Shown: in pieces, positions 1 through 64,000 of the stretch | Position numbering within the stretch: position 1 is the stretch's first letter | Layout of the letters: each line of letters starts with the position of its first letter | NCBI GenBank assembly: GCA_028821235.1 | Contig: JAPPGV010000072.1 | Span: 1 to 64,000 of the forward strand | Direction of reading: 5' to 3' | Source of the DNA: a bacterium | GTDB lineage: Bacteria > Actinomycetota > Acidimicrobiia > Spongiisociales > Spongiisociaceae | Length of the DNA stretch: 64,000 nucleotides | Notes under the pieces: model-generated | Seen by the model: only the letters and a program-made list of their open reading frames with translations | What the model was told of the DNA's origin: nothing | The model's database searches: none | Made by a program: the position numbers and the translations under genes

Positions 1-265
1 TTCACTGCGTACAATCCCAAACCCTGAGCCGGGCAGAGCGGCGGACAGAACACTCAAGGCGGCGAAGTCGAAGCTCCTATAAGGTCACCCCGCTCCCCGG
101 TTCAGGACTCCCGGCTAGGGCCAGGTCGACAGATCGCGACAAAGGCACCAAAGGCCAGTTTTCGCGTGGGTCAGACCCAGCCCCAAACCGAGAGAACCCT
201 ACAAGTATGAGTGTTTTTCGCGTTCTCGCCGTCTCGGGTTCGGCTAGACCTCTACCGGATCCGGG
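1..265. other. no gene seen
   Basis: I see no convincing reading frame, tRNA or strong hairpin here. The stretch lies downstream of the minus-strand gene that ends at 266, so it may hold its 3' untranslated region and the end of a neighbour outside the window. Confidence 0.4.
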
Positions 266-1087
266 TTAGCGGCGCCTCCTGCGGAAGGCCATCTGCATGG
301 CGTTCTGGTCGAAGTACCCGGAGGGAACGCTTCCGGCGACCGCGAAGTGGTAGAGGGCGGTCTGGTAGATGGCGCTCAGGGCCGCCACCGATGCCGCGGC
401 GATGATTATCCAGATCACCCCGATCAGCAGGGCCACCGCTGCGATCGTGCCCCCCGCCGAGATGCCCAGGAGGATCACCGCGATGCCCGGCAGGATCAGG
501 AGGAACCCCACCAGGCCCATACCGACCTGCGCGGCCAGGTTCTCGCCCCAGGTGCTGCGGAGCAGCGACCCGGACTTCTTGAAGGCGGCGCCGGCGCCGG
601 ATCCCTCGATGACGATGATCGGCAGGACCAGGAACGTGAGCACCGACCAGGCCAGGCCGAGGGCGCCGACGATGAGCTGGCCGATCAGCCCGACCCGCTC
701 CTCGATGGCCCGCAGGATGACCGACACTGTGGCCGACAGCAGCGCCCAGGGAACGATCTTGCCGGCCCGGCGTGCGGCGCCGCGGATGGCGCTCCCGATG
801 GTCGGATCCCCACCCTCCAGCCGCTCGTTGGCGGCGCTGACCAGGGCGGCATTGAAGAAGATGGTGATGTAGGCCAGCACGAAGTACATCAGGAGCAGCA
901 CCAGCAGGCTGGACCCGCCCATCGTCGCGCCACCCTGTCCCGTGAGGAAGATCGGAACGATGAAGGTGGCGGCGATGATTATGGAGGCGATCCCCGAAAT
1001 GATGGGGAGCAGGATCAGCTCCTTGTCGGCCTTGAGTACGTGCCAGGAGGACCTGGCGAGGGCGAAGGAATTGGCGATTCGTGACAT
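266..1087 (-). CDS. DUF6159-type membrane protein
   Basis: A 273-residue protein with about six hydrophobic segments, two of them close to the N-terminus (around residues 25-50 and 58-85), and a short basic tail of five arginines at the C-terminus. The opening (MSRIANSFALARSSWHVLK) and the alternation of small and aliphatic residues match the DUF6159 family of bacterial integral membrane proteins, whose function is not known. It is the last gene of a minus-strand run; the amidohydrolase gene upstream ends 75 bp away, so the two may be cotranscribed. Nothing in the sequence points to a substrate or enzymatic activity. Confidence 0.75.
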   Translation of the reverse strand: MSRIANSFALARSSWHVLKADKELILLPIISGIASIIIAATFIVPIFLTGQGGATMGGSSLLVLLLMYFVLAYITIFFNAALVSAANERLEGGDPTIGSAIRGAARRAGKIVPWALLSATVSVILRAIEERVGLIGQLIVGALGLAWSVLTFLVLPIIVIEGSGAGAAFKKSGSLLRSTWGENLAAQVGMGLVGFLLILPGIAVILLGISAGGTIAAVALLIGVIWIIIAAASVAALSAIYQTALYHFAVAGSVPSGYFDQNAMQMAFRRRRR

Positions 1088-1162
1088 CGGCCCATGCTAC
1101 CGGAGATCACGAGTTTGCAGAACGACCTCGGAGGGTCTGGCGGCCGTTCCGGAACCCTCCGC

Positions 1163-2716
1163 TCAGCGGTCGGAAACCCGGAGGACCCGGCCGGCCGCGG
1201 TGTGGGACAACCGGCCCGAGTCGATGGCGGCCTCACCGTTGACGAAGACGTGACTCACGCCCTCGGCGGTTGCCCGGCCGTTTACGAAAGTGGCCCGGTC
1301 CCGGATGCGGTCCGGGTCGAACACGGTCACATCGGCCGCCGCGCCGGCGCGGATCACCCCTCGATCGGCCAGCCCGTACCGGTCGGCGGGCATGGAGGTC
1401 ATCCTCCGGATGGCATCCGGTAGCTCCAGCCATCCGCGATCCCGCACCAGGTGCGCCAGTACCCGGGCATGGGCGCCGAAGCCCCGGGGGTGGGGGTGGG
1501 TTCCCCGGAAGAGGCCGTCGGACCCCACCATGCCCAGCGGGTGGGTCATGGCCCGCCGGAGCTTGGCCTCGTCGTCCCACCGGTAGATCATCAGGACCCG
1601 GAGCCGGCACTCGGCCAGCAGGGTGCAGACCACCTCCGCCAGGGTAGGGCCGACCTGGCCGATGGCGTCGGTGAGGGAGCGTCCCTGGAGATGCTCGTAG
1701 GGACCGGCCGGCAAGGCGGAGAAGTAGGCGTTCTGCGGATCGGGTACGTACTCACGGAAGAACTCCTCGATGTGCGGCGCGGCGGCGGCCCGGACCGCCG
1801 GGTCACCCAGCCTGGAGATGAGGCGATCGGGAGGCCCGTCGTCGAACCACCGGGGTAGGCAGAAGGCCAGGTGGGAGCTGGCAGCCATGTAGGGGTAGGC
1901 ATCGAAGGTGACATCGACTCCGCTATCCCTGGCGTCGGTCAGTAGCTGGTACAGCTCGTCCGAACCGAAGAGGTGGGAGATGTGGACCGCCACTCCGGAC
2001 TTCCGGCCCACTTCCAGGGCCTCCTTCACCCCGGCCGCCACATCGCCCCGTACTCCCCGCACGTGTGACGAGTAGACCCCGCCGTACTCGGCCACCACCC
2101 GGGCCACCGCGATCAACTCGTCCGTGCTCGCATGCCCGGCCGGGAAGTAGTCGAGGCCCACCTGGATCCCGGAGGCGCCCGTCTCCATCCCCTGGCGGGT
2201 GAGTTCCTGCATGCGGCCGATCTCCGCCGGGCCGGCGGGACCGGGGTCCCATCCCACCGCATCGGCCCGGACCGCCAGGAAGCCCACCTGGGGAACCACG
2301 TTGATGGCCGCCCGACCGTCGAACAGGGCCAGGTACTGCTCCGGATCCGACCACTCCCAGGCGTCGTCGGGCGGTCCGTTGAACACCTCCAGGTAGGCGA
2401 GCAGGTCCGCCACGCGGGATGGAGCGGCCGGCGTGTAGGCGAACCCGTCGGGTGCCAGCAGGTCGGTGGTGATCCCCTGCCGCAGCCGGGCCTCCACGTC
2501 TTCGCCCCTGAGTATCGAGAACTCGGAGTGAGCGTGGACATCGATGAATCCGGGACAGACGACCGAGCCCTCCACGTCGACGGTTCGCCGGGCCTTGCGA
2601 CCCGCCAGCGAGCCGACGGCCGCGATGCGCCCGCCCGCCAGGCCCACATCGGCCCGGGCGCCGGGACTGCCCGTGCCGTCGACAACGGTGCCGGAGGTAA
2701 GCAGCCAGTCGAGCAT
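1163..2716 (-). CDS. N-acyl-D-amino-acid deacylase family amidohydrolase
   Basis: A 517-residue metal-dependent amidohydrolase of the D-aminoacylase/dihydroorotase-like superfamily, expected to hydrolyse N-acyl-D-amino acids or related cyclic amides in the cytoplasm. The family layout is clear: an opening LLTSGTVVDGTGSPG, the metal-site strand GFIDVHAHSEF near residue 60, HISHLFGS in the middle, DAYPYMAASSHLAF, a MVGSDGLFRG loop near residue 415, and a C-terminal beta-sandwich with AADVTVFDPDRI. I chose ATG at 2716 because it begins the conserved motif and lies 5 bp after the stop of the upstream peptidase gene; a longer frame to 2785 overlaps that gene and carries no family similarity. Together with the aminopeptidase it suggests peptide or modified amino acid turnover. 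Exact substrate unknown. Confidence 0.85.
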   Translation of the reverse strand: MLDWLLTSGTVVDGTGSPGARADVGLAGGRIAAVGSLAGRKARRTVDVEGSVVCPGFIDVHAHSEFSILRGEDVEARLRQGITTDLLAPDGFAYTPAAPSRVADLLAYLEVFNGPPDDAWEWSDPEQYLALFDGRAAINVVPQVGFLAVRADAVGWDPGPAGPAEIGRMQELTRQGMETGASGIQVGLDYFPAGHASTDELIAVARVVAEYGGVYSSHVRGVRGDVAAGVKEALEVGRKSGVAVHISHLFGSDELYQLLTDARDSGVDVTFDAYPYMAASSHLAFCLPRWFDDGPPDRLISRLGDPAVRAAAAPHIEEFFREYVPDPQNAYFSALPAGPYEHLQGRSLTDAIGQVGPTLAEVVCTLLAECRLRVLMIYRWDDEAKLRRAMTHPLGMVGSDGLFRGTHPHPRGFGAHARVLAHLVRDRGWLELPDAIRRMTSMPADRYGLADRGVIRAGAAADVTVFDPDRIRDRATFVNGRATAEGVSHVFVNGEAAIDSGRLSHTAAGRVLRVSDR

Positions 2717-2721
2717 GGTTG

Positions 2722-4206
2722 TCAGCCGCCTGCAGCCGCTGCCCGGTAGGGCTCCAGGAACGGCGTCAGCGGCGCCTCGGCGCACAGGCTCTCGATCCGG
2801 CGCGGATCGGTGGGCACGTTGGAGGTCAGGACCTCGTGGCCGGACCCGGTGATCAGGACATCGTCCTCGATCCGGATGCCGATGCCCCGGAACTCCTCGG
2901 GGATCGGGTGCACCACCTTCGGGGCCTCGTCGCGCTCCTTCTTCTCGAGTTCGCGGGCCTTGGCGGGGCCGAGCAACATGCGCCGCTCCATCTGTTCGTC
3001 GATGTCGAACTCGAGCATCGCCAACTCGACCGTCTCCCGCTCGGGATCGACGTAAATGCCCGGCTCGACCGTGAACACCATGCCGGGCTCCAGAGGCCGG
3101 GGAGTGCCGCCGACCCGGTAGGCGCCGGCGTCGTGGACGTCGATGCCGAGCCAGTGCCCGGTGCCGTGCATGAAGAACTCCCGGTAGTGGTGCATGGGCA
3201 TCGCATCCCGGGCCGGGCCCGGCAGCAGGCCGAGCTCGGCCAGGCCCTCGGTGAGGACGCGGCTGGCGACTTCCTGCTGGTCCTTCAGGCTGCCGCCGGG
3301 ACGGGCCAGGGCCAGAGCGGCCTGCTGGGCGCCCAGCACCAAGTCGTAGACGGCCCGCTGCGGCGCCGTGAACCGCCCGGCGGCCGGGAAGGTCCGCGTG
3401 ATGTCCGCCGAGTAGTAGCCGTACTCGGCGCCGGCGTCGATCAGCACCAGGTCTCCATCGGCGATGCGCCGGTCGTTCTCCGTGTAATGGAGGATGCAGG
3501 CGTTGGCCCCCGACGCGACGATGGACGGGTAGCCGTCGCGGCGCGCCCCTCGCATCCTGAACACGTACTCCAGGGCCGCTTGCACCTGGTACTCGTACCG
3601 GCCGGGCCGGGCGAACCGCATGGCCTCGGCGTGGGCCTCGGCGGTGATCTCGCAGGCGGCGCGCAGCAGGTCGATCTCCCGGGGGGTCTTGACGAGGCGC
3701 ATCTCACCGACCAGGGGACTCACGTCCCGGAACTCGCTCGGGACGAGCCTGCCGTAGCGTTCGCCCAAGCCCGCGACAGCTCGCGTGAGGCTCAGTACCC
3801 GGCGGTGGAAACCGGGGTTCCCGAACGGGAGGAACACCGTCCGGCGTCCCACCAGCCTCTGCCTGACGAGGGTGTCGAACTCCCCGATCGGGTAGGAGGC
3901 GTCGGCGCCGTAGCGTTCCCTGGCGCCGTCCGTACCGGCTCGCAGGCCCGTCCAGATCTCCTTCTCCCGGTCCCTGGGGCGCACGAACAGGACATACTGC
4001 TCGTCCGCCGCCCGGGGGTCGAGCAGCATGATGGCGTCCGGCTCGTCGAATCCGGTCAGGTAGTGGAAGGCGGAGTCCTGGCGGAACGGGTGCTCCACAT
4101 CGTTGTTGCGGAGGGTCTCTGCACCGGCGGGCAGAAGGGCGATGCCGTCACCGATGGAGGCGGCGAGGCGTTCGCGGCGCTCGGCGTGGAGGGTGAGGCT
4201 GTCCAT
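2722..4206 (-). CDS. pepP: Xaa-Pro aminopeptidase (M24B)
   Basis: A 494-residue two-domain metallopeptidase that removes an N-terminal residue preceding proline. Residues about 1-165 are the AMP_N (aminopeptidase P N-terminal) domain; the rest is the pita-bread M24 fold. The five metal ligands are visible: two aspartates in LIDAGAEYGYYSADITRTF, the histidine of HGTGHWLGIDVHD, the glutamate of EPGIYVD and that of GIRIEDDVLITG. Length fits PepP-type enzymes. The start ATG at 4206 follows the upstream dehalogenase stop by 12 bp, so cotranscription is likely. The symbol is by family; an X-Pro dipeptidase with an AMP_N domain is the alternative. Confidence 0.88.
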   Translation of the reverse strand: MDSLTLHAERRERLAASIGDGIALLPAGAETLRNNDVEHPFRQDSAFHYLTGFDEPDAIMLLDPRAADEQYVLFVRPRDREKEIWTGLRAGTDGARERYGADASYPIGEFDTLVRQRLVGRRTVFLPFGNPGFHRRVLSLTRAVAGLGERYGRLVPSEFRDVSPLVGEMRLVKTPREIDLLRAACEITAEAHAEAMRFARPGRYEYQVQAALEYVFRMRGARRDGYPSIVASGANACILHYTENDRRIADGDLVLIDAGAEYGYYSADITRTFPAAGRFTAPQRAVYDLVLGAQQAALALARPGGSLKDQQEVASRVLTEGLAELGLLPGPARDAMPMHHYREFFMHGTGHWLGIDVHDAGAYRVGGTPRPLEPGMVFTVEPGIYVDPERETVELAMLEFDIDEQMERRMLLGPAKARELEKKERDEAPKVVHPIPEEFRGIGIRIEDDVLITGSGHEVLTSNVPTDPRRIESLCAEAPLTPFLEPYRAAAAGG

Positions 4207-4218
4207 GGGGGGTGGAGC

Positions 4219-5109
4219 CTACCGAGGGCGCGTCCGGTCGCCCGCGGCGCCGGAGGTGAGCCAGCCGGCCAGGGCCTCACCGATCGGGTCCGGGGAGTCC
4301 TCCTGGGCGAAGTGGATTCCCCTCACGGTGACCTCCGTCTGGTTGGGCCAGGCCCGGCACACCTCCCGGGGGCGACCCACCAGGATGGAGCCGGGGTCAG
4401 CGTTCACGAACAGCTTCGGCACCTCCCAGCGGGCCAGCCGCGCCGAGTAGTTCGCGACCACGGCATGCACATCGGCCGGCCGGCCCTCGATGGGGATCTG
4501 CCGGGGCCAGGTGAGGGTGGGCCGGCGGTCCTCCCCGGGCCGGAGGAAGGGTCGCCGGTACTCGTCCATCTCGTCATCCGTCAGGTCGCGCATCACGGAG
4601 GCCGGCAGGATCCGCTCGACGAAGATGTTCTTCCGCAGCACCATCTCCTCCCCGGCCTCCGAGCGCATCCCCCGGAAGACTCCGCGGGCGACCTCCGGCC
4701 AGTCCTCCCAGGTCAGGGGGGTGACTATGGCTTCCATGTAGGCCAGGCCCGACACCGAGCCAGGATGGCGTACCGCCCAGTCGAAACCCAGCGCCGCGCC
4801 CCAGTCGTGAACTACCAGCGTCACCCTCTCGTTCACACCGAGCAGGCGTAGCAGCTCGTCGAGGTAGCGACGGTGCTGGACGTAGCGGTAGGCGTCGGGA
4901 CCCGAGCCGGGCAGCTTGGCCGAGTCGCCCATCCCGATCAGGTCGGGGGCGATGCAGCGGCCCAGGTCCGCGACATGGGGGAGGACGCCGCGCCAGAGGA
5001 AGGAAGAGGTCGGGTTCCCGTGCAGGAAAACGATCGGGTCGCCCGAGCCCACGTCCACGTACGCCATGTCGAGGTCGAAGACCCGGCGGGTCCGTTTCTC
5101 GAGCTTCAT
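4219..5109 (-). CDS. haloalkane dehalogenase (alpha/beta hydrolase)
   Basis: A 296-residue alpha/beta hydrolase that closely follows the LinB/DhaA-type (HLD-II) haloalkane dehalogenases, which turn a haloalkane and water into an alcohol and halide. Visible residues: the oxyanion/halide asparagine in HGNPTSSFLWR, the nucleophile aspartate and halide-binding tryptophan in VVHDWGAALGF, the catalytic glutamate in AYMEAIVTP and the catalytic histidine in GIHFAQEDSPDP. All members of the catalytic pentad are intact, so an active enzyme is likely. I chose ATG at 5109, where the family N-terminus MKLEKRTRRVF begins; the longer frame to 5373 overlaps the CDGSH gene and has no family similarity. Natural substrate cannot be read from sequence. 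Confidence 0.9.
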   Translation of the reverse strand: MKLEKRTRRVFDLDMAYVDVGSGDPIVFLHGNPTSSFLWRGVLPHVADLGRCIAPDLIGMGDSAKLPGSGPDAYRYVQHRRYLDELLRLLGVNERVTLVVHDWGAALGFDWAVRHPGSVSGLAYMEAIVTPLTWEDWPEVARGVFRGMRSEAGEEMVLRKNIFVERILPASVMRDLTDDEMDEYRRPFLRPGEDRRPTLTWPRQIPIEGRPADVHAVVANYSARLARWEVPKLFVNADPGSILVGRPREVCRAWPNQTEVTVRGIHFAQEDSPDPIGEALAGWLTSGAAGDRTRPR

Positions 5110-5135
5110 GACTGCTCCGGCCGGAGTGCGTCGTG

Positions 5136-5798
5136 TCAGCCGGTGAACCCGGCTTCTTTGTGGGACCCGTCGCAGAGCGGCTTTTGGGCGGAGTGCCCGC
5201 ACCTGCACAGCGTGACCCGGTTCCTGACCTCGAAGGGTTCGCCGTCCGATCGCTTCACGGGGATCCCCCCGGTCAGCCACAGAGGGCCGTCGGTGATGAC
5301 CGAGATCTCGACGGGCAGAGCCGGTTCGATCTCGGCGCCGTCGACCGTGTAGGAGAGGGCGCCGGAGGGGCACCGTTCGATCATGGCCATCACCTGGGCC
5401 CGCACAACGCTGTCGTCGGTCTCGGGAGTCATCTTCCAGATGTTGGTTATGCGGTTGCCGCAGAAGCCGGAATGCACGCAGATGCTGCGGTCGTCAGTTA
5501 CCTCGATCCCGGTACCGCCCAGGTCGGCACAGCGCTCCTTGAAGGAGTCGGCCGGCGCCGTTTCCGTACCGTCGAAGCCCACGCTGCCGTGCGTCCCGTC
5601 ACAGTACGGTTTGCGGGAAGACTCCCCACACCTGCACAGCGCGTAGACGGGATTCTGCTCGGTCACCTCCTCGCTCCGCCAGGTGAGGGGTTCGCCGTGT
5701 TCCGACACCACCGCCTGCCTGACGCGCAACGGCACCGAGCCCGAGACCACGTAAGGGCCGTCGGGAATGACGGTGACGGTTACGGGCTGTTCGGCCAT
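5136..5798 (-). CDS. CDGSH iron-sulfur domain protein with Fer4_19-type domain
   Basis: A 220-residue protein with two CDGSH-type 2Fe-2S sites (LCRCGESSRKPYCDGTH near residue 60 and LCRCGHSAQKPLCDGSH near the C-terminus). Each shows the C-x-C...CDG(S/T)H ligand pattern of three cysteines and one histidine. Between them is a divergent mono-cluster ferredoxin-like segment (GIEVTDDRSICVHSGFC ... ERCPSGALSY), as in Fer4_19. The arrangement is typical of bacterial tandem CDGSH proteins thought to act in electron transfer or redox/iron handling; the partner is unknown. The dehalogenase gene begins 26 bp downstream on the same strand, so they may share a transcript. Confidence 0.88.
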   Translation of the reverse strand: MAEQPVTVTVIPDGPYVVSGSVPLRVRQAVVSEHGEPLTWRSEEVTEQNPVYALCRCGESSRKPYCDGTHGSVGFDGTETAPADSFKERCADLGGTGIEVTDDRSICVHSGFCGNRITNIWKMTPETDDSVVRAQVMAMIERCPSGALSYTVDGAEIEPALPVEISVITDGPLWLTGGIPVKRSDGEPFEVRNRVTLCRCGHSAQKPLCDGSHKEAGFTG

Positions 5799-5868
5799 TG
5801 TTTCCTCCCCGTAAGACGGACTGAGCAGACTATACGTTCCTTCAGTTCGCAGGCGCGGACGCGTTCGG

Positions 5869-7227
5869 TCAGCCCAGGCGGTGTTTGAGTACCCGGAGTT
5901 GCTCCCGCACCGAGGCGAAGCCGGCCCCTCCGGTCGAGCGGCGCCTGCCTACCGACCCGGCCGGGTCGGTAAGGGAGAGGTCGGCGGGCTCGAACCGGGA
6001 GTCGGCCTCCACCAGTTCGGTGATGGTCGCCTCGGAGAGGGCCTTGCCTCCGGCCGCCAGCGCTGCCAGCAAGGCGCCCACCACCCGGTGGGCTTCGCGG
6101 AACGGGACACCCCGTTCGACCAGGGCCTCGGCCAGGTCGAGAGCGGTCACCGCCGGGTCGGGCGGGGGCGGGTGGAACTCGGCGCTACCGATCAGGGCCG
6201 TCATCGCCTCCAGGGCGCCGGCCAGGGCGTCGTCGATGGAGAACAGGGCCGCCTTGTCCTCCTGGAGGTCACGGTTGTAGGTCATGGGCAGGCCCTTCTG
6301 GAGGGCCATCAGGCCCGTTAGCTGACCGACGGCCGTGGCCGCCCGGCCGCGGGTCAGCTCGGCTATGTCGGGGTTCTTCTTGTGGGGCATCGCCGACGAG
6401 CCGGTCGTCAGCGCGTCGCCGAACGTCGCCCAACCGAACTCGGTGGTGGTCCAGAGCACGCACTCCGTCGCCAGCCTGGACAGGTGAACCAGCGCCTGGG
6501 TGCAGGCGAAGGCGTATTCGGATACGTGGTCCCGGGCCGCCACCGCGTCCATGGAGTTCATGAACCGCCCGGCCATCCCCAGCAGCTCGGCCGAACGGTC
6601 CGGGTCGAGCGGAAGGCTGCTCCCGCCGAGCGCGCCGGCCCCCAGGGGAGAGACGTCCATTCGACGGCTCACATCCTCGAACCGTTCGATGTCCCTCAGC
6701 GCGGTCGAGACGTAGGCCAGCAGGTGGTGGGCCAGCGGGACGGCTTGGGCCTGCTGGAGGTGGGTGTAGCCCGCCACCACCGTGTCCCCGACCTGCTCCG
6801 CGGCCTCCACCATCGCCAGGCAGAACTCACGGAGACCACCGATCCTGGCGCCGGCGGAGCGGAGCAGGTAGAGGCGGAGGTCCAATGCCACCTGGTCGTT
6901 CCGGGACCGCCCGGTGTGGAGCTTTCCGGCCACCTCGCCCACCAGCTCGCCCAGCCGCCGCTCCACCGCCGAATGGACGTCCTCGTCGCTCTCCAGGAAC
7001 CGGAAGGCGTTCCCGTCCGCCTCGGCCATGATGGCTTGCAGGCCTTTGGTGAGCGTGCCGGCCTCCTCGCCGTTCAGCAGCCCCGTCTCGGCGAGCATGG
7101 CCACATGGGCTAGGGAACCGGCGATGTCCTCCCGCAGCAGGCGCCGGTCGGAGTGGTCCACGGTGAAGTCCCAGAGGATCCGGTCGGGACCCTCGGAGAA
7201 GCGTCCCCCCCACATCTGGGTGGTCAC
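5869..7227 (-). CDS. argH: argininosuccinate lyase
   Basis: Last enzyme of arginine synthesis; cleaves argininosuccinate to arginine and fumarate. The 452-residue length fits, and the fumarase/aspartase superfamily signature [15 protein letters not shown] is present around residue 275, with [15 protein letters not shown] (catalytic histidine region) near 150 and [16 protein letters not shown] near 105. The start ATG overlaps the argG stop by 4 bp (7224-7227), so the two are translationally coupled in argR-argG-argH. Regulation is expected to follow the ARG boxes upstream of argR. Confidence 0.97.
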
Positions 7228-8429
7228 GGGATCACTCCGGGGCCGCGGCCGGCCTGCAGGCGAAGGCGGAGGGCGTTGAGCCGGATGAAGCCGGTGGCGT
7301 CGGACTGATCGTACGTCCCGCCCTCCTCGAAGGTGACCGTTTCCTGGTCATACAGGGTGTGGGAGTCGGAGCGCCGGCCCGTCACGGTGGCATTGCCCTT
7401 GTACATCCGGAGACGGGCCTCACCGGTGACGTTGGCCTGGATCTCGTCCATGAACCGCTGGAGAGCCTCCCGCTCGGGGGCGAACCAGAAGCCGTTGTAG
7501 ACCATCTCGGCGTAACGCGGCATCAGCTGGTCCCGGAGGTGAGCCAACTCCCTGTCGAGGGTGATGGACTCCACGGCCCGGTGGGCGTGATGGAGCAGGG
7601 TGCCACCCGGGGTCTCGTACACCCCGCGGTTCTTCATGCCCACGTAACGGTTCTCGACCAGGTCGACCCGACCGATCCCATGAGCACCGGCTATGCGGTT
7701 GCAGTGGCCCAGCATCTCGGCCGGCGACATCCGGACTCCGTCCACCGCCACCGGGGTGCCTCCCTCGAAGGCGATGACCACCTCCTCGGCCTGGTCGGGC
7801 GCCGCCTCAGGGTCGCGGGTCATCTGGAAGATACCGGCCGGAGGCGCCACCCAGGGATCCTCCAGCACGCCGCCCTCGTAGGAGATGTGGAGCAGGTTGG
7901 CATCCGTGGAATAGGGCTTCTCGGGCGTGACCGGGATCGGGATGTCGTGCTTGTCGGCATACGCCACGAGGTCGGCGCGGCCCCGCATCGACCACTCCCT
8001 CCAGGGGGCCACCACCCGGATGTCGGGGTTCAACGCGTAGGCGGACAGCTCGAAGCGCACCTGGTCGTTGCCCTTCCCGGTAGCGCCGTGGGAGATGGCC
8101 TGTGCCCCGTACTCCTCGGCGGCCCGCACCAGCCCCTTGGCGATCACCGGGCGGGCCAGAGAGGTGCCCAGCAGGTAGTAGTTCTCGTAGACGGCGTTGG
8201 CCCGGATGGCCGGCCATACGTACTCCTCCACGAACTCCTCGCGCAGATCCTCGGCCACGGCCTCGACCGCGCCGGTCGCGTACGCCTTGGCGACCGCTTC
8301 CTCGACCTCCTCGCCCTGGCCGACGTCCGCCGTGTAGCAGACGACCTCGTAGCCACGCTCCTCGATCAGCCACTTCAGGATGACCGATGTGTCCAGCCCT
8401 CCCGAGTACGCCAGTACCACCCGGCTCAT
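7224..8429 (-). CDS. argG: argininosuccinate synthase
   Basis: Condenses citrulline and aspartate with ATP. The 401-residue protein starts with the PP-loop ATP-binding motif AYSGGLDTS (residues 7-15) and carries the conserved [12 protein letters not shown] and [17 protein letters not shown] segments. Its start overlaps the argR stop by 4 bp and its stop overlaps the argH start by 4 bp, which makes a tight three-gene operon. The step before it (ornithine carbamoyltransferase, argF) is not in the window. Confidence 0.97.
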
Positions 8430-8887
8430 TCGCTCACTCCCAGCTCTTCTATCAATTGCGCTACCGCCGGTCCGCCGGTCTCTTCCCCGGCCACGACCAG
8501 CATCGTGTCGTCTCCGGCCACGGTACCCAGGATCCCTCCGAGGTCGGCGTCGTCGATGGCGGCCGCCACCACGTGGGCCGCTCCCGGTGGGGTCTTGATC
8601 ACCACCAGGTTCCCGCTCGACCTGACCGATGTCACGTAGGTGGACAGGGTCATCGCCAGGGCATCCCGGGTATCACCGGGGTCGGAACCGGGTTCCCAGA
8701 GGTATCGGAACGAACCATCCGCCGTCCTTGTCTTGACCGCTCCGACCGCCCAGAGGTCCCTCGAGACCGTGGCCTGGGTGACCTGGAACCCTTGCTCCGC
8801 CAGCAGCCCGGCCAGGTCGGCCTGGCTCGATACGGCCTGTTCGGAAAGGATGTTCCGGACGGCCCTCCGGCGCGCTTCCGTACCCAT
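8426..8887 (-). CDS. argR: arginine repressor
   Basis: ArgR-family regulator, a hexameric repressor that senses arginine through its C-terminal domain. The N-terminal winged helix (residues about 1-70: [20 protein letters not shown] ... [21 protein letters not shown]) and the C-terminal oligomerization/arginine-binding domain ([13 protein letters not shown] ... [12 protein letters not shown]) are both present. A GTG at 8905 would give six more residues but lies inside the ARG box, so I prefer ATG at 8887 (153 residues). It is the first gene of argR-argG-argH and is probably autoregulated. Confidence 0.93.
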
Positions 8888-8890
8888 GTA

Positions 8891-8924
8891 CGCAAGAGTA
8901 TGCACGCTGATGCATGATTATGCA
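8891..8924 (-). promoter_or_regulatory. paired ARG boxes upstream of argR
   Basis: Two ArgR-like half-site pairs lie just upstream of argR: CGCAAGAGTATGCA (8891-8904) and TGCATGATTATGCA (8911-8924), 20 bp start to start, about two helical turns. The same kind of pair stands before argC (30912-30946). The second box is close to the classical AT-rich TGAATAATTATTCA-type palindrome with actinobacterial TGCAT ends. Binding by ArgR is inferred. Confidence 0.7.
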
Positions 8925-8949
8925 AACTATCGCCGCAAGGGGTGGCCGG

Positions 8950-10419
<1,470 letters not shown>

Positions 10420-10808
10420 CTCTACGTTCTCCTGATCGGTCGGGGTCGAGGCGCGTCCACCACCGCATGTCGGGCTTGGAGGATCGCGCCGGCCTCAAAG
10501 CGCGGCGCGGTGATAGGTGGGCGTGCGATCGGATCCGGTACGCCGGATTATATCGAGACCTGCTCCAAGCGAGGTTCACCTGTCCGGCACTCTCGGGAAC
10601 AAAAGGCCCATTTACAGGCCCTTACGCGTCGCGGCGGGTCTAGCATCGCGGCCCTGTCGACCAGCCGACTCGTTCTGTGATTGCGAGAACGTTGCATTTC
10701 GGGCGGGTGTATGTGTCCGAGTAGGGTACGCCAGCTACACGAGGCGAAGGACTGCCTGGTCAGCCCTTTTCCGGCAGGTAGTCGACGCAAGTTTCGAGGA
10801 GGAAAAGC
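10420..10808. promoter_or_regulatory. divergent intergenic region, ahcY and sugar ABC operon
   Basis: This 389-bp gap separates divergent ahcY and the binding-protein gene at 10809. On the minus strand a perfect TATAAT (forward ATTATA near 10550) could be the ahcY -10 box, with no good -35. On the plus side, 10682-10696 (TGCGAGAACGTTGCA) is an imperfect palindrome with TGC/GCA ends around AACGTT, reminiscent of LacI-family operators that often control sugar transporters. A GAGGAGG ribosome site lies just before 10809. All these assignments are tentative. Confidence 0.35.
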
Positions 10809-12242
10809 ATGAAAGTGAAGTTCGTACGGCTCCTGGCGCTGTTGGCAGCGCTTGCACTGGTAGCAGGCGCCTGCGGCGGGGACGAGTCGGATACGCCCGC
10901 AACACCGGAGACCGTGGTCGTGACGTCGATCGTCACCGAGACCGAGACCGTGACATCGGTTGTTACGGAGACCGTGACCGAGACCGTTACCGAGGTGGTG
11001 ACCGAGACGGTAGAGGTCGAAGCGGTCAACCCACTGGCCGGAACGACGGTCACGGTGTTCGGACCGGAGAGCTCGGACGCCGAGGCCGGTTCGCATCAGG
11101 CGGCGCTCGACATCTTCGCCGCCCAGAACGACATGACCATCCAGTACACCGGGGAGCGCAGTTTCTCGGACCTGATCAACGCCCAGGCAGCCGGTGGCAA
11201 CCCGCCGGACATCGCGGTCTTCCCGCAGCCCGGCAAGATCGCCGACTTCGCCCGTGAGGGTTGGCTCCTGCCGATCCCCGACGACGTCATCGCCACCATG
11301 GAAGCCAACATCGGCGCGGCATGGAACGCATTCGGCAACGTCGACGGCGTCCAGTACGCCATCCCGACCAAGGCGGACCTCAAGTCACTGGTGTGGTACC
11401 GGCCGGCCGACTTCGCGGCCAACGGGTACGAGGTCCCCGGAACCTGGGCCGACCTGAAGGCTCTCAGCCAGCAGATGATCGATGACGGCAACGTGCCGTG
11501 GTGCGTGGGCATCGAGTCCGGCGGCGCCACCGGATGGGCCTTCACGGACTGGGTGGAGGACCTGACCCTCCGTTACGAGGGTGCTGACTTCTACGACGAG
11601 TGGGTGGCCCACACCATCCCGTTCAACACTCCGGAGATGAACGCCATCTGGACCGAGATACTCGCGCTCTGGAACACTCCGGGCGCCGTGTATGCGGAGG
11701 GTGGAACCATCGCCTCGACCTTCTTCGGGGACAACGGCCGGCCGCTGGTGGAGGGTGACTGCATGATGCATCGCCAGGCCTCCTTCTTCTCGGCCTTCTT
11801 CCCCGATGGCACGCGGTTCGGTCCCGACGGTGTCGATGTCTTCTACTTCCCGTCGGTGAGCGGTGACCGCCCGGTGCTCGGCGCCGGGACGCTGGTGTCC
11901 GCCTTCAGGGATGCGCCCGAGGTATGGGCGGTGATGGAGTACTACGCCAGCCCCGAGTACGCAGACAACCGGCAACGGTTCCAGAATCTGTCCAAGGGTG
12001 GCGGAGCGGTGCTGAGCGGCTTCCTGTCCCCCAACCTGAACGCCGACCTGGGCCTCTACCAGCCTCTGGAGCAGTCCTTCCTGGACATCCTGTTCACGGC
12101 TGAGGTGGTCCGGTTCGACGGCTCCGACCTGATGCCGGCCGCAGTGGGCGCCGGGACCTTCTGGTCCGAGGCGACCAGCGCGGTGAACGGTGACAAGACG
12201 GTCGACGAGGCCACCCAGGCGATTGAGGCCTCCTGGCCCTAA
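10809..12242 (+). CDS. sugar ABC transporter substrate-binding lipoprotein (AglE-like)
   Basis: A 477-residue extracytoplasmic binding protein. It has a signal peptide ending in the lipobox VAGAC (acylated Cys22), then an unusual threonine/glutamate/valine-rich linker (residues about 35-75, many TETVT-like units), then a cluster B/type 2 sugar-binding domain (AAGGNPPDIAVFPQPGKI, YAIPTKADLKSLVWYRP). With the two permeases that follow it resembles alpha-glucoside (AglEFG) importers. No ATPase gene is in the operon; such systems often share a MsmK/AglK-type ATPase encoded elsewhere. A strong ribosome site (GAGGAGGAAAAG) precedes the start. The glycosidases at 21.5-24.4 kb fit an imported glucoside. 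The sugar itself is an inference. Confidence 0.85.
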   Translation: MKVKFVRLLALLAALALVAGACGGDESDTPATPETVVVTSIVTETETVTSVVTETVTETVTEVVTETVEVEAVNPLAGTTVTVFGPESSDAEAGSHQAALDIFAAQNDMTIQYTGERSFSDLINAQAAGGNPPDIAVFPQPGKIADFAREGWLLPIPDDVIATMEANIGAAWNAFGNVDGVQYAIPTKADLKSLVWYRPADFAANGYEVPGTWADLKALSQQMIDDGNVPWCVGIESGGATGWAFTDWVEDLTLRYEGADFYDEWVAHTIPFNTPEMNAIWTEILALWNTPGAVYAEGGTIASTFFGDNGRPLVEGDCMMHRQASFFSAFFPDGTRFGPDGVDVFYFPSVSGDRPVLGAGTLVSAFRDAPEVWAVMEYYASPEYADNRQRFQNLSKGGGAVLSGFLSPNLNADLGLYQPLEQSFLDILFTAEVVRFDGSDLMPAAVGAGTFWSEATSAVNGDKTVDEATQAIEASWP

Positions 12243-12265
12243 GGCACTGAACAGCTAGGTGCTGT

Positions 12266-12301
12266 ACGGTGGGTGCCTATCAGGCGGTAGGCACCCACCG
12301 T
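12266..12301 (+). terminator. perfect hairpin between binding protein and permease genes
   Basis: A 14-bp perfect stem (ACGGTGGGTGCCTA paired with TAGGCACCCACCGT) with an 8-base loop, 23 bp after the binding-protein stop and 98 bp before the permease. There is no long T tract. In importer operons a hairpin here commonly attenuates or stabilises the 5' message so that the binding protein is made in excess; that role is inferred. Confidence 0.7.
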
Positions 12302-12398
12302 GTCCAACTCATTGATGAGAGGACGGCCCGGCCACAACGATGAGACACACCCGAACCCCGGCTAGCGGGTCGGCTCTCTACATGGAGGAGGCCGGCGG

Positions 12399-14498
12399 GT
12401 GGTAGGCGTCATGAGCGTGGCCGTCAACCTCCTCATGGCCCTCGGCCTGGCCGGCGGGGCCGGGCTGTGGATCGACCGCACCGGCCGGCGCTCCCGGACC
12501 AGGCGGATCATCGCCGTGGTGGTTGGCGCGGCCCTCGGCGCCCTCACCTGGTGGGGAATCACCTCGGTCGACAAACTGGAGACTACGGCCACGGGGGTGG
12601 TGGTCTCGATTCTCGCCAGCGGGCTGATCTTTATCGCCGCCAACAAGCTCTTCGACCTGGCCCCCGATCGCTGGGTTGTCTTTACCACCCTGGTGGGAGC
12701 CGCTAGCAGCTTCGCCGTCTTCGCCATGCTGTGGGGTAACCGGGTCATCGACGGTCCGGTGCTCCGCACGGTGGTGGCCACCGCGATCGGAGCGGTGGCG
12801 GGCTACCTGCTGGGCACTGTCGAGCGACCGGGGACGCGCCTAGCGATCGGCGCCGGCGCCGGCGTTGCGCTCGGTGCTCTGGCAGCATCCGGTATGCGGG
12901 CTGTCATCCTCGTCTTCGAGCGGGAGCAGGGCACACTCGAGCTGTGGCCCGTCCTGCCCGACCTGCAATACGGCCTGCTGGCGATTCTCGCCCTGGCCGG
13001 TGCCGGGGCGGGCCTGGCGGTACGGCTGGTCCGGGGCCGGAAGACGCCGGCTCTCCGCTCGGCGGTGCTGGGGGCGACCCTCGGGTACGCGGTGGGCGCC
13101 TGGTTGGTGCCCGACCTCGGCCTCGGCACCATGACGGATGCCTACGTGGCCGCCATTGGCGTCGGTTTGGGGGTCGGGGCGCTAGCCGGCCTCAAGCCCA
13201 TTCCCGACCAATCCGCCCGGGGCCGGATCGAGGTGTCCGCCCGGGCCTACATCTTCCTGGTGCCGGCGCTGGGCTTCATCGCCTCGACCCTGATCATCCC
13301 GACTCTCCGGACCCTGTTCCTCTCGTTCCACGACGCCAGGGGCCAGGAATACGTCGGCTTCGTCAACTACCGGGACGTGTTCGGGAGTCCCAACATCTTC
13401 AACGTGGATGGTTGGACCGGCATCTTCGGCAGCAAGCTGTTCTGGGTGGGCGCGGTACTGCTCCTGATCGGGGTGGGCGTTTCGGTCCTGCTGGGCCGCC
13501 AGAGCGGCTACAGGATCAGCTTCTCGCCCGGATCCGGTGGCCTAGCGGCGCTGGGCGCGCTGCTGGCGTTGTTCGCGGTGTTCGCGGCCCTGCGGGGAAC
13601 GATATTCAACAACCTGTGGTGGGTGGTCACGGTCACCGTGATCTCGACGACGGCGGGCCTTGCCATAGCCGTGCTGGCCGACCGGTCCAAGGGGGAGTCG
13701 GTCGCCAAGTCGCTCATCTTCATGCCGATGGCGATCTCGTTCGTGGGCGCCGGCGTGATCTGGCGCTTCATGTACCTGGCGCGGGACGTGTCGAAGCCGC
13801 AGACGGGAGTGATCAACACGTTCTGGGTGGGCCTGGGCAATCTCAGCCTGTCCCGTGGTCCCGGGTTCTGGATCGCAGCCCTCCTGAGCCTGGCTCTGGC
13901 GGCGCTCCTGGTGCGCCTGGCGATCCGGGCCTGGCGGGTGGGGGAGCGAGGGGTCGGGGCCGGCGCGGCGGTCTGCGCCCTGCCGCTGGTCTGGTTCGCC
14001 TACGCCTTGTGGCGCGGGGTGGGCGGCTTCGAGGTCAGGGACAACGGCGATGTGGTGGCCTCCACCATCCAATTCGCCCAGCAGGCGCCCTTCAACAACG
14101 TATGGCTGATGCTGGTGCTGATCTGGATCCAGACCGGCTTCACGATGGTGATCTTCTCGGCGGCCATCAAGGCGGTACCGTCCGATCTCATCGAGGCGGC
14201 CCGGGTGGACGGCGCCTCCGAGGCGCAGGCCTTCTGGCGGGTGATCATTCCCCAGATCGCTCCGACCATCGGGGTGGTGATCACCACCCTGATCGTGCTG
14301 GTCATGAAGGTGTTCGACATCGTGAAGGTGATGACCAACGGGAACTTCGGCACCCAGGTGATCGCCAACGAGATGTGGCAGCGCGCCTTCACCGAGCTGA
14401 ACTTCGGGCTCGGGTCGGCGCTGGCGGTGGTGCTGTTCATCGCCGTGCTGCCGATCCTCTACGTGAACATCCGCCGGATGCAGAAGGCGGCCGGCTGA
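12399..14498 (+). CDS. sugar ABC transporter permease with long N-terminal membrane extension (AglF-like)
   Basis: A 699-residue MalF-type inner-membrane permease. The C-terminal part carries the EAA loop that contacts the ATPase (EAARVDGASEAQAFWRVIIP, near residue 605) and the typical helix pattern. It is about twice the usual length: residues 1-275 form an additional block of roughly eight hydrophobic helices before the normal start near RAYIFLVPALGF, and a further insert of two to three helices sits around residues 345-400. I chose GTG at 12399 because GGAGGAG stands 8 bp upstream; ATG at 12411 is the alternative. The stop overlaps the next permease start (ATGA), so the two are translationally coupled. 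Confidence 0.85.
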   Translation: MVGVMSVAVNLLMALGLAGGAGLWIDRTGRRSRTRRIIAVVVGAALGALTWWGITSVDKLETTATGVVVSILASGLIFIAANKLFDLAPDRWVVFTTLVGAASSFAVFAMLWGNRVIDGPVLRTVVATAIGAVAGYLLGTVERPGTRLAIGAGAGVALGALAASGMRAVILVFEREQGTLELWPVLPDLQYGLLAILALAGAGAGLAVRLVRGRKTPALRSAVLGATLGYAVGAWLVPDLGLGTMTDAYVAAIGVGLGVGALAGLKPIPDQSARGRIEVSARAYIFLVPALGFIASTLIIPTLRTLFLSFHDARGQEYVGFVNYRDVFGSPNIFNVDGWTGIFGSKLFWVGAVLLLIGVGVSVLLGRQSGYRISFSPGSGGLAALGALLALFAVFAALRGTIFNNLWWVVTVTVISTTAGLAIAVLADRSKGESVAKSLIFMPMAISFVGAGVIWRFMYLARDVSKPQTGVINTFWVGLGNLSLSRGPGFWIAALLSLALAALLVRLAIRAWRVGERGVGAGAAVCALPLVWFAYALWRGVGGFEVRDNGDVVASTIQFAQQAPFNNVWLMLVLIWIQTGFTMVIFSAAIKAVPSDLIEAARVDGASEAQAFWRVIIPQIAPTIGVVITTLIVLVMKVFDIVKVMTNGNFGTQVIANEMWQRAFTELNFGLGSALAVVLFIAVLPILYVNIRRMQKAAG

Positions 14499-15448
14499 TG
14501 ACCACGCTGAGCACGACCGGAGGACCCGGCCTCGGCAAGCGCACGTACGCCTTTCTGAGGTCGATTCCCACCTGGGTGCTGTGGATGCTGGTCCTGCTGT
14601 GGACCATCCCCTCGCTGGGACTGTTGGTCAACTCGTTCCGGACCCGCAACGCCCAGCGGGCCACCGGGTGGTGGGCCGTTGTCGTCGAGAACCCGTCGGA
14701 GACCCTGACCTTCGACAACTACGTCGACATACTCGCTGCCGGCGCCCAGGGCGGCCTGTGGCGAGCCCTGCTCAATTCCCTGGCCATAGCCCTGCCGGCC
14801 ACGGTGATCCCGATCGCCTTCGCCGCCTTCGCCGCGTACGCGTTCGCCTGGATCGACTTCAAGGGACGGGAGTGGCTGTTCATCGCCACCGTTTCGCTGC
14901 TGGCCATACCGGCCCAGATGTCGCTGATACCGCTACTCCAGCTCTACAGCGGCGGAGGCCATCTGACCCTCCCGATCCTCGAAAAGACCGTGACCTTGTT
15001 CCCGGATCTCGACCTGGCGGGCAGGCATGTGTCGGTCTGGCTCACCCACACCGGCTTCGCGCTGCCGTTCGCCATCTTCCTCCTGCACAACTACATCAGC
15101 GGGTTGCCCAAGGACATCTTCGAGTCGGCGGTCATCGACGGGGCCGACCACTTCAAGATCTTCTGGCGGCTGGTCATCCCGCTGTCGGTCCCGGTGCTGG
15201 CGGCCTTCGCCATCTTCCAGTTCCTGTGGACCTACAACGACTACATGATCGCGGTCACCATGCTGGGAGGCGCGGGGCAGAACTTCCCGGCCACAGCCCG
15301 TATCGCAGCCCTGGCCGGCGAATTCGGCCAGGCCGAACACCTTCTGACCGCCGGCGCGTTCCTGTCGACACTGCTACCGATCATCGTGTTCTTCGCCCTC
15401 CAACGCTTCTTCGTCACCGGCATCCTCGCCGGCTCCGTAAAGGGCTAG
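14498..15448 (+). CDS. sugar ABC transporter permease (AglG/MalG-like)
   Basis: A 316-residue partner permease. It has about six transmembrane helices, the EAA loop ESAVIDGADHFKIFWRLVIP near residue 210, and a large periplasmic loop after helix 1 (NSFRTRNAQRATGWWAVVVENP), which is characteristic of AglG-type proteins. The start ATG overlaps the upstream stop by 1 base; a longer same-frame extension into the upstream gene is an overlap artefact. It ends the operon; the next gene is on the other strand. Confidence 0.88.
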   Translation: MTTLSTTGGPGLGKRTYAFLRSIPTWVLWMLVLLWTIPSLGLLVNSFRTRNAQRATGWWAVVVENPSETLTFDNYVDILAAGAQGGLWRALLNSLAIALPATVIPIAFAAFAAYAFAWIDFKGREWLFIATVSLLAIPAQMSLIPLLQLYSGGGHLTLPILEKTVTLFPDLDLAGRHVSVWLTHTGFALPFAIFLLHNYISGLPKDIFESAVIDGADHFKIFWRLVIPLSVPVLAAFAIFQFLWTYNDYMIAVTMLGGAGQNFPATARIAALAGEFGQAEHLLTAGAFLSTLLPIIVFFALQRFFVTGILAGSVKG

Positions 15449-15488
15449 TTGCTAGTTGTGCCCCTGTGCGTTTGTTAGCACTGGTCAA

Positions 15489-16562
15489 CTAGAACAGCAC
15501 CTCGGTCATCTCCACGGGGCGGTGCCCGTCTATCGAGCGCTGGGCGGCTACGCCCATGGCTACGGCGAGGTATCCGTCGTAGGCGCTGACCTGGGGCGGC
15601 GTGCCGTTGCGGATGGCTCTTAGGAACTCCAGGTGCTCCAGGTATGACGCTCCGTGGTGGCCGCCGGTGTGGGCGATCCGGCTGTCGGTGGCGGTCTCGA
15701 CCGTCGGAGAGAACCATTCGCCGTCCCGGAGACCGGTCAGCACCAGGCCGGACGGTATGCGGGCCTCCACCTTGCCGCGGTCGCCGACCGCCACCAGTTC
15801 CTCCTGGTTTTCGCCTCCTTCGGCGAACATGCATAGGTCGAGCATGGCCCGCTGCCCGTCCCGGTAGTCCACGATCACGTAGGCGTTGTCGAGGATGTCA
15901 GGCCGGTGCCCGCCGTAGCACTCGTCCAGATGGTTGACCGCCTGGCTACCCGAGGCAAAGACCCGTACCGGGGGGTTGCCGATGATGTGGTTCATCAGGT
16001 CGAAGTGGTGGCAGCACTTCTCCACCAGGGTTCCTCCGGAGTTGGCGTTGAACCGGTTCCAGTCGTTCACCTTGGGCAGGAACGGGAAGCGGTGCTCCCG
16101 GATGGCCAGCATCTTCAGGTCGCCGACCGTGCCCCTCCGGACCTCGGCGATCAGCCGGGCGGTGGCAGGCATGTAGCGGTACTCCATCCCGACCCAGAGA
16201 ACCTGTTCCCGCCGCCGCTGAGCTTCTACCACCCACCGGCAGTCCTCGATCCTCGTGCATAGGGGCTTCTCGACCAGCAGGTGCAGATCGGTCTCCATCA
16301 GGTCGCGGAGCAGATCGATGTGGGTCATGTTGGGGGTGGCCAGCACCACCGCATCGCACAACTCGGAGTCGATGAGGGCGCGGTGGTCCTCGAAGACCGC
16401 CAAGTCCTGGTCCGCCAGCGCCTCAAGGGCTGCCTGCCGCGAAGGAAGGTGCGGATCCGCCACCGCTGCCACCTCGGCGCCGGGCAGGGCCCGGATGTTC
16501 CCGATGTGCTCGATGCCCATCATCCCGGTACCGACGATCCCGTACCGGACGGTCACGCTCAT
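15489..16562 (-). CDS. Gfo/Idh/MocA-family oxidoreductase
   Basis: A 357-residue NAD(P)-dependent oxidoreductase. The Rossmann domain starts at residue 6 (YGIVGTGMMGIEHIGNI), followed by the family EKPLCTRIEDC motif near residue 97 (lysine of the E-K-P catalytic/cofactor motif) and a C-terminal alpha/beta domain with EKCCHHFDLMNHI. These enzymes act on sugars, inositols or other polyols. It converges with the importer operon, so it may process the imported sugar, but it is transcribed separately. Substrate unknown. Confidence 0.87.
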   Translation of the reverse strand: MSVTVRYGIVGTGMMGIEHIGNIRALPGAEVAAVADPHLPSRQAALEALADQDLAVFEDHRALIDSELCDAVVLATPNMTHIDLLRDLMETDLHLLVEKPLCTRIEDCRWVVEAQRRREQVLWVGMEYRYMPATARLIAEVRRGTVGDLKMLAIREHRFPFLPKVNDWNRFNANSGGTLVEKCCHHFDLMNHIIGNPPVRVFASGSQAVNHLDECYGGHRPDILDNAYVIVDYRDGQRAMLDLCMFAEGGENQEELVAVGDRGKVEARIPSGLVLTGLRDGEWFSPTVETATDSRIAHTGGHHGASYLEHLEFLRAIRNGTPPQVSAYDGYLAVAMGVAAQRSIDGHRPVEMTEVLF

Positions 16563-16714
16563 GGGCCTGCCCCATCCTCGCGGCGGCTGGGACTCCGCTT
16601 CATCATCGGGCGGATGATCGGGTCCACCATCACCTGCCCAACCCGTTCACCGGATTCTCAAGCTCGCGCACTAGCACCTAGGCTTGCACACCCCGTAGAG
16701 GAGAAGGAGCGGAG

Positions 16715-18661
16715 ATGACAGTTGTAAGACATAGGCGAACCTTGGCGATCCTTGCCGGGCTAGCGCTACTGGCCGGGATCCTGGTATCAACACCCTCGGC
16801 CGGGATAGCGCAGGATACAGGCGACGAGGGATTCACCCTTACCATCCTGCACAACAACGACGGCGAGTCGAAGCTCCTTCCCGACGAGAACGCCGATCCC
16901 GGCGTAGCCCGGTTCGTGGCGCTCATGAAGCAGCTGCAGGCCGGGGCTTCCGGTACGGGAGTGGTGACGCTGACCTCGGGGGACAACTTCCTGGCATCCC
17001 AGGAGCTGGGCGTATCCCTGGCCCGTGAGGGTGCTCTCTATGACTCCATTGCCTTGAGCGGTATCTACGACGCCATGGCCCTCGGCAACCACGACTTCGA
17101 CCTGGGTCCCGAGGTCACAGCCCGGTTCGTGACCGGCTTCTCGCCGGCGGTGACCTTCCTGTCCGCCAACGTGGACTTCTCCGGGGAGCCGATGCTGCAG
17201 GCGCTGGTGGACCAGGGCCTCATCGCGGGTAGCACGGTTATCGAGACCGGCGGCGAGCGGATCGGCGTGATCGGCGCCGTCACCCCGATGCTGCCCAACA
17301 TCTCCACTCCGCGGAACGCGGTCGTATCCCCGGTCCTGCCGGCGGTGACGGCGGCGGTGGAGAGCCTGACCGGCCAGGGAGTCAACAAGATCATCCTGGT
17401 CAGCCATCTCCAGGATGTGGCCGAGGAGATTGAGCTGGTCGGGAGCCTCTCCGGAGTCGACGTGGTGATCGCCGGAGGAGGCGACGACCTCCTGAAGAAC
17501 GAGGGCGACACCTGCCTGGCCGAGGAGGAAGCGGTGGCGCCGTACCCGATCATGGTGGAGGATGCCTCAGGGACGATGGTGCCGGTCATCACCGCCCCGG
17601 GCGGGTACCGCTGCATCGGTGAGCTGAACGTCACCTTCGACGCCGCCGGCAACGTGACCGCGGCGGTTGGACGGTCGATCGGGGTGGGCTTCGACGTGGA
17701 GCCCGATCCCACGGTCCAGGCCGAGGTCATCGAGCCCCTGTCGGCGGCGGTGGCGCTGATCGACGCCCAGGTTATCGGGACCAGCGAGGTGGCGTTGGAC
17801 GGCCGCCGTCCGCAGATCCGCATCATGGCGACCAACGAGGGCAACCTCATGGCCGACGCGCTACGAGCCACCGCTACCAACCTGGCCGAATCGTTCGGTA
17901 TCCCGGTAGCGGACGTGGCGATCCAGAACGGCGGGGGTATCCGCAACAGCTCGCTGATCCCGCCGGGAGAGATAACCGTCGGCACCACCTGGGACATCGC
18001 TCCGTTCAGGAACTTCGTCGTGGTGGCCGAGGTGTCACGGGAGATCTTCCATGTCCTGCTGGAGCAGGGCTTGGACCGCCTGCCCGGCGCCGGGGGCCAG
18101 TTCGCCCAGGTATCAGGGTTCACGCTCACCTACGATCCGGCCGCTCCTGCCCGGGAGATCGCCCGCGACGGCGACTGCTCCCTGGTCGGCAATCCCGGAG
18201 AGCGGGTGAGAGAGGTCGTCCTCGACGACGGCACGGTGATCGTCAGTGATGGGCAGGTGGTGGCCGGAGGTCCGGTCGCTCTGGCCACGATCGACTTCCT
18301 GGCAAACGGCGGGGACTGCTACCCGTTGGCCGACATCGCCTTCACCAAGCTGGGCGTCAGCTACCAGCAGGCTCTGGCCAACTACATATCGATGGATCTC
18401 GGAGGCAAGATAACGGCCGCGGACTACCCGGCCGGTGGCGGGGGCAGGATCATCGCCCTCGAGCCCGAGCCCGAGACCACCGGGGTAATCGTCCGGGCGG
18501 GCGACACCCTGCGGAAGATCGCCATGACCCACCTCGGGGACGAGAACCGCTGGCCCGAGATCTTCGCCCTCAACGAGGGGCAGGTTCAGGCCGACGGCCG
18601 GTCCTTGACCAACCCCGATCTGATCCACATCGGCTGGGTCTTGAAAGTACCCGCCATGTAG
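16715..18661 (+). CDS. secreted 5'-nucleotidase/metallophosphatase with LysM domain
   Basis: A 648-residue UshA-like enzyme. The N-terminal signal peptide (LAILAGLALLAGILVSTPSAGIA) is followed by a metallophosphoesterase domain (ILHNNDGESKLL, TSGDNFLASQ, ALGNHDFDLG, VSHLQD) and a 5'-nucleotidase C-terminal domain (NGGGIRNSS, GTTWDIAPFRNFVVV, TIDFLANGGD). The first metal motif is NNDGES rather than the usual NDxHG; this is known in a subgroup of the family. The last 55 residues form a LysM module (VIVRAGDTLRKIAMTHLGDE ... LIHIGWVLKVP) that should hold the enzyme at the cell wall. GGAG-rich ribosome sites precede the ATG. It is followed by a terminator and then a secreted nuclease. Confidence 0.9.
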   Translation: MTVVRHRRTLAILAGLALLAGILVSTPSAGIAQDTGDEGFTLTILHNNDGESKLLPDENADPGVARFVALMKQLQAGASGTGVVTLTSGDNFLASQELGVSLAREGALYDSIALSGIYDAMALGNHDFDLGPEVTARFVTGFSPAVTFLSANVDFSGEPMLQALVDQGLIAGSTVIETGGERIGVIGAVTPMLPNISTPRNAVVSPVLPAVTAAVESLTGQGVNKIILVSHLQDVAEEIELVGSLSGVDVVIAGGGDDLLKNEGDTCLAEEEAVAPYPIMVEDASGTMVPVITAPGGYRCIGELNVTFDAAGNVTAAVGRSIGVGFDVEPDPTVQAEVIEPLSAAVALIDAQVIGTSEVALDGRRPQIRIMATNEGNLMADALRATATNLAESFGIPVADVAIQNGGGIRNSSLIPPGEITVGTTWDIAPFRNFVVVAEVSREIFHVLLEQGLDRLPGAGGQFAQVSGFTLTYDPAAPAREIARDGDCSLVGNPGERVREVVLDDGTVIVSDGQVVAGGPVALATIDFLANGGDCYPLADIAFTKLGVSYQQALANYISMDLGGKITAADYPAGGGGRIIALEPEPETTGVIVRAGDTLRKIAMTHLGDENRWPEIFALNEGQVQADGRSLTNPDLIHIGWVLKVPAM

Positions 18662-18682
18662 GACCCTCCCGTACGTCGGGAG

Positions 18683-18713
18683 AAGGTGCCCCGGCCGCCG
18701 GCCGGGGCACCTT
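18683..18713 (+). terminator. rho-independent-type terminator hairpin
   Basis: A perfect 14-bp stem (AAGGTGCCCCGGCC with GGCCGGGGCACCTT) and a 3-base loop, 22 bp after the 5'-nucleotidase stop. The T tract is weak, as usual in high-GC actinobacteria. It lies inside the longest open frame of the next gene, which argues that the nuclease starts further downstream. Confidence 0.8.
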
Positions 18714-18829
18714 CCGTCAGCGGACTCTGGAGCAATGATGAGACCAGGACCATTCCCTCGCGATTCGGCGTCGATTGCACGTCGACGGTCGGCACGTCGC
18801 ATGCACACGCCAGCCGGGAAGGCTTTGAC

Positions 18830-21412
18830 TTGACACGCCTCTCCGCCGGCGCCCGGGCCGCACTGGTCCTGATGGTTGCCTGGTTCACCGTGGTCGGGGC
18901 CGGACCGGCCCACGCATCCGTACCGGCGTTCGCCGACCAGGTGCGCCGCTCCGACGCGCCGGCCACCGCCACAGCCTCTCCCGAACTGCTGCGCATCTCG
19001 CAGATACAGGGCAGCGGAGCGACCGTCGCGATCACAGGACAGGTTGCGGTCGAGGCGATAACCACTTCCCTGTTCGAGCGGGATGACGTGTTGAGTGGCT
19101 TCTTCCTCCAGGAGGAGGACGCCGACAGCGACGGCGACCCGGAGACCTCCGAAGGCATCTTCGTCTACTGCTCCACCGCGTGCCCGGCCGGCCTGTCCGT
19201 GGGCGACAGCGTGGCAGTGGTCGGGACGGCGGGGGAGTTCGGCGGCGCCAGCCAGATCAACGCTTCCGCCGGAAGCGTCACGGTCCGCTCGTCCGGAAAC
19301 GATCTCCCGACCCCGACGGCAGTGATGCTTCCCGCCCCCGGCAGCACCCGGGCGGAGGGAACCTTCGAGAACCTCGAAGGCATGATCGTCACGTTCCCCG
19401 GCAAGCTGGTGGTCAGCGAGTACTACTGGCTCGCCCGGTACGGGGAGTTGGTGCTCACCGAGGGGCGCCGGCCGTACCAGTTCACCCATGGACACACGCC
19501 GAGCGTGGCCGGATACGCGGCGTTCCTGGCCGACCTGGCCACCAGACGGATCATCCTCGACGACGGCAGCAGAGACCAGAACGATGCCACCTTCCCGCCG
19601 CAGGGGGAGGATGAGGCCTACCCGTATCCGAGTGGCGGGTTGAGTAACACCAATCGCTTCCGGGGCGGCGACTCGATCAAGGGCTTGGGTGGCGTGATGC
19701 ACTGGGCATCCGGCGCGTGGCGGATTCAGCCCGTGCCCGAGAGGTTCGACTACACCTTCACCGCGGACAATCCGCGGCCCGCTGCTCCCGCCGGTGCGGG
19801 CGGCCGCCTCCGGGTGGCCGGCTTCAACGTCCTGAATTACTTCACCACGATCGACGACGGGACGCCGCGATGCGGTCCGGACGGCGGTCTCGGTTGCCGG
19901 GGCGCCGACTCGGCGGCGGAACTGCGCCGGCAGCGTGACAAGATCGTGGCCGCGATGGTGGCCATCGACGCGGATGTCTTCGGGTTGGTAGAGCTCGAGA
20001 ACAACGCCTCGGCCTCGCTCGCCGGTCTGGTCGACGCCCTCAACTTCGCGGAGGGCTCCGACAGGTATGCCTACGTGGACACGGGGACAATCGGAGGCGA
20101 TGTCATCAAGGTCGGGTTGGTCTACCGGCCGGAGTCGGTGACGCCCGCCGGGCCGCACGCCATCATCGACACGTCGGTCGATGCGACTTTCCTGGACACG
20201 AAGAACCGGCCCGCCCTGATCCAGACGTTCGAGGAGGTGGCGACCGGAGAGCGCTTCACGGTGGCCGTCAACCATCTCAAGTCGAAGGGATCGAGCTGCG
20301 AGGAACTGGGCGATCCGGATCTCCGGGACGGTCAGGGCAACTGCAACGGCATCCGGACGGCGGCCGCCGAAGCCCTTGCCCGGTACCTCGCCTCCGATCC
20401 GACAGCCGGCGGGGATCCCGACATCCTGATCATCGGTGATCTGAACGCCTACGCCCGGGAAGATCCGGTCAGGGCCTTGGAAGCGGTTGGCTATACCGAC
20501 CTGATCAGGCGGTTCGTGGGAACCGACGCCTACGGGTACCTGTTCGACGGCCAGCTCGGATACCTGGACTACGCCATGGGCAGCCCGTCGATGCTGCGCC
20601 AGGTCACCGGGGTAGCCGGGTGGTACATCAACGCCGACGAGCCTCCGCTGTTCGACTACAACGACGATGTCCGTGACCCGGGCGAGCGGGCGTACGAGCG
20701 GGAATCGGCAGCCCTACCGATCTACGAGGCCAACGCCTTCCGGTCATCCGACCACGATCCGGTGATCGTCGGCCTGCAGCTCGGGAACCCCACGGCGGAC
20801 GGAGGGGCTCCGGCGGGCGAGGCTCCGGTGGTAGAGACGCCATTCACCGATCTCGGGCAGGCTTCGGACGCCCACCGTGACGACATCCGCCGCATCTACG
20901 GGCTCGGTGTCACGGCAGGCACCTCGGACACCACCTTCTCCCCGCGCACGCTCCTGTCGCTGCCACAGGCGGCTTCCTTCCTCGCCCGGCTGTTCAGGGC
21001 CGTGCAGGGCGAGGACCCTCCCCTGGCCGAGACGCCCTTCACGGATCTCGGGGAGGTCTCGGACGCCCATCGGGACGACATCCGGGGCTTGTACGGGCTC
21101 GGCATCATCGCAAGTGAGCCGTTCACGAGCATCTCGTCCGATGCATGCGTGGCCCGCGGCCGGATGGCGACCCTCCTGGCCAGGTTCCACGCCGTGGTGA
21201 CGGGAAGACTCGCTCCCGTGGTTGCGACCCCCTTCACGGACCTCCACGGGGGAGATACGGCGGCGAGCGGAGACATCGGCCGCATCTACGGGCTGGGTTT
21301 GACGGAGGGCACCTCGGGGACGACCTTCTCCCCCGATGCCTGCACGACCCGCCAGCAGATGGCCTCGTTCATGGCCAGGGCCTACCGGGCCGCGACAACC
21401 GCGATTCGCTAG
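18830..21412 (+). CDS. secreted ExeM/NucH-type nuclease with SLH repeats
   Basis: An extracellular endonuclease of about 860 residues. I chose TTG at 18830: GGGAAGG lies 7 bp upstream, and it begins a good signal peptide (LSAGARAALVLMVAWFTVV, cleavage near AHA-S), whereas the longer frame starts in the preceding terminator. Domains: an OB-like ExeM domain (residues about 60-300, LSGFFLQEEDADSDGDPETS), an endonuclease/exonuclease/phosphatase domain (about 320-640, LRVAGFNVLNYF, GLVELENNA, VNHLKSKGSSC, IGDLNAYAREDPV, SSDHDPVIVGL), and three S-layer-homology-like repeats at the C-terminus (each PFTDL ... I..IYGLG.T.GTS.TTFSP). Paired with the upstream nucleotidase it would degrade extracellular DNA. 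Confidence 0.85.
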   Translation: MTRLSAGARAALVLMVAWFTVVGAGPAHASVPAFADQVRRSDAPATATASPELLRISQIQGSGATVAITGQVAVEAITTSLFERDDVLSGFFLQEEDADSDGDPETSEGIFVYCSTACPAGLSVGDSVAVVGTAGEFGGASQINASAGSVTVRSSGNDLPTPTAVMLPAPGSTRAEGTFENLEGMIVTFPGKLVVSEYYWLARYGELVLTEGRRPYQFTHGHTPSVAGYAAFLADLATRRIILDDGSRDQNDATFPPQGEDEAYPYPSGGLSNTNRFRGGDSIKGLGGVMHWASGAWRIQPVPERFDYTFTADNPRPAAPAGAGGRLRVAGFNVLNYFTTIDDGTPRCGPDGGLGCRGADSAAELRRQRDKIVAAMVAIDADVFGLVELENNASASLAGLVDALNFAEGSDRYAYVDTGTIGGDVIKVGLVYRPESVTPAGPHAIIDTSVDATFLDTKNRPALIQTFEEVATGERFTVAVNHLKSKGSSCEELGDPDLRDGQGNCNGIRTAAAEALARYLASDPTAGGDPDILIIGDLNAYAREDPVRALEAVGYTDLIRRFVGTDAYGYLFDGQLGYLDYAMGSPSMLRQVTGVAGWYINADEPPLFDYNDDVRDPGERAYERESAALPIYEANAFRSSDHDPVIVGLQLGNPTADGGAPAGEAPVVETPFTDLGQASDAHRDDIRRIYGLGVTAGTSDTTFSPRTLLSLPQAASFLARLFRAVQGEDPPLAETPFTDLGEVSDAHRDDIRGLYGLGIIASEPFTSISSDACVARGRMATLLARFHAVVTGRLAPVVATPFTDLHGGDTAASGDIGRIYGLGLTEGTSGTTFSPDACTTRQQMASFMARAYRAATTAIR

Positions 21413-21465
21413 TTGCTAAGTCGTCTTAGAAATCGCTGAACACCACCCACCTGCCGGGCGTCGGG

Positions 21466-22797
21466 TCAGACGGCGTTGCGGGCGATGACATCCCGGTACC
21501 AGTAGGCCGAGGCCTTGGGAGTTCGCCGCTGGGTGGCGTGGTCCACATGGACGAGGCCGAAGCGGCGCGAGTAACCGAAGCCCCACTCGAAGTTGTCCAG
21601 CAGGGTCCAGGCGAAGTAGCCCCGGAGCGGAACGCCGTCATCTATCGCCCTGGCAGCTTCGACAAGATGGCGCTCCAGGTAGGAGCGGCGATCCTCGTCC
21701 TCGACACGGTCCCCGTCCCGGATCGTGTCGGGGTAGGCGGCACCGTTCTCGGTTACGTAGACGGCGCGGGCGCCGTACCCCGCCAGCATCCGGAGCATCG
21801 CGCCCAGGCCTTCGGGTGTCACGGGCCAGCCCATCTCGGTCGCCTCGGCGGCCGGGTCGCGAAGCGGAGGCGGCCGGTCGCAGTCCCTGAGACCCGGGTG
21901 TCCGACCACGTCGGTGCGGTAGTAGTTGAGGCCGATCGAATCGGGCGTGCGGCCGATGATCTCGAGATCGCCATCGGCGACCGCCGACGCCGACCAGCCC
22001 GCAACGGCCAGGAGGTCGTCCGGGTACCGTCCGAGAAAGAGCGGGTCCAGGAACCACCGGTTCATCAGGCCCTCCTCGAGGGCGGCCGCGTCGCGGTCCA
22101 GTGGATGATCCGAGCGCGGCATCCGGGGCTCGAGATTGAGAGCGATACCCACCTCGTGGCCGGAGTGCCCGGCCCGCAGCGTCTGGGATGCCAGGCCATG
22201 TCCGAGCAACTGGTGATGGACCACGTCCAGTTCCGCCCCCGAGCCGACCAGGCCGGGGGCGTGCTGACCGGTACGGTGGCCGAGGTGCGCCACCACCCAG
22301 GGCTCGTTGAGGGTCATCCAGTGCCGCACTCGGTCCCCGAGCCGGGACTCGACGGCCGCGGCGTAGTCGGCGAAGGCATGCGCCGTTCCCCGCACCCTCC
22401 ACCCGCCCTCATCCTCGAGGCACTGCGGGAGATCCCAGTGGAACAGGGTGACGAACGGCTCTATTCCCGCTTCCAGTAGCCCGTCCACCAGCCGGTCATA
22501 GAAGTCCAGGCCGGCCTGGTTGGCGGGGCCCCTGCCGCTAGGCACCACCCGGGGCCACGCCACCGAGAAGCGATAGGCCGACAGCCCCAGGTCCTCCATG
22601 ATCCGGATGTCGTCGCGCCATCTGTGGTAGTGATCGCAGGCCACATCACCGGTGTCGCCGTTGAGCACCCGTCCGGGAAGCCGGCAGAATCGATCCCAGA
22701 CGCTCTCTGACCTCCCGTCCTCGGCCACCGCCCCCTCGATCTGGTAGGACGCCGTGGCGGCGCCCCACAGGAAACCCTCCGGGAACCGCCGGGTCAC
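21466..22797 (-). CDS. GH1 beta-glucosidase
   Basis: A 443-residue glycoside hydrolase family 1 enzyme. The acid/base glutamate is in MTLNEPWVVAHLG (near residue 165) and the nucleophile glutamate in VYVTENGAAYPD (near 350); the N-terminal FLWGAATASYQIEG and C-terminal YFAWTLLDNFEWGFGYSRRFGLVHVD are also diagnostic. No signal peptide, so it acts on sugars inside the cell. Its start overlaps the GH13 stop by 4 bp (22794-22797). Together they suggest use of mixed alpha- and beta-linked glucosides. Confidence 0.93.
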   Translation of the reverse strand: MTRRFPEGFLWGAATASYQIEGAVAEDGRSESVWDRFCRLPGRVLNGDTGDVACDHYHRWRDDIRIMEDLGLSAYRFSVAWPRVVPSGRGPANQAGLDFYDRLVDGLLEAGIEPFVTLFHWDLPQCLEDEGGWRVRGTAHAFADYAAAVESRLGDRVRHWMTLNEPWVVAHLGHRTGQHAPGLVGSGAELDVVHHQLLGHGLASQTLRAGHSGHEVGIALNLEPRMPRSDHPLDRDAAALEEGLMNRWFLDPLFLGRYPDDLLAVAGWSASAVADGDLEIIGRTPDSIGLNYYRTDVVGHPGLRDCDRPPPLRDPAAEATEMGWPVTPEGLGAMLRMLAGYGARAVYVTENGAAYPDTIRDGDRVEDEDRRSYLERHLVEAARAIDDGVPLRGYFAWTLLDNFEWGFGYSRRFGLVHVDHATQRRTPKASAYWYRDVIARNAV

Positions 22798-24389
22798 GAA
22801 GCCAGGACCGCTCCGTCGAGACCATCCAGAGCCAGGACACCGCCGATCGGACCCTTCGCACCCGTGCGGGTAGCCGCCAGCATGGTCCCTTCCGCCGGGA
22901 GCCGGACCGGTTCGTCACCGAAGTTGAGGTAGACGCGCACCGTTTCGCCTCCGGAGCGGCGGCGGTAGGCGAACACGGTCTCCGGCAGGCCCTCGATGGC
23001 TTCGTAGCAACCCGTTCGGAGCGCCCGGGAGCCCTTCCGCACCTCAATGAGGCGGCGGGTGAGGCCGAGCATGGAGTCCGGATCGCCTAACTGCGCCTCG
23101 ACGTTCCTGGTGCCGTCGGGGTCGACGGTGGCCAGCCACGGCCGGCCGGTCGTGAAGCCGGCGTACTCGCCGGCGGTCCATTGCATGGGGGTGCGGCATC
23201 CGTCCCGTCCCAAGCCGGGTTGGCGACGGCCCCACGGATCCTGCTGCTGATCCGGCGGGATGTCGGCCTGGACCATGCCCAGCTCGTCCCCGTAGTAGAG
23301 AGTCGGGGTTCCCCGCAGGGTGAGGAGCATCATGGTGGCGAGGCGGGCCCGGCGCTCCCCGTACCGGGTTGCGATCCGGATCTCGTCGTGGTTGCCCACG
23401 ACGTGGTTGGGCCACGCTCCCGGCCGTAGGACCTCTTCCTGGGTCTCGACCACCTGGCGGGCCCACGAGGCGGTCCAGTCCCCGTGGAGCATCCCGAAGT
23501 AGTACGGCATGTGGAGCTCGTCCCCGTCGCCGTAGTAGGAGGCCCACTCCTCGCCCTCCAGGTGTATCTCCCCGACCGAGAACCGGGGTTGCTCCGCCGA
23601 GAACCCGTCAAGCACGGCCCGGACCTCCCGGAACAGGCCGTGGATGTCGGGGTGACCCCGGTCGTAGACGTGATCGAGGGAGTCGTACTCGCCGAGGTTC
23701 TTGTAGCCGTGTCTGGGAGTTTCCAGCACCGGGTTGGATCGGTAGAGGGGGTCCTTCATCGAGAAGTGGCAGGCGTCGAGGCGGAACCCGTCCACACCCC
23801 GGCGCAGCCAGAAGCGGAGCGTATCGAGCATCGCCGCCCGGGTCTCGTCGTTGCGCCAGTTGATATCGGGCTGCTCGGGCAGGAAGCTATGGAGGTAGTA
23901 CTGGCCGGTGTGGTCGTCGAGGGTCCAGGCCGGGCCGCTGAAGACCGAGATCCAGTTGTTGGGCGGCGAGCCGTCGGGCGCCGGGTCCTTCCACACGTAC
24001 CAGTCGCGCCTGGGATTGTCGCGGGAGGAGCGGGACTCCAGGAACCAGGGGTGTCGGGACGAGGAATGGTTCGGTACCCAGTCGATGATGACCTTCATGC
24101 CCCGTTCGTGGGCGCCATCCACGAGAGCGTCGAAGTCGGCGAGCGTGCCGAACATGGGGTCCACATCGGTGTAGTCGGCCACGTCGTACCCGAAATCGGC
24201 CATCGGGGAGGGATAGAAGGGCGAGATCCACAAGGCGTCGACGCCGAGCGTGCCGGACAGGTAGTCGAGCTTGGAGGTGATACCGGCCAGATCGCCGATC
24301 CCGTCCCCGTTCGAGTCCATGAAGCTGCGGGGATAGATCTGGTAGAAGACAGCCTCCTGCCACCACTCGTATGTCACCGCATCCTCCAA
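22794..24389 (-). CDS. GH13 alpha-glucosidase (oligo-1,6-glucosidase type)
   Basis: A 531-residue alpha-amylase-family enzyme. Visible: YQIYPRSFMDSNGDGIGDL (calcium-like loop of GH13 exo-enzymes), WVPNHSSSRHPWF, the nucleophile aspartate in VDGFRLDACHF (near residue 200), the acid/base glutamate in VGEIHLEGEE and the third carboxylate in VVGNHDEIRIA. Length and motifs fit cytoplasmic alpha-glucosidases such as MalL or AglA. It lacks a signal peptide, in line with hydrolysis of an imported disaccharide. Coupled by a 4-bp overlap to the GH1 gene. Confidence 0.92.
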   Translation of the reverse strand: MEDAVTYEWWQEAVFYQIYPRSFMDSNGDGIGDLAGITSKLDYLSGTLGVDALWISPFYPSPMADFGYDVADYTDVDPMFGTLADFDALVDGAHERGMKVIIDWVPNHSSSRHPWFLESRSSRDNPRRDWYVWKDPAPDGSPPNNWISVFSGPAWTLDDHTGQYYLHSFLPEQPDINWRNDETRAAMLDTLRFWLRRGVDGFRLDACHFSMKDPLYRSNPVLETPRHGYKNLGEYDSLDHVYDRGHPDIHGLFREVRAVLDGFSAEQPRFSVGEIHLEGEEWASYYGDGDELHMPYYFGMLHGDWTASWARQVVETQEEVLRPGAWPNHVVGNHDEIRIATRYGERRARLATMMLLTLRGTPTLYYGDELGMVQADIPPDQQQDPWGRRQPGLGRDGCRTPMQWTAGEYAGFTTGRPWLATVDPDGTRNVEAQLGDPDSMLGLTRRLIEVRKGSRALRTGCYEAIEGLPETVFAYRRRSGGETVRVYLNFGDEPVRLPAEGTMLAATRTGAKGPIGGVLALDGLDGAVLAS

Positions 24390-24515
24390 GAGGCCACACG
24401 TTACCGTCTCAGGGCGTTGTTCACGGTTCCCGGGGCCGCTGCGGGTGGTTGCCGGTCCGTAGGGTGGTCACGATCTCGACGATGGCTGCAGGGCCGCAGG
24501 AGCCTCAGTTCTCCC

Positions 24516-25148
24516 TCAGCAGGCCAGATCGGCATCGAGCCGGATCGAGCGGCCCAGGTGGCGGACTTCGTTGATTTGCACAGCGCGCCCATCGGCCAGC
24601 GTCGCCCAGCTTCCCCCGAACAGGGGAGCACCGACCCCTCCGGCCAGGAGCGGGCCGTAATAGAGGACAGCCCGGTCGATCAGACCGGCGTCGAGGAACG
24701 AGAGGAACATGCCGGACCCTCCCTCCAGCATGATGGTCGCTATCCCAAGCGACCCCAACTGGTCGAGGCCGTGAGCGAGGTTCACGCGGTCACCCGTCGA
24801 GTCGGGCGCCACGATCAGCCGCCCGGGCAGGTCCAGCTCCCTCGGCGCCAGCACGATGGGATCACGGCGGAACAGCTGCGCTCCGGTCGGAAGCGGACCT
24901 GACCCGGCCACGATCACCGGGACCGGTTGCGCCACTCCCTCATCGCTCTCCGCGGGCAGCCTGACCGTCAGCCGGGGATCGTCGGCCCGTACCGTCCCGG
25001 CGCCGACCATTACCGCATCGACCTGTGCCCTCAGCCGGTGAGCATCCCGGCGCGCCTCCGGCGAGCTGATCCACTGGGATGTCCCGTCCGCCGCAGCCAA
25101 CTGACCGTCGAGGGTCATGGCCGCCTTCATGATGACGGTAGGCCGCAT
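24516..25148 (-). CDS. RibD C-terminal-type pyrimidine reductase
   Basis: A 210-residue dihydrofolate-reductase-fold protein with the RibD C-terminal domain pattern (VIMKAAMTLDGQLAA, VGAGTVRADDPRLTVRL, IMLEGGSGMFLSFLDAGLIDRAVLYYGPLLAGG). These reduce the pyrimidine intermediate of riboflavin synthesis or act as general NADPH reductases. The deaminase domain of full RibD is absent. I chose ATG at 25148 because the family starts there; the longer frame to 25352 overlaps ogt. No riboflavin genes are adjacent, so a different substrate is possible. Confidence 0.85.
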   Translation of the reverse strand: MRPTVIMKAAMTLDGQLAAADGTSQWISSPEARRDAHRLRAQVDAVMVGAGTVRADDPRLTVRLPAESDEGVAQPVPVIVAGSGPLPTGAQLFRRDPIVLAPRELDLPGRLIVAPDSTGDRVNLAHGLDQLGSLGIATIMLEGGSGMFLSFLDAGLIDRAVLYYGPLLAGGVGAPLFGGSWATLADGRAVQINEVRHLGRSIRLDADLAC

Positions 25149-25188
25149 ACGGGAAGGGTAATGATCGGACAACCGGCCTACCGGAGAG

Positions 25189-25800
25189 TCACGATGCCCG
25201 GGCGCCGAATATGGCCTTTTCGTGGTCGAGTAGCAGTCGCTTGCGGTCGAGGCCGCCGGCGTAGCCGTGGAGGCTGCCGTCGGCGGCGACCACCCGGTGG
25301 CAGGGGAGCACGACCGGTATCGGGTTGGCGCCCAAGGCTCGTCCCGTGGCACGGGCCGCCTTGGGGTTTCCGGCCAGGGAGGCCACCTGCCCGTACGTGC
25401 GGATCTCGCCCAGCGGGATGGCGGCGGTGGCGGCGAGCACCCGTTCCTGGAAGGGGGTGATCAGGGAGCGGTCGAGACCGGGCGCGGGCTGCGGACGGCC
25501 TTCGAAATAGGAGTCGAGCCAGGACCGCACCCGTGCCACCGCCGACGGGGCCCGGACGATGCGAGGGGATAACTTGGTAGCCACAGACTCCATGATCCGA
25601 TCCAGGTCATCCGTCTCGAACGCGAGGGCGAGGAGGCCTCGTGCAGTCACCAGGGCGGTTAGATCGCCGATGGGAGACGCCACCGCGCTGAAGGCGACCC
25701 GGGCCGATCCCTCCTCGACCGCCCGGCGGGCGAAACGGTCCATAGCACCCGTGTGATCGTCCGATGGCAGGTTCCTGATCCGGTCGGCAATCTTGCTCAT
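25189..25800 (-). CDS. ogt: methylated-DNA-protein-cysteine methyltransferase
   Basis: A 203-residue suicide alkyltransferase that repairs O6-alkylguanine. The C-terminal domain has the active-site motif PVVLPCHRVVAADG (acceptor Cys near residue 167), the helix-turn-helix/arginine finger segment GNPKAARATGRALGANP and FQERVLAATAAIPLGEIRTYG. About 30 residues at the N-terminus (KIADRIRNLPSDDHTGAMDRF) are additional to the usual Ogt start and may be a remnant of another function. The start ATG overlaps the stop of the upstream sigma factor (ATGA), so the two are made together. Confidence 0.92.
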   Translation of the reverse strand: MSKIADRIRNLPSDDHTGAMDRFARRAVEEGSARVAFSAVASPIGDLTALVTARGLLALAFETDDLDRIMESVATKLSPRIVRAPSAVARVRSWLDSYFEGRPQPAPGLDRSLITPFQERVLAATAAIPLGEIRTYGQVASLAGNPKAARATGRALGANPIPVVLPCHRVVAADGSLHGYAGGLDRKRLLLDHEKAIFGARAS

Positions 25801-26255
25801 GTGTAGTCCTTTCGAAGGGAGGCCAGCCCGGCGCGGACGTTCTGGCGGGCGGCCGGCTCGCTGATGGACATCACCGAGGCTATGTCCGCATAGGGCAGGT
25901 CGCCCAGGTAGCGCAAGGTGACCGCGGTGCGCTGCTTGGTCGGCAGGCTGCCCACCCGGTTCCAGAGGTCGGTGTCCCGTACGGTCTGGGGTGGCGAGGG
26001 ACGGTCCGGGGGCGACGGAGAAGGTACTTCCCTTGCGTGCCGCCGCACGTGATCGATGCCCTTGCGATGGGCGATCGTGAAGAGCCAGCCCCTTAGGTTC
26101 CGGTCGTGTCGCAGCCTCTCGTAGGAACGCAGCGCCGCCAGGAGGGTCTCCTGCAGGCAGTCGTCGGCCGCATCCCGGCCAACCATCCCGCACAGGTAAC
26201 GGTGGACGGCCTGGCCGTGCTCGTCGACGAGCCTCTGGAACGGTGGCAGGTTCAT
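25797..26255 (-). CDS. ECF-type RNA polymerase sigma factor
   Basis: A compact 152-residue sigma-70-family factor. Region 2 covers about residues 10-75 (DDCLQETLLAALRSYERLRHD, GWLFTIAHRKGIDHVRRH), and region 4 about 95-150 (LPTKQRTAVTLRYLGDLPYADIASVMSISEPAARQNV). It is translationally coupled to ogt, which suggests it answers alkylation damage or drives its own operon. There is no separate anti-sigma factor gene in the operon. The target promoters cannot be read from this window. Confidence 0.88.
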   Translation of the reverse strand: MNLPPFQRLVDEHGQAVHRYLCGMVGRDAADDCLQETLLAALRSYERLRHDRNLRGWLFTIAHRKGIDHVRRHAREVPSPSPPDRPSPPQTVRDTDLWNRVGSLPTKQRTAVTLRYLGDLPYADIASVMSISEPAARQNVRAGLASLRKDYT

Positions 26256-26365
26256 TACCCAATAAACGGTAGAAGGTCGACATTCGTGAGATAGGTCGCG
26301 CTCACGTAGCCGACGGACCGATTATCGATAGCTCGAGGCCACCCGACCGATCCGCCTGAGTCCGT

Positions 26366-27712
26366 TCACGCCTCCTCGTGGCCGGTTAGGGAGGCGCGTG
26401 CCCGCCGGTCGTCGGGTCCGACCTCGTAGACCACGTTCTGGCGGGTGGCATCTACGTCGGTGGAGTCGAGGTGCTCGTAGATCACCACCCCGGCACCACC
26501 ACAGTCCCCGAATTCGTCACAGCTCAGGACCCCTGTGACGCCTTGGAACCCTGACAGGTTGTCGAGGTACTCGCGCACTCCGGCCCGGTCGATCACGAGG
26601 ACCCCGTCATCCGACCTCACGTAGGAGGCGGCGCTGATCGCGTTCAGGAGCAGCACCGTGGCGTCGTAGGCATGGCCCCAGAATGTCCCGGTGGGTGACC
26701 CACCGGCGGTCTCCTCGAACCGGGCCCGGAGGCTGGGCGCGCTCTGGCCGGTGGTCTGGTTGGTGTTATTCCCGAAGCGTGTGTCGGGGCCCGATACGTA
26801 GGTGCCCTCGCCCTGGGGCAGGCTAAGGAAGTTGTCGTTGAGCAATCCGTCGGCGGTTGAGAACACCATGTCCGAGAACTCCGGCATCTCAGCGGCCTGC
26901 TCCACCAGGTACCGGCCGGTCGGCCAGAAGATCGGGAAGAACAGGGCATCGGGGTCTCCTGCGGCTATCTCGGTGAGGACCGGCACCAGATCCTCGTCCT
27001 CGCGGTCGACCTCCCAGGTACCTGTTATGGCGCCTCCGTGTTCGGCGAACGCGTCGGAGAAGGCCGTGGCGAGACCCAGGGTGTAGGGACCGCCGTCGTG
27101 GACCACCGCAGCGCTGGTCACGCCCTCTCCCGACAGGAAGTGGGCCACGGACTCGCCCTGGACCAGGTCGTTGTGGGCCGTCCGGTAGTACCCGGCGAAG
27201 TGGCTTGCGCCCTCGTTACCGGCCAGGTCCGACGTCAGGGACGGCGCCGTGTTGGAAGGCGAGATCAGGACCATGCCTGCCCTGGTGATGAGGGGCGACG
27301 CATGGGCGGCCGCCGCCGAGCAGTTCGTTCCGACGACACCGACCACATCGCCCTCCGCTACCACCATAGACCCGGTGATCATGCCGCCTTCGGGCGAGCA
27401 CATGTCGTCGAGTCCGACTCCGAGGTTCACGGCGAACCCGTGGATGCGACCGTAGTCCTCCACAGCGAACACGATGGCCCGCTCCGCCGAGTTGCCGAAC
27501 AGCATGAGGTCTCCACCGTTGGTGTAGACGGAGCGGATCTGGATCGATTCACCCGCGGCGACCTCCACAGTGCCCAGGGAACCGTCGCCGAGACTGTCCC
27601 GCGGCTCATCGGCGCAGGCCGTGGCCAGCAACCCGAAGGCCGATAGGGCAACCAGTAGCAGCCGCCAGGAAACGCCGGGCTTAGGAGTCAGGGTATTGAT
27701 AATCGTTCTCAT
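26366..27712 (-). CDS. branched-chain-amino-acid-type binding lipoprotein
   Basis: A 448-residue periplasmic-binding-protein-like I (LivJ/Peripla_BP_6) protein. It starts with a signal peptide and lipobox (LLATAC, Cys33) and has the fold-typical segments FAVNLGVGLDDMCSPEGGM, VVGVVGTNCSAAAAHASPLI, AGMVLISPSNTAPSLT and VVHDGGPYTLGLATAFSDAF. No permease or ATPase genes are near, so it is an orphan binding component or a sensor. It lies 103 bp downstream of argD on the same strand; a link to amino acid uptake is plausible but unproven. Confidence 0.85.
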   Translation of the reverse strand: MRTIINTLTPKPGVSWRLLLVALSAFGLLATACADEPRDSLGDGSLGTVEVAAGESIQIRSVYTNGGDLMLFGNSAERAIVFAVEDYGRIHGFAVNLGVGLDDMCSPEGGMITGSMVVAEGDVVGVVGTNCSAAAAHASPLITRAGMVLISPSNTAPSLTSDLAGNEGASHFAGYYRTAHNDLVQGESVAHFLSGEGVTSAAVVHDGGPYTLGLATAFSDAFAEHGGAITGTWEVDREDEDLVPVLTEIAAGDPDALFFPIFWPTGRYLVEQAAEMPEFSDMVFSTADGLLNDNFLSLPQGEGTYVSGPDTRFGNNTNQTTGQSAPSLRARFEETAGGSPTGTFWGHAYDATVLLLNAISAASYVRSDDGVLVIDRAGVREYLDNLSGFQGVTGVLSCDEFGDCGGAGVVIYEHLDSTDVDATRQNVVYEVGPDDRRARASLTGHEEA

Positions 27713-27814
27713 AGGGCCATGCTATGAAGCGAGACGACCAAGCCGGTGTCTTTGCTCGGCCGCTGCGGGCGGGATCGGCCCAGGCAGGTTGACCGGTAGC
27801 GGAACCGGCGTCCG

Positions 27815-28993
27815 CTAGGTGAGCGAGGCTTCGAACTTCGCGACCGCCTCGTCCACTTCGTCGGAGCTGATGATCAGCGGCGGGGTGAAGCGCACGGTGT
27901 CCTCCGTCACGTTGTTGACCAGCAATCCGTTGGACAGGGCCGCCGCGTTGACCTCGGCCGCTCTCGGGGAGTCGAGCACGGCGCCGAGCATCAGCCCCCG
28001 ACCCCGGACAGCGCTGACCCCGTGGACTTCGCTCAGGAGAGAGACGAACTGCCGGCTCCGCTGCCGGCAGTTGGTGAGAAGATCGCGCTGCTCGATCTCG
28101 TCGAGCACGGCCAGCGCCGCCGTGGTGACCACGGGGCCGCCCCCGAAGGTGGTGCCATGATCCCCGTAGTCGAACGCCGCCGCCCGCTCCGTCGACAGGC
28201 AGGCGCCGATCGGCAGGCCGTTGGCCAGGGCCTTGGCCAGCGTGGCGATGTCGGGTTCCACCCCCAGCTGCTGCCAGGAGAACCACGATCCGGTGCGTCC
28301 CATCCCGGCCTGGATGTCATCGAGGATGAGCAGCACGTCCCGTTCGTCACAGAGTTCCCGCAGCGCTCGGAGGTAGTCCGCTCGGAGTGGACGGATTCCT
28401 CCCTCGCCCTGCGTAGTCTCGACCATCACCGCCGCGGTCTGCGGTCCGACCACACGGGATATGGCCTCGATGTCGTTGGCCGTTACCTGCACGAACCCTG
28501 GGGGAAGGGGCCGGAAGACGGCCTGCTTCTTGGGCTGGCCGGTGGCGGCCAGGGCGCCGAGCGTGCGCCCGTGGAACGAGTCCAGCAAGGACACGATCTC
28601 GTAGCAGTCGGGACCTCGCGTCTTCTGGCCCCACCGCCGGGCCAGCTTGATGGCCGTCTCGTTGGCGGTGGCCCCGCAGTTGGCGAAGAACACCCGGTCC
28701 AGTCCGGAGAGGGCCGTGAGCCTCTCTGCCAAGTCGACCTGCGGGACCATGTAGTAGAGGTTGGACACGTGGACCAGCCGGGTCATCTGGCGCGCCACCG
28801 CCGCGGCGACCGCGGCATTCGCATGCCCGACGGACGCCACCGCGATGCCGGCCAGGCAGTCGAGGTAGTCGTTGCCGTCCTCGTCGTACAGGCGGCAGCC
28901 GTCGCCGCGCACGAAGGTCACCGGGGAACGGCCGTAGGTCTGGATTATCGAGGCGGCTTCTCGCTGGGCGATGGTCGGGGTGGTAGTCACCAT
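27815..28993 (-). CDS. argD: acetylornithine aminotransferase
   Basis: A 392-residue class-III PLP aminotransferase of arginine synthesis. Diagnostic segments: FFANCGATANETAIKLARR, SFHGRTLGALAATGQ, VMVETTQGEGGI, LILDDIQAGMGRTG and the PLP lysine in TLAKALANGLPIGA. It is last in argC-argB-argD. I chose ATG at 28993, overlapping the argB stop at 28987-28989; the longer frame into argB carries no family similarity. Confidence 0.93.
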   Translation of the reverse strand: MVTTTPTIAQREAASIIQTYGRSPVTFVRGDGCRLYDEDGNDYLDCLAGIAVASVGHANAAVAAAVARQMTRLVHVSNLYYMVPQVDLAERLTALSGLDRVFFANCGATANETAIKLARRWGQKTRGPDCYEIVSLLDSFHGRTLGALAATGQPKKQAVFRPLPPGFVQVTANDIEAISRVVGPQTAAVMVETTQGEGGIRPLRADYLRALRELCDERDVLLILDDIQAGMGRTGSWFSWQQLGVEPDIATLAKALANGLPIGACLSTERAAAFDYGDHGTTFGGGPVVTTAALAVLDEIEQRDLLTNCRQRSRQFVSLLSEVHGVSAVRGRGLMLGAVLDSPRAAEVNAAALSNGLLVNNVTEDTVRFTPPLIISSDEVDEAVAKFEASLT

Positions 28994-29892
28994 CTGTCTC
29001 CGGGTGTGATCATCGTTCCGATTCCTTCCGGTGTGAACACTTCCAGTAGCACGGCGTGCTGGATCCGGCCATCGAGTATATGGGCCTGGGGAACGCCCTC
29101 CTCCAGCGCCTTGATGCACGACTCCAGCTTGGGGAGCATCCCGGCGGAGACGTTACCGCTCACCAGCAACTCCCGAAGTTCGTTCACGAACATGGCCTCG
29201 ATCAGGCTGTCCTCGTCATCGAGGTCGCGGTACAGCCCCTCGACATCGGTCAGGTAGATGAGTTTCCGGGCGCCCAGAGCTGCGGCCAGTGCGCCGGCCG
29301 CGGTGTCAGCGTTGATGTTGTAGTCGTTCCCGTCCGTGCCGCGCGCCAGGGGCGCAACAACCGGCACCACGCCCTGGTCCAGCAGGCCATCGATCAGTTC
29401 GGTGCGCACGTCGGTGATCTCGCCCACGAAGCCCAGGTCGGGATGGAGCCGGCGAGCGACCAGCAAGCCGCTGCCGAGGTCGCCGAATCCTCGGGCGTCG
29501 GCACCGTGGTCCTTCAGCAGCCGAACGATATCGGGGTTGATCGTGCCCGCCAGCGTGGTCCGGACGACGCCCAGGGTCTTCTCGTCGGTGACCCGCAGGC
29601 CGTCCACCCAGCGAGGCTCTATCCCCGCCCGAGCCATAGCCCTGGAGATGTGAGGGCCGCCGCCGTGAACCACCACAGGCCGGAGGCCCAAGAGCCCCAG
29701 CAGGGTGATGTCACGGGCGAAGCTCGACCGCAGGGTCTCGTCCACCATCGCCGAACCGCCGTACTTGATCAACACGGTCTTGCCGGCGAACGCTCGGATA
29801 TAGGGCATGGCCTCGGTCAGGACCCTGGCCTTGGCCATGGCGGCGGCGATGCGCGACCGGTGCGGAGTGGGGGCGGTGTGGCCGGTGGTCAC
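28987..29892 (-). CDS. argB: acetylglutamate kinase
   Basis: An amino-acid-kinase-family enzyme that phosphorylates N-acetylglutamate. The nucleotide site VLIKYGGSAMVDE and the substrate segment VVHGGGPHISRAMARAGI are near the N-terminus; DVEGLYRDLDDEDSLI and GNVSAGMLPKLESCI follow. I chose GTG at 29892, which overlaps the argC stop (GTGA) and gives 301 residues with the short N-terminal arm common in actinobacterial ArgB. An ATG 18 codons later is possible. Confidence 0.93.
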   Translation of the reverse strand: MTTGHTAPTPHRSRIAAAMAKARVLTEAMPYIRAFAGKTVLIKYGGSAMVDETLRSSFARDITLLGLLGLRPVVVHGGGPHISRAMARAGIEPRWVDGLRVTDEKTLGVVRTTLAGTINPDIVRLLKDHGADARGFGDLGSGLLVARRLHPDLGFVGEITDVRTELIDGLLDQGVVPVVAPLARGTDGNDYNINADTAAGALAAALGARKLIYLTDVEGLYRDLDDEDSLIEAMFVNELRELLVSGNVSAGMLPKLESCIKALEEGVPQAHILDGRIQHAVLLEVFTPEGIGTMITPGDRW

Positions 29893-30908
29893 GGCAACCA
29901 CCCGACGGTGGTCAGGCCGGCCGTCTCCGGGAGCCCGAGCGCGATGTTGGCGCACTGGATCGCCTGCCCGGCGGCGCCCTTTCCCAGATTGTCGATCGCA
30001 ACGGTGATGATCGCCCGTCCGGTGGGGCCGTCCTCGGCGGAGTGTATCAGGGCGCGGTTGGAGCCCACCACCCACCTGGTCTGGGGTGGTGTGTCGAGCA
30101 CGTCCACGAAACTGGAGTCGTGATAGGCGTCCCGGAGGGTCGAGTCGACCTCCCCGGCCCGGGTGAGCGTTGCCGAGCATGTGGAGAGGATGCCCCGCTG
30201 CATGGGTACCAGATGGGGGGTGAACTGCACGGGCACGGGGACACCGGCGACGGCTTCCAATCCCATCTCGATCTCGGGCCGGTGGCGGTGGGTCGTCACC
30301 CCGTACGCCTTGACGCTTTCGTCCACCGCTCCGAAAAGGAGCCCGGCCTTCAGCCCGCGTCCTGCTCCGGTAACCCCGGACATGGAGTCCACCACTATGG
30401 GGCCCTCGATGAGACCGGCAGACAGGAGCGGGGCCAGGCCGAGCAGGGCCGAGGTCGGGTAGCAACCCGGGACTGCCACACGGGTGCTACCGGGGAGGGC
30501 GCCGCCGAACAGCTCGGGTAGCCCGTACAGCCAGGCGGGCAACTGAGCGGGGAGGGGGTGAGGGCTCCCGTAGGCGGCCTCGTACCGCTCGGGCGTGTCC
30601 ATCCGGTAGTCGCTTCCCAGGTCGAACACCGCCACCCCGGCCTCGGCCAGAAGATGCGCCGGTTCCCATGACGAGCCGTGCGGGAGGCCGAGGAAGGCGA
30701 CGTCGATCCCGTCCGGGAGGTCGGAGCGGGTCGGCTCCAGCCGGCGGGCGCCGCCGCCCAGGTGCGGATGGACGTCACCCAGCCGGGATCCGGCCCGGCT
30801 GTGCGCGCCGAGGTAGGCGATCTCCATCTCCGGATGGTCGTCCACCAGCCGGATGAGTTCGCCCCCGGCGTACCCGGAGGCGCCTAGTACCGAAACCTGC
30901 AGTGTCAT
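29889..30908 (-). CDS. argC: N-acetyl-gamma-glutamyl-phosphate reductase
   Basis: A 339-residue NADPH-dependent reductase. The Rossmann motif VLGASGYAGGELIRLVDDHPE starts at residue 6 (quoted start VLGASGYAGGEL), the catalytic cysteine is in VAVPGCYPTSALLGL and the catalytic-site loop is GVTGAGRG. I chose ATG at 30908; the six-residue longer start falls in the ARG box. It is the first gene of argCBD. The usual argJ gene between argC and argB is absent here. Confidence 0.94.
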   Translation of the reverse strand: MTLQVSVLGASGYAGGELIRLVDDHPEMEIAYLGAHSRAGSRLGDVHPHLGGGARRLEPTRSDLPDGIDVAFLGLPHGSSWEPAHLLAEAGVAVFDLGSDYRMDTPERYEAAYGSPHPLPAQLPAWLYGLPELFGGALPGSTRVAVPGCYPTSALLGLAPLLSAGLIEGPIVVDSMSGVTGAGRGLKAGLLFGAVDESVKAYGVTTHRHRPEIEMGLEAVAGVPVPVQFTPHLVPMQRGILSTCSATLTRAGEVDSTLRDAYHDSSFVDVLDTPPQTRWVVGSNRALIHSAEDGPTGRAIITVAIDNLGKGAAGQAIQCANIALGLPETAGLTTVGWLP

Positions 30909-30911
30909 GGC

Positions 30912-30946
30912 TGCATGACTATACACGTTTGATGCATAAGAATACA
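30912..30946 (-). promoter_or_regulatory. paired ARG boxes upstream of argC
   Basis: Two boxes, TGCATGACTATACA (30912-30925) and TGCATAAGAATACA (30933-30946), 21 bp start to start, lie 3-38 bp upstream of argC. They match the pair before argR. The spacing equals two adjacent 18-bp ArgR sites with a 3-bp gap, as in classical ArgR operators. Repression by ArgR in excess arginine is inferred. Confidence 0.72.
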
Positions 30947-30965
30947 GCCAGAAGGGCGGAGGCGG

Positions 30966-31922
30966 TCAAACCCGGTTGACGGCGGCTGGAACCGGCTCGC
31001 CCATCAGCCCCGCCACCACCGCCTCGGCGACGTGCAGACCGGCCTTGTCCTGGGCCTCGGCCGTGGATGCCCCCAGGTGGGGGGTGAGCACCACTTGGGG
31101 TAGGTCGACCAGTGGCCCGCCGACCAGGGGTTCGGTTGCGAAGACGTCCAGCGCGGCGCCGGCGACCCGTCCCGAGCGGATAGCCGCCGCCAGGGCATCC
31201 TCATCGATGATCCCGCCCCGGGAGGCGTTGACGATCCGCACCCCCGGCTTGACCTTGGAGAAGGCGACCGCGTCGAGCAGGTTCTCGGTCTCCGGGGTCC
31301 TCGGGAGGTGGAGGGAGATGAAGTCCGAGTCCGCCAGCAGCGAGTCCAGGTCCCTGAGTTCCCCTCCCGCCTGCCGAGCCTGGTCGGCGGTGATGTAGGG
31401 ATCGTAGGCCAGCACGCTCATTCCGAACGCCAGAGCCCGCTGAGCAACCAGCGTGCCGATCCTGCCCAGACCCACCAGGCCGAGGACCTTGCCGTGGAGC
31501 TCCACCCCCCGGAAGGCCGCCCGGTCCCACCTGCCTGCCCGGATGGTGGCATCGGCCCGGGCGATGTTGCGGGCCTGGGATAGCATCAGCCCGAAGGTGT
31601 GCTCAGCAGCCGACACGCTGTTGGCCAGTGGAGCGTTGGCCACGAGGATGCCGCGGCGGGTGGCCTCGTCGAGATCGATGTTGTCCACGCCCACGCCGGC
31701 CCGGCCGATCACGCGCAGTCGCGGGGCGGCGTCCATTAGCTCCCGGTCCACCCTGGTGCCGCTGCGGACCACCAGCCCCTCCGCATCCGCGAGCAGGTCC
31801 ATGAGGCGGGACCTGGACTCCCCGGACGCCTCCACCACTTCGCAGGTGTCCCGCAGGTACTCCGCGCAACTTACCGCCAGCACCTCGGCGATCACCACTA
31901 CGGGTCGGCTTCCTGCGGGCAC
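30966..31922 (-). CDS. serA: D-3-phosphoglycerate dehydrogenase, short form
   Basis: A 318-residue D-2-hydroxyacid dehydrogenase. Visible: GRAGVGVDNIDLDEATRRGI, the NAD-binding LGLVGLGRIGTLVAQRA near residue 145, VNASRGGIIDEDALAAA, and the catalytic histidine in VVLTPHLGASTAEAQ. The latter is the SerA-type variant. The C-terminal ASB/ACT serine-sensing domains of long SerA are missing, so feedback control by serine is unlikely. I chose GTG at 31922, with GGGAGTGGAGAG upstream; the longer frame has no similarity. Another 2-hydroxyacid substrate remains possible. Confidence 0.82.
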   Translation of the reverse strand: MPAGSRPVVVIAEVLAVSCAEYLRDTCEVVEASGESRSRLMDLLADAEGLVVRSGTRVDRELMDAAPRLRVIGRAGVGVDNIDLDEATRRGILVANAPLANSVSAAEHTFGLMLSQARNIARADATIRAGRWDRAAFRGVELHGKVLGLVGLGRIGTLVAQRALAFGMSVLAYDPYITADQARQAGGELRDLDSLLADSDFISLHLPRTPETENLLDAVAFSKVKPGVRIVNASRGGIIDEDALAAAIRSGRVAGAALDVFATEPLVGGPLVDLPQVVLTPHLGASTAEAQDKAGLHVAEAVVAGLMGEPVPAAVNRV

Positions 31923-32171
31923 TCTCTCCACTCCCTGCTCGCTGGTCGCGATTGTGCCCAACCAGCCTACGATCCACAACCCGGCTCCATGCCAGAGGTA
32001 AGGCGCCGTGTTCACCTTCCCGGAGGTCGGGCACCACCCGCTGGTGGCGCTGGTGTCCGGTGCCGTAGACTGACCGGCGTGGCACCGGCGCGCGACCCTG
32101 AGGATGCTGAGGCACGGATGGCGCGGGCACACGTCGGCCCGGTAGGGCGCCGTCTGAGGATGGTCTCTTAG

Positions 32172-32585
32172 ATGCCCGCGGCGATCCTGGTTGCTCTCAA
32201 GTTCATCTTCGTGGGCCTCGTCTACCTGCTGGTCTGGAGGGTGGCCACCGCGGTGGCCGAGCATGTCGGCGCCAAGCCCTGGAGGGTCCTGGGCGGCCCC
32301 GGCACCGGCTTGACCGTGGTCAGGAGCGATACCCAGACCGGATTGGAATTCGATGTCCGGCGCCCGATCGTGCTCGGCAGCGGCAGCGAGGCGGATGTAC
32401 GAATCGACGACGCCTACGCCTCGGATCTCCATGCCCGGTTGGATCCCGAGGAGGAGTCGCTCACCCTGGCGGACCTGGGTAGCACCAGCGGTACGTACGT
32501 GAACGGAAAGCGGGTGACCGCGGTCGTGGCGCTGAGCCGGGGTGACTCCATCCAGATCGGCAAGACCGTCCTGGAGGTGAGGTGA
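32172..32585 (+). CDS. fhaB: FHA-domain membrane protein (FhaB-like)
   Basis: A 137-residue protein with an N-terminal transmembrane helix (residues about 3-25) and a forkhead-associated domain (residues about 55-137: VLGSGSEADVRIDDAYASDLHARL, ADLGSTSGTYVNGKRV). FHA domains bind phosphothreonine, here probably on a substrate of the PknB kinase at 36368. It corresponds in position and size to FhaB (Rv0019c) at the start of the mycobacterial pstP-rodA-pbpA-pknB block. The stop overlaps the phosphatase start (GTGA). Confidence 0.85.
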   Translation: MPAAILVALKFIFVGLVYLLVWRVATAVAEHVGAKPWRVLGGPGTGLTVVRSDTQTGLEFDVRRPIVLGSGSEADVRIDDAYASDLHARLDPEEESLTLADLGSTSGTYVNGKRVTAVVALSRGDSIQIGKTVLEVR

Positions 32586-33307
32586 GGTTCGTCTGGGCTT
32601 CCGGAAGCGACACCGGCCACAGGCGTCCCAAGAACGAGGACTCGATCCACCCCGAGCATGACGGCAGGACGTCCGGTGAGTTGTTGGTGGCGGTCGCGGA
32701 TGGGCTGGGGGGTCATCGCGGTGGGGAAGTGGCCAGCAGCGTGGCCATCAAGGCGGCGGTCGGGGCCCCCGGGACTCCCGAAGAGCGGGTGCGGGTGGCC
32801 AACGATGCCATCCTGGACGAAGTTCTCGAGCAACCCCAACTAGCCGGAATGGGGACCACGCTCACGGTCGCCGAACTACGTCCCGACGGCGTGGTCACCC
32901 TGGCGCACGTCGGGGACAGCCGGGCCTACTGGTGGCATGCCGGACGCTTCAAGCAGCTCACGGTCGACCACACCTTCGTTCAGGAGGAGGTCGACGCCGG
33001 ACGGCTGGAACCGGCACAGGCCCGTAGCCATCCCGAACGGTCTGTCCTCACGAGGGCGCTGGGATTCGGCCGCGGTCTGGAGGTTGACGGAGCTCGACTG
33101 AAGGTCTCGGTGGGGGATCGTCTGCTGTTGTGCTCCGACGGTCTTACGTCGATGGTCAGAGATGATCGAATTGCCCGCATCCTGGAGAGCGGGGCGCCAT
33201 CCGAGATGGTATGGGCGCTGATCGAAGCCGCCAACCGGTCAGGAGGGTTGGACAACGTGTCTGTAATAGTGGTGGCGATCGCAGAGGACGAAGCGAGCGG
33301 GGATTGA
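32582..33307 (+). CDS. pstP: PP2C-type serine/threonine phosphatase
   Basis: A 241-residue metal-dependent phosphatase that should reverse PknB phosphorylation. The PP2C motifs are in order: GSDTGHRRPKNEDS, VADGLGGHRGGEVAS, LAHVGDSRAYWW, LLLCSDGLTSMV and DNVSVIVVAI. It lacks the transmembrane and extracellular part of mycobacterial PstP, so it is probably cytoplasmic. It overlaps fhaB by 4 bp and precedes the FtsW/RodA gene by 37 bp. Confidence 0.9.
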   Translation: MRFVWASGSDTGHRRPKNEDSIHPEHDGRTSGELLVAVADGLGGHRGGEVASSVAIKAAVGAPGTPEERVRVANDAILDEVLEQPQLAGMGTTLTVAELRPDGVVTLAHVGDSRAYWWHAGRFKQLTVDHTFVQEEVDAGRLEPAQARSHPERSVLTRALGFGRGLEVDGARLKVSVGDRLLLCSDGLTSMVRDDRIARILESGAPSEMVWALIEAANRSGGLDNVSVIVVAIAEDEASGD

Positions 33308-33344
33308 ACGTAACACCCTGTCCGCTTCCGATGGCTCTTGGTGA

Positions 33345-34631
33345 ATGGTGCGGACGTCCGGGCGGACCGACTCGATGAGCCGGTCGGCGGAGCTCGTATT
33401 CGTCTGCGGGTCAGGCGGCCTGGCCGCCTTCGGAGTCCTGCTCGTCAACCTCGCCCGAGAGGAGGTCCGGGCCACACCGGCGCTGGCGGCGTTTCTGGTG
33501 CTGTCCGTGGCGTTCGGGCTGCTACTCGTGGCGATGCGAGCGTGGGCGCCGGACGCCACCCCCCTCCTGATTCCCACCGCATCCGTCCTGGCGGCGGTGG
33601 GGTTCATCACTGTCTATCGGCTGGACGAGAACCTGGCCAGCCTTCATGGCTGGTGGCTGTTGCTCAGCGCCACCATGTCCGTCCTCTGGCTCTACGCCGT
33701 CTCGGAGAAGGGCCTGGGTCATCGGGGCGGCGGTTGGTGGCCTCTCCTGGCGCTCGCAGCCGGGCTGGTCGTGGTCCCGTCTCTGGGCGCGGACGGTGGC
33801 ACGATCTGGTTGGCGTGGAGTTCGGGTCCGGCGGTCGTTCTCAACCCCGGCGAGATCGTCAAGTTGGTGATGGTGGTCCTCTTCGCCGTCCTCCTGTCCG
33901 AGAGGCAGGCCTTCTTCTCCGCCGGCGGTCGGTATACAGCCCCGCTTCACCCGGCCCGGGTCACGACCTCCTGGCAGTCGGTCCTCCTGTTGGGGCTAGT
34001 CGTGATCATCGTCGCCATCCGGGACTCCGGAACGGCCATGATCGTGGTGGGGATGTTCTGCGTGATGGCCTACATGGCCACCAACCGGTCCGCCTACTTG
34101 GTTGGCGGGCTCGGCGCCGGAATCATCTGGCTGGTGGCCGGTCCCTGGCTGTCGGAGGGCCTCGAGACCCGGATAGCAGTCTGGACTGATCCATGGACCC
34201 AACCGGAGGGTCCGGGGAACCGGCTCGCCGAGGGCCTGTTCGGGTTGGCGGCGGGGAGCCTTTCGGGTACCGGCTTCGGTCTTGGCGAACCCGACCTGAT
34301 ACCGGAGGCGACCACCAGCCTGGCGTTCGCGGCCGTCGGCGAGGAGTTGGGCCTGGCCGGGACCGTCGTGGTGCTGGCCGCGTACGCCCTGATGGTGGTC
34401 ACCGGGTTCGGCATCGCGTTGCGGGCCGGCGAGGTCTTCCACAAACTCCTCGCGGGTGGCCTGTCGCTGCTCCTTGGTGGACAGACCGCGCTCTCCGTGG
34501 CGGGCGCGGTGGGGCTCCTGCCCGGCACCGCCGCGCCGATCCCCTTTCTGTCGTACGGGTTGTCGTTGACGATGGCCGGCTTCCTCATTCTCGCTGTTCT
34601 GGCCCGCGTAAGTCACGAGGAGCGGGTGTGA
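33345..34631 (+). CDS. rodA: FtsW/RodA/SpoVE-family peptidoglycan polymerase
   Basis: A 428-residue SEDS-family membrane protein with about ten to twelve hydrophobic helices. Typical segments are NPGEIVKLVMVVLFAVLLSER (near residue 165), IRDSGTAMIVVGMFCVMAY, FAAVGEELGLAGTVVVLAAYALM and the C-terminal GLLPGTAAPIPFLSYGLS. SEDS proteins polymerise lipid II with a partner class B PBP, encoded next. It overlaps that gene by 4 bp (GTGA). ATG 33345 or 33375 could be the start. RodA rather than FtsW follows from the mycobacterial gene order. Confidence 0.88.
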   Translation: MVRTSGRTDSMSRSAELVFVCGSGGLAAFGVLLVNLAREEVRATPALAAFLVLSVAFGLLLVAMRAWAPDATPLLIPTASVLAAVGFITVYRLDENLASLHGWWLLLSATMSVLWLYAVSEKGLGHRGGGWWPLLALAAGLVVVPSLGADGGTIWLAWSSGPAVVLNPGEIVKLVMVVLFAVLLSERQAFFSAGGRYTAPLHPARVTTSWQSVLLLGLVVIIVAIRDSGTAMIVVGMFCVMAYMATNRSAYLVGGLGAGIIWLVAGPWLSEGLETRIAVWTDPWTQPEGPGNRLAEGLFGLAAGSLSGTGFGLGEPDLIPEATTSLAFAAVGEELGLAGTVVVLAAYALMVVTGFGIALRAGEVFHKLLAGGLSLLLGGQTALSVAGAVGLLPGTAAPIPFLSYGLSLTMAGFLILAVLARVSHEERV

Positions 34632-35758
34632 ACGGGCCGATCCGCCGGGTGGTCTTGGTTCTCGGTGTCGTCTTCCTGATTCTCGTGGTGGACCTCACCT
34701 ACTGGCAGGCGATAGCGGCCGACCGGCTTCGCCAGAACCCACGGAACCCGCGGGTGGAGCTGACCCGGTCGGGCCAGGAGCGCGGCGAGATCCTCTCCGC
34801 GGACGCGGTGGTGCTGGCCAGATCGGTGCCCGACCCTCTCGATCCGGGCGCATACCGGCGCGAGTACCTGTACGGGTCGGTATATGCCCATGTAGTCGGC
34901 TTCTCGTCGGCGCTGTTCGGTGATAGAGGTGTGGAAGCCGCTCACGCCTCGCTTCTCCGGTCGCGCCGTGACCTGACAACCTCGGGGATCCTCAACGCGC
35001 TGCTCGGTGACGACCTGCGACCCCGTTCGATCCAGCTGACGCTTTACCACGAGCTCCAGGCAACCGCCGCCCGAGCCCTGGGCGATCGGCGGGGCGCGGT
35101 GGTGGCCCTCGATCCTGCCACCGGTCGCGTGCTGGCCATGGCGAGTGCGCCTTCCTTCAATCCCAATTCCCTGGTCGGGACGAACGCCGCGGTGGTGTGG
35201 GACGCCCTGACGGAGAGCACGGGCGGTCCCCTCGACAATCGCGCCATCGCCGGGTCATTGTCGAAACTGCTGACCTCCGAGGGAACGATCACCCTGGACG
35301 AGATGGACCCGCTTTCGGCGCTGGGCATTGCCACGCGGGTGGCCGGCGCGGGTCAGGACGGGTTGATGATGCGCCCGTACATAACCGCCCGGGTGTTCGA
35401 CGCCGACTCCAACCGGGTCTCGCAGACGGATCCGGAACCCATGGCCGACACCTTCGGATACGAAGCCGCCCTGTCACTCTATGGAGAGAGCCGGCCGCTG
35501 GTGGTCGGCGGCGCTTCACAGGGCCGCCCGGTGCGGGCTGTCGGCAGCTCGGGAGTTGCGGAGGCCGGCACGGGCGAGCCGGCCGGGTGGTTCTTCGGGG
35601 TCTGGCCCGCGACCCGCCCCACCATCGTGGTGGCGGTGGTCGTCTATCCCGACGGGCCCGGTGGGGGCGGGCCGGGCAGGGCGGCGGCGGCTTCCGTCGG
35701 TCGAGCGGTGCTGGCCACCTGGATCGGCATGATCCCCACCGGCGCCTCAGACGAGTAG
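34628..35758 (+). CDS. class B penicillin-binding protein homologue, degenerate transpeptidase
   Basis: A 376-residue protein with the order and N-terminus of PbpA: one transmembrane helix (residues about 8-27), a PBP dimerisation-like region with a YGSVYAHVVGFSSALFG segment, and the start of a transpeptidase domain (VVALDPATGRVLAMASAPSFNPN). It is more than 100 residues shorter than a normal PbpA. A SxxK-like SLSK sits near residue 209, but the usual PPGSTFK context, the SxN motif and everything between it and MRPY appear missing, and the KTG motif is replaced by SSG (VGSSGVAEAG, near 305). It is probably a non-catalytic partner of the upstream SEDS protein. The start is GTG at 34628; the reading frame shows no breaks. 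Confidence 0.8.
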   Translation: MNGPIRRVVLVLGVVFLILVVDLTYWQAIAADRLRQNPRNPRVELTRSGQERGEILSADAVVLARSVPDPLDPGAYRREYLYGSVYAHVVGFSSALFGDRGVEAAHASLLRSRRDLTTSGILNALLGDDLRPRSIQLTLYHELQATAARALGDRRGAVVALDPATGRVLAMASAPSFNPNSLVGTNAAVVWDALTESTGGPLDNRAIAGSLSKLLTSEGTITLDEMDPLSALGIATRVAGAGQDGLMMRPYITARVFDADSNRVSQTDPEPMADTFGYEAALSLYGESRPLVVGGASQGRPVRAVGSSGVAEAGTGEPAGWFFGVWPATRPTIVVAVVVYPDGPGGGGPGRAAAASVGRAVLATWIGMIPTGASDE

Positions 35759-35764
35759 CTCCAA

Positions 35765-36262
35765 GTGGTCTGTCTGCGAACGACCGGGTGGTCTGGCGGT
35801 CATCGGTGTCCCGTCGCTGCGTTCCGCTTCCTTGACGTACCGCTGCGGGTGCGCCTTCGTCAGCGGGCCTTGCGAGGAACACCGCTGCCGACGCCTTACC
35901 ACACCGCCGTTCCACAGACAGACGCGATAGTGGTCTGTCTGCGAAACAACCTGGCGTGTTCTGGCGGTCATCGGTGTCCCGTCGCTGCGTTCTGCTTCCT
36001 TGACGTACCGCTGCGGGTATACCTTCGTCAGCGGGCCTTGCGAGGAACACCGCTGCCGACGCCTTACCACGCCGCCGTTCCACAGACAGACGCGATAGTG
36101 GTCTGTCTGCGAAACAGCTTGGCGTGTTCTGGCGGTCATCGGTGTCCCGTCGCTGCGTTCCGCTTCCTTGACGTACCGCTGCGGGTACGCCTTCGTCAGC
36201 GGGCCTTGCGAGGAACACCGCTGCCGACGCCATACCACGCCGCCGTTCCACAGACAGACCAC
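35765..36262 (+). repeat. three tandem 165-168-bp repeats with terminal inverted repeats
   Basis: Copies begin at 35765, 35930 and 36098. The array opens with GTGGTCTGTCTG and closes with its exact reverse complement CAGACAGACCAC (36251-36262). Copies are nearly identical outside a short variable segment after the left end. They start 7 bp after the PBP-like stop codon. A fourth full copy lies at 42184-42347. Open frames through the array are a by-product of lengths divisible by three. The properties fit a small non-autonomous (MITE/REP-like) element or a 3'-end RNA structure. Confidence 0.9.
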
Positions 36263-36367
36263 GTGACAAACAAACGGTAAGGGACTCGCCCGTGGCAAAC
36301 TACCTGGTATGAAAGTGGACGGCCACCATCCGAGCCTCTTGTGCGCGGTCTAGCGGTACCTTCCTGA

Positions 36368-38485
36368 ATGGTTGCTCCGAACTCGCTGGGTCGTTACGAG
36401 TTGACCGCGCAGATTGCGCGGGGCGGCATGTCGGATGTGTTCGAGGCTCGGGATCGTCTCCTCGACCGCAAGGTGGCCGTCAAGATCCTGCACGACCGGT
36501 ATGCCGAGACGGACACCTTCGTGGCTCGCTTCCGCAAGGAGGCCCGGGCGGTCGCCAACCTGAGCCATCCCAACATAGTGTCGGTCTACGACTGGGGCGA
36601 GGAGGACGGCACCTACTTCATGGTGATGGAGCTGGTCAGGGGGAGGTCCCTGCGCGACATCATCCAGGCCGAGGGCAAGCTTCTACCGCGTCGAGCAACC
36701 GAGATAGCGGCTGAGATCGCCAAGGCGCTCGACGCCGCCCACCGCAGCGGTGTCATCCACCGCGACATCAAGCCCGGAAACGTCCTCCTGACGACGGACG
36801 GCAGCGTCAAGGTGACCGATTTCGGCGTGGCCCGGGCCCGCAACGCCTCCGAAGGCCTCACCAAGGTGGGATCGGTCATCGGTACCGCCACCTACTTCAG
36901 TCCCGAACAGGCCAGTGGCGACCCGGCCGACGAGCGGTCGGACATCTACAGCCTCGGAGTGGTGCTGTACGAGATGCTGGTGGGGCGTCCCCCCTTCAGG
37001 GGGGAGAGCGCGGTATCGGTGGCGTACCAGCACGTCACGGCCGAGGTCGTTCCGCCGAGCAGGCTCAATACCGATGTATCACTGGAGCTCGAGAACGTGG
37101 TGATGCGCGCTCTCGACAAGGACCCCGATCGGCGCTACGAGACGGCCGCCGACATCCACCATGACCTGCTGGTCTTGCTGGCGGTCCGACCTTCGCCGGT
37201 CGGTCAGGCCCCGGCGGCTCCTCCCGTCCGCGCCCATCCGGCTCAGGACCTCCCGCCTCCCCCGCCGCGAGACGACGATCCCTACCGTCGTCTGCGAGGC
37301 CAGCCCCGCCAGCCCTCGCAGCTTCCCTTCATCCTGACTGCTGTTCTCCTGGCCGCGGGAGTGGTGCTCGGTGCATACCTCCTGCTCAACAGCCTTTCGA
37401 GTGATTCGGCGCCGTCCACCACCGTGCCGGTTGTGACCATTGCAATACCCGACGTGACAGGCCTCTCCGAGGAGGAGGCGCGCATCGTGCTCCAGGAGGC
37501 GGGGTTCCTGGTCACGACGAGCAGGGAGCCGAGCGAGGCTCCGTTGGACTCGGTGATACGGACCGAGCCGGCGGAGGGGACGGTGGCCGAGGAGGAGTCA
37601 CCCGTCAACATGGTCGTCTCCGACGGGCCCGCCCTACTGCATGTTCCCACCGTGGTCGGATCGACCAGGGAGCGCGCCATCGGGCAACTCGAGGGACAGG
37701 GGTTTGCCTATACGGTCCGTACCGCCCGCCACGACACGATAGGGGTGGGTCTGGTGATCAGCCAGGATCCGGAGGGCGAGGCCAGAGCCCAGGTCGGATC
37801 GGCTGTGGAGTTGGTGATCTCGGCGGGTCCGGAGCCAATCGAGATGCCCCGGGTGATCGGACTGAGCCGCGATCGAGCGGAGGGGATGCTAGAGGGGCTG
37901 GGCCTGGAGGTCTCGACCAGTCTGGCCCGCAACAACGAGGTGCCGCGGGGAATGGTGGCCCGCCAGGAACCTGCTCCCGGAGCGGACGTGAACCCCGGAT
38001 GGAGTGTTCAGCTGGTGATCTCCGAGGGTCCCGATCTCTTCACACTCGAGGAGCTGGCCGGCCAATCGGTTGCCGATGTGATCGTCCTGCTCGGGGAGGC
38101 CGGCATGCAGGTGCAGGTCATCCAGGAGCCAAGCCCGAGCCATGAGGTGGGTGTGGTGATCCGAACCGATCCGCCGGGAGGTACGGAACTGCGGGTGGGC
38201 GAGATGGTCACCGTCTACGAATCCACGGGACCGGACCTGGTCGAGGTTCCCGACCTCACCGGCGCCACGCCTGAGGAGGCGGAAGCGACCCTGGCCGGGT
38301 TGGGTCTCATACTGGAGGTTGCCGCCTCCAGGGCCGCGGTCGACACGCCCGAACTGGAAGGGAGGATCGCCCGCCAGGCACCCGCCCCGGGCGAGGTGTT
38401 CCTGCGAGGCGAGACCGTGCTGGTGGTACTCGGCGACTACACTGCCCCTGCGGTGGACTCCGAGGACGACAGTTCGGGATCGTAG
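36368..38485 (+). CDS. pknB: PASTA-domain serine/threonine kinase PknB
   Basis: A 705-residue membrane kinase that senses cell-wall fragments and controls growth and division. The kinase domain covers residues about 10-275 (IARGGMSDVFEA glycine loop, VAVKILHD lysine, HRDIKPGNVLL catalytic aspartate near 130, VTDFGVARA, GTATYFSPEQ). A proline-rich linker precedes a transmembrane helix at about 319-342. Five extracellular PASTA domains follow (starting near residues 356, 422, 489, 556 and 623); the fourth is the least typical. Mycobacterial PknB has four. It follows the repeat array by 105 bp and probably has its own promoter there. Confidence 0.95.
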   Translation: MVAPNSLGRYELTAQIARGGMSDVFEARDRLLDRKVAVKILHDRYAETDTFVARFRKEARAVANLSHPNIVSVYDWGEEDGTYFMVMELVRGRSLRDIIQAEGKLLPRRATEIAAEIAKALDAAHRSGVIHRDIKPGNVLLTTDGSVKVTDFGVARARNASEGLTKVGSVIGTATYFSPEQASGDPADERSDIYSLGVVLYEMLVGRPPFRGESAVSVAYQHVTAEVVPPSRLNTDVSLELENVVMRALDKDPDRRYETAADIHHDLLVLLAVRPSPVGQAPAAPPVRAHPAQDLPPPPPRDDDPYRRLRGQPRQPSQLPFILTAVLLAAGVVLGAYLLLNSLSSDSAPSTTVPVVTIAIPDVTGLSEEEARIVLQEAGFLVTTSREPSEAPLDSVIRTEPAEGTVAEEESPVNMVVSDGPALLHVPTVVGSTRERAIGQLEGQGFAYTVRTARHDTIGVGLVISQDPEGEARAQVGSAVELVISAGPEPIEMPRVIGLSRDRAEGMLEGLGLEVSTSLARNNEVPRGMVARQEPAPGADVNPGWSVQLVISEGPDLFTLEELAGQSVADVIVLLGEAGMQVQVIQEPSPSHEVGVVIRTDPPGGTELRVGEMVTVYESTGPDLVEVPDLTGATPEEAEATLAGLGLILEVAASRAAVDTPELEGRIARQAPAPGEVFLRGETVLVVLGDYTAPAVDSEDDSSGS

Positions 38486-38502
38486 GCGAGTAGGGGGCGG
38501 CC

Positions 38503-39381
38503 GTGGCATCAGCCGAGGCTCCGAGCCGGGGCGCGATGGGGGCTAGCGGACCGGCCGTGACAGTACGGGACGCGGTGTTCCGCTACGGCTCCAAGACGGT
38601 CGTAGAGGAGTCCAGCGTTGACATCCCGGCCGGATCTATCACGGCGCTGATCGGCCCCAACGGCGCAGGCAAGTCGACGCTGCTCAACGCGATTGCCGGA
38701 CTGGTCCAACCGGCATCAGGCAGCGTCACCGTGGGGTCCAGTAACGGACGGACCTACCGCACTTCCTACGTGCTCCAGGAGACCAAGGTCAATCCGTCGC
38801 TGCCGGTCACCGTTCGGGAGGTGGTGAGCATGGGTCGCTACGCCGGCCGCCGGCCCCTGCGCCTTCTCACCAAGGAGGATCGCAGGATGGTTGACGAGGC
38901 GATGGAGCGGACCAACATCACCCACCTCGCCAGGCGGCATCTCTCCCGGCTCTCGGGCGGGGAACGCCACCGGGTACTGCTGGCCCAGGGGTTGGCGCAA
39001 GACCATGACATCCTGCTGCTGGACGAGCCGGCGACCGGCCTCGACGTGGTGTCCATCCAGGCGGTTCGGGACACCATCCGCTCGGAGAACGCTCACGGCT
39101 GCACGGTCATCGTCACCACTCATGACCTGGCCGAGGCTTGGGATGCGCACTACGTGGTTCTCTTAGCAGGCCGCGTCGTCACCGCCGGTCCGCCCGGCGA
39201 GGTTCTCACGGCATCGCAGTTGACGGCCGCCTACGGCTTGGGGTTGATGAACGTGGAGGGCACCCACCTGTTCCTCGATGACCCTCATCACGACGAGACG
39301 GATCGGCACCACTCCCACGAACGCTCCATCCATCTGGAGTCCGATCCGATCGACCTTCACCACGACGAGCACAATCACTGA
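38503..39381 (+). CDS. metal-type ABC transporter ATPase with His-rich tail
   Basis: A 292-residue ABC ATPase of the zinc/manganese (ZnuC/MntB-like) class. It has Walker A GPNGAGKST (near residue 50), signature LSGGERHR, Walker B ILLLDEPATGLD and the switch histidine VTTHDLAEAW. The last 45 residues contain about fifteen histidines with many acidic residues, a likely metal-binding tail. No permease or binding-protein gene follows; the next gene is on the other strand. It starts with GTG 17 bp after pknB, so it is probably on the kinase transcript. Either partners are encoded elsewhere or the ATPase has another role. Confidence 0.82.
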   Translation: MASAEAPSRGAMGASGPAVTVRDAVFRYGSKTVVEESSVDIPAGSITALIGPNGAGKSTLLNAIAGLVQPASGSVTVGSSNGRTYRTSYVLQETKVNPSLPVTVREVVSMGRYAGRRPLRLLTKEDRRMVDEAMERTNITHLARRHLSRLSGGERHRVLLAQGLAQDHDILLLDEPATGLDVVSIQAVRDTIRSENAHGCTVIVTTHDLAEAWDAHYVVLLAGRVVTAGPPGEVLTASQLTAAYGLGLMNVEGTHLFLDDPHHDETDRHHSHERSIHLESDPIDLHHDEHNH

Positions 39382-39411
39382 GCATGCCCCGGCCTAACAT
39401 CCAGGCCGTCT

Positions 39412-39978
39412 TCAGGACGGGCCGGTCAGGAAGTTGTCGAGGAGGGCCATTCCCTCGTCGGTGAGCACGCTCTCGGGATGGAACTGCACACCGTGGATGG
39501 GAAGCTCCCGGTGCCTGACTCCCTGGATGACGTCGTCCTCGCTCCAGGCGCACGGCTCGAGCACGTCGGGCAATGCGCTGGCCGCCAGCGAGTGGTATCT
39601 CGTGGCGACGAAGGGATTCCTCAGACCGGAGAAGACGTCCTTGCCGTCATGGCGGATCGAAGAGGTCTTGCCGTGCATGATCCGGGGGGCGAGGTCGATG
39701 GTGCCGCCGAATTTGGTGACGATGGCCTCATGGCCGAGGCAGACGCCGAGGATGGGCACCAGGCCGGCGAAGTGCCCGATGTACGACTCCGTATAGCCGG
39801 CGTTCTCGGGGCGTCCGGGTCCCGGTGAGATGACCAGCCGTTCCGGATCGAACCGGGCGGCGGCGGGCGCGTCCATCTCGTCATTGCGGATCACGGTCGG
39901 CTCGGCGCCGAGTTCGCCCAGGTACTGGACCAGGTTGAAGGTGAAGCTGTCGTAATTGTCCAGAACCAGCACTCGCAT
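39412..39978 (-). CDS. pabA: aminodeoxychorismate/anthranilate synthase glutaminase subunit
   Basis: A 188-residue class-I glutamine amidotransferase that feeds ammonia to a chorismate-using partner. It has the opening VLVLDNYDSFTFNLVQYLGE, the nucleophile in PILGVCLGHEAIV (Cys near residue 79) and the catalytic His-Glu pair in HGVQFHPESVL. The same gene (trpG/pabA) lies between pknB and crgA in mycobacteria. No synthase large subunit is adjacent, so whether it serves folate or tryptophan synthesis, or both, cannot be decided. Confidence 0.92.
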   Translation of the reverse strand: MRVLVLDNYDSFTFNLVQYLGELGAEPTVIRNDEMDAPAAARFDPERLVISPGPGRPENAGYTESYIGHFAGLVPILGVCLGHEAIVTKFGGTIDLAPRIMHGKTSSIRHDGKDVFSGLRNPFVATRYHSLAASALPDVLEPCAWSEDDVIQGVRHRELPIHGVQFHPESVLTDEGMALLDNFLTGPS

Positions 39979-40070
39979 CGCCCGCCAAGCCTACCGAACC
40001 GCCGCATGGAACTGCCGCCACCGCGACCCGGCCGGGCCTGCTCGTAACGGGCGGTGGTAGCCTGGTCTGC

Positions 40071-40319
40071 ATGCCGCAATCCAAGGGACGTCGTAAGTCC
40101 AAGACGGCGGGTCGTCCGACACCGCCCAAGAGCGCGGCGAGCCGCGGGAAGAAGGCCAAGGAATCATCGAAGCTCTACGTGGCCGTGATGTTCGGTCTCA
40201 TGGGTCTCGGGGTCCTGCTGGTTGTGACCCGGTACGTGCTCGACACGCCTTCGTGGTTGTTGCTGGTCGGGCTCGCTGCCATGGGCGGCGGCTTCCTGAT
40301 GACCACCAACTATCACTGA
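40071..40319 (+). CDS. crgA: CrgA-like cell division protein
   Basis: An 82-residue protein with a basic, lysine-rich N-terminus (PQSKGRRKSKTAGRPTPPK), two transmembrane helices (residues about 35-55 and 60-78) and the CrgA-type end FLMTTNYH. In actinobacteria CrgA helps place the septal ring. Its location next to pabA and pknB supports the call. It is divergent from pabA. Confidence 0.88.
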   Translation: MPQSKGRRKSKTAGRPTPPKSAASRGKKAKESSKLYVAVMFGLMGLGVLLVVTRYVLDTPSWLLLVGLAAMGGGFLMTTNYH

Positions 40320-40348
40320 AGCCCGGGCTGCTCCGATCTTCCCGGGCT
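40320..40348. terminator. hairpin terminator between convergent genes
   Basis: AGCCCGGG (40320-40327) pairs perfectly with CCCGGGCT (40341-40348) across a 13-base loop, directly after the crgA stop. The next gene converges, so it may act from either side. Confidence 0.6.
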
Positions 40349-40459
40349 CCCCTGTGCCGCGCCCGCCATCCCGCCACCGAGAGACGAGCGCCCGCGATAC
40401 GTGGAATGCGCTCCTGGCCTGCCAGACCACTAGTTACAGCCCTGTAGTTCTCCCCGGAG

Positions 40460-40479
40460 TTATCCACAGCTGGGGATAA
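40460..40479. promoter_or_regulatory. inverted pair of DnaA-box-like sites
   Basis: TTATCCACA (40460-40468) is a perfect DnaA box; two bases later TGGGGATAA (40471-40479) is a one-mismatch box in the opposite direction. They lie in the noncoding gap after crgA. The gene block around it is near the origin in mycobacteria, but no dnaA or dnaN is visible here, so this may be only a DnaA regulatory or titration site. Confidence 0.45.
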
Positions 40480-40515
40480 CCGGGGTGACTGGGTGAGCTG
40501 CCCGTCCAGGCGGGC

Positions 40516-40761
40516 TCAGGTGACCGGGACCTCGTCCATCTCCTCGCGGCAATGACGCGGCGGGTTCGAGGCGGTGGTGTTGGTGACCGTCATCGTCACC
40601 TCGGTGCCGCAGAGGCTGCACCGGAAACGCCGGCGGGTTTCCACCACGTCGTCTGGATCGACATCCGGTGGGGGATTGGCCACCGCCCGGATCACCGCCA
40701 TCGAGGCGGTCCAGATGGCGGCCCCGATCGCCACAGCGATGATGATGTTGAGAAGCGTCAT
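40516..40761 (-). CDS. small membrane protein with zinc-ribbon-like motif
   Basis: An 81-residue protein. The first 27 residues form a transmembrane helix (LLNIIIAVAIGAAIWTASMAVI), followed by a short acidic/proline linker, then a CSLCGTEVTM ... PRHCREEM segment with a CxxC and a HC pair that could bind one zinc ion. I do not recognise a named family. It lies 72 bp downstream of the thiolase on the same strand. Confidence 0.65.
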   Translation of the reverse strand: MTLLNIIIAVAIGAAIWTASMAVIRAVANPPPDVDPDDVVETRRRFRCSLCGTEVTMTVTNTTASNPPRHCREEMDEVPVT

Positions 40762-40833
40762 CCGTCAGTGGCCGGTGGCGGTGGAGGTCTTGCCGGGGCT
40801 TGCGGTGCCATCCCGGGATTCTTCGGCAGCGTT

Positions 40834-42012
40834 CTACGCGGCCCGCTCGAGAATCATGGCGTTGGCCATGCCCCCACCCTCGCACATCGTCTGGAGTCCG
40901 TAGCGAGCCTGCCGGCGCTCCATCTCGTGGACCAGCGTCGCGGTCAGCTTGGCGCCCGTTCCACCCAGCGGGTGGCCCGTGGAGATCGCCCCGCCGTTCA
41001 CGTTGGTCCGCTCCCATAGGGCGTCCGGGTCGGACCCGCCGTTCTCGGCCAGCCAGATCCCGACCACGGAGGCGAAGGCTTCGTTCACCTCGAACAGGTC
41101 GATGTCGTCGATGCTCAATCCGGCCCGCTCCAGGGCGCGGGCGGTGGCCGGGATCGGTCCGGTGAGCATGCTGACCGGGTCCACGCCCGCCATTGCGAAT
41201 TGCCGGAAGTAGACCTTGGGTTCCAGCCCGAGTGCAACGGCCTTGTCCTCCGACATGATCAGCACGGCCGCCGCGCCGTCCGAGATCTGGGATGAGTTGC
41301 CGGCGGTGACCACGCCGTCCGCTTTGAAAACCGGTGGAAGCCCGGCCAGGATCTCCGGGGACGTGTCCGGACGGATGCCCTCGTCGGTGGTCACCGTCTC
41401 TGTGGCGCCGTTCGCCCGGGTCTCGACCGGGACGATCTCGCGGGCGAACCGGCCTTCGTCCGTGGCCCTGGCGGCTCTCATGTGGGAGCGGTAGGCGATC
41501 CGGTCGAGGTGCTCCCGCGACAGGCCCCACTTCTCGGCGATGAGTTCGGCCGAGATCCCCTGGGGCACCAGGCTGTTGGCGTAACGTTCTTCCATGCGGG
41601 GCCCGAACGGCCGCCCGGGTCCTTGGTGGGCCGTGATCCCCATCGGCACCCGGCTCATCGACTCCACGCCGGCCGCGATGGCCACGTCGTAGGCGCCTGC
41701 CATCACTCCTTGAGCGGCGAAGTGGGAGGCCTGCTGCGCCGAGCCGCACTGGCGATCCACGGTCGTGCCCACCACGTCCTCGGGGAAGCCGGCCGCCAGC
41801 GCCGCATTCCGGCCCACGTTGAAACTCTGCTCCCCGGTCTGCGTCACGCAGCCCATGATCACGTCATCCACCAGGGCCGGGTCGAGTTGGTTGCGCTCCA
41901 CCAGGGCTCGCAACGGGATGGCGGCCAGGTCGACCGGGTGGTAACCCTGCAGGCGGCCGTTCCGCTTGCCGGTGGGTGTTCTCACTGCGTCGACGACGAC
42001 TGCCCGGTGCAT
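40834..42012 (-). CDS. acetyl-CoA acetyltransferase (thiolase)
   Basis: A 392-residue thiolase that cleaves 3-ketoacyl-CoA or condenses acetyl-CoA. All three active-site regions are present: the acylated cysteine in TVDRQCGSAQQASHFAAQ (near residue 92), the histidine in NGGAISTGHPLGGTGAKL and the second cysteine in MCEGGGMANAMI. I chose ATG at 42012 (preceded by AGGGGAG); the longer frame runs through the tRNA-Ala gene and a repeat and is an artefact. Together with the glutaryl-CoA dehydrogenase at 43193 it suggests acyl-CoA degradation in this area. Confidence 0.93.
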   Translation of the reverse strand: MHRAVVVDAVRTPTGKRNGRLQGYHPVDLAAIPLRALVERNQLDPALVDDVIMGCVTQTGEQSFNVGRNAALAAGFPEDVVGTTVDRQCGSAQQASHFAAQGVMAGAYDVAIAAGVESMSRVPMGITAHQGPGRPFGPRMEERYANSLVPQGISAELIAEKWGLSREHLDRIAYRSHMRAARATDEGRFAREIVPVETRANGATETVTTDEGIRPDTSPEILAGLPPVFKADGVVTAGNSSQISDGAAAVLIMSEDKAVALGLEPKVYFRQFAMAGVDPVSMLTGPIPATARALERAGLSIDDIDLFEVNEAFASVVGIWLAENGGSDPDALWERTNVNGGAISTGHPLGGTGAKLTATLVHEMERRQARYGLQTMCEGGGMANAMILERAA

Positions 42013-42065
42013 GCCTGTCTCCCCTCGTGTGCGGATGACCTCAGAGTCCCCAACCCGGCGACCGG

Positions 42066-42138
42066 TGGAGGTGATCGGATTCGAACCGACGACCTCCTGG
42101 TTGCAAACCAGGTGCTCTGCCGACTGAGCTACACCCCC
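42066..42138 (-). tRNA. tRNA-Ala (anticodon TGC)
   Basis: A 73-base cloverleaf. The acceptor stem GGGGGTG pairs with CACCTCC and contains the G3-U70 wobble pair that identifies alanine tRNAs. The D arm is AGCTCAGTCGGCAGAGC, the anticodon stem CCTGG/CCAGG has loop TTTGCAA (anticodon TGC), and the T arm is GTCGGTTCGAATCCGAT. CCA is not encoded. The repeat element begins 23 bp further upstream. Confidence 0.96.
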
Positions 42139-42160
42139 GGGCCTCCTGAAGTCTACTTGG

Positions 42161-42347
42161 ACGCCGGTGGCCGCCAGACCACTGTGGTCTGTCTGTGGAA
42201 TGGCGGTGTGGTATGGCGTCGGCAGCGGTGTTTCTCGCAAGGCCCGCTGACGAAGGCGTGCCCGCAGCGGCACGTTGAGGAGGCGGAACGCAGCGAGGGG
42301 CGCCGGTGGCCGCCAGAGCACGCCTGGTTGTTTCGCAGGCGGACCAC
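42161..42347 (-). repeat. inverted copy of the 165-bp terminal-inverted-repeat element
   Basis: Positions 42184-42347 hold a full copy of the element at 35765, read on the minus strand; the end sequences are GTGGTCTGTCTG (42184) and GCGGACCAC-type (to 42347). A 23-bp partial second copy abuts it at 42161-42183. Its outer end touches the first base of the stop codon of the transporter gene at 42347-42349. Relative to that gene, it runs in the same direction as the array at 35765 does relative to the PBP-like gene. Confidence 0.85.
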
Positions 42348-43171
42348 TAACCCAGGATGATCAGCACCAGGGCAACCACCGCTACCCCGAATCCGGCCTG
42401 TTGGATACGGGTGGTGCGCTCTCCGGAGAAGAGGACCTGGAAGATGACCGTGACGCCGTAGGCCATCTGGAAGAACAGGCCGGCCACGGCCAGGTTGACC
42501 TGGGCGGCCAGCGTGAAGGTCGCGAGCCCGATCCCGCCCAGTATGCCCACCATGACGGCTTGAGGAGTGGTGCCCCGGTGGGGCCAAGTCGCTTCCCTGC
42601 GGATGAGGATCAGCAGCAGGACGAATGCCACAGCGACCACCCTCCCCGGCACCACCGGCCAGGTCCCCGCGTCATCACTTGTCAAGCCCAGCAATGTGGC
42701 GGTGATGCCGAACAGGACACCTGAGGCCAGGCCGTGTTTCATGGCGATGAGATCCCATTCCGCTCCAGGGTCCTTCATGCCGATCAGCCAGACACCGATA
42801 AGGCCCACCACCAGTCCCGAGCCGACCACCATCGAGGGGAGGCCCGACACGACGGTGTCCACCCCGATCGGGACCACCGCTCCCGTTACCGCGGCCACCG
42901 GCCCCACTATTCCCGTGCCCCTGGTGGTGTAGCCCCGGTAGAGCTGGATTAGACCCATTCCGGAGGACACGCCGGAGCAGCCGCCGAGCACCAGGTCGGG
43001 AACGGTGGGGCTTCCGCCCCACCAGACCGCCAGGATCAGCGTCGACAGCAAGGTGAAAACGTAGATCGCGAGCACGGTGGCCAGAAGGCGCCCGCGCCGG
43101 CCCACGTTGGTTCCGATGTGATCGGCCAGCCCGATGGACAGTGGGGCGAGGAGGCCGATGAAGATGGTCAT
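42347..43171 (-). CDS. EamA/DMT-type membrane transporter
   Basis: A 274-residue protein with about ten hydrophobic helices in two similar halves, as in drug/metabolite transporters (EamA). Helical runs include GRLLATVLAIYVFTLLSTLI, SMVVGSGLVVGLIGVWLIGM and the C-terminal AGFGVAVVALVLIILG. The substrate is unknown. Its stop codon abuts the repeat element, and its start is 21 bp from the stop of the acyl-CoA dehydrogenase gene upstream on the same strand. Confidence 0.8.
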   Translation of the reverse strand: MTIFIGLLAPLSIGLADHIGTNVGRRGRLLATVLAIYVFTLLSTLILAVWWGGSPTVPDLVLGGCSGVSSGMGLIQLYRGYTTRGTGIVGPVAAVTGAVVPIGVDTVVSGLPSMVVGSGLVVGLIGVWLIGMKDPGAEWDLIAMKHGLASGVLFGITATLLGLTSDDAGTWPVVPGRVVAVAFVLLLILIRREATWPHRGTTPQAVMVGILGGIGLATFTLAAQVNLAVAGLFFQMAYGVTVIFQVLFSGERTTRIQQAGFGVAVVALVLIILG

Positions 43172-43192
43172 TGGGGGGTGGCCGCGGCCCTC

Positions 43193-44389
43193 CTACGTGA
43201 AGGCCTGGAATCCGGTGAGGGATTGGCCGAGGATCAGGGTATGGATCTCGTTGGTGCCCTCGTAGGTGATCACCGATTCCAGATTGTTCATGTGGCGCAT
43301 TACCGGGTAGTCGAGGGTGATGCCGTTCGCTCCCAGCACGGAGCGGGCGGTCCGGGCGACATCCAGCGCCATCCGGACGTTGTCGAACTTGCCAAGAGAC
43401 ACGTGCTCGGAGCCGGCATGACCCCGATCCTTCATACGGCCGATATGGAGGGCGAGCAGCAGTCCCCGGTTCACAGAGACCATCATCTCCACCAGCTTGC
43501 GCTGGGTGAGTTGGAACGCGCCGATCGGCCGGCCGAACTGCTGCCTGGTGGTGGCGTAGTCGAGAGCCGCCTCGTAGCAGGAGCGGGCGGCGCCCATCAC
43601 TCCCCAGACGATGCCGTACCGGGCTTCGGTCAGGCAGGACAGCGGGCCACGCATCGAGGACACGCCGGGCAGCGCCGCTTCTCTCGGAAGCCGTACGTCG
43701 TCGAGGGTCAGCTCGGAGGTATGGGAGGCCCTGAGTGAGAGCTTGCGCGGGATGTCGCGGGCTGCGAATCCTGGAGTATCGGTGGGGATGATGAACCCTC
43801 GCACTCCATCCTCGGCTCGGGCCCAGATGATGGCCACGTCCGCCACCGACCCGTTGGAGATCCAGGTCTTGGTGCCGTTGAGGATCCAATCCGGACCGTC
43901 TCGGCGTGCGGTCGTGCGCATCGAGGCGGCATCGGAGCCGGAATCGGGCTCCGTGAGGCCGAAACACCCCAGAACCTCGCCCGAAGCCATCCGTGGCAAC
44001 CACTCCCGGCGTTGATCCTCCGACCCGTACTCCCGGATGGGGAACATGGCCAGCGAACCCTGGACCGACACCATGCTGCGGAGTCCCGAGTCGCCCGCCT
44101 CGAGTTCGAGGCAGGTCAATCCGTACTCGACCGCGGACGCGCCCGGGCACCCGTAGCCGTCCAGGTGCATCCCCAGCAGGCCCAGCCCGCCCAGTTCGGT
44201 GGCCAGCTCCCTGGGCAGGATTCCCTCGACGAACCAGTCGCCGATCGACGGGAGTACCCGGTCGCCCACCCACCGGCGAACCGTGTCCCTGAGCAGGCGT
44301 TCCTCAGGACCGAGGAGACGGTCCAAGCCGAGGAAGTCTTTCGGGTCGGGCGGGGCCGGCCGGTTGGCGGTTGACATGGTGGTGCTCAC
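43193..44389 (-). CDS. gcdH: glutaryl-CoA dehydrogenase-like acyl-CoA dehydrogenase
   Basis: A 398-residue FAD-dependent acyl-CoA dehydrogenase, probably converting glutaryl-CoA to crotonyl-CoA in lysine/tryptophan breakdown. Glutaryl-type features are SVQGSLAMFPI, CFGLTEPDSGSDAASMRT, ILNGTKTWISNGSVADVAI and the catalytic base in ITYEGTNEIHTLILGQ (glutamate near residue 380). The GTG at 44389 has AGGA 5 bp upstream; ATG 44377 is an alternative start. Substrate specificity is by similarity only. Confidence 0.85.
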   Translation of the reverse strand: MSTTMSTANRPAPPDPKDFLGLDRLLGPEERLLRDTVRRWVGDRVLPSIGDWFVEGILPRELATELGGLGLLGMHLDGYGCPGASAVEYGLTCLELEAGDSGLRSMVSVQGSLAMFPIREYGSEDQRREWLPRMASGEVLGCFGLTEPDSGSDAASMRTTARRDGPDWILNGTKTWISNGSVADVAIIWARAEDGVRGFIIPTDTPGFAARDIPRKLSLRASHTSELTLDDVRLPREAALPGVSSMRGPLSCLTEARYGIVWGVMGAARSCYEAALDYATTRQQFGRPIGAFQLTQRKLVEMMVSVNRGLLLALHIGRMKDRGHAGSEHVSLGKFDNVRMALDVARTARSVLGANGITLDYPVMRHMNNLESVITYEGTNEIHTLILGQSLTGFQAFT

Positions 44390-44591
44390 GGTTTCCTGAG
44401 GCGGCTACAAGTCTCATTGTGGCAGGCGGAGACTCGGGCGAAAGCAGGGTGCCTCCCATGTGACACGGTTCTCGGATCGGGGCCGGAACTCGCAGGCCGG
44501 CTGTGGGCATCGGGCGCCGCGAGCGTGTACCGTTCTGCGTTCCGGCAGTACCCGCGATCGAGCCTAGGTTGGCTAGGCGGAGGAGTAGTCG

Positions 44592-45953
44592 ATGACCGTA
44601 CCGACCAAGATCCTGCTCGACGAGTCGGACATCCCGACCCATTGGTACAACATCATCCCCGATCTGCCGGCGCCGCCCCCTCCGGTGCTCCACCCCGGAA
44701 CCCTCGAGCCGGTGGGCCCGGGTGACCTGGCGCCGCTGTTCCCGATGGACCTCATCCTGCAGGAGGTCTCGCAGGACAGCTACATCGAGATCCCGGAACC
44801 GGTCCGGGACATCTACCGCCTGTGGAGGCCCACCCCGCTGTACCGGGCGCACCGGCTGGAGAGGGAGATCGACACGCCGGCCCGCATCTACTACAAGTAC
44901 GAGGGTGCCAGCCCGGCCGGATCCCACAAGCCGAACACGGCGGTCGCCCAGGCCTACTACAACGCTCAAGCAGGTGTCAGGAAGCTGACCACGGAGACTG
45001 GCGCCGGCCAGTGGGGGAGCGCGCTCGCCCTGGCCTGCCGGATGTTCGGCCTCGAGTGCGAGGTCTGGCAGGTGGCGGCCTCGTTCGACCAGAAGCCCTA
45101 CCGGGGCTCCATGATGCGCACGTGGGGAGCCACGATCCACTCCAGTCCCTCGGAGGTGACCAACGCCGGCCAGGCCATTCTCGCCAAGGATCCCCACAGC
45201 ACCGGCAGTCTGGGCATCGCCATCTCCGAGGCTGTCGAGGTGGCGGCCACCAACGCGGACGTGAACTACTCGCTCGGCTCGGTGCTGAACCATGTGCTCC
45301 TGCACCAGACGGTGATCGGCCAGGAGGCCGCAGCCCAGCTTGCCAAGGTGGACGAGACACCGGACGTGATCATCGGCTGCACCGGGGGCGGTTCCAACTT
45401 CTCGGGCCTGTCGTACCCGTTCATGCGGGAGAAGCTGGCCGGGAACATCAACCCCACCATCCGGGCGGTGGAACCGGCGGCATGCCCCTCGATAACCAAG
45501 GGTGAGTACCGCTACGACTTCGGGGACGCCATCGGCATGACGCCGCTCATCAAGATGCACACCCTGGGGCACGGGTTCGTACCGGATCCGATCCATGCGG
45601 GAGGGCTGCGGTATCACGGGATGTCACCGCTGGTCTCCCACATCGTCGAACTCGGGCTGATGGAGGCGGAAGCGATCGGCCAGGTGGAATGCTTCGAGGC
45701 CGCCCTGCAGTTCGCTCGGACGGAGGGGATCATCCCTGCCCCCGAACCGACCCACGCCATCGCGGGGGCGCTCCGGGAGGCCAATGAGTGCCGGGAGTCC
45801 GGTGAGGAGAAGGTGATCCTCATCGCACTGTGCGGCCACGGCCACTTCGACATGGCCGCCTACGACACGTTCCTGTCGGGCGAGCTGCACGACTACGAGT
45901 ACCCGTCCGAGGCCATCGCGGCGGCGCTGGCGGAGGTGCCGGTGGTCGCCTGA
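44592..45953 (+). CDS. trpB2: tryptophan synthase beta chain, TrpB2 type
   Basis: A 453-residue PLP enzyme of the TrpB2 group, longer than ordinary TrpB. The PLP lysine is in [19 protein letters not shown] (near residue 110), the phosphate-binding loop is [12 protein letters not shown], and the end [14 protein letters not shown] is typical. TrpB2 enzymes make tryptophan from indole and serine without a TrpA partner; no trpA is adjacent here. It is a single-gene unit with its promoter in the 200-bp gap upstream. Confidence 0.93.
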
Positions 45954-45960
45954 TGCTGTC

Positions 45961-45998
45961 CGGTCCGGCCGTCCGGGCTTTCTCCCGCGGCCGGACCG
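45961..45998. terminator. bidirectional hairpin terminator
   Basis: CGGTCCGGCC (45961-45970) pairs perfectly with GGCCGGACCG (45989-45998), loop 18 bases, between the convergent trpB2 and radical SAM genes. Confidence 0.65.
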
Positions 45999-46008
45999 CG
46001 GTGCTCGA

Positions 46009-47022
46009 TCAGGCGAACAGGGCGAGTTGGGGGTCGGGTTGTTTCCGGGGTGTCGCATCGCGGGGCGGCCGGCGTTCCCCGCCCGGAGCGCCGTGGGCAC
46101 TCTTCGCGCGCCCGATCGTGCCCCCGAGACGCCGGCGCATGGCCGGCGGAGCGTAGGACCTGGTTCCGTAGGTGTGCCGGTAGAACCGTGACAGGTGGGG
46201 GTAGTCCCGCTCTATCCACCCCAGCACGTGGTCCTTGAGCGGTCCTCGCACGTGCAAGTAACCACCCGTGATGAACCGGGCCCCGGCCTCGACAGCGCCC
46301 TTGACCAACTCCTCCACCTGCTTCGGATGATCGGTTATGCCGGGAAGGATGGGCATCATCAGCACGCCGGAGGAGATTCCCGCCTCGTTGAGCCGCCGGA
46401 CCGCGTCGAGGCGCTTGCGGGGGTGGGCCGTTCCGGGCTCCGAGCGCGACCAGGCGTCGGTGTCGAGGGTTCCGATCGAGAAGTTGACGCTGATTTCGGC
46501 GGTCCTGGCAGCCCGGGTCAGGACGTCCAGGTCCCGGAGCGCTAGGGGCGATTTGGTGAGGATCGAGAACGGGTTACCCCGTTCGGCGAGTATCTCGACG
46601 ATCTGGCGGGTCAGCTTGTACTTGCCCTCGGCTGCCTGGTAGGGGTCGGTGTTGGTCCCCATCGCGATCGGGTGGCCCGCCCAGCGCTGCGGGGCGGTCT
46701 CGTGGCGCAGGACCTCGGGTGCGTTGATCTTGACCACGATCTTGGTGTCGAAGTCGCGCCCGATGCCGAGGCCTAGATAATCGTGGGTGGGTCGGGCGAA
46801 GCAGTAGGTGCATGCGTGGCTGCAACCGCGGTAGGCGTTGATGGTGTATTCGAAGGGCAACGCGGACGATTGAGGTATCCGGTTGATGATGGTGCGCGAC
46901 TCCACGTGGAGGAACTCGAGTCCCGTGTAGGCACCCCGACCGATCCGCCGCTCGACCACCGCGTCGAACAGCGCACTCTTGTTGCCGGGCGCGTCGGTCG
47001 TGGTCCAGCGAAGTTCTGCCAT
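46009..47022 (-). CDS. Rv2578c-type radical SAM protein
   Basis: A 337-residue radical SAM enzyme. The 4Fe-4S cluster cysteines are in GCSHACTYCFARPTHDYLG (CxxxCxxC, near residue 65), followed by VVKINAPEVLRHE, PIAMGTNTDPYQAAEGKYKL and ILTKSPLALRD. This family is related to the spore photoproduct lyase/SplB-like group and is conserved in actinobacteria with unknown substrate. I chose ATG at 47022, which gives the family N-terminus MAELRWTTTDAPGNKSALFD; the longer frame into the upstream region is unlikely. Confidence 0.88.
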   Translation of the reverse strand: MAELRWTTTDAPGNKSALFDAVVERRIGRGAYTGLEFLHVESRTIINRIPQSSALPFEYTINAYRGCSHACTYCFARPTHDYLGLGIGRDFDTKIVVKINAPEVLRHETAPQRWAGHPIAMGTNTDPYQAAEGKYKLTRQIVEILAERGNPFSILTKSPLALRDLDVLTRAARTAEISVNFSIGTLDTDAWSRSEPGTAHPRKRLDAVRRLNEAGISSGVLMMPILPGITDHPKQVEELVKGAVEAGARFITGGYLHVRGPLKDHVLGWIERDYPHLSRFYRHTYGTRSYAPPAMRRRLGGTIGRAKSAHGAPGGERRPPRDATPRKQPDPQLALFA

Positions 47023-47103
47023 GGACCAAGGCAGTATAGACGAACACATGTTCGCTAGGAGGGGTTCTGAAAGATGTTCAGTTGGCACGGAGGCCGGCTT
47101 CCG

Positions 47104-47322
47104 CTACACGGCTGGCCGAACCAACTCGGTGGGGGTGGGAGGCTGCTCGCCGGCGGCTTGCATATCACCGGCGACCTCGTTGACAAGCCGACGGATTCCG
47201 GCCATTGCCTCGTCGACTGTTGGCGCCAACCAGGACAGCGACGGGAACTCACTGCAAAGACCGACGTGCTCCCCGTCTTCTGGAGACCAGATTACCCGGT
47301 ATGTGTAGTGGTCAGTAGCCAT
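47104..47322 (-). CDS. hicB: HicB-family antitoxin
   Basis: A 72-residue HicB-like protein (YRVIWSPEDGEHVGLCSEFPSLSW ... TVDEAMAGIRRLVNEVAGDM), the partial RNase H-like fold typical of the family, without an obvious C-terminal DNA-binding domain. It is encoded after HicA with an 11-bp overlap (47312-47322), as in many hicAB pairs. It should neutralise the toxin by binding it. Confidence 0.82.
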   Translation of the reverse strand: MATDHYTYRVIWSPEDGEHVGLCSEFPSLSWLAPTVDEAMAGIRRLVNEVAGDMQAAGEQPPTPTELVRPAV

Positions 47323-47563
47323 GCTCCTGCAACTTTCTGATCGCCTTCAGAACCTGTCGCACCTGGTACGCCTTCGCCATACCTCGGCTGTCTTGTATGT
47401 TCACCCGCGGATCTCCCGGCCACGGTGTGCGGTATACCTGATGGCTGCCGCCGGTCCGCCGTGGTGGTCCGAAATGATCGTCACACACCTTGGCAAGGTC
47501 GGCGAACCGGACACCCGTCGGGTTCTTGCGCATGGCCTTGAGGATCGCCGCTGTGGTACCCAT
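47312..47563 (-). CDS. hicA: HicA-family mRNA interferase toxin
   Basis: An 83-residue protein with the double-stranded-RNA-binding-like HicA fold. The conserved glycine-serine-histidine (RRTGGSHQVYRTPW, His near residue 42) carries the catalytic histidine, and the C-terminal AYQVRQVLKAIRKL helix is typical. It precedes hicB. The pair probably works as a type II toxin-antitoxin module; it lies 3.4 kb outside the tRNA-Val island. Confidence 0.83.
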   Translation of the reverse strand: MGTTAAILKAMRKNPTGVRFADLAKVCDDHFGPPRRTGGSHQVYRTPWPGDPRVNIQDSRGMAKAYQVRQVLKAIRKLQEHGY

Positions 47564-47791
47564 ACCCTAGTGACTACATTCAACGATGTTTAAAGTCAAG
47601 AGGCTTGTTTCGAGAGGCTCCAGCTAAGCACCTGTCTTCGGTTGCCTCGATGGGTTGTGCGATGCAGGCGGTAGGGGCTGCGGGTTACATCGATGCCGGG
47701 TCTCCGAATCGGATCGGAGCGCCTGGAGGATGGACCTTGAGCCCCAGCGCATCCGGTTAACGTCGGACCATCGAGCACACAGACCGGACGG

Positions 47792-49438
47792 ATGATGCCT
47801 GATCTCCCAACGCACTCATTTGCCCTTGGAAGCCTGACCGACCGGGTTCACGACCGGTTGGCCGCATGGGACGAACAGAACTACGCCATGCGGATGTGGG
47901 ACCGGGATCACAGCCTGTGGTCCGCGGAGGACATACCTGACCTCGCCAACCGGCTGGGGTGGCTCCGGCTGCCCTACGAGACTGAGCAGCTGCCCGCTAT
48001 CAGGGCCTTCGCCGAGGAAGCATGTCCCGGAACCGACCGGGTGGTGTTGCTCGGGATGGGCGGGTCGAGCATGGCGCCGGAGGTGTTCGCCAAGACGTTC
48101 GGGAGCGCCCTCGGCCATCCCTCGCTGACCGTTCTCGACAGCACCCACCCCGAGGCCGTAAGAGCGGTATCCGGCAGCCTCGATCCGGCCCGGACCCTGG
48201 TCCTGGTGGCCTCCAAGTCGGGCGGCACCATCGAGACGCTGTCACTGTTTCGCTATTTCTGGGGGGAGGTGTCGAGCGTTCATGATCGCCCGGGCGACCG
48301 GTTCGTGGCCCTGACCGATCCGGGTTCGGGCCTGGAGGCCCTGGCGCGCGAGCGGGGATTCCGCCGGATCTTCGCCACGCCGCCCGAAGTCGGAGGGCGC
48401 TATTCGGCGCTCACGCCGTTCGGCCTGGTTCCTGCGGCCCTGATCGGCATGGACATCGAGAGCCTCCAGGCGAGTGCGGCCGCCATGGCCGACGGGTGCG
48501 GGCCGGACCGCCCGGTTGTCGCCAACCCGGGTCTCCGGCTGGGAGCGGTCATGGGCGAGTCGGCGCTGGCCGGCCGGGACAAGCTCACCTACGTCTGCTC
48601 ACCGGCGGTTACGGCTTTCGGCTCCTGGGTCGAGCAGTTGGTGGCGGAGAGCACGGGTAAGAACGGCACCGGCATCGTGCCGGTGGCCGGTGAGCCTCTG
48701 GGCGATCCTGAGAGCTACGGGCAGGATCGCCTGTTCGTCTTCATGGCCCTCCAGGGAGACGAGCCTCCGGGGTGGGAGGAGATCCGGGACGGGCTGCTGC
48801 GGCGCGGCCATCCGATGGTCGGTATAACCCTTCGTCACATAGACGAGCTGGGGGCGGAGATGTTCCGTAGCGAGATGGCGGTGGCGTCCGCCGGATCCAT
48901 CCTCGGCATCAACCCCTTCGACCAGCCCGATGTCCAGGTGGCCAAGGACCTGGCTCGCCAGGCCATGTCGCCGGAAGGCTTGGAGGGCAGCGTCGAGGAG
49001 ACATCCAGCGACTCCCCCCGGCTAGCGGGTGCGCTGCGGGCCTGGGCGGCGACGATCGAGCCGGGTGACTACGTCGGAATACACGCGTACCTTCCCATGG
49101 GCGGTCCGGCCGCGCCCGTTCTGGACTCGCTCGTGCCGCTTCTACGGGATCGGCTTCGGGTGCCGGTCACGCTCGGCTACGGACCCCGGTTCCTCCACTC
49201 CACCGGCCAGCTCCACAAGGGCGGCGCCAACAACGGGGTGTTCCTCCAGCTGGTGGATTCCCCGGGTCCCGACATCGATGTTCCGGAGGCGGACTTCAGC
49301 TTCGGGGAGTTGCTCGAAGGTCAGGCGGCCGGCGACTACCAGGCCTTGACCGGCCGGGACCGCCGGGTGCTGCGGGTCCGGCTCGCCGGTGATCCCCGCT
49401 CCGCGGTCGAGACGGTCGCGGGCTTGCTTGGAGGGTAG
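47792..49438 (+). CDS. pgi: glucose-6-phosphate isomerase
   Basis: A 548-residue SIS-domain isomerase of the type that also forms the C-terminal half of transaldolase-Pgi fusions. Visible: GMGGSSMAPEVFAKTFG (near residue 88), ASKSGGTIETLSLFRYF, the catalytic glutamate region SWVEQLVAESTGKNGTGI (near 290) and the histidine/lysine region FLHSTGQLHKGGANNGVFLQ. It lies 6 bp before zwf, so the two form a sugar-phosphate operon. It is divergent from hicAB. Confidence 0.93.
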   Translation: MMPDLPTHSFALGSLTDRVHDRLAAWDEQNYAMRMWDRDHSLWSAEDIPDLANRLGWLRLPYETEQLPAIRAFAEEACPGTDRVVLLGMGGSSMAPEVFAKTFGSALGHPSLTVLDSTHPEAVRAVSGSLDPARTLVLVASKSGGTIETLSLFRYFWGEVSSVHDRPGDRFVALTDPGSGLEALARERGFRRIFATPPEVGGRYSALTPFGLVPAALIGMDIESLQASAAAMADGCGPDRPVVANPGLRLGAVMGESALAGRDKLTYVCSPAVTAFGSWVEQLVAESTGKNGTGIVPVAGEPLGDPESYGQDRLFVFMALQGDEPPGWEEIRDGLLRRGHPMVGITLRHIDELGAEMFRSEMAVASAGSILGINPFDQPDVQVAKDLARQAMSPEGLEGSVEETSSDSPRLAGALRAWAATIEPGDYVGIHAYLPMGGPAAPVLDSLVPLLRDRLRVPVTLGYGPRFLHSTGQLHKGGANNGVFLQLVDSPGPDIDVPEADFSFGELLEGQAAGDYQALTGRDRRVLRVRLAGDPRSAVETVAGLLGG

Positions 49439-49444
49439 GTAGCC

Positions 49445-50953
49445 GTGGAATCACTGCCGACGATCGGGTCCGGAGCGGTCGACCGGCACTTGCTGGTGGT
49501 GTTCGGCGCCACCGGAGACCTGTATCACCAGAAGCTGGCGCCGGCCCTCTATCACCTGGTCCGCCAGTACGGGTTGGTCGATCGGTGCCTCATCCTCGGC
49601 GTCGCCCGTGCGGCGCTCGGCGACCAGGAGTTCCGGGCCCACTCCCGCGACGCCATCGAGAAGGCCTCACCCGGCCAGATGCCGCTGGACACCCCCGGCG
49701 CGGGTCCGGCCGACTGGTGTGAAGCGGTGATGCACTACCACCAGCTCGGAGCGGACGGATATGACGGGTTGAGGCGCCGCATCGAAGCCCTCGAGCGAGA
49801 CCACGGTCTGCCGGGCAACCGCATCTTCTACCTGGCCCTACCCCCGGCGGCTTTCGGCCCCACCGTGAGGGGCCTGGGCGCATCGGGCCTGGCCGGCGGT
49901 GAGGGCTGGACCCGTCTTGTCGTGGAGAAGCCTTTCGGTGTCGACCTGGATTCCGCAGTGGCGCTGAACTCCGTCCTCCACGAGACCTTCGACGAGAGCC
50001 GGATCTACCGGATCGACCACTACCTCGGCAAGGCCACGGTCCAGAACCTTCTGGTGTTCCGGTTCGCCAACCCTCTGTTCGAGTCGGTCTGGAATCGTGA
50101 TCGGATCTCCAATGTACAGATCACCGTCGCCGAGGATCTCGGCATCGGATCGAGGGCGGGCTACTACGACCGGTCCGGGGCTCTCCGCGACATGGTCCAG
50201 AACCACCTCACCCAGGTCCTGAGCCTCGTGGCGATGGAGCCGCCGGTGTCGTTCGACGCCGAGGCGATCCGCGACGAGAAGGTGAAGGTGCTGCAGTCGA
50301 TCCGGACCCTCACACACGACGACGTGGTGCTGGGCCAGTACGCGGCCGGCAGGATCAGCGGACGCAGGGTTCGCGGCTACCGGGACGAGCCGGGGGTGGG
50401 CGAGGAGTCGGGTACCGCCAGCTATGCGGCGCTGCGGGTTTTCGTCGACAGCTGGCGCTGGCACGGGGTGCCCTTCTACCTGCGGACCGGGAAGCGACTG
50501 GCGACCCGCCTGACCCAGGTGGCGGTCACATTCCGCGAGCCGCCGGTGCCGCTCTTCAAGTCCTTCGACCGGAGCCGCCACCAGGGAAACGTCCTCTTCG
50601 TCCGCCTCCAACCTCACGAGGGCTTCGAACTGCTGTTCGATGTCCAGGTACCGGGCGACCATCCCGAGCTGGCCACCAAGCCGCTGTCGTTCGCCTACGA
50701 GGAGGCCTTCGGCGACCTTCCCGACGCCTACGAGACCTTGCTGTACGACGTCATGTGTGGCGACCGCACCCTGTTCGTCCGGTCTGACGAGGTGGAGCAG
50801 GCGTGGAGGCTCTACACGCCGTTGCTCGAGGCGGATCTCCGGCCCTCGTTCTACCGGGCCGGCTCATGGGGTCCCCAAGAAGCCGATGCCCTGCTGTCCA
50901 GCCGGGGCGACGGCTGGCGGGTGCGCCTCCCCAACGGCGGCGATCCGGAGTAG
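49445..50953 (+). CDS. zwf: glucose-6-phosphate 1-dehydrogenase
   Basis: A 502-residue NADP-dependent dehydrogenase that starts the pentose phosphate pathway. The nucleotide-binding motif VFGATGDLYHQKLAPALYHL (residues about 19-38), RLVVEKPFGVDL and the active-site RIDHYLGKATVQNLLVFRFAN (near 195) are diagnostic. The start is GTG at 49445, 6 bp after pgi. It ends 52 bp before tRNA-Val. Confidence 0.95.
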   Translation: MESLPTIGSGAVDRHLLVVFGATGDLYHQKLAPALYHLVRQYGLVDRCLILGVARAALGDQEFRAHSRDAIEKASPGQMPLDTPGAGPADWCEAVMHYHQLGADGYDGLRRRIEALERDHGLPGNRIFYLALPPAAFGPTVRGLGASGLAGGEGWTRLVVEKPFGVDLDSAVALNSVLHETFDESRIYRIDHYLGKATVQNLLVFRFANPLFESVWNRDRISNVQITVAEDLGIGSRAGYYDRSGALRDMVQNHLTQVLSLVAMEPPVSFDAEAIRDEKVKVLQSIRTLTHDDVVLGQYAAGRISGRRVRGYRDEPGVGEESGTASYAALRVFVDSWRWHGVPFYLRTGKRLATRLTQVAVTFREPPVPLFKSFDRSRHQGNVLFVRLQPHEGFELLFDVQVPGDHPELATKPLSFAYEEAFGDLPDAYETLLYDVMCGDRTLFVRSDEVEQAWRLYTPLLEADLRPSFYRAGSWGPQEADALLSSRGDGWRVRLPNGGDPE

Positions 50954-51005
50954 GGCCGGGGGCTGGTCGCTCCATCTGGGGTTCTTCTACAATGCAGCGT
51001 TCCCA

Positions 51006-51079
51006 GGGCGTTTAGCTCAGCTTGGGAGAGCGCTTCCCTTACAAGGAAGAGGTCGGCGGTTCGAGCCCGTCAACGCCCA
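51006..51079 (+). tRNA. tRNA-Val (anticodon TAC)
   Basis: A 74-base cloverleaf. The acceptor stem GGGCGTT pairs with AACGCCC, the D arm is AGCTCAGCTTGGGAGAGC, the anticodon stem CTTCC/GGAAG has loop CTTACAA (anticodon TAC), and the T arm is GGCGGTTCGAGCCCGTC. Its 3' end is followed by a P4-type integrase gene, so it is the likely integration site of the element that fills the rest of the window. Confidence 0.96.
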
Positions 51080-51255
51080 CAGTGGTTTCATAGGGATTCA
51101 CAAGGTACCCTAAAACCGCCATCTGCCAGGGTATTTGGTCCCTGAACCCAGAACCTACGGTTACAGAGGCACCCGTCTCGTTTCACATAATCCTGCCGAA
51201 AATGTAACATCATAAGTAACATCCTATTTCGACCAGCTCTACGTGCGAGGTAAGA
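51056..51255 (+). other. presumed left attachment site and integrase leader
   Basis: The 3' half of tRNA-Val (GGCGGTTCGAGCCCGTCAAC onward) would be attL for the downstream tyrosine recombinase. The 176 bp between tRNA and integrase hold two direct copies of GTAACATC (near 51204 and 51216, about 12 bp apart) that could be arm sites. I did not find the matching right-end copy, so the limits are unknown. Confidence 0.45.
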
Positions 51256-52404
51256 ATGCGGCGGCCCAAGACGCTCACAGCAGCCTTCTGCAAGACCATT
51301 TCCACGCCGGGAACCTACGGCGACGGGCGCGGTGGCTTCGGTTTGACCTTCCGCGTTAAGCAAACCCGCAACGGCCGGTTGTCAAGAGTATGGGCTCAAC
51401 GGGTTGTAATCAATGGTAAACCAACGTATCTTGGCCTGGGCACCTATCCAACCGTCACACTGGCCGAGGCCCGACGAAAAGCGCTCAAGAACCGCCGCGA
51501 GATCGAAGCGGGCAGGGACCCGCGAGGCGGAGGGATCCCGACCTTCGCGAGGGCCACCGACAAGGTCATCGCACTGCACCGCGACGGCTGGAAGCCGGGT
51601 AGCCGCACAGAATCGGCATGGCGTAATGGTTTCAGTCGCCACGTATATCCGAAGCTCGGCCACAGACGAGTAGACGTGATCACGACCGCGGACGTGTTAG
51701 CCGTGCTCTCTCCCATATGGCATGCGGCACCCCGGCAAGCCGAGGCTCTACGACGACGGATTAGCCAGGTCATGCGCTGGGCGGTCGCGCAGGGCTACCG
51801 GCCGGACGACGCCGCAGGGCCGGCTCTCACCGCGGTTCTACCGAAACGCCCCAACGTGACGACTCACCACCGGGCTCTCCACCACTCCGAAGTAGCAGGC
51901 GCGCTGCGGAAGGTCCGCGAGTCAGCTGTAGCCACATCGACACGGTTGGCCATCGAGTTCCTCGCACTGACGGCAGCCCGAACCACCGAGGTCAGGCTCG
52001 CTACCAGGTCGGAGATCGACCACCAGGCCGGAGTATGGACGGTCCCGGCCGAGCGGATGAAAGCAGGTCGAGAACATCGGATACCGCTCAGCAGTGCCGC
52101 GCTCCGTGTGCTAGACGAGGCGTACCGGCATGCTGGTGGCGAGTTGCTGTTCCCTGGGAGAAGTGGCAAACCGGCCGGCCACGGGGTGCTCGCCGCGACG
52201 TTTCGCCGGCTCGATATCGGAACCGTCCACGGACTGCGGTCGAGCTTTCGGGACTGGTGCTCTGAGACCGGCGTCCCCCGCGAGGTGGCAGAACAGGCAT
52301 TGGCCCATTCAGTTGGCGGCGTCGAGGGTGCCTACGCCCGGTCCGACCTCCTCGATCTACGCAAGCCGGTAATGGAGGCATGGGGCGAGTACATCGATGC
52401 CTAA
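51256..52404 (+). CDS. int: P4-like tyrosine recombinase (integrase)
   Basis: A 382-residue site-specific recombinase. The N-terminal arm-binding (DUF4102-like) domain shows YGDGRGGFGLTFRVKQT ... YLGLGTYPTVTLAEARRKA (residues about 20-80). The catalytic domain has the first arginine in TAARTTEVRLAT, the HxxR box in HGLRSSFRDWC (near residue 325), and the second histidine and tyrosine nucleophile in QALAHSVGGVEGAYARSD (Tyr near 365). The catalytic set appears complete, so it should be active. Its place right after tRNA-Val is the usual one for P4-type integrative elements. Confidence 0.93.
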   Translation: MRRPKTLTAAFCKTISTPGTYGDGRGGFGLTFRVKQTRNGRLSRVWAQRVVINGKPTYLGLGTYPTVTLAEARRKALKNRREIEAGRDPRGGGIPTFARATDKVIALHRDGWKPGSRTESAWRNGFSRHVYPKLGHRRVDVITTADVLAVLSPIWHAAPRQAEALRRRISQVMRWAVAQGYRPDDAAGPALTAVLPKRPNVTTHHRALHHSEVAGALRKVRESAVATSTRLAIEFLALTAARTTEVRLATRSEIDHQAGVWTVPAERMKAGREHRIPLSSAALRVLDEAYRHAGGELLFPGRSGKPAGHGVLAATFRRLDIGTVHGLRSSFRDWCSETGVPREVAEQALAHSVGGVEGAYARSDLLDLRKPVMEAWGEYIDA

Positions 52405-52547
52405 CTCAGTCGGTGACACCCGGAATCCTCCACCGTAGCCGTCGATGAAGGAGACCAGTTCCTCTAGGGGCGGCCTGCGGGTGTTGGCATAGCCTTTCCA
52501 GCCATATATACTTTCGCTAAACGTGGGCAGTCAGAACGGGGCACGCA

Positions 52548-52949
52548 ATGATCGAACTCCCTGGGGGCCGGCTAATCACATCGGATGAACCGGTCGATCT
52601 GATCACCAAGATGGGCGCGGCGACGCTGTTCGGCATAACCGCCGACGCGGTACGAACCGCCACCATACGCGGCCATGTGAGGACCCGTGTGGTTCTCAGG
52701 TTCTCTAACCGTTACGACCGGCTCCTCGATTTCTGTTCGGCTGAGCGGTATTGGCAGGCGAGGACCAGGAGCATCTATTACGAGCGTGACCTGGCCGATA
52801 TGCGGAACCGTGCCGACGAGTTGTTGGTTGGAGGGGAGCGGTACCGGCTGCTGCACCCTTGGCCGCTGGTTGAAACAGAACCAGCTTGTCCTCATCGCAG
52901 CGAGTGGCCGTGTGCGATGCCGCCGTGTGAGAGGCTGTGGTTCAAGTGA
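52548..52949 (+). CDS. unknown island protein
   Basis: A 133-residue protein I do not recognise. The N-terminal half has a helical segment LITKMGAATLFGITADAVRTATIRG-like (residues about 18-43; quoted in part) that could be a small DNA-binding helix-turn-helix. The C-terminus is rich in Cys, Pro and Trp with four cysteines (PACPHRSEWPCAMPPC), possibly a metal site. It lies 144 bp after the integrase; an excisionase-like role is conceivable but not shown. A TATATACT box about 40 bp upstream may be its promoter. Confidence 0.5.
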   Translation: MIELPGGRLITSDEPVDLITKMGAATLFGITADAVRTATIRGHVRTRVVLRFSNRYDRLLDFCSAERYWQARTRSIYYERDLADMRNRADELLVGGERYRLLHPWPLVETEPACPHRSEWPCAMPPCERLWFK

Positions 52950-53056
52950 AGATCGAACCGGACCGCCGTCCGAGGAGGATGCGACGTCCGGGTGACGTGA
53001 GAGAGGGCGTCGCCGCGAGTTGTGGGTGGACCGAGTGAGGGGAGGCTGAGCCTCGT

Positions 53057-53788
53057 ATGTATGAACTGAGCATCCTGTCAGACCGAGCGCCGCTGGGGGA
53101 TCCGCCTGATCTGACTTCGTACCCGCTTCTGGCCCGGCCTGGTAGCGGTCAGGTGGGGGTGTTGGAGGCCGCGTTCATCGTTCGGGTGCGCGAGCGGATC
53201 GAGGTTGATCCCCAAGTGTTGGACAGCATGGTGTTGACCTTCGAGGGCGAGCGGAAGGGGGCGGATAGCCTTGTTGTGCGGGCGTGGTTCTGCGGGGAGC
53301 GTGAACTTGTTCGACTCCCGGTGTTCGGCTACTCACCCGCCCGAGAGGTTGTGGGCGACGTCGGGGACGTGGCCTCCTATGTGACCGCGATGTGGGAGCT
53401 GCTGATCTTCGGCTGGGAACAGCATGTGGCACATAACGTTGGGCGGGTGCAGCAAACCATCGCATGGAAACTGAAACGGGTATGGGCTACCGACCCTGCC
53501 AGGCTCCTGGACGCCTGCGAAGCCGCATATCCACCGCACGAGCTGTGGAACGAAGTGCTTCCCGCCCCGTGGGTTCCGACACATGCCCCATACTGGGATA
53601 GCTACCAGCAGCTATCGGTGGGCTGTGACCGGCCCCAGCTGGGTGCCATCCTCCAGGTCGACCAGCACCGGTACTCGTTCGAGGTGAACGTGTCCCTCGT
53701 GATGTGCCAAGACACCCTCGGCGCCGACACCCACCTACTCGGCCGTGTGGGTGTCGATGTACCCAAGTTGATACCCGCAGCCACCTAG
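53057..53788 (+). CDS. unknown island protein
   Basis: A 243-residue soluble protein without recognised family. It has no signal peptide or transmembrane helix and is fairly acidic and Trp-rich (VWATDPARLLDACEAAYPPH, VPTHAPYWDSYQQL). Codon use looks normal for the window and the frame is long, so it is likely real. It lies 83 bp upstream of the first AbiEi-like gene; I considered whether it is the missing toxin, but no nucleotidyltransferase motif is visible. Confidence 0.55.
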   Translation: MYELSILSDRAPLGDPPDLTSYPLLARPGSGQVGVLEAAFIVRVRERIEVDPQVLDSMVLTFEGERKGADSLVVRAWFCGERELVRLPVFGYSPAREVVGDVGDVASYVTAMWELLIFGWEQHVAHNVGRVQQTIAWKLKRVWATDPARLLDACEAAYPPHELWNEVLPAPWVPTHAPYWDSYQQLSVGCDRPQLGAILQVDQHRYSFEVNVSLVMCQDTLGADTHLLGRVGVDVPKLIPAAT

Positions 53789-53793
53789 CCGTA

Positions 53794-53855
53794 CACAACC
53801 ACCAAGGTGTTGCGGCGGTTGGTAGGTGACCGGGTGGGTGGTGGTGTGGGTTGTG
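53794..53855 (+). promoter_or_regulatory. inverted repeat upstream of first AbiEi-like gene
   Basis: CACAACC (53794-53800) and GGTTGTG (53849-53855) form a 7-bp inverted repeat about 17 bp before the start. AbiEi antitoxins repress their own promoters through inverted repeats, so this is a candidate operator; its short arms make it weak. Confidence 0.3.
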
Positions 53856-53871
53856 ACAGCGGGTCTCTACG

Positions 53872-54771
53872 ATGCTGCCCATGGTTACTGCAGCGGCTGT
53901 AGCGCTGCATCCTGATCTGGTTGACTTCCCGGACACCCGACCGGTGCGGGGTCCGCTGGCTGGCGTGGTCAATACCTTGCGGGAGGAGGACCGGGTGATA
54001 GTCACTCTGGGTGATCTGGCCGAGTTGCTGCCCGGCCGGGCTCCGCAGAGTACCGCTAGGGCGCTGCGGGAGGCGGGGTGGCTGTTCCCGATGCGGACCC
54101 GCGGTGTGTGGGGGTTCTCCGGGTCCCGGCTGGGCGCCCCACGGGCGCCAGGGTATTTGGAGCTCCACGCCCGGATGCGGGTGCGGCCCGACACGCCGGC
54201 GTGCATTGCCGGCAAGACCGTGGCCATGCTCCATAACTGGCTGTGGCGGCCCGTCGAGTCGGACATCGGTATGCCCCCCGGCGCCAAGGTCCCCCGCTGT
54301 CTGTCCGACTTCGCCGTTCACCGGTGGGACCCTCAGATCGGCTTGGACGAGTTCTTGGGGCTGCCGATGTGGAAGCCCGAGACGCTGCTCTGCTACATGG
54401 CTGCACGACCGTCGCGGATCAGTTGGGAAGACATCAAGCAATGGCTGTGGGCGGTGTGCGAACACCTCGAGCTCGATCTGCTGCTGGCCGAGCTGGAGGG
54501 AAAGCCTCGGGCGGTGTGGATGAAGACCGGCTACCTCGCTGATGTGGGAGAGCGTCCCGACCTCGGCGAAGCTCTCGCCGGGGCGGCGCCGACCAACGCC
54601 CGCGGTCCCTATCTACTCGGTTGGCGGGAACAGCACTGGCCGACGTCGGTGTGGGAAACCCCAGTGTGGGTACCCAAGTACGAGATCATCGACCACCTCC
54701 TCCCGAGACGATGGCACCCGAAACTCGGCTTCGAGCCGTTCGAGCCACCCAAGACCTGGGGATGGGACTAA
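53872..54771 (+). CDS. AbiEi-like type IV antitoxin/transcriptional regulator, copy 1
   Basis: A 299-residue protein with an N-terminal winged helix-turn-helix (residues about 25-85: VIVTLGDLAELLPGRAPQST, ALREAGWLFPMRTRGVWGF) and an AbiEi-type C-terminal domain (ACIAGKTVAMLHNWLW, PETLLCYMAARP, AVWMKTGYLADVGERPDL). Such proteins counter AbiEii nucleotidyltransferase toxins and repress their own operon. No AbiEii follows. A paralog about 85 per cent identical by eye lies at 58489 in the same direction. The start is ATG 53872 or 53881. Confidence 0.65.
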   Translation: MLPMVTAAAVALHPDLVDFPDTRPVRGPLAGVVNTLREEDRVIVTLGDLAELLPGRAPQSTARALREAGWLFPMRTRGVWGFSGSRLGAPRAPGYLELHARMRVRPDTPACIAGKTVAMLHNWLWRPVESDIGMPPGAKVPRCLSDFAVHRWDPQIGLDEFLGLPMWKPETLLCYMAARPSRISWEDIKQWLWAVCEHLELDLLLAELEGKPRAVWMKTGYLADVGERPDLGEALAGAAPTNARGPYLLGWREQHWPTSVWETPVWVPKYEIIDHLLPRRWHPKLGFEPFEPPKTWGWD

Positions 54772-55604
54772 GCGCCGAATAGCATCGGCCGACCCGAGAG
54801 GCCCCTACCGAGTCCCCCTCCTGCAGCTCATCGCCAACTGGAAACCGCCGACGACCCTGGCTCTCTCATCATCGAGCCGCAACAGTACGAGGGTGACGAT
54901 CCGGTGTTGTTGGCAGCGATCGCTGTTGTCGTACACGGCCTGGTGGACCGGGCACAGATGCCACTACCTGATTGGGTGCTTGGTCACCAGGCTACCGAGC
55001 ATGTGATGCTGCTCGCTGGGCGTTTCAACACCCCGTATGGCCGGATGGTGCGGCGGCGGCCGCTGGCCGAGATCTGTGGCTACCACCGGGTCTGGTTCTC
55101 ATCATCGGCTGCTTGACAAAGGCACTCCGGACTGGCTCCCGTAGTGGGACGACGATGAGGACGACTCTGCCCTAGAAGCCGGGGGACCCTAAGCGCGGCT
55201 TGTGCCGACATCGGAGAGGAAGTGGCCACAGGACCCGGCGAAAGCAGAGAAGGCGACAATCGGGCGCTCCTGTCACCCGACCATAGGTAACGCTACCTAG
55301 CAGCCGGTTCCCAGGAGCTCACTTCCCTTTTGCAGGCGATGTGCCGGATTGGATCGAGGCGACCCACGGTGGTCGTGTCGTGAGGTCCGTCCCCAGCTGA
55401 AGCACCCGTTGGAGCGGAACGCGGGTTCGATGGCACCTTCCTTCACCTCCTTGGTGTTCACCGACCGGACCCGCCAGTCCGGTCCAAAGTGGGCAACTCC
55501 ATACCCCCTAGCACCCACACACCATTTCTCGACCGGTCATGGTCGTACCGTCCGATGGCCCTTTTCCAGTCTGCTCTATGCTGGTGGAAGTAGAGGAGAC
55601 ACCG
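54772..55604. other. long gap with decayed frame, no intact gene
   Basis: About 830 bp. A plus-strand frame of roughly 110 codons without a good start ends at 55117 (IIEPQQYEGDDPVLLAAIAV ... PLAEICGYHRVWFSSSAA); it may be the remnant of a small gene that followed the antitoxin. The rest (55118-55604) shows no supported gene. Confidence 0.35.
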
Positions 55605-55799
55605 ATGGGCACTCGCAAGTTCAGCGAACTGGTCGCCCACATAGATAACGACCCCGAACGCCGCGCCCGTGTTGATGTTCTCGAACAGGCGGCGTGGGAC
55701 GAGCTCGCCGCTCACAACCTCGGCGAGCTACGCCGACTACGAGAGAAGACCCAACCCGAGTTCGCCCGCGACTCGGGAGAGCCTAACCGGCCGTCGTAG
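55605..55799 (+). pseudogene. truncated XRE-type antitoxin
   Basis: A 64-residue frame whose start resembles the N-terminus of HigA-like XRE antitoxins (RKFSELVAHIDNDPERRARV, LGELRRLREKTQPEFA). It stops inside the first helix-turn-helix, where a normal protein continues for 30 or more residues, so it is probably broken. GAGGAG precedes the ATG. I do not see an adjacent HigB-type toxin. Confidence 0.5.
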
Positions 55800-56035
55800 C
55801 TAGGGAGAGAACCGACGATCACCTGGTGTGGACGGTCCGGGCGGTAGTAGAAAAGCTTCGGTGGGGCAACTTGAGGTAACCGTCGTGTTCGACCACCAAC
55901 GTATCCTCCTCGTCGCACCACCTTGCACCCACGGCCGCGGAAGAGGCCCGACGCGTCAGGCGGGGACAGCCTCCGAGGATGTGACGAGAACCGGAGACCG
56001 ACTGCACCCTCGAACCGGGTGGGGGTGCGTGTCTT

Positions 56036-56174
56036 GTTGTCAAGCCGCGTGGGGTTTTCGGGTTGGTGGGTTGGTAGGGGGGTTTGGGTTTCGAGCACGG
56101 CGAGGATGATGTTGCGGTGTCGGCGGGCGAGGCAGAGGACCGCGGCGTTGTGTGCCTTGCGTTGCGCGCTTCTG
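56036..56174 (-). pseudogene. C-terminal scar of an IS110-family transposase
   Basis: In one minus-strand frame the peptide RKAHNAAVLCLARRHRNII then LAVLETQTPLP matches the C-terminal end of IS110-type transposases (basic/alanine helix followed by a leucine-rich end). The upstream part is absent. It indicates an old insertion and deletion. Similarity is judged by eye only. Confidence 0.4.
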
Positions 56175-56273
56175 TGTAGGTAGCACGACTATCCCGCACC
56201 AAACTAGGAACCAGCCCGGGAGGGGTCAGTTGTTCTACGCACGAGCCGAGAAATCGGTGTTAGCTTCGCTGGC

Positions 56274-57227
56274 ATGAGCGGCTTGGCGCAGATTGTGGAA
56301 CGGGTGGCCCGCGACACCATTGCTTCAATCTTGGTTCCGCTACGTATCGAGTGCATTCACCCCTACGGCGAGTGGCGGATGATGCTGGGAAATGGACGGG
56401 TTGCCGACATCGAGGCGACTGTGCGTACCGATCAGTATGGAAACAGCTTCTGGTCTCAGATAGGTGACAGGCCGGGCCCTGAGTGGCTCGACGATCGTCT
56501 CACCTACAAGTGGACCGTGCTCGTGAGCGATCCGGAACCGGAAGCCAACAGACGAAGACCGGTCCGGCAGCTAGTTGATGCGCTGATCCCTGTACTCGCT
56601 GACGTGGAAGCCACTGGTGCCACGCCCGAAGAAATGGTCGACATCGCCAACCGTCGCTTGGTTGACGTGTGGAGAGTTGTCTACGAACGGGCGGATTGGG
56701 TTTGGATCGAAGCGCGGGCTGGTATGCGCTTCGAGGAGTGGCTGCCTCTTTGGGCGGAGCAATCTGGCTTCTGGAACCCGAAGCTTCTGATCGACCATTT
56801 CGACGATCCCTTCGTAGCGCGGCGGGTGAGTGTGGTCAAGCCGCCTGAGCCAGCCCCCCATGGCATGGTCTACACACACGGGAACGTGGGCGGCGGTGTC
56901 GCCTGGGGCGACCATGAGGCGCTGCGCACCGCGATTCAAGAGCGCATCGACATCAAGACGGGCAAGGACCAGTTGGCTGACGCACCAGACCTCAAATGGT
57001 TGGCCGTGGGATTGGACGGCGGACACTCGGCCTGGCAGTTGAACGACCACTTCGGTCCCAAGACCAGCCCGCCTTACTCTTTTGAGTCCGTCAACGGCCT
57101 TACGTTGGGCTGCTTCGACGAGGTTTGGGTTATGGCGCGCTGTGCCAAAGAGATGTACACGGTCGTGCGGTTGGCTGAGCGGTCTCGCCACATTGTTCGT
57201 CTCACTACCGGGGAAACGTCGCCATGA
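56274..57227 (+). CDS. unknown island protein
   Basis: A 317-residue soluble protein with no family I recognise. It has no signal peptide or clear transmembrane segment; Trp and acidic residues are common (LVDVWRVVYERADWVWIEA). A middle glycine-rich stretch (GMVYTHGNVGGGVAWGDHE) could be a ligand loop. The ATG is 5' of a good long frame. It stands alone between transposase scars and a membrane protein gene. Confidence 0.55.
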   Translation: MSGLAQIVERVARDTIASILVPLRIECIHPYGEWRMMLGNGRVADIEATVRTDQYGNSFWSQIGDRPGPEWLDDRLTYKWTVLVSDPEPEANRRRPVRQLVDALIPVLADVEATGATPEEMVDIANRRLVDVWRVVYERADWVWIEARAGMRFEEWLPLWAEQSGFWNPKLLIDHFDDPFVARRVSVVKPPEPAPHGMVYTHGNVGGGVAWGDHEALRTAIQERIDIKTGKDQLADAPDLKWLAVGLDGGHSAWQLNDHFGPKTSPPYSFESVNGLTLGCFDEVWVMARCAKEMYTVVRLAERSRHIVRLTTGETSP

Positions 57228-57683
57228 TTCGCATTCGCCAAGCGTTCGCTTGAGGAGACCGACCGGACCTTAGGCTCCTATAGAACCCTCCCAGACACCA
57301 ACGGCGCTGCCACCTTGACCTTCCCGAGTTTCCCGACCGGTACAATCACCACAGGCCCCCACAGCGCCCGAGGGCGGCCAACCAGCCATCAACCGAGTCG
57401 TCAACGACCTCTGGGCACAGGACTAGCGGGTAGCGCCTTCGGCGGTGGCCCGTTCGGCTAGGACACACAAGGTGCTGACTGAAGGCGAGGAACCCGACAC
57501 TCGAGTGTTTCGGTACGACACACCCGAACCCGACACGGGAGCAGATGCCGGAGCCCGCCTTAGGCTCGGTGCGAGGTGACGCGCCGCGGCAGGCGATACC
57601 TCGCGCGGGCGGGGCCGACACGTCCCCGGTCCCACACACCACAGGTGTGCTCAAAGGGTTGCGGCGACTTGGCAGAGCCCGCA
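57228..57683. other. gap, no gene seen
   Basis: About 450 bp without a supported gene. Short plus-strand frames near 57330-57425 (ending INRVVNDLWAQD) lack starts. The long minus-strand frame over this area is the shadow of the next gene. Confidence 0.35.
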
Positions 57684-58310
57684 ATGGCGCAACCGGGGGT
57701 GTTGGAGGAGCGGCTACCGCTAAGCGGCTGGGCGATGCTTCGGCACATGCTTGGGCGGCACTACTGGCCGCGGGTGGTGTTCGCGACAAGTTACGTTGCG
57801 GCGGTGGTGGCCATCGGCAGCGCCGACCGGTACGGCACCTGGTACGTCCCGGTGGTCGCAGTCCCCGTAACTCTCGCCGCGCTGCCCACCTTGCTTGTTG
57901 AGTGGACACGGATACGAGAGCATGCCGACGCTCAGCTTCGTACCCACCGCCACCTTGTTGTGTCTGTGACCTCGGCTGTGGCGGCCACCGTGATGGTGGC
58001 CCTCGCTGTGCTGATCGGGACCGTCGATGCAGCGGCCTGGCGTGCCCTTCGCCAAGAGGGCCTGGCCGGGCAACTCGTGGTGGCCCCGCTGCTCGTAGTG
58101 GCGGGCGGGATGGCACTAGTGATGTGGGTCTACATCGGCTGTTTAGTGCACGCTGTGGCGCCAACGTCGGGGAAGTGGGACTGGCTCCGAGAAACCACGG
58201 CCGTGGTAGTCCTGTCCGCCGCCATAGTCCTGCCGACGATGCTGGTCGTGGTCGTCTACCAGATGTGGATGCTCCTCGACGTGAAGATCGGCACTGGCGT
58301 CGGGCTGTGA
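57684..58310 (+). CDS. unknown membrane protein with four helices
   Basis: A 208-residue protein with about four to five hydrophobic helices (VVFATSYVAAVVAIGSA, WYVPVVAVPVTLAALPTLLV, VVSVTSAVAATVMVALAVLI, LVVAPLLVVAGGMALVMWVYI and a C-terminal AVVVLSAAIVLPTMLVVVVY). I chose ATG at 57684; the longer frame adds a low-complexity basic stretch. The family is not recognised. It is followed 178 bp later by the second AbiEi-like gene. Confidence 0.6.
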   Translation: MAQPGVLEERLPLSGWAMLRHMLGRHYWPRVVFATSYVAAVVAIGSADRYGTWYVPVVAVPVTLAALPTLLVEWTRIREHADAQLRTHRHLVVSVTSAVAATVMVALAVLIGTVDAAAWRALRQEGLAGQLVVAPLLVVAGGMALVMWVYIGCLVHAVAPTSGKWDWLRETTAVVVLSAAIVLPTMLVVVVYQMWMLLDVKIGTGVGL

Positions 58311-58422
58311 GAACCATCCAGGCGGTCATCTGCAGATAATCCGCACAGCTCGCGCGGATCCGAGTTCCGGCGAACCCCGATCCCTGCTGGGCTAGCCGAC
58401 GTGTGTCTGGCCCGCGGGCTGC

Positions 58423-58472
58423 GGGTTATCCCGTTTACCTGCACCCGCTCATCACAGCGGATGTGATAACCC
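58423..58472 (+). promoter_or_regulatory. inverted repeat upstream of second AbiEi-like gene
   Basis: GGGTTATC (58423-58430) and GATAACCC (58465-58472) form a perfect 8-bp inverted repeat 16 bp before the start of the AbiEi-like gene. By analogy with AbiEi autorepression it is a candidate operator; the arm sequence differs from that before copy 1. Confidence 0.4.
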
Positions 58473-58488
58473 TCGGTACGATGGGGCG

Positions 58489-59376
58489 ATGAGCACCATG
58501 ACCGCCGATCTGCTACCTGACCTGGTGAACACCCCGGACACGCGGCCGGTGAGGGGCGCGCTCGTGGGGGTGGTCAATACCTTGCGGGAGCAGGACCGGG
58601 TAATAGTCACTCTGGGGGATCTGGCCGAGCTGCTTCCCGGTCGGGCTCCGCAGAGCACCGCCAGGGCGTTGCGGGAGGCGGGGTGGTTGTTCTCTATGCG
58701 TACTCGTGGTGTGTGGGGGTTCGCGGGGGTCCGGTTGGGCGCTCCTAGGGCTCCGGGGTATTTGGAGCTCCACGCTCGGATGCGGGTGCGGCCCGACACG
58801 CCGGCGTGTATCGCGGGCAAGACGGTGGCCATGCTCCATAACTGGCTGTGGCGGCCTGTCGGGTCGGCTATCGGTATGCCTCCGGGGGTCAAGGTTCCCC
58901 GTTGTCTGTCCGACTACGGCGTTCACCGGTGGGCTCCGCAGATCGGCTTTGACGAGTTCTTGGGGCTGCCGATGTGGAAGCCTGAAACGTTGCTCTGCTA
59001 CCTCGCAGCCCGACCGTCGCGTATCTGCTGGGAGGACGTGCAGGAGTGGTTGTGGGCGGTGTGTGAGAACCTCGAGTTTGATCTGCTGCTGGCCGAGTTG
59101 GAAGGATGGCCTCGGGCGGTGTGGATGAAGACCGGCTACCTCGCCGATGTGGGAGAGCGCCCCGATCTCGGCGAGGCTCTCGCCGCGGCGGCGCCGGCAG
59201 GCGGTCGGGGCCCGTTTGTGCTCGGATGGCGGGAACGGCGGTGGCCTACGCCGGTGTGGGAGAGCCCCGTGCGGCTACCCCAGTACGAACTCGTCGACTA
59301 CCTGCTCCCTGCGTGGTGGTGCCCGAAGCTTGGTTTCGAGCCGTTCGAGCCGCCCAAGACATGGGAGTCCGACTGA
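58489..59376 (+). CDS. AbiEi-like type IV antitoxin/transcriptional regulator, copy 2
   Basis: A 295-residue paralog of the gene at 53872; most differences are at the first 25 residues and the last third. It has the same winged helix (IVTLGDLAELLPGRAPQST) and C-terminal domain (VWMKTGYLADVGERPDL). Again no AbiEii-type toxin gene follows; the next gene is a minus-strand AlpA. Nucleotide similarity is confined to the gene, so it is a gene-sized duplication or two independent acquisitions of related systems. Confidence 0.65.
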   Translation: MSTMTADLLPDLVNTPDTRPVRGALVGVVNTLREQDRVIVTLGDLAELLPGRAPQSTARALREAGWLFSMRTRGVWGFAGVRLGAPRAPGYLELHARMRVRPDTPACIAGKTVAMLHNWLWRPVGSAIGMPPGVKVPRCLSDYGVHRWAPQIGFDEFLGLPMWKPETLLCYLAARPSRICWEDVQEWLWAVCENLEFDLLLAELEGWPRAVWMKTGYLADVGERPDLGEALAAAAPAGGRGPFVLGWRERRWPTPVWESPVRLPQYELVDYLLPAWWCPKLGFEPFEPPKTWESD

Positions 59377-59650
59377 ACAACCTCCCCGCAGCGATCAAGC
59401 AGGCGTACCCAGCCGCCAAGAGCGGTTCGGTTGTCGAGGAAGCGGCGGTGCTGACGAGGCGTTCCACCACTACCGCCTCCTCTACGGACTCCACGAGAAG
59501 CGAGCGGCCTGCCTAGTTGACTCCATTCTTTTGGTCGTGTTGGCTTGATCGGTACCACCAGTCGGCGTGCCCGGCACCGATCGGAACGAAAACCCAGCCA
59601 GAAGGAAACGACTCCGGGACGTGCGAGTTGCTGTTGTTCGGGTGGGGTGG

Positions 59651-59908
59651 TCACGCTGTGGGGGATAGGTTGTCGATCCAGTCGTAGATGTCCTGTTCCC
59701 GCCAGCCCACCGCCCGGGTGTGTTCCCCACCAAGACGGATAGGTTGGGGGAACGACCCGTCCCGTTCCCGACGCCAGATCGTGGTTCTGCTCAGCCCGGT
59801 GATGTCTATGACTTCGGGCATTCTCATCATCCGCCTACCCCTAAGAGGCGGCACCGCTGACCGTCGACGAGTGCCACCCGGCCTGCTGTTGTCGGTTTGG
59901 TTCCTCAT
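59651..59908 (-). CDS. AlpA-family helix-turn-helix regulator
   Basis: An 85-residue protein of the AlpA/excisionase-like family (MPEVIDITGLSRTTIWRRER, then FPQPIRLGGEHTRAVGWREQ). In P4-type elements AlpA activates integrase or acts as excisionase. GAGAGGAGA lies 7 bp before the ATG at 59908. About 26 residues at the N-terminus are low-complexity. It lies at the edge of the iteron-like field upstream, which may hold its promoter. Confidence 0.78.
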   Translation of the reverse strand: MRNQTDNSRPGGTRRRSAVPPLRGRRMMRMPEVIDITGLSRTTIWRRERDGSFPQPIRLGGEHTRAVGWREQDIYDWIDNLSPTA

Positions 59909-60028
59909 CCCGCAATCTCCTCTCTTGTCGCCGGTCCTAGTGCCGGCCCGCTATCTGTCTTGTGTCCGATGGGATCGTCAAGGGGCCTCTTGTTGCTATC
60001 GAACATACCCACAGGACCCGCCAACCCG

Positions 60029-60402
60029 GTCGCGGATCCACCCCCTCGGAGTCGCGCTCAAGCGCGACCGGTCGCGCATCCACCCCCCAGCGGTCGCGCA
60101 TCCGGTCGCGCATCCCCCTTCCGCGGTCGCGCTTCCCCCCTTTGCGGTTGCGCTTGCGTCTGACCCGAGTCTCCCACCGCGGCGCGATACGTAGACGCTT
60201 CCCGACGACGGCCGAGAGGTTCGGGTAGCCAGTTGGCGAGCCTCTCGGGTGGTTTGACGGGGCGGTGGGATGTGTGTCCGCCCGCTACGTCACCCGGGGG
60301 ACATACGTCCCAGTGAGGGAACGGTGTGCCCCTTGTGGGCGTGTGAGGGCTGGTCGCGGTCGCGCTCAACCGCGACCGGTCGCGCATGCGGTCGCGCATC
60401 CC
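60029..60402. repeat. iteron-like GGTCGCGC motif clusters
   Basis: Cluster A (60029-60155) has about seven variants of GGTCGCGC followed by ATCC or TTCC; cluster B (60352-60402) has about four more. Each cluster contains one long palindrome: GCGCGACCGGTCGCGC (60062-60077) and CGCGACCGGTCGCG (60371-60384). Irregular spacing of 12-22 bp. The density is far above what surrounds it. The role is unknown; an origin, partition site or multimeric repressor site are options. Confidence 0.7.
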
Positions 60403-60505
60403 TCTGAACTGGGCTTTCGCGGCGGCTCAACAAGCGAGAAGGCCTCTGGTGGTGCGGTGGGGGCCGCCGGCGAGTCCGGCCGGCTGCGGGGCCCGTTGTT
60501 GTGGC

Positions 60506-60602
60506 GGGACAGATGTCCGGATCGGGCTCCGCATTTCTAAATGAAAACTTGGCTCTCCTTTCAACCCTCATTGACAGCCTTCGGTTTCGCGACACGTGTC
60601 CC
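60506..60602 (-). promoter_or_regulatory. palindrome-flanked promoter module A
   Basis: A conserved core (forward ATGAAAACTTG ... CTTTCAAC ... TTGAC.GCCT, 60542-60580) is flanked by GGGACAGATGTCCG (60506-60519) and GCGACACGTGTCCC (60589-60602). On the minus strand it reads as -35 TTGAAA (60559-60564) with a weak TAGAAA. It is the inverted relative of module B at 61637-61742. It would fire leftward, toward the iteron field and AlpA gene. Confidence 0.5.
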
Positions 60603-60906
60603 TCTCGGTCGCACCATCCGAAGACCTGTGTTCTTCCCCGGGTCTTGTTCTCCTCGTCTGGCTTAGCGACTGTTCTGTTGGCGCTGGTGTTGCGGTACTG
60701 CTCGAACTAGCGCTCCTCCCGTGTGCCTCTGGTGGGTTGTCGGGTTCTCGGGCAGAGTGGGCCGCGATCCCCCCGGGGTCTGACGGCTCCATGGCCTTGC
60801 GGTTAGAGGGTGTGGACGTCTCGAGTATTGGCCCCCACCAGGGGACACAGGCCGGCGGGCGAGGGTGTTGAGGTGTGGTGGTCAGCGTGTCGGACGGGGT
60901 AACCGT

Positions 60907-61386
60907 TCAGGTTTCGGTGCCGGGCGGCGACGCGGGGAGCCAGTCTTTGTGCACGGCCTGGGCCGATACTCCCATCAGCTCTCCCAGCTCTCTGAGAGTG
61001 GCACCCTCGGTGCGATACGAAGCCACGGCTCGGCGTAGCTTCTGGTTAGCCTCCGCTAGGGCGGCCTGCGCGCGGCGCCGCTCAGCGGCGGCTTCGGCGA
61101 CAAGCCCAGCCCCGACCGCAGAAACCCGAGCCTGGTCTGCTACATGAGGCTCGACTACGCCGTCGCCCACCAAACACTGCCCACCCGCAGCCGATGCCGC
61201 GTCAGCGAACAGCGACGGCTGAGCCGCGGTCCGGTCATAGGCCAGTACAGGCCCTGTTGCCGCCGAACCCTCAACCCCGGCACTAGACAGCCTCGGCGGG
61301 GCAGGCTGTGGCCTCCGAGCCGGGGCGGGTCGCCGCCGGCGTTTCTTCTTTCTTCGTCTCGACACCTTGGTCCTTCCCCGTAGCAT
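60907..61386 (-). CDS. small basic protein with C-terminal helix-turn-helix
   Basis: A 159-residue protein with a lysine/arginine-rich N-terminus (SRRRKKKRRRR), a low-complexity middle, a short coiled-coil-like helix (AAAERRRAQAALAEANQKL) and a C-terminal helix-turn-helix (GATLRELGELMGVSAQAVHK). It lies between the inverted modules A and B, so it is a candidate for the protein that binds them. I do not recognise a named family; the start is ATG 61386 or the GTG at 61365. Confidence 0.55.
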   Translation of the reverse strand: MLRGRTKVSRRRKKKRRRRPAPARRPQPAPPRLSSAGVEGSAATGPVLAYDRTAAQPSLFADAASAAGGQCLVGDGVVEPHVADQARVSAVGAGLVAEAAAERRRAQAALAEANQKLRRAVASYRTEGATLRELGELMGVSAQAVHKDWLPASPPGTET

Positions 61387-61924
61387 CCAGAGGGAGTCTC
61401 AACCCGAGTTGATCGATGCCCGGAATGTAGCGGAACCGACCCCGACCCGTGATGGGGATTCAGCCAGACGCTGCCCACCCGGACACGCCGGTGTTCGCTA
61501 GGCCGTCAGCTACGAACACGAAATGAACCACACCCCGCGAGGGGGGGGAGATGGATCATCCGGATCAAGGCATCCAAAAGCCGAATGTCTGGACCCAGCG
61601 CTGGTGACCCACGTACCAGTGGTCCCGGATCGCAGTGGGACACATGTCCCGAACCTAGGCCGTCAACCAACGTTGAAAGATGAGTCAAGTTTTCATTAAA
61701 ATGGGGACACATGTCCCAGGGGGGTGGTGGGACGTATGTCCCCGGTCGGGGATGTGCGACCGGGTTTCGGGGGTGGTCGGGCATGATGCCCGGCTTGCGT
61801 TGCCGGCGGCACTGTCAACATGCGATGTGGCACCCCGTCGGATCCCAATCGGCTCCCGCCAGGGGTGACGGACTCTCGCCGCTTGTCCGACTACCAGATT
61901 CACTAGTCCTAGGCTGGAAAGATC
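61387..61924. other. gap with promoter module, no gene seen
   Basis: About 540 bp between divergent genes. Besides module B (61637-61742) I see no gene; small frames here are shadows of the palindrome-rich sequence. Confidence 0.4.
61637..61742 (+). promoter_or_regulatory. palindrome-flanked promoter module B
   Basis: Three GGGAC-x4-GTCCC palindromes (61637-61650, 61704-61717, 61729-61742) surround a promoter-like core: TTGAAA (61673-61678), 18-bp spacer, TAAAAT (61697-61702). The second palindrome starts 1 bp after the -10, where a bound repressor would block initiation. It is oriented toward the metallophosphoesterase gene at 61925 and shares about 45 bp of core with module A in inverse direction. 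Confidence 0.55.
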
Positions 61925-62689
61925 ATGGGAACCAGATTCGCCGTTGTGGGCGACATCCACGGCAGGTTCGAAGACCTCGCAGACGCCCTAGAGAGGGTCC
62001 GCGACAAGTGGGGCCAGCTTGATTTCATACTCGCCGTGGGGGACGTGGAACCCAACCGAGGGTACGAAGATCATCTTGGGGTGGTGGGACCGCCCCGCTA
62101 CCGCAAGGTGGGCGACTTCCCACGGGTAGCAGCCGGTGACATCAGCCTGGGCGCGCCCCTGTACTTCATCGGGGGAAACCACGACCCCTATCCCGCGTTG
62201 GACCAAGCCGGGGCAGGGGAATGGGCACCGGGAGTGTGGTGGCTGGGCCGCTACGGTGTTAGCAAAGTAGCCGACGTGAACGTCGGGTTCTTGTCGGGTA
62301 TCTACTCGCGCAAATACAGCGACACCCCAGAACTGAAACGCAACGACCCCAAGCAGCGGATCTACTGGCACCGGTCCGAAGTGGAACGACTCTCCCGTGT
62401 GGCCCGACGCCACCATGGACGTGTCGATGTGCTGTTGACGCATGACTGGCCGTCGGGAGTGGGCACCAACCGCGACGGCAAACCGGTAGGCGACCCGGCG
62501 GTGCGTCAACTAACCGAAGCGATACGACCCCGGATCCATGCCTGCGGTCACATGCACCACGACCACCGAGCCCGCATCGGCCCCACCCAGGTCCTATGCC
62601 TGGCCAAACCGCTCAACACCCCTGATCGGGTACAAGGCGTTGCCGTAGTGGAACGCGACCGCAAGGGAGACCTACGAGTCGTCACCTAG
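61925..62689 (+). CDS. Dbr1-like metallophosphoesterase
   Basis: A 254-residue calcineurin-type metallophosphoesterase. Metal motifs are complete: GDIHGRF (residues 9-15), GDVE (near 38), GGNHD (near 82), LTHDWPSG (near 170) and GHMHHDH (near 207). The stretch between GGNHD and LTHDW (WWLGRYGVSKVADVNVGFLS, then GIYSRKY) closely follows the RNA lariat debranching enzyme Dbr1, including the LSGIY and THDWP sequences. Dbr1 cleaves 2'-5' bonds. The first motif has aspartate where many Dbr1 have cysteine. It has its own promoter module upstream and a hairpin after it. Function in a bacterial element is unknown. Confidence 0.8.
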   Translation: MGTRFAVVGDIHGRFEDLADALERVRDKWGQLDFILAVGDVEPNRGYEDHLGVVGPPRYRKVGDFPRVAAGDISLGAPLYFIGGNHDPYPALDQAGAGEWAPGVWWLGRYGVSKVADVNVGFLSGIYSRKYSDTPELKRNDPKQRIYWHRSEVERLSRVARRHHGRVDVLLTHDWPSGVGTNRDGKPVGDPAVRQLTEAIRPRIHACGHMHHDHRARIGPTQVLCLAKPLNTPDRVQGVAVVERDRKGDLRVVT

Positions 62690-62783
62690 CCGACCCACCG
62701 GACATGACGGGCCGGATCGGAACCACACGCCCCAATGTCAGTGGAAGGTGATGATGGTGCGCGAGTAGCTGCCCGACGGCCTC

Positions 62784-62814
62784 ACCCGCCCCGAACAAGC
62801 GGACACGGGCGGGT
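62784..62814. terminator. hairpin terminator between convergent genes
   Basis: ACCCGCCC (62784-62791) pairs perfectly with GGGCGGGT (62807-62814), loop 15 bases, about 95 bp after the metallophosphoesterase stop. The rest of 62690-62895 holds no gene that I can support. Confidence 0.55.
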
Positions 62815-62895
62815 CCTCGCTGATCCATCGAGGTCTAGTACGTGTTGTCGACGGGCTTTCTTTGGGAGTTATATACGTGAGTGCCGAAGCTGCTG

Positions 62896-63039
62896 TTAGC
62901 GCTTAGGGCTCAAAGCGAAGGCGGCGCCTGCTACTGATAGTGCGACCAGCCCGACCTCCCACTGGTGGTTCCCGATCAGTAGAAAACCCGTCATGCCCGC
63001 GACCACGCCTACCGCGGTGAATACGCGACCACGACTCAC
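62896..63039 (-). CDS. 47-residue two-helix membrane protein
   Basis: A small protein starting GTG at 63039, overlapping the stop of the upstream gene (GTGA), so probably translationally coupled. It reads MSRGRVFTAVGVVAGMTGFL at the start and ends VGLVALSVAGAAFALSPKR-like (quoted in part), giving two short hydrophobic helices and charged ends. It is too short for similarity by eye. The precise overlap and the well-placed charges support it being real. Confidence 0.5.
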   Translation of the reverse strand: MSRGRVFTAVGVVAGMTGFLLIGNHQWEVGLVALSVAGAAFALSPKR

Positions 63040-63308
63040 CCTTCATTCCAGGTGAGCACGGCTACCGCGTCATCCTCGAAGACTTCCAGTTTCCACGACA
63101 CCGTCGGGATGGGTCGGGTGGGACGCCGAGGCGCTGCTGTGGCCCCGGCGCTCCGTTTTCGGTAGAGCACGCCGGTGGGTTCGAGTTCCCATGGGTACCT
63201 TGCTTGGTGGTAACGGAACTGATCGTCGACCATGCGCGCCACTATTGGGTCTACGAACGGTCGGGAGTCGCCCAAAGTCGCCGTGGACGTGTTAGGATAA
63301 GGACACAC
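63036..63308 (-). CDS. small unknown protein with strong ribosome site
   Basis: A 90-residue frame from GTG at 63308. AGGAGG lies 6 bp upstream, which decides the start and supports translation. The protein has a conserved-looking HQARYPWELEPTGVLYRKR segment and ends WKLEVFEDDAVAVLTWNEG. No family is recognised. It overlaps the 47-residue gene downstream by 4 bp; the two form a small operon. Confidence 0.55.
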   Translation of the reverse strand: MCPYPNTSTATLGDSRPFVDPIVARMVDDQFRYHQARYPWELEPTGVLYRKRSAGATAAPRRPTRPIPTVSWKLEVFEDDAVAVLTWNEG

Positions 63309-63414
63309 AGGTCACCTCCTGTGATCGTGAAATCTGAACGTGTAAGCCCCGACCCGTCTGCGGCAACAGGCGGGTCTTGACTTTCTCGGCTAGCAGTTTA
63401 CCGAACTAGGGCTG

Positions 63415-63475
63415 TTGTCCACAGGGTTGTGGATATGCGCTGGCACGGTTTTTTTCGCGTTCTTTTTCGCGTTCT
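63415..63475. promoter_or_regulatory. inverted DnaA-box-like pair and T-rich repeats
   Basis: TTGTCCACA (63415-63423), the usual actinobacterial DnaA box, is followed by TTGTGGATA (63427-63435), its inverse with one change. 15 bp later TTTTTCGCGTTCT occurs twice in tandem (63451-63463 and 63463-63475). An initiation or titration site in the element is possible. Confidence 0.4.
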
Positions 63476-63487
63476 AAGGAACTGCAA

Positions 63488-63844
63488 GTGCGCCATCGGA
63501 GTCCGAAACTGGCATTGCGGGAGTGCCTGAGGCGTCGGGTGGTCCGGGCATGGGGAAGCTACCCGGACCCGTCCCCCTACTACGGCACCTACCACCACAT
63601 GAGCCCCAAACACCTACAACGGTACGTGAACGAGTTCGCAGGACGGCACAACACCCGACGACAGTCCACCACCGACCAGATGGCCGCAGTCGCTCGGGGC
63701 CTAGTCGGGAAGCGACTTACCTACTGGCGGCTCACCGCTAAACTCAGCCAACTAGCGGCACGGTTGCTGCCCCTGGATGACTGGCCACCACGCGACTGGC
63801 CCGAATGGGAGCTATACCACGGCGTCAAAGGCGCCAGCGTCTAG
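63488..63844 (+). pseudogene. C-terminal fragment of an ISXO2-like (IS1595) transposase
   Basis: A 118-residue frame whose middle (YYGTYHHMSPKHLQRYVNEF, then AGRHNTR ... QMAAVARGLVGKRLTY) matches the C-terminal part of ISXO2-like transposases, which carry the last acidic residue and RNase H-like end. The catalytic N-terminal two thirds are missing; upstream DNA is unrelated. It is an inactive scar. Confidence 0.6.
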
Positions 63845-64000
63845 AGACTTTCGCAGGGGTCGCCGTCACCGTCACGGTCGTAACGGCTCGGAGACCCGGC
63901 AGCCTTCCAAGCTCGAACAAACTCAGACTTGGACCAGCCCTCATCCTTAGCCGCCCCGCACGTGCGCGGAAGGGGACGCCCCCGCGTGGTCGTCGTCGAA
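63841..64000 (-). CDS. excalibur calcium-binding domain protein, C-terminal part
   Basis: The frame enters from beyond the window and ends with TAG at 63841. The visible 52 residues hold a CGAAKDEGWSKSEFVRAWKA segment and end YDRDGDGDPCESL, the aspartate-rich calcium-binding loop and cysteine pattern of excalibur domains, found at the C-terminus of secreted proteins. The start lies outside the window. Confidence 0.7.
   Translation of the reverse strand, partial: STTTTRGRPLPRTCGAAKDEGWSKSEFVRAWKAAGSPSRYDRDGDGDPCESL

Follow-up and report, generated by a model that had tools for sequence, protein, structure and literature searches.

The RNA lariat debranching enzyme Dbr1 has been described as the sole enzyme known to cut the 2′-5′ bond of lariats selectively (PMC10470207). 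In Dbr1, Tyr64 stacks on the branchpoint base, the C14S variant has undetectable activity in vitro, both C14A and C14S fail in vivo, and the C-terminal domain of the Entamoeba histolytica enzyme is needed in vivo (PMC4176325). Two defence systems that have been tested, DS-8 and DS-9, depend on metallophosphatase domains of another subfamily (PMC13092281). Our searches of the openly accessible journal literature turned up no description of a Dbr1 homologue from bacteria.

The gene described here is located in a stretch of 64,000 nucleotides (hereafter, the window) from contig JAPPGV010000072.1 of a bacterium in the class Acidimicrobiia. Its reading frame has an ATG start and no internal stops, and the predicted product, termed P0001 in our comparisons, matches the calcineurin-like phosphoesterase family in Pfam (PF00149, 4.5e-15), whereas a search of NCBIfam yielded no family assignment. 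An earlier note, made from the sequence alone, had singled out the motifs GGNHD, WWLG...VGFLSGIY, and LTHDWPSG and had likened the protein specifically to Dbr1, not to just any phosphoesterase. All three motifs are present in this reading frame (residues 83-87, 105-127, and 171-178, respectively), with chance excluded as an explanation, and the proposed likeness to Dbr1 is upheld by both sequence searches and the ranking of predicted structures. The positions of the gene, its key residues, and the features of the surrounding element are collected in Table 1.

Table 1. Features of the Dbr1-like gene and the integrative element that carries it, in window coordinates.
Feature	Coordinates	Strand	Basis or remark
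Tyrosine integrase of the element	51256..52404	+	176 bp from tRNA-Val (51006-51080)
Second AbiEi-type gene	53872..54771	+	DNA 84% identical to AbiEi at 58489
AbiEi-type antitoxin, cargo	58489..59376	+	92% identical to the AbiEi of a complete AbiEi-AbiEii pair at another site in the genome
AlpA-type excisionase/regulator of the element	59651..59908	-	PF05930, 8.3e-16
Six palindromes GGGACRYRYGTCCC (60298, 60506, 60589, 61637, 61704, 61729)	60298..61742	.	Directly upstream of the Dbr1-like gene
Possible small HTH protein (sigma-70 region 4-like) within the palindrome array	60907..61386	-	Weak TIGR02937 match, 2.1e-5, below cut-off
Dbr1-like metallophosphoesterase gene	61925..62689 (stop included)	+	254 aa; PF00149, Dbr1 sequence and fold matches
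Metal motif I, D10-x-H12; D10 at the position of the invariant Dbr1 Cys14	61952..61960	+	Alignment, PMC4176325
D40, equivalent of Dbr1 Asp45 (metal ligand)	62042..62044	+	Alignment
Residues 57-65, PRYRKVGDF; Tyr59 aligns with Dbr1 Tyr64	62093..62119	+	Alignment
GGNHD; N85/H86 equivalent to Dbr1 Asn90/His91 (metal ligand, general acid)	62171..62185	+	Alignment
Lariat-recognition loop region, S124-R150	62294..62374	+	Alignment
THDWP; H173 equivalent to Dbr1 His180	62438..62452	+	Alignment
GHMH; H209/M210/H211 equivalent to Dbr1 His230/Met231/His232	62546..62557	+	Alignment

When the window protein was compared with all PDB chains using phmmer, the best match was to Entamoeba Dbr1 (2.7e-21), followed by the Dbr1-like protein CWF19L1 of the spliceosome (1e-4), and no other solved phosphoesterase scored better than 0.1. 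A family profile built from five relatives also ranked Dbr1 first and CWF19L1 second. Two more distant relatives behave similarly. P0002, from an IMG/VR contig and 28% identical to the window protein, finds Dbr1 in the PDB at 9e-27, and P0003, which is 39% identical and belongs to a different family within the class, does so at 8e-20. Of three phosphoesterases used as controls, those encoded by a Streptomyces phage and by another viral contig had no Dbr1 match in the PDB, and the third, from a haloarchaeal plasmid, matched Dbr1 at only 6e-6. Because unrelated controls do not find Dbr1, a generic phosphoesterase was rejected as a full account of the protein.

The AlphaFold model of the window protein (pLDDT 84.6, pTM 0.87, with low confidence at residues 54-59) led to the same ranking. 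A fold search returned all nine listed Dbr1 chains first (6.8e-19 to 1.4e-16, TM 0.81-0.83), then CWF19L1 at 6.5e-14, with other phosphoesterases following from 2.8e-8. The corresponding model of P0002 (pLDDT 60) was too poor for a fold search. Taken together, the sequence and fold rankings provide good support for assigning the window protein to the wider Dbr1/CWF19L1 group, as judged among solved structures. The second-best viral fold match for the window model, A0A8S5RWB7 from Siphoviridae sp. ctHip2 (1.9e-11), carries the depositors' label 'RNA lariat debranching enzyme', and thus the lariat debranching name already exists in phage annotation as a predicted function.

Residue roles established for Dbr1 (PMC4176325) were transferred to the window family by reading equivalences in three alignment modes. 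Catalytic-site residues His16, Asp45, Asn90, His91, His180, His230, and His232 (Dbr1 numbering) are kept in all three, and the family also retains Tyr64, Ile132, Gly210, and Met231, with His replacing Tyr64 in P0002. In the window protein, the recognition loop (Dbr1 residues 130-158) is conserved in length, but its residues appear to be conserved only in part. The spacing between the equivalents of Ser130 and His180 is 49 in the window protein (S124-H173) compared to 50 in Entamoeba Dbr1, 45 in P0003, and 39 in P0002, which lacks extra length in this loop. Depending on the alignment, Dbr1 Arg158 falls on R150 (in one of the three), I146, or H149, and its equivalent is absent from P0002 and P0003. 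In addition, the alpha-pocket residue Cys14 of Dbr1 is replaced by Asp10 in the window protein, and all of its relatives likewise have Asp here. There is also no counterpart of the C-terminal domain (Dbr1 residues 262-354), as the window protein stops approximately 25 residues past the last aligned position. With Cys14 and the C-terminal domain absent, and with a recognition loop that appears only partly conserved and is ambiguous in alignment, the protein is not a canonical Dbr1, and we therefore have not filed it under that name. It may nonetheless function like Dbr1, or it may use its two-metal site on another nucleic-acid or nucleotide substrate.

The suggestion in the earlier note that the gene resides on a bacterial element is borne out by the tyrosine integrase beside tRNA-Val, the AlpA excisionase, and the palindrome array. 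Two of the six palindromes in the window have one mismatch. The 14-bp GGGACRYRYGTCCC sequence occurs at 27 exact sites in the same genome (G000), where the sites are clustered, whereas the reversed control pattern occurs at 0 sites. Sister species have 4 to 19 sites, and most other genomes have none or one. The clusters in G000 lie on contigs C13, C21, C72, C82, C97, C138, and C140, often with a spacing of 23 bp, and mark a newly recognised, genus-level family of integrative elements. The palindromes may serve as operators, origins, or partition sites. Members of this family encode AlpA proteins with 76-79% identity, together with a small HTH protein, and have tyrosine integrase genes beside tRNA genes; the window integrase shares 62% identity with its counterpart in a sister element, which lies at tRNA-Ala. 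A repeat of the tRNA-Val end, which would mark the right end of the window element, was sought but is not present on the contig, which ends at 66374. Near the gene, tRNA is the only structured RNA detected with Rfam.

Elements of this family carry defence genes. In the window, the AbiEii partner of the AbiEi at 58489 has been reduced to a 32-residue remnant (59361-59453). Elsewhere, the cargo includes intact AbiEi-AbiEii pairs at loci L106 and L110 and, at L102, an apparent type III restriction-modification pair with one weak EcoP15I match. The second Dbr1-like copy in the same genome is accompanied by eight palindromes at positions 475-1835 of its contig, and a Dbr1-like fragment in genome G010 lies 0.9 kb from the sole GGGACRYRYGTCCC site of that genome. 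The presence of both G000 copies beside palindrome clusters, together with the G010 case, indicates that the window gene is cargo of this defence-carrying element family. As a separate observation, the cargo of another element in G000 (L101, C140) has an Hsp90-like gene adjoining a calcineurin-type phosphoesterase gene at 2868-6645, an arrangement that looks like a two-gene system.

Strong relatives of the window protein are rare. Within the order, 6 of 138 genomes carry at least one, as do 7 of 395 genomes sampled from the class, and a sample of the phylum yielded one positive among 396 genomes with a narrow profile at an E-value of 1e-10. A search of IMG/VR recovered one good distant relative (P0002), and the phage and plasmid collections searched had no close match. 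Named records of relatives correspond to the uncultured metagenome bins RHO1 and RHO3, names that presumably hint at a sponge source. The two copies in G000 are 61% identical. Genome G459 holds two intact copies, and broken or fragmentary copies are present in G010 (C82 and C16), G473, G481, and G459 (C68). The intact copies are under purifying selection, with pairwise dN/dS values of 0.09-0.25. A conserved operon partner was sought across the loci and none was found; similarity between loci is confined to the gene and does not extend into its flanks, except where the same element recurs. Such a rare, patchy, and often broken distribution with unconserved flanks fits a cargo gene that is loose and mobile.

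Several copies lie among anti-phage defence genes. P0002 is encoded directly downstream of BrxL and PglZ in a BREX locus, the G473 copy (L006) adjoins HmaA-HmaB-HmaC, and around the copy at L003 are genes for a DnaJ-domain protein, a NACHT NTPase, and OLD/GajA-type AAA ATPases. The second G000 copy (L002) is followed by AbiEi and AbiEii, the G010 C82 copy (L025) has an AbiEi-AbiEii pair about 6 kb away (within 7 kb), and the neighbourhood of the G481 copy includes DndB and a type II restriction enzyme. P0003 is located on a phage-like contig, and the copies at L004 and L024 have no clear defence gene among their neighbours. A PADLOC scan at 1e-20 of 85 neighbour proteins recovered AbiE, BrxL, PglX, PglZ, DndB, HmaA, RmrA, and restriction enzymes, whereas 92 control proteins, taken elsewhere in these genomes or in sister genomes, matched mostly kinases and ABC-type ATPases, with one helicase. 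The gene thus appears to sit in defence islands more often than expected, although this comparison is an indication rather than a formal test because genes were called with a simple ORF picker and the sample is small and not exhaustively matched. Any role in defence would be assigned on the basis of guilt by association.

Several of these loci have additional features that we record here. The BREX contig (L017; IMGVR_UViG_3300001567_000262, approximately 1-8800), although filed as viral, encodes PglX-like, Fic, PglZ, and BrxL proteins ahead of the Dbr1-like gene. At L003, the DnaJ-domain protein and the large NACHT NTPase (5605-7731 and 10619-14146) lie astride the Dbr1-like gene and are PADLOC negative. 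The phage-like contig of P0003 (L056, G693 C45) encodes, at 13206-15836, a CDC48/FtsH-like double AAA ATPase with a partial match to the anti-phage protein IteA, located approximately 4 kb from the Dbr1-like gene.

We consider it fairly probable that the window gene encodes a prokaryotic phosphodiesterase of the Dbr1/CWF19L1 clade that acts as a stand-alone protein and is carried as cargo by defence islands and by a defence-carrying integrative element. In the chemistry that we envisage for this enzyme, two metal ions would be coordinated by D10, H12, D40, N85, H173, H209, and H211. A water molecule bound to metal would attack the phosphorus, and H86 would protonate the leaving sugar oxygen, while Tyr59 and the loop at residues 124-150 would clamp a substrate base beside the site. 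The likeliest class of substrate would be a nucleic acid with an exposed 2′-linked or otherwise unusual phosphodiester, such as branched RNA, RNA-DNA branches, or 2′-5′ linked oligonucleotides or cyclic nucleotides. Such a substrate would presumably arise upon invasion by a phage or retroelement, and its cleavage would benefit the host or the element residing there, consistent with a putative defensive role. That the protein cleaves 2′-5′ bonds in particular is plausible but tentative, being a guess from ancestry, and a classical debranching enzyme is less likely because the Cys residue and the C-terminal domain are missing.

Four alternatives deserve consideration. One, proposed in the earlier note and in our view unlikely, is that the protein is a true branched-nucleic-acid hydrolase, a functional analogue of Dbr1 with group II intron lariats or retron msDNA as its substrates. 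An enzyme of this kind would limit retroelements or would disarm or tune retrons. Dbr1 is its closest relative by both sequence and fold, substrate-site residues such as the equivalents of Tyr64 and His91 are retained, and a Dbr1 preparation cleaves retron msDNA in vitro (PMC8989520). These points must be weighed against the Asp in place of Cys14, the missing C-terminal domain, and the unreliable conservation of Arg158. The check for such elements suggested in the earlier note showed that this genome holds a single group II intron, in which the reverse transcriptase (RT) frame is split. Group II introns occur in three of the six gene-carrying genomes compared to 11 of 138 overall (nominal p 0.007), and the values for any RT are four of six and 20 of 138 (nominal p 0.004). 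However, the gene-carrying genomes are larger than average. When only genomes of at least 2.8 Mb are considered, the p values become 0.06 for introns and 0.04 for RTs, and size-matched draws give 0.10 and 0.06. Furthermore, G005 and G473 carry the gene with neither a group II intron nor an RT, and no RT adjoins any copy of the gene. A direct link to introns or retrons is therefore unconvincing once genome size is allowed for (p 0.04-0.10), and the association is suggestive at most. G459, with its two intact copies, has a retron-type RT with a C-terminal extension (L074, C14), and an Rfam scan beside this gene detected no known RNA.

It is also improbable, in our estimate, that the protein is a phosphodiesterase whose substrate is a signalling oligonucleotide, cyclic or linear, for example one with 2′-5′ or mixed linkages, and acts as a defence effector or off-switch in the manner of DS-8 or DS-9. 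The Asp of motif I is canonical, as in ordinary two-metal phosphoesterases, and fits this proposal, as do the defence-island setting and the proven involvement of metallophosphatase domains in defence (PMC13092281). On the other hand, neither a nucleotide cyclase gene nor a CBASS gene was found next to any of the copies, and the nearest folds are RNA enzymes rather than SMPDL3A-type phosphodiesterases.

The third alternative is a general phosphoesterase that shares an ancestor with Dbr1, such that the likeness reflects ancestry rather than substrate and the presence in defence islands reflects hitchhiking. The weak match of the haloarchaeal phosphoesterase to Dbr1 (6e-6) and that of the archaeal-type PADLOC candidate PDC-S10 to P0001 (8e-10) suggest that Dbr1 may belong to a wider prokaryotic group, and two copies of the gene lack a defence neighbour. 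We nevertheless assign this alternative a low probability, as substrate-site residues other than metal ligands are kept across 25-40% identity and the gene has been placed repeatedly and independently beside different defence systems and on defence-carrying elements. Finally, a recent transfer of a eukaryotic Dbr1 from a sponge or protist into a symbiont would accord with the eukaryotic origin of the best solved relative and with the RHO1 and RHO3 bins from which relatives are named, but is highly improbable given that the window protein is only 26% identical to Entamoeba Dbr1 in the alignment, below the 31-33% of P0002 and P0003, that all prokaryotic members have the motif I Asp, and that BREX-linked and phage-like lineages exist.

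Returning to the phosphodiesterase of the Dbr1/CWF19L1 clade, the new aspects here are the defence-island and integrative-element contexts, with the homology itself upheld. If a bacterial branch of this clade does reside in defence islands, this would bear on the origin of Dbr1. It could also add a chemistry to bacterial immunity, since group II introns and retrons both produce 2′-5′ branches. A broader and rather speculative proposal, which we think will probably not hold, is that a separate branch of the debranching family belongs to bacteria and their mobile elements, where it serves as a stand-alone defence enzyme against branched or 2′-5′ nucleic acid from retroelements or phage infection, and that the eukaryotic Dbr1 was recruited from a defence gene of this prokaryotic branch.

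Among known systems, the phage metallophosphoesterases of PHROG 1649 include the phage matches of P0002, and their family profile matches P0001 at 3e-16. However, two members are only 21-23% identical to P0001, and the member tested lacks the GDF and HDWP motifs and has no Dbr1 match in the PDB, for which reason this group was rejected as a source of close homologues. In the Streptomyces phages Evy and Belfort (L027 and L028), the PHROG 1649 gene adjoins rIIA/rIIB in both phage groups. PDC-S10 is also a metallophosphoesterase, but its weak match to P0001 is uninformative and was set aside as a family assignment because the profile also matches common archaeal control phosphoesterases. The DS-8 system combines an SMPDL3A-like domain with a NACHT domain and DS-9 has a HAD partner (PMC13092281), whereas the window protein is a solo member of the Dbr1 clade. 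Its single 254-residue domain, best fold matches to Dbr1, and lack of a fixed partner gene argue against membership in either system.

CWF19L1 (PDB 8ro1 and 8ro2) is a spliceosomal protein that represents the second-best match in both sequence and fold, although the similarity is lower than that of Dbr1. It is much longer, and identity with CWF19L1/Drn1 was rejected because the window protein is a single domain, whereas CWF19L1/Drn1 joins a Dbr1-like N-terminal domain to a long C-terminal part that binds the spliceosome. The closest comparison is with the Dbr1 of E. histolytica (PDB 4pef, 4peh, and 5k77). The window protein differs from this enzyme by the Asp in place of Cys14, the missing C-terminal domain, the partial retention of loop residues, and its occurrence as bacterial mobile cargo. 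The two share the fold, all metal ligands but one, the general acid His, and the equivalents of Tyr64, Ile132, and Met231; the sequence match spans residues 5-228, and the spacing of the recognition loop region is nearly equal (49 and 50 residues).
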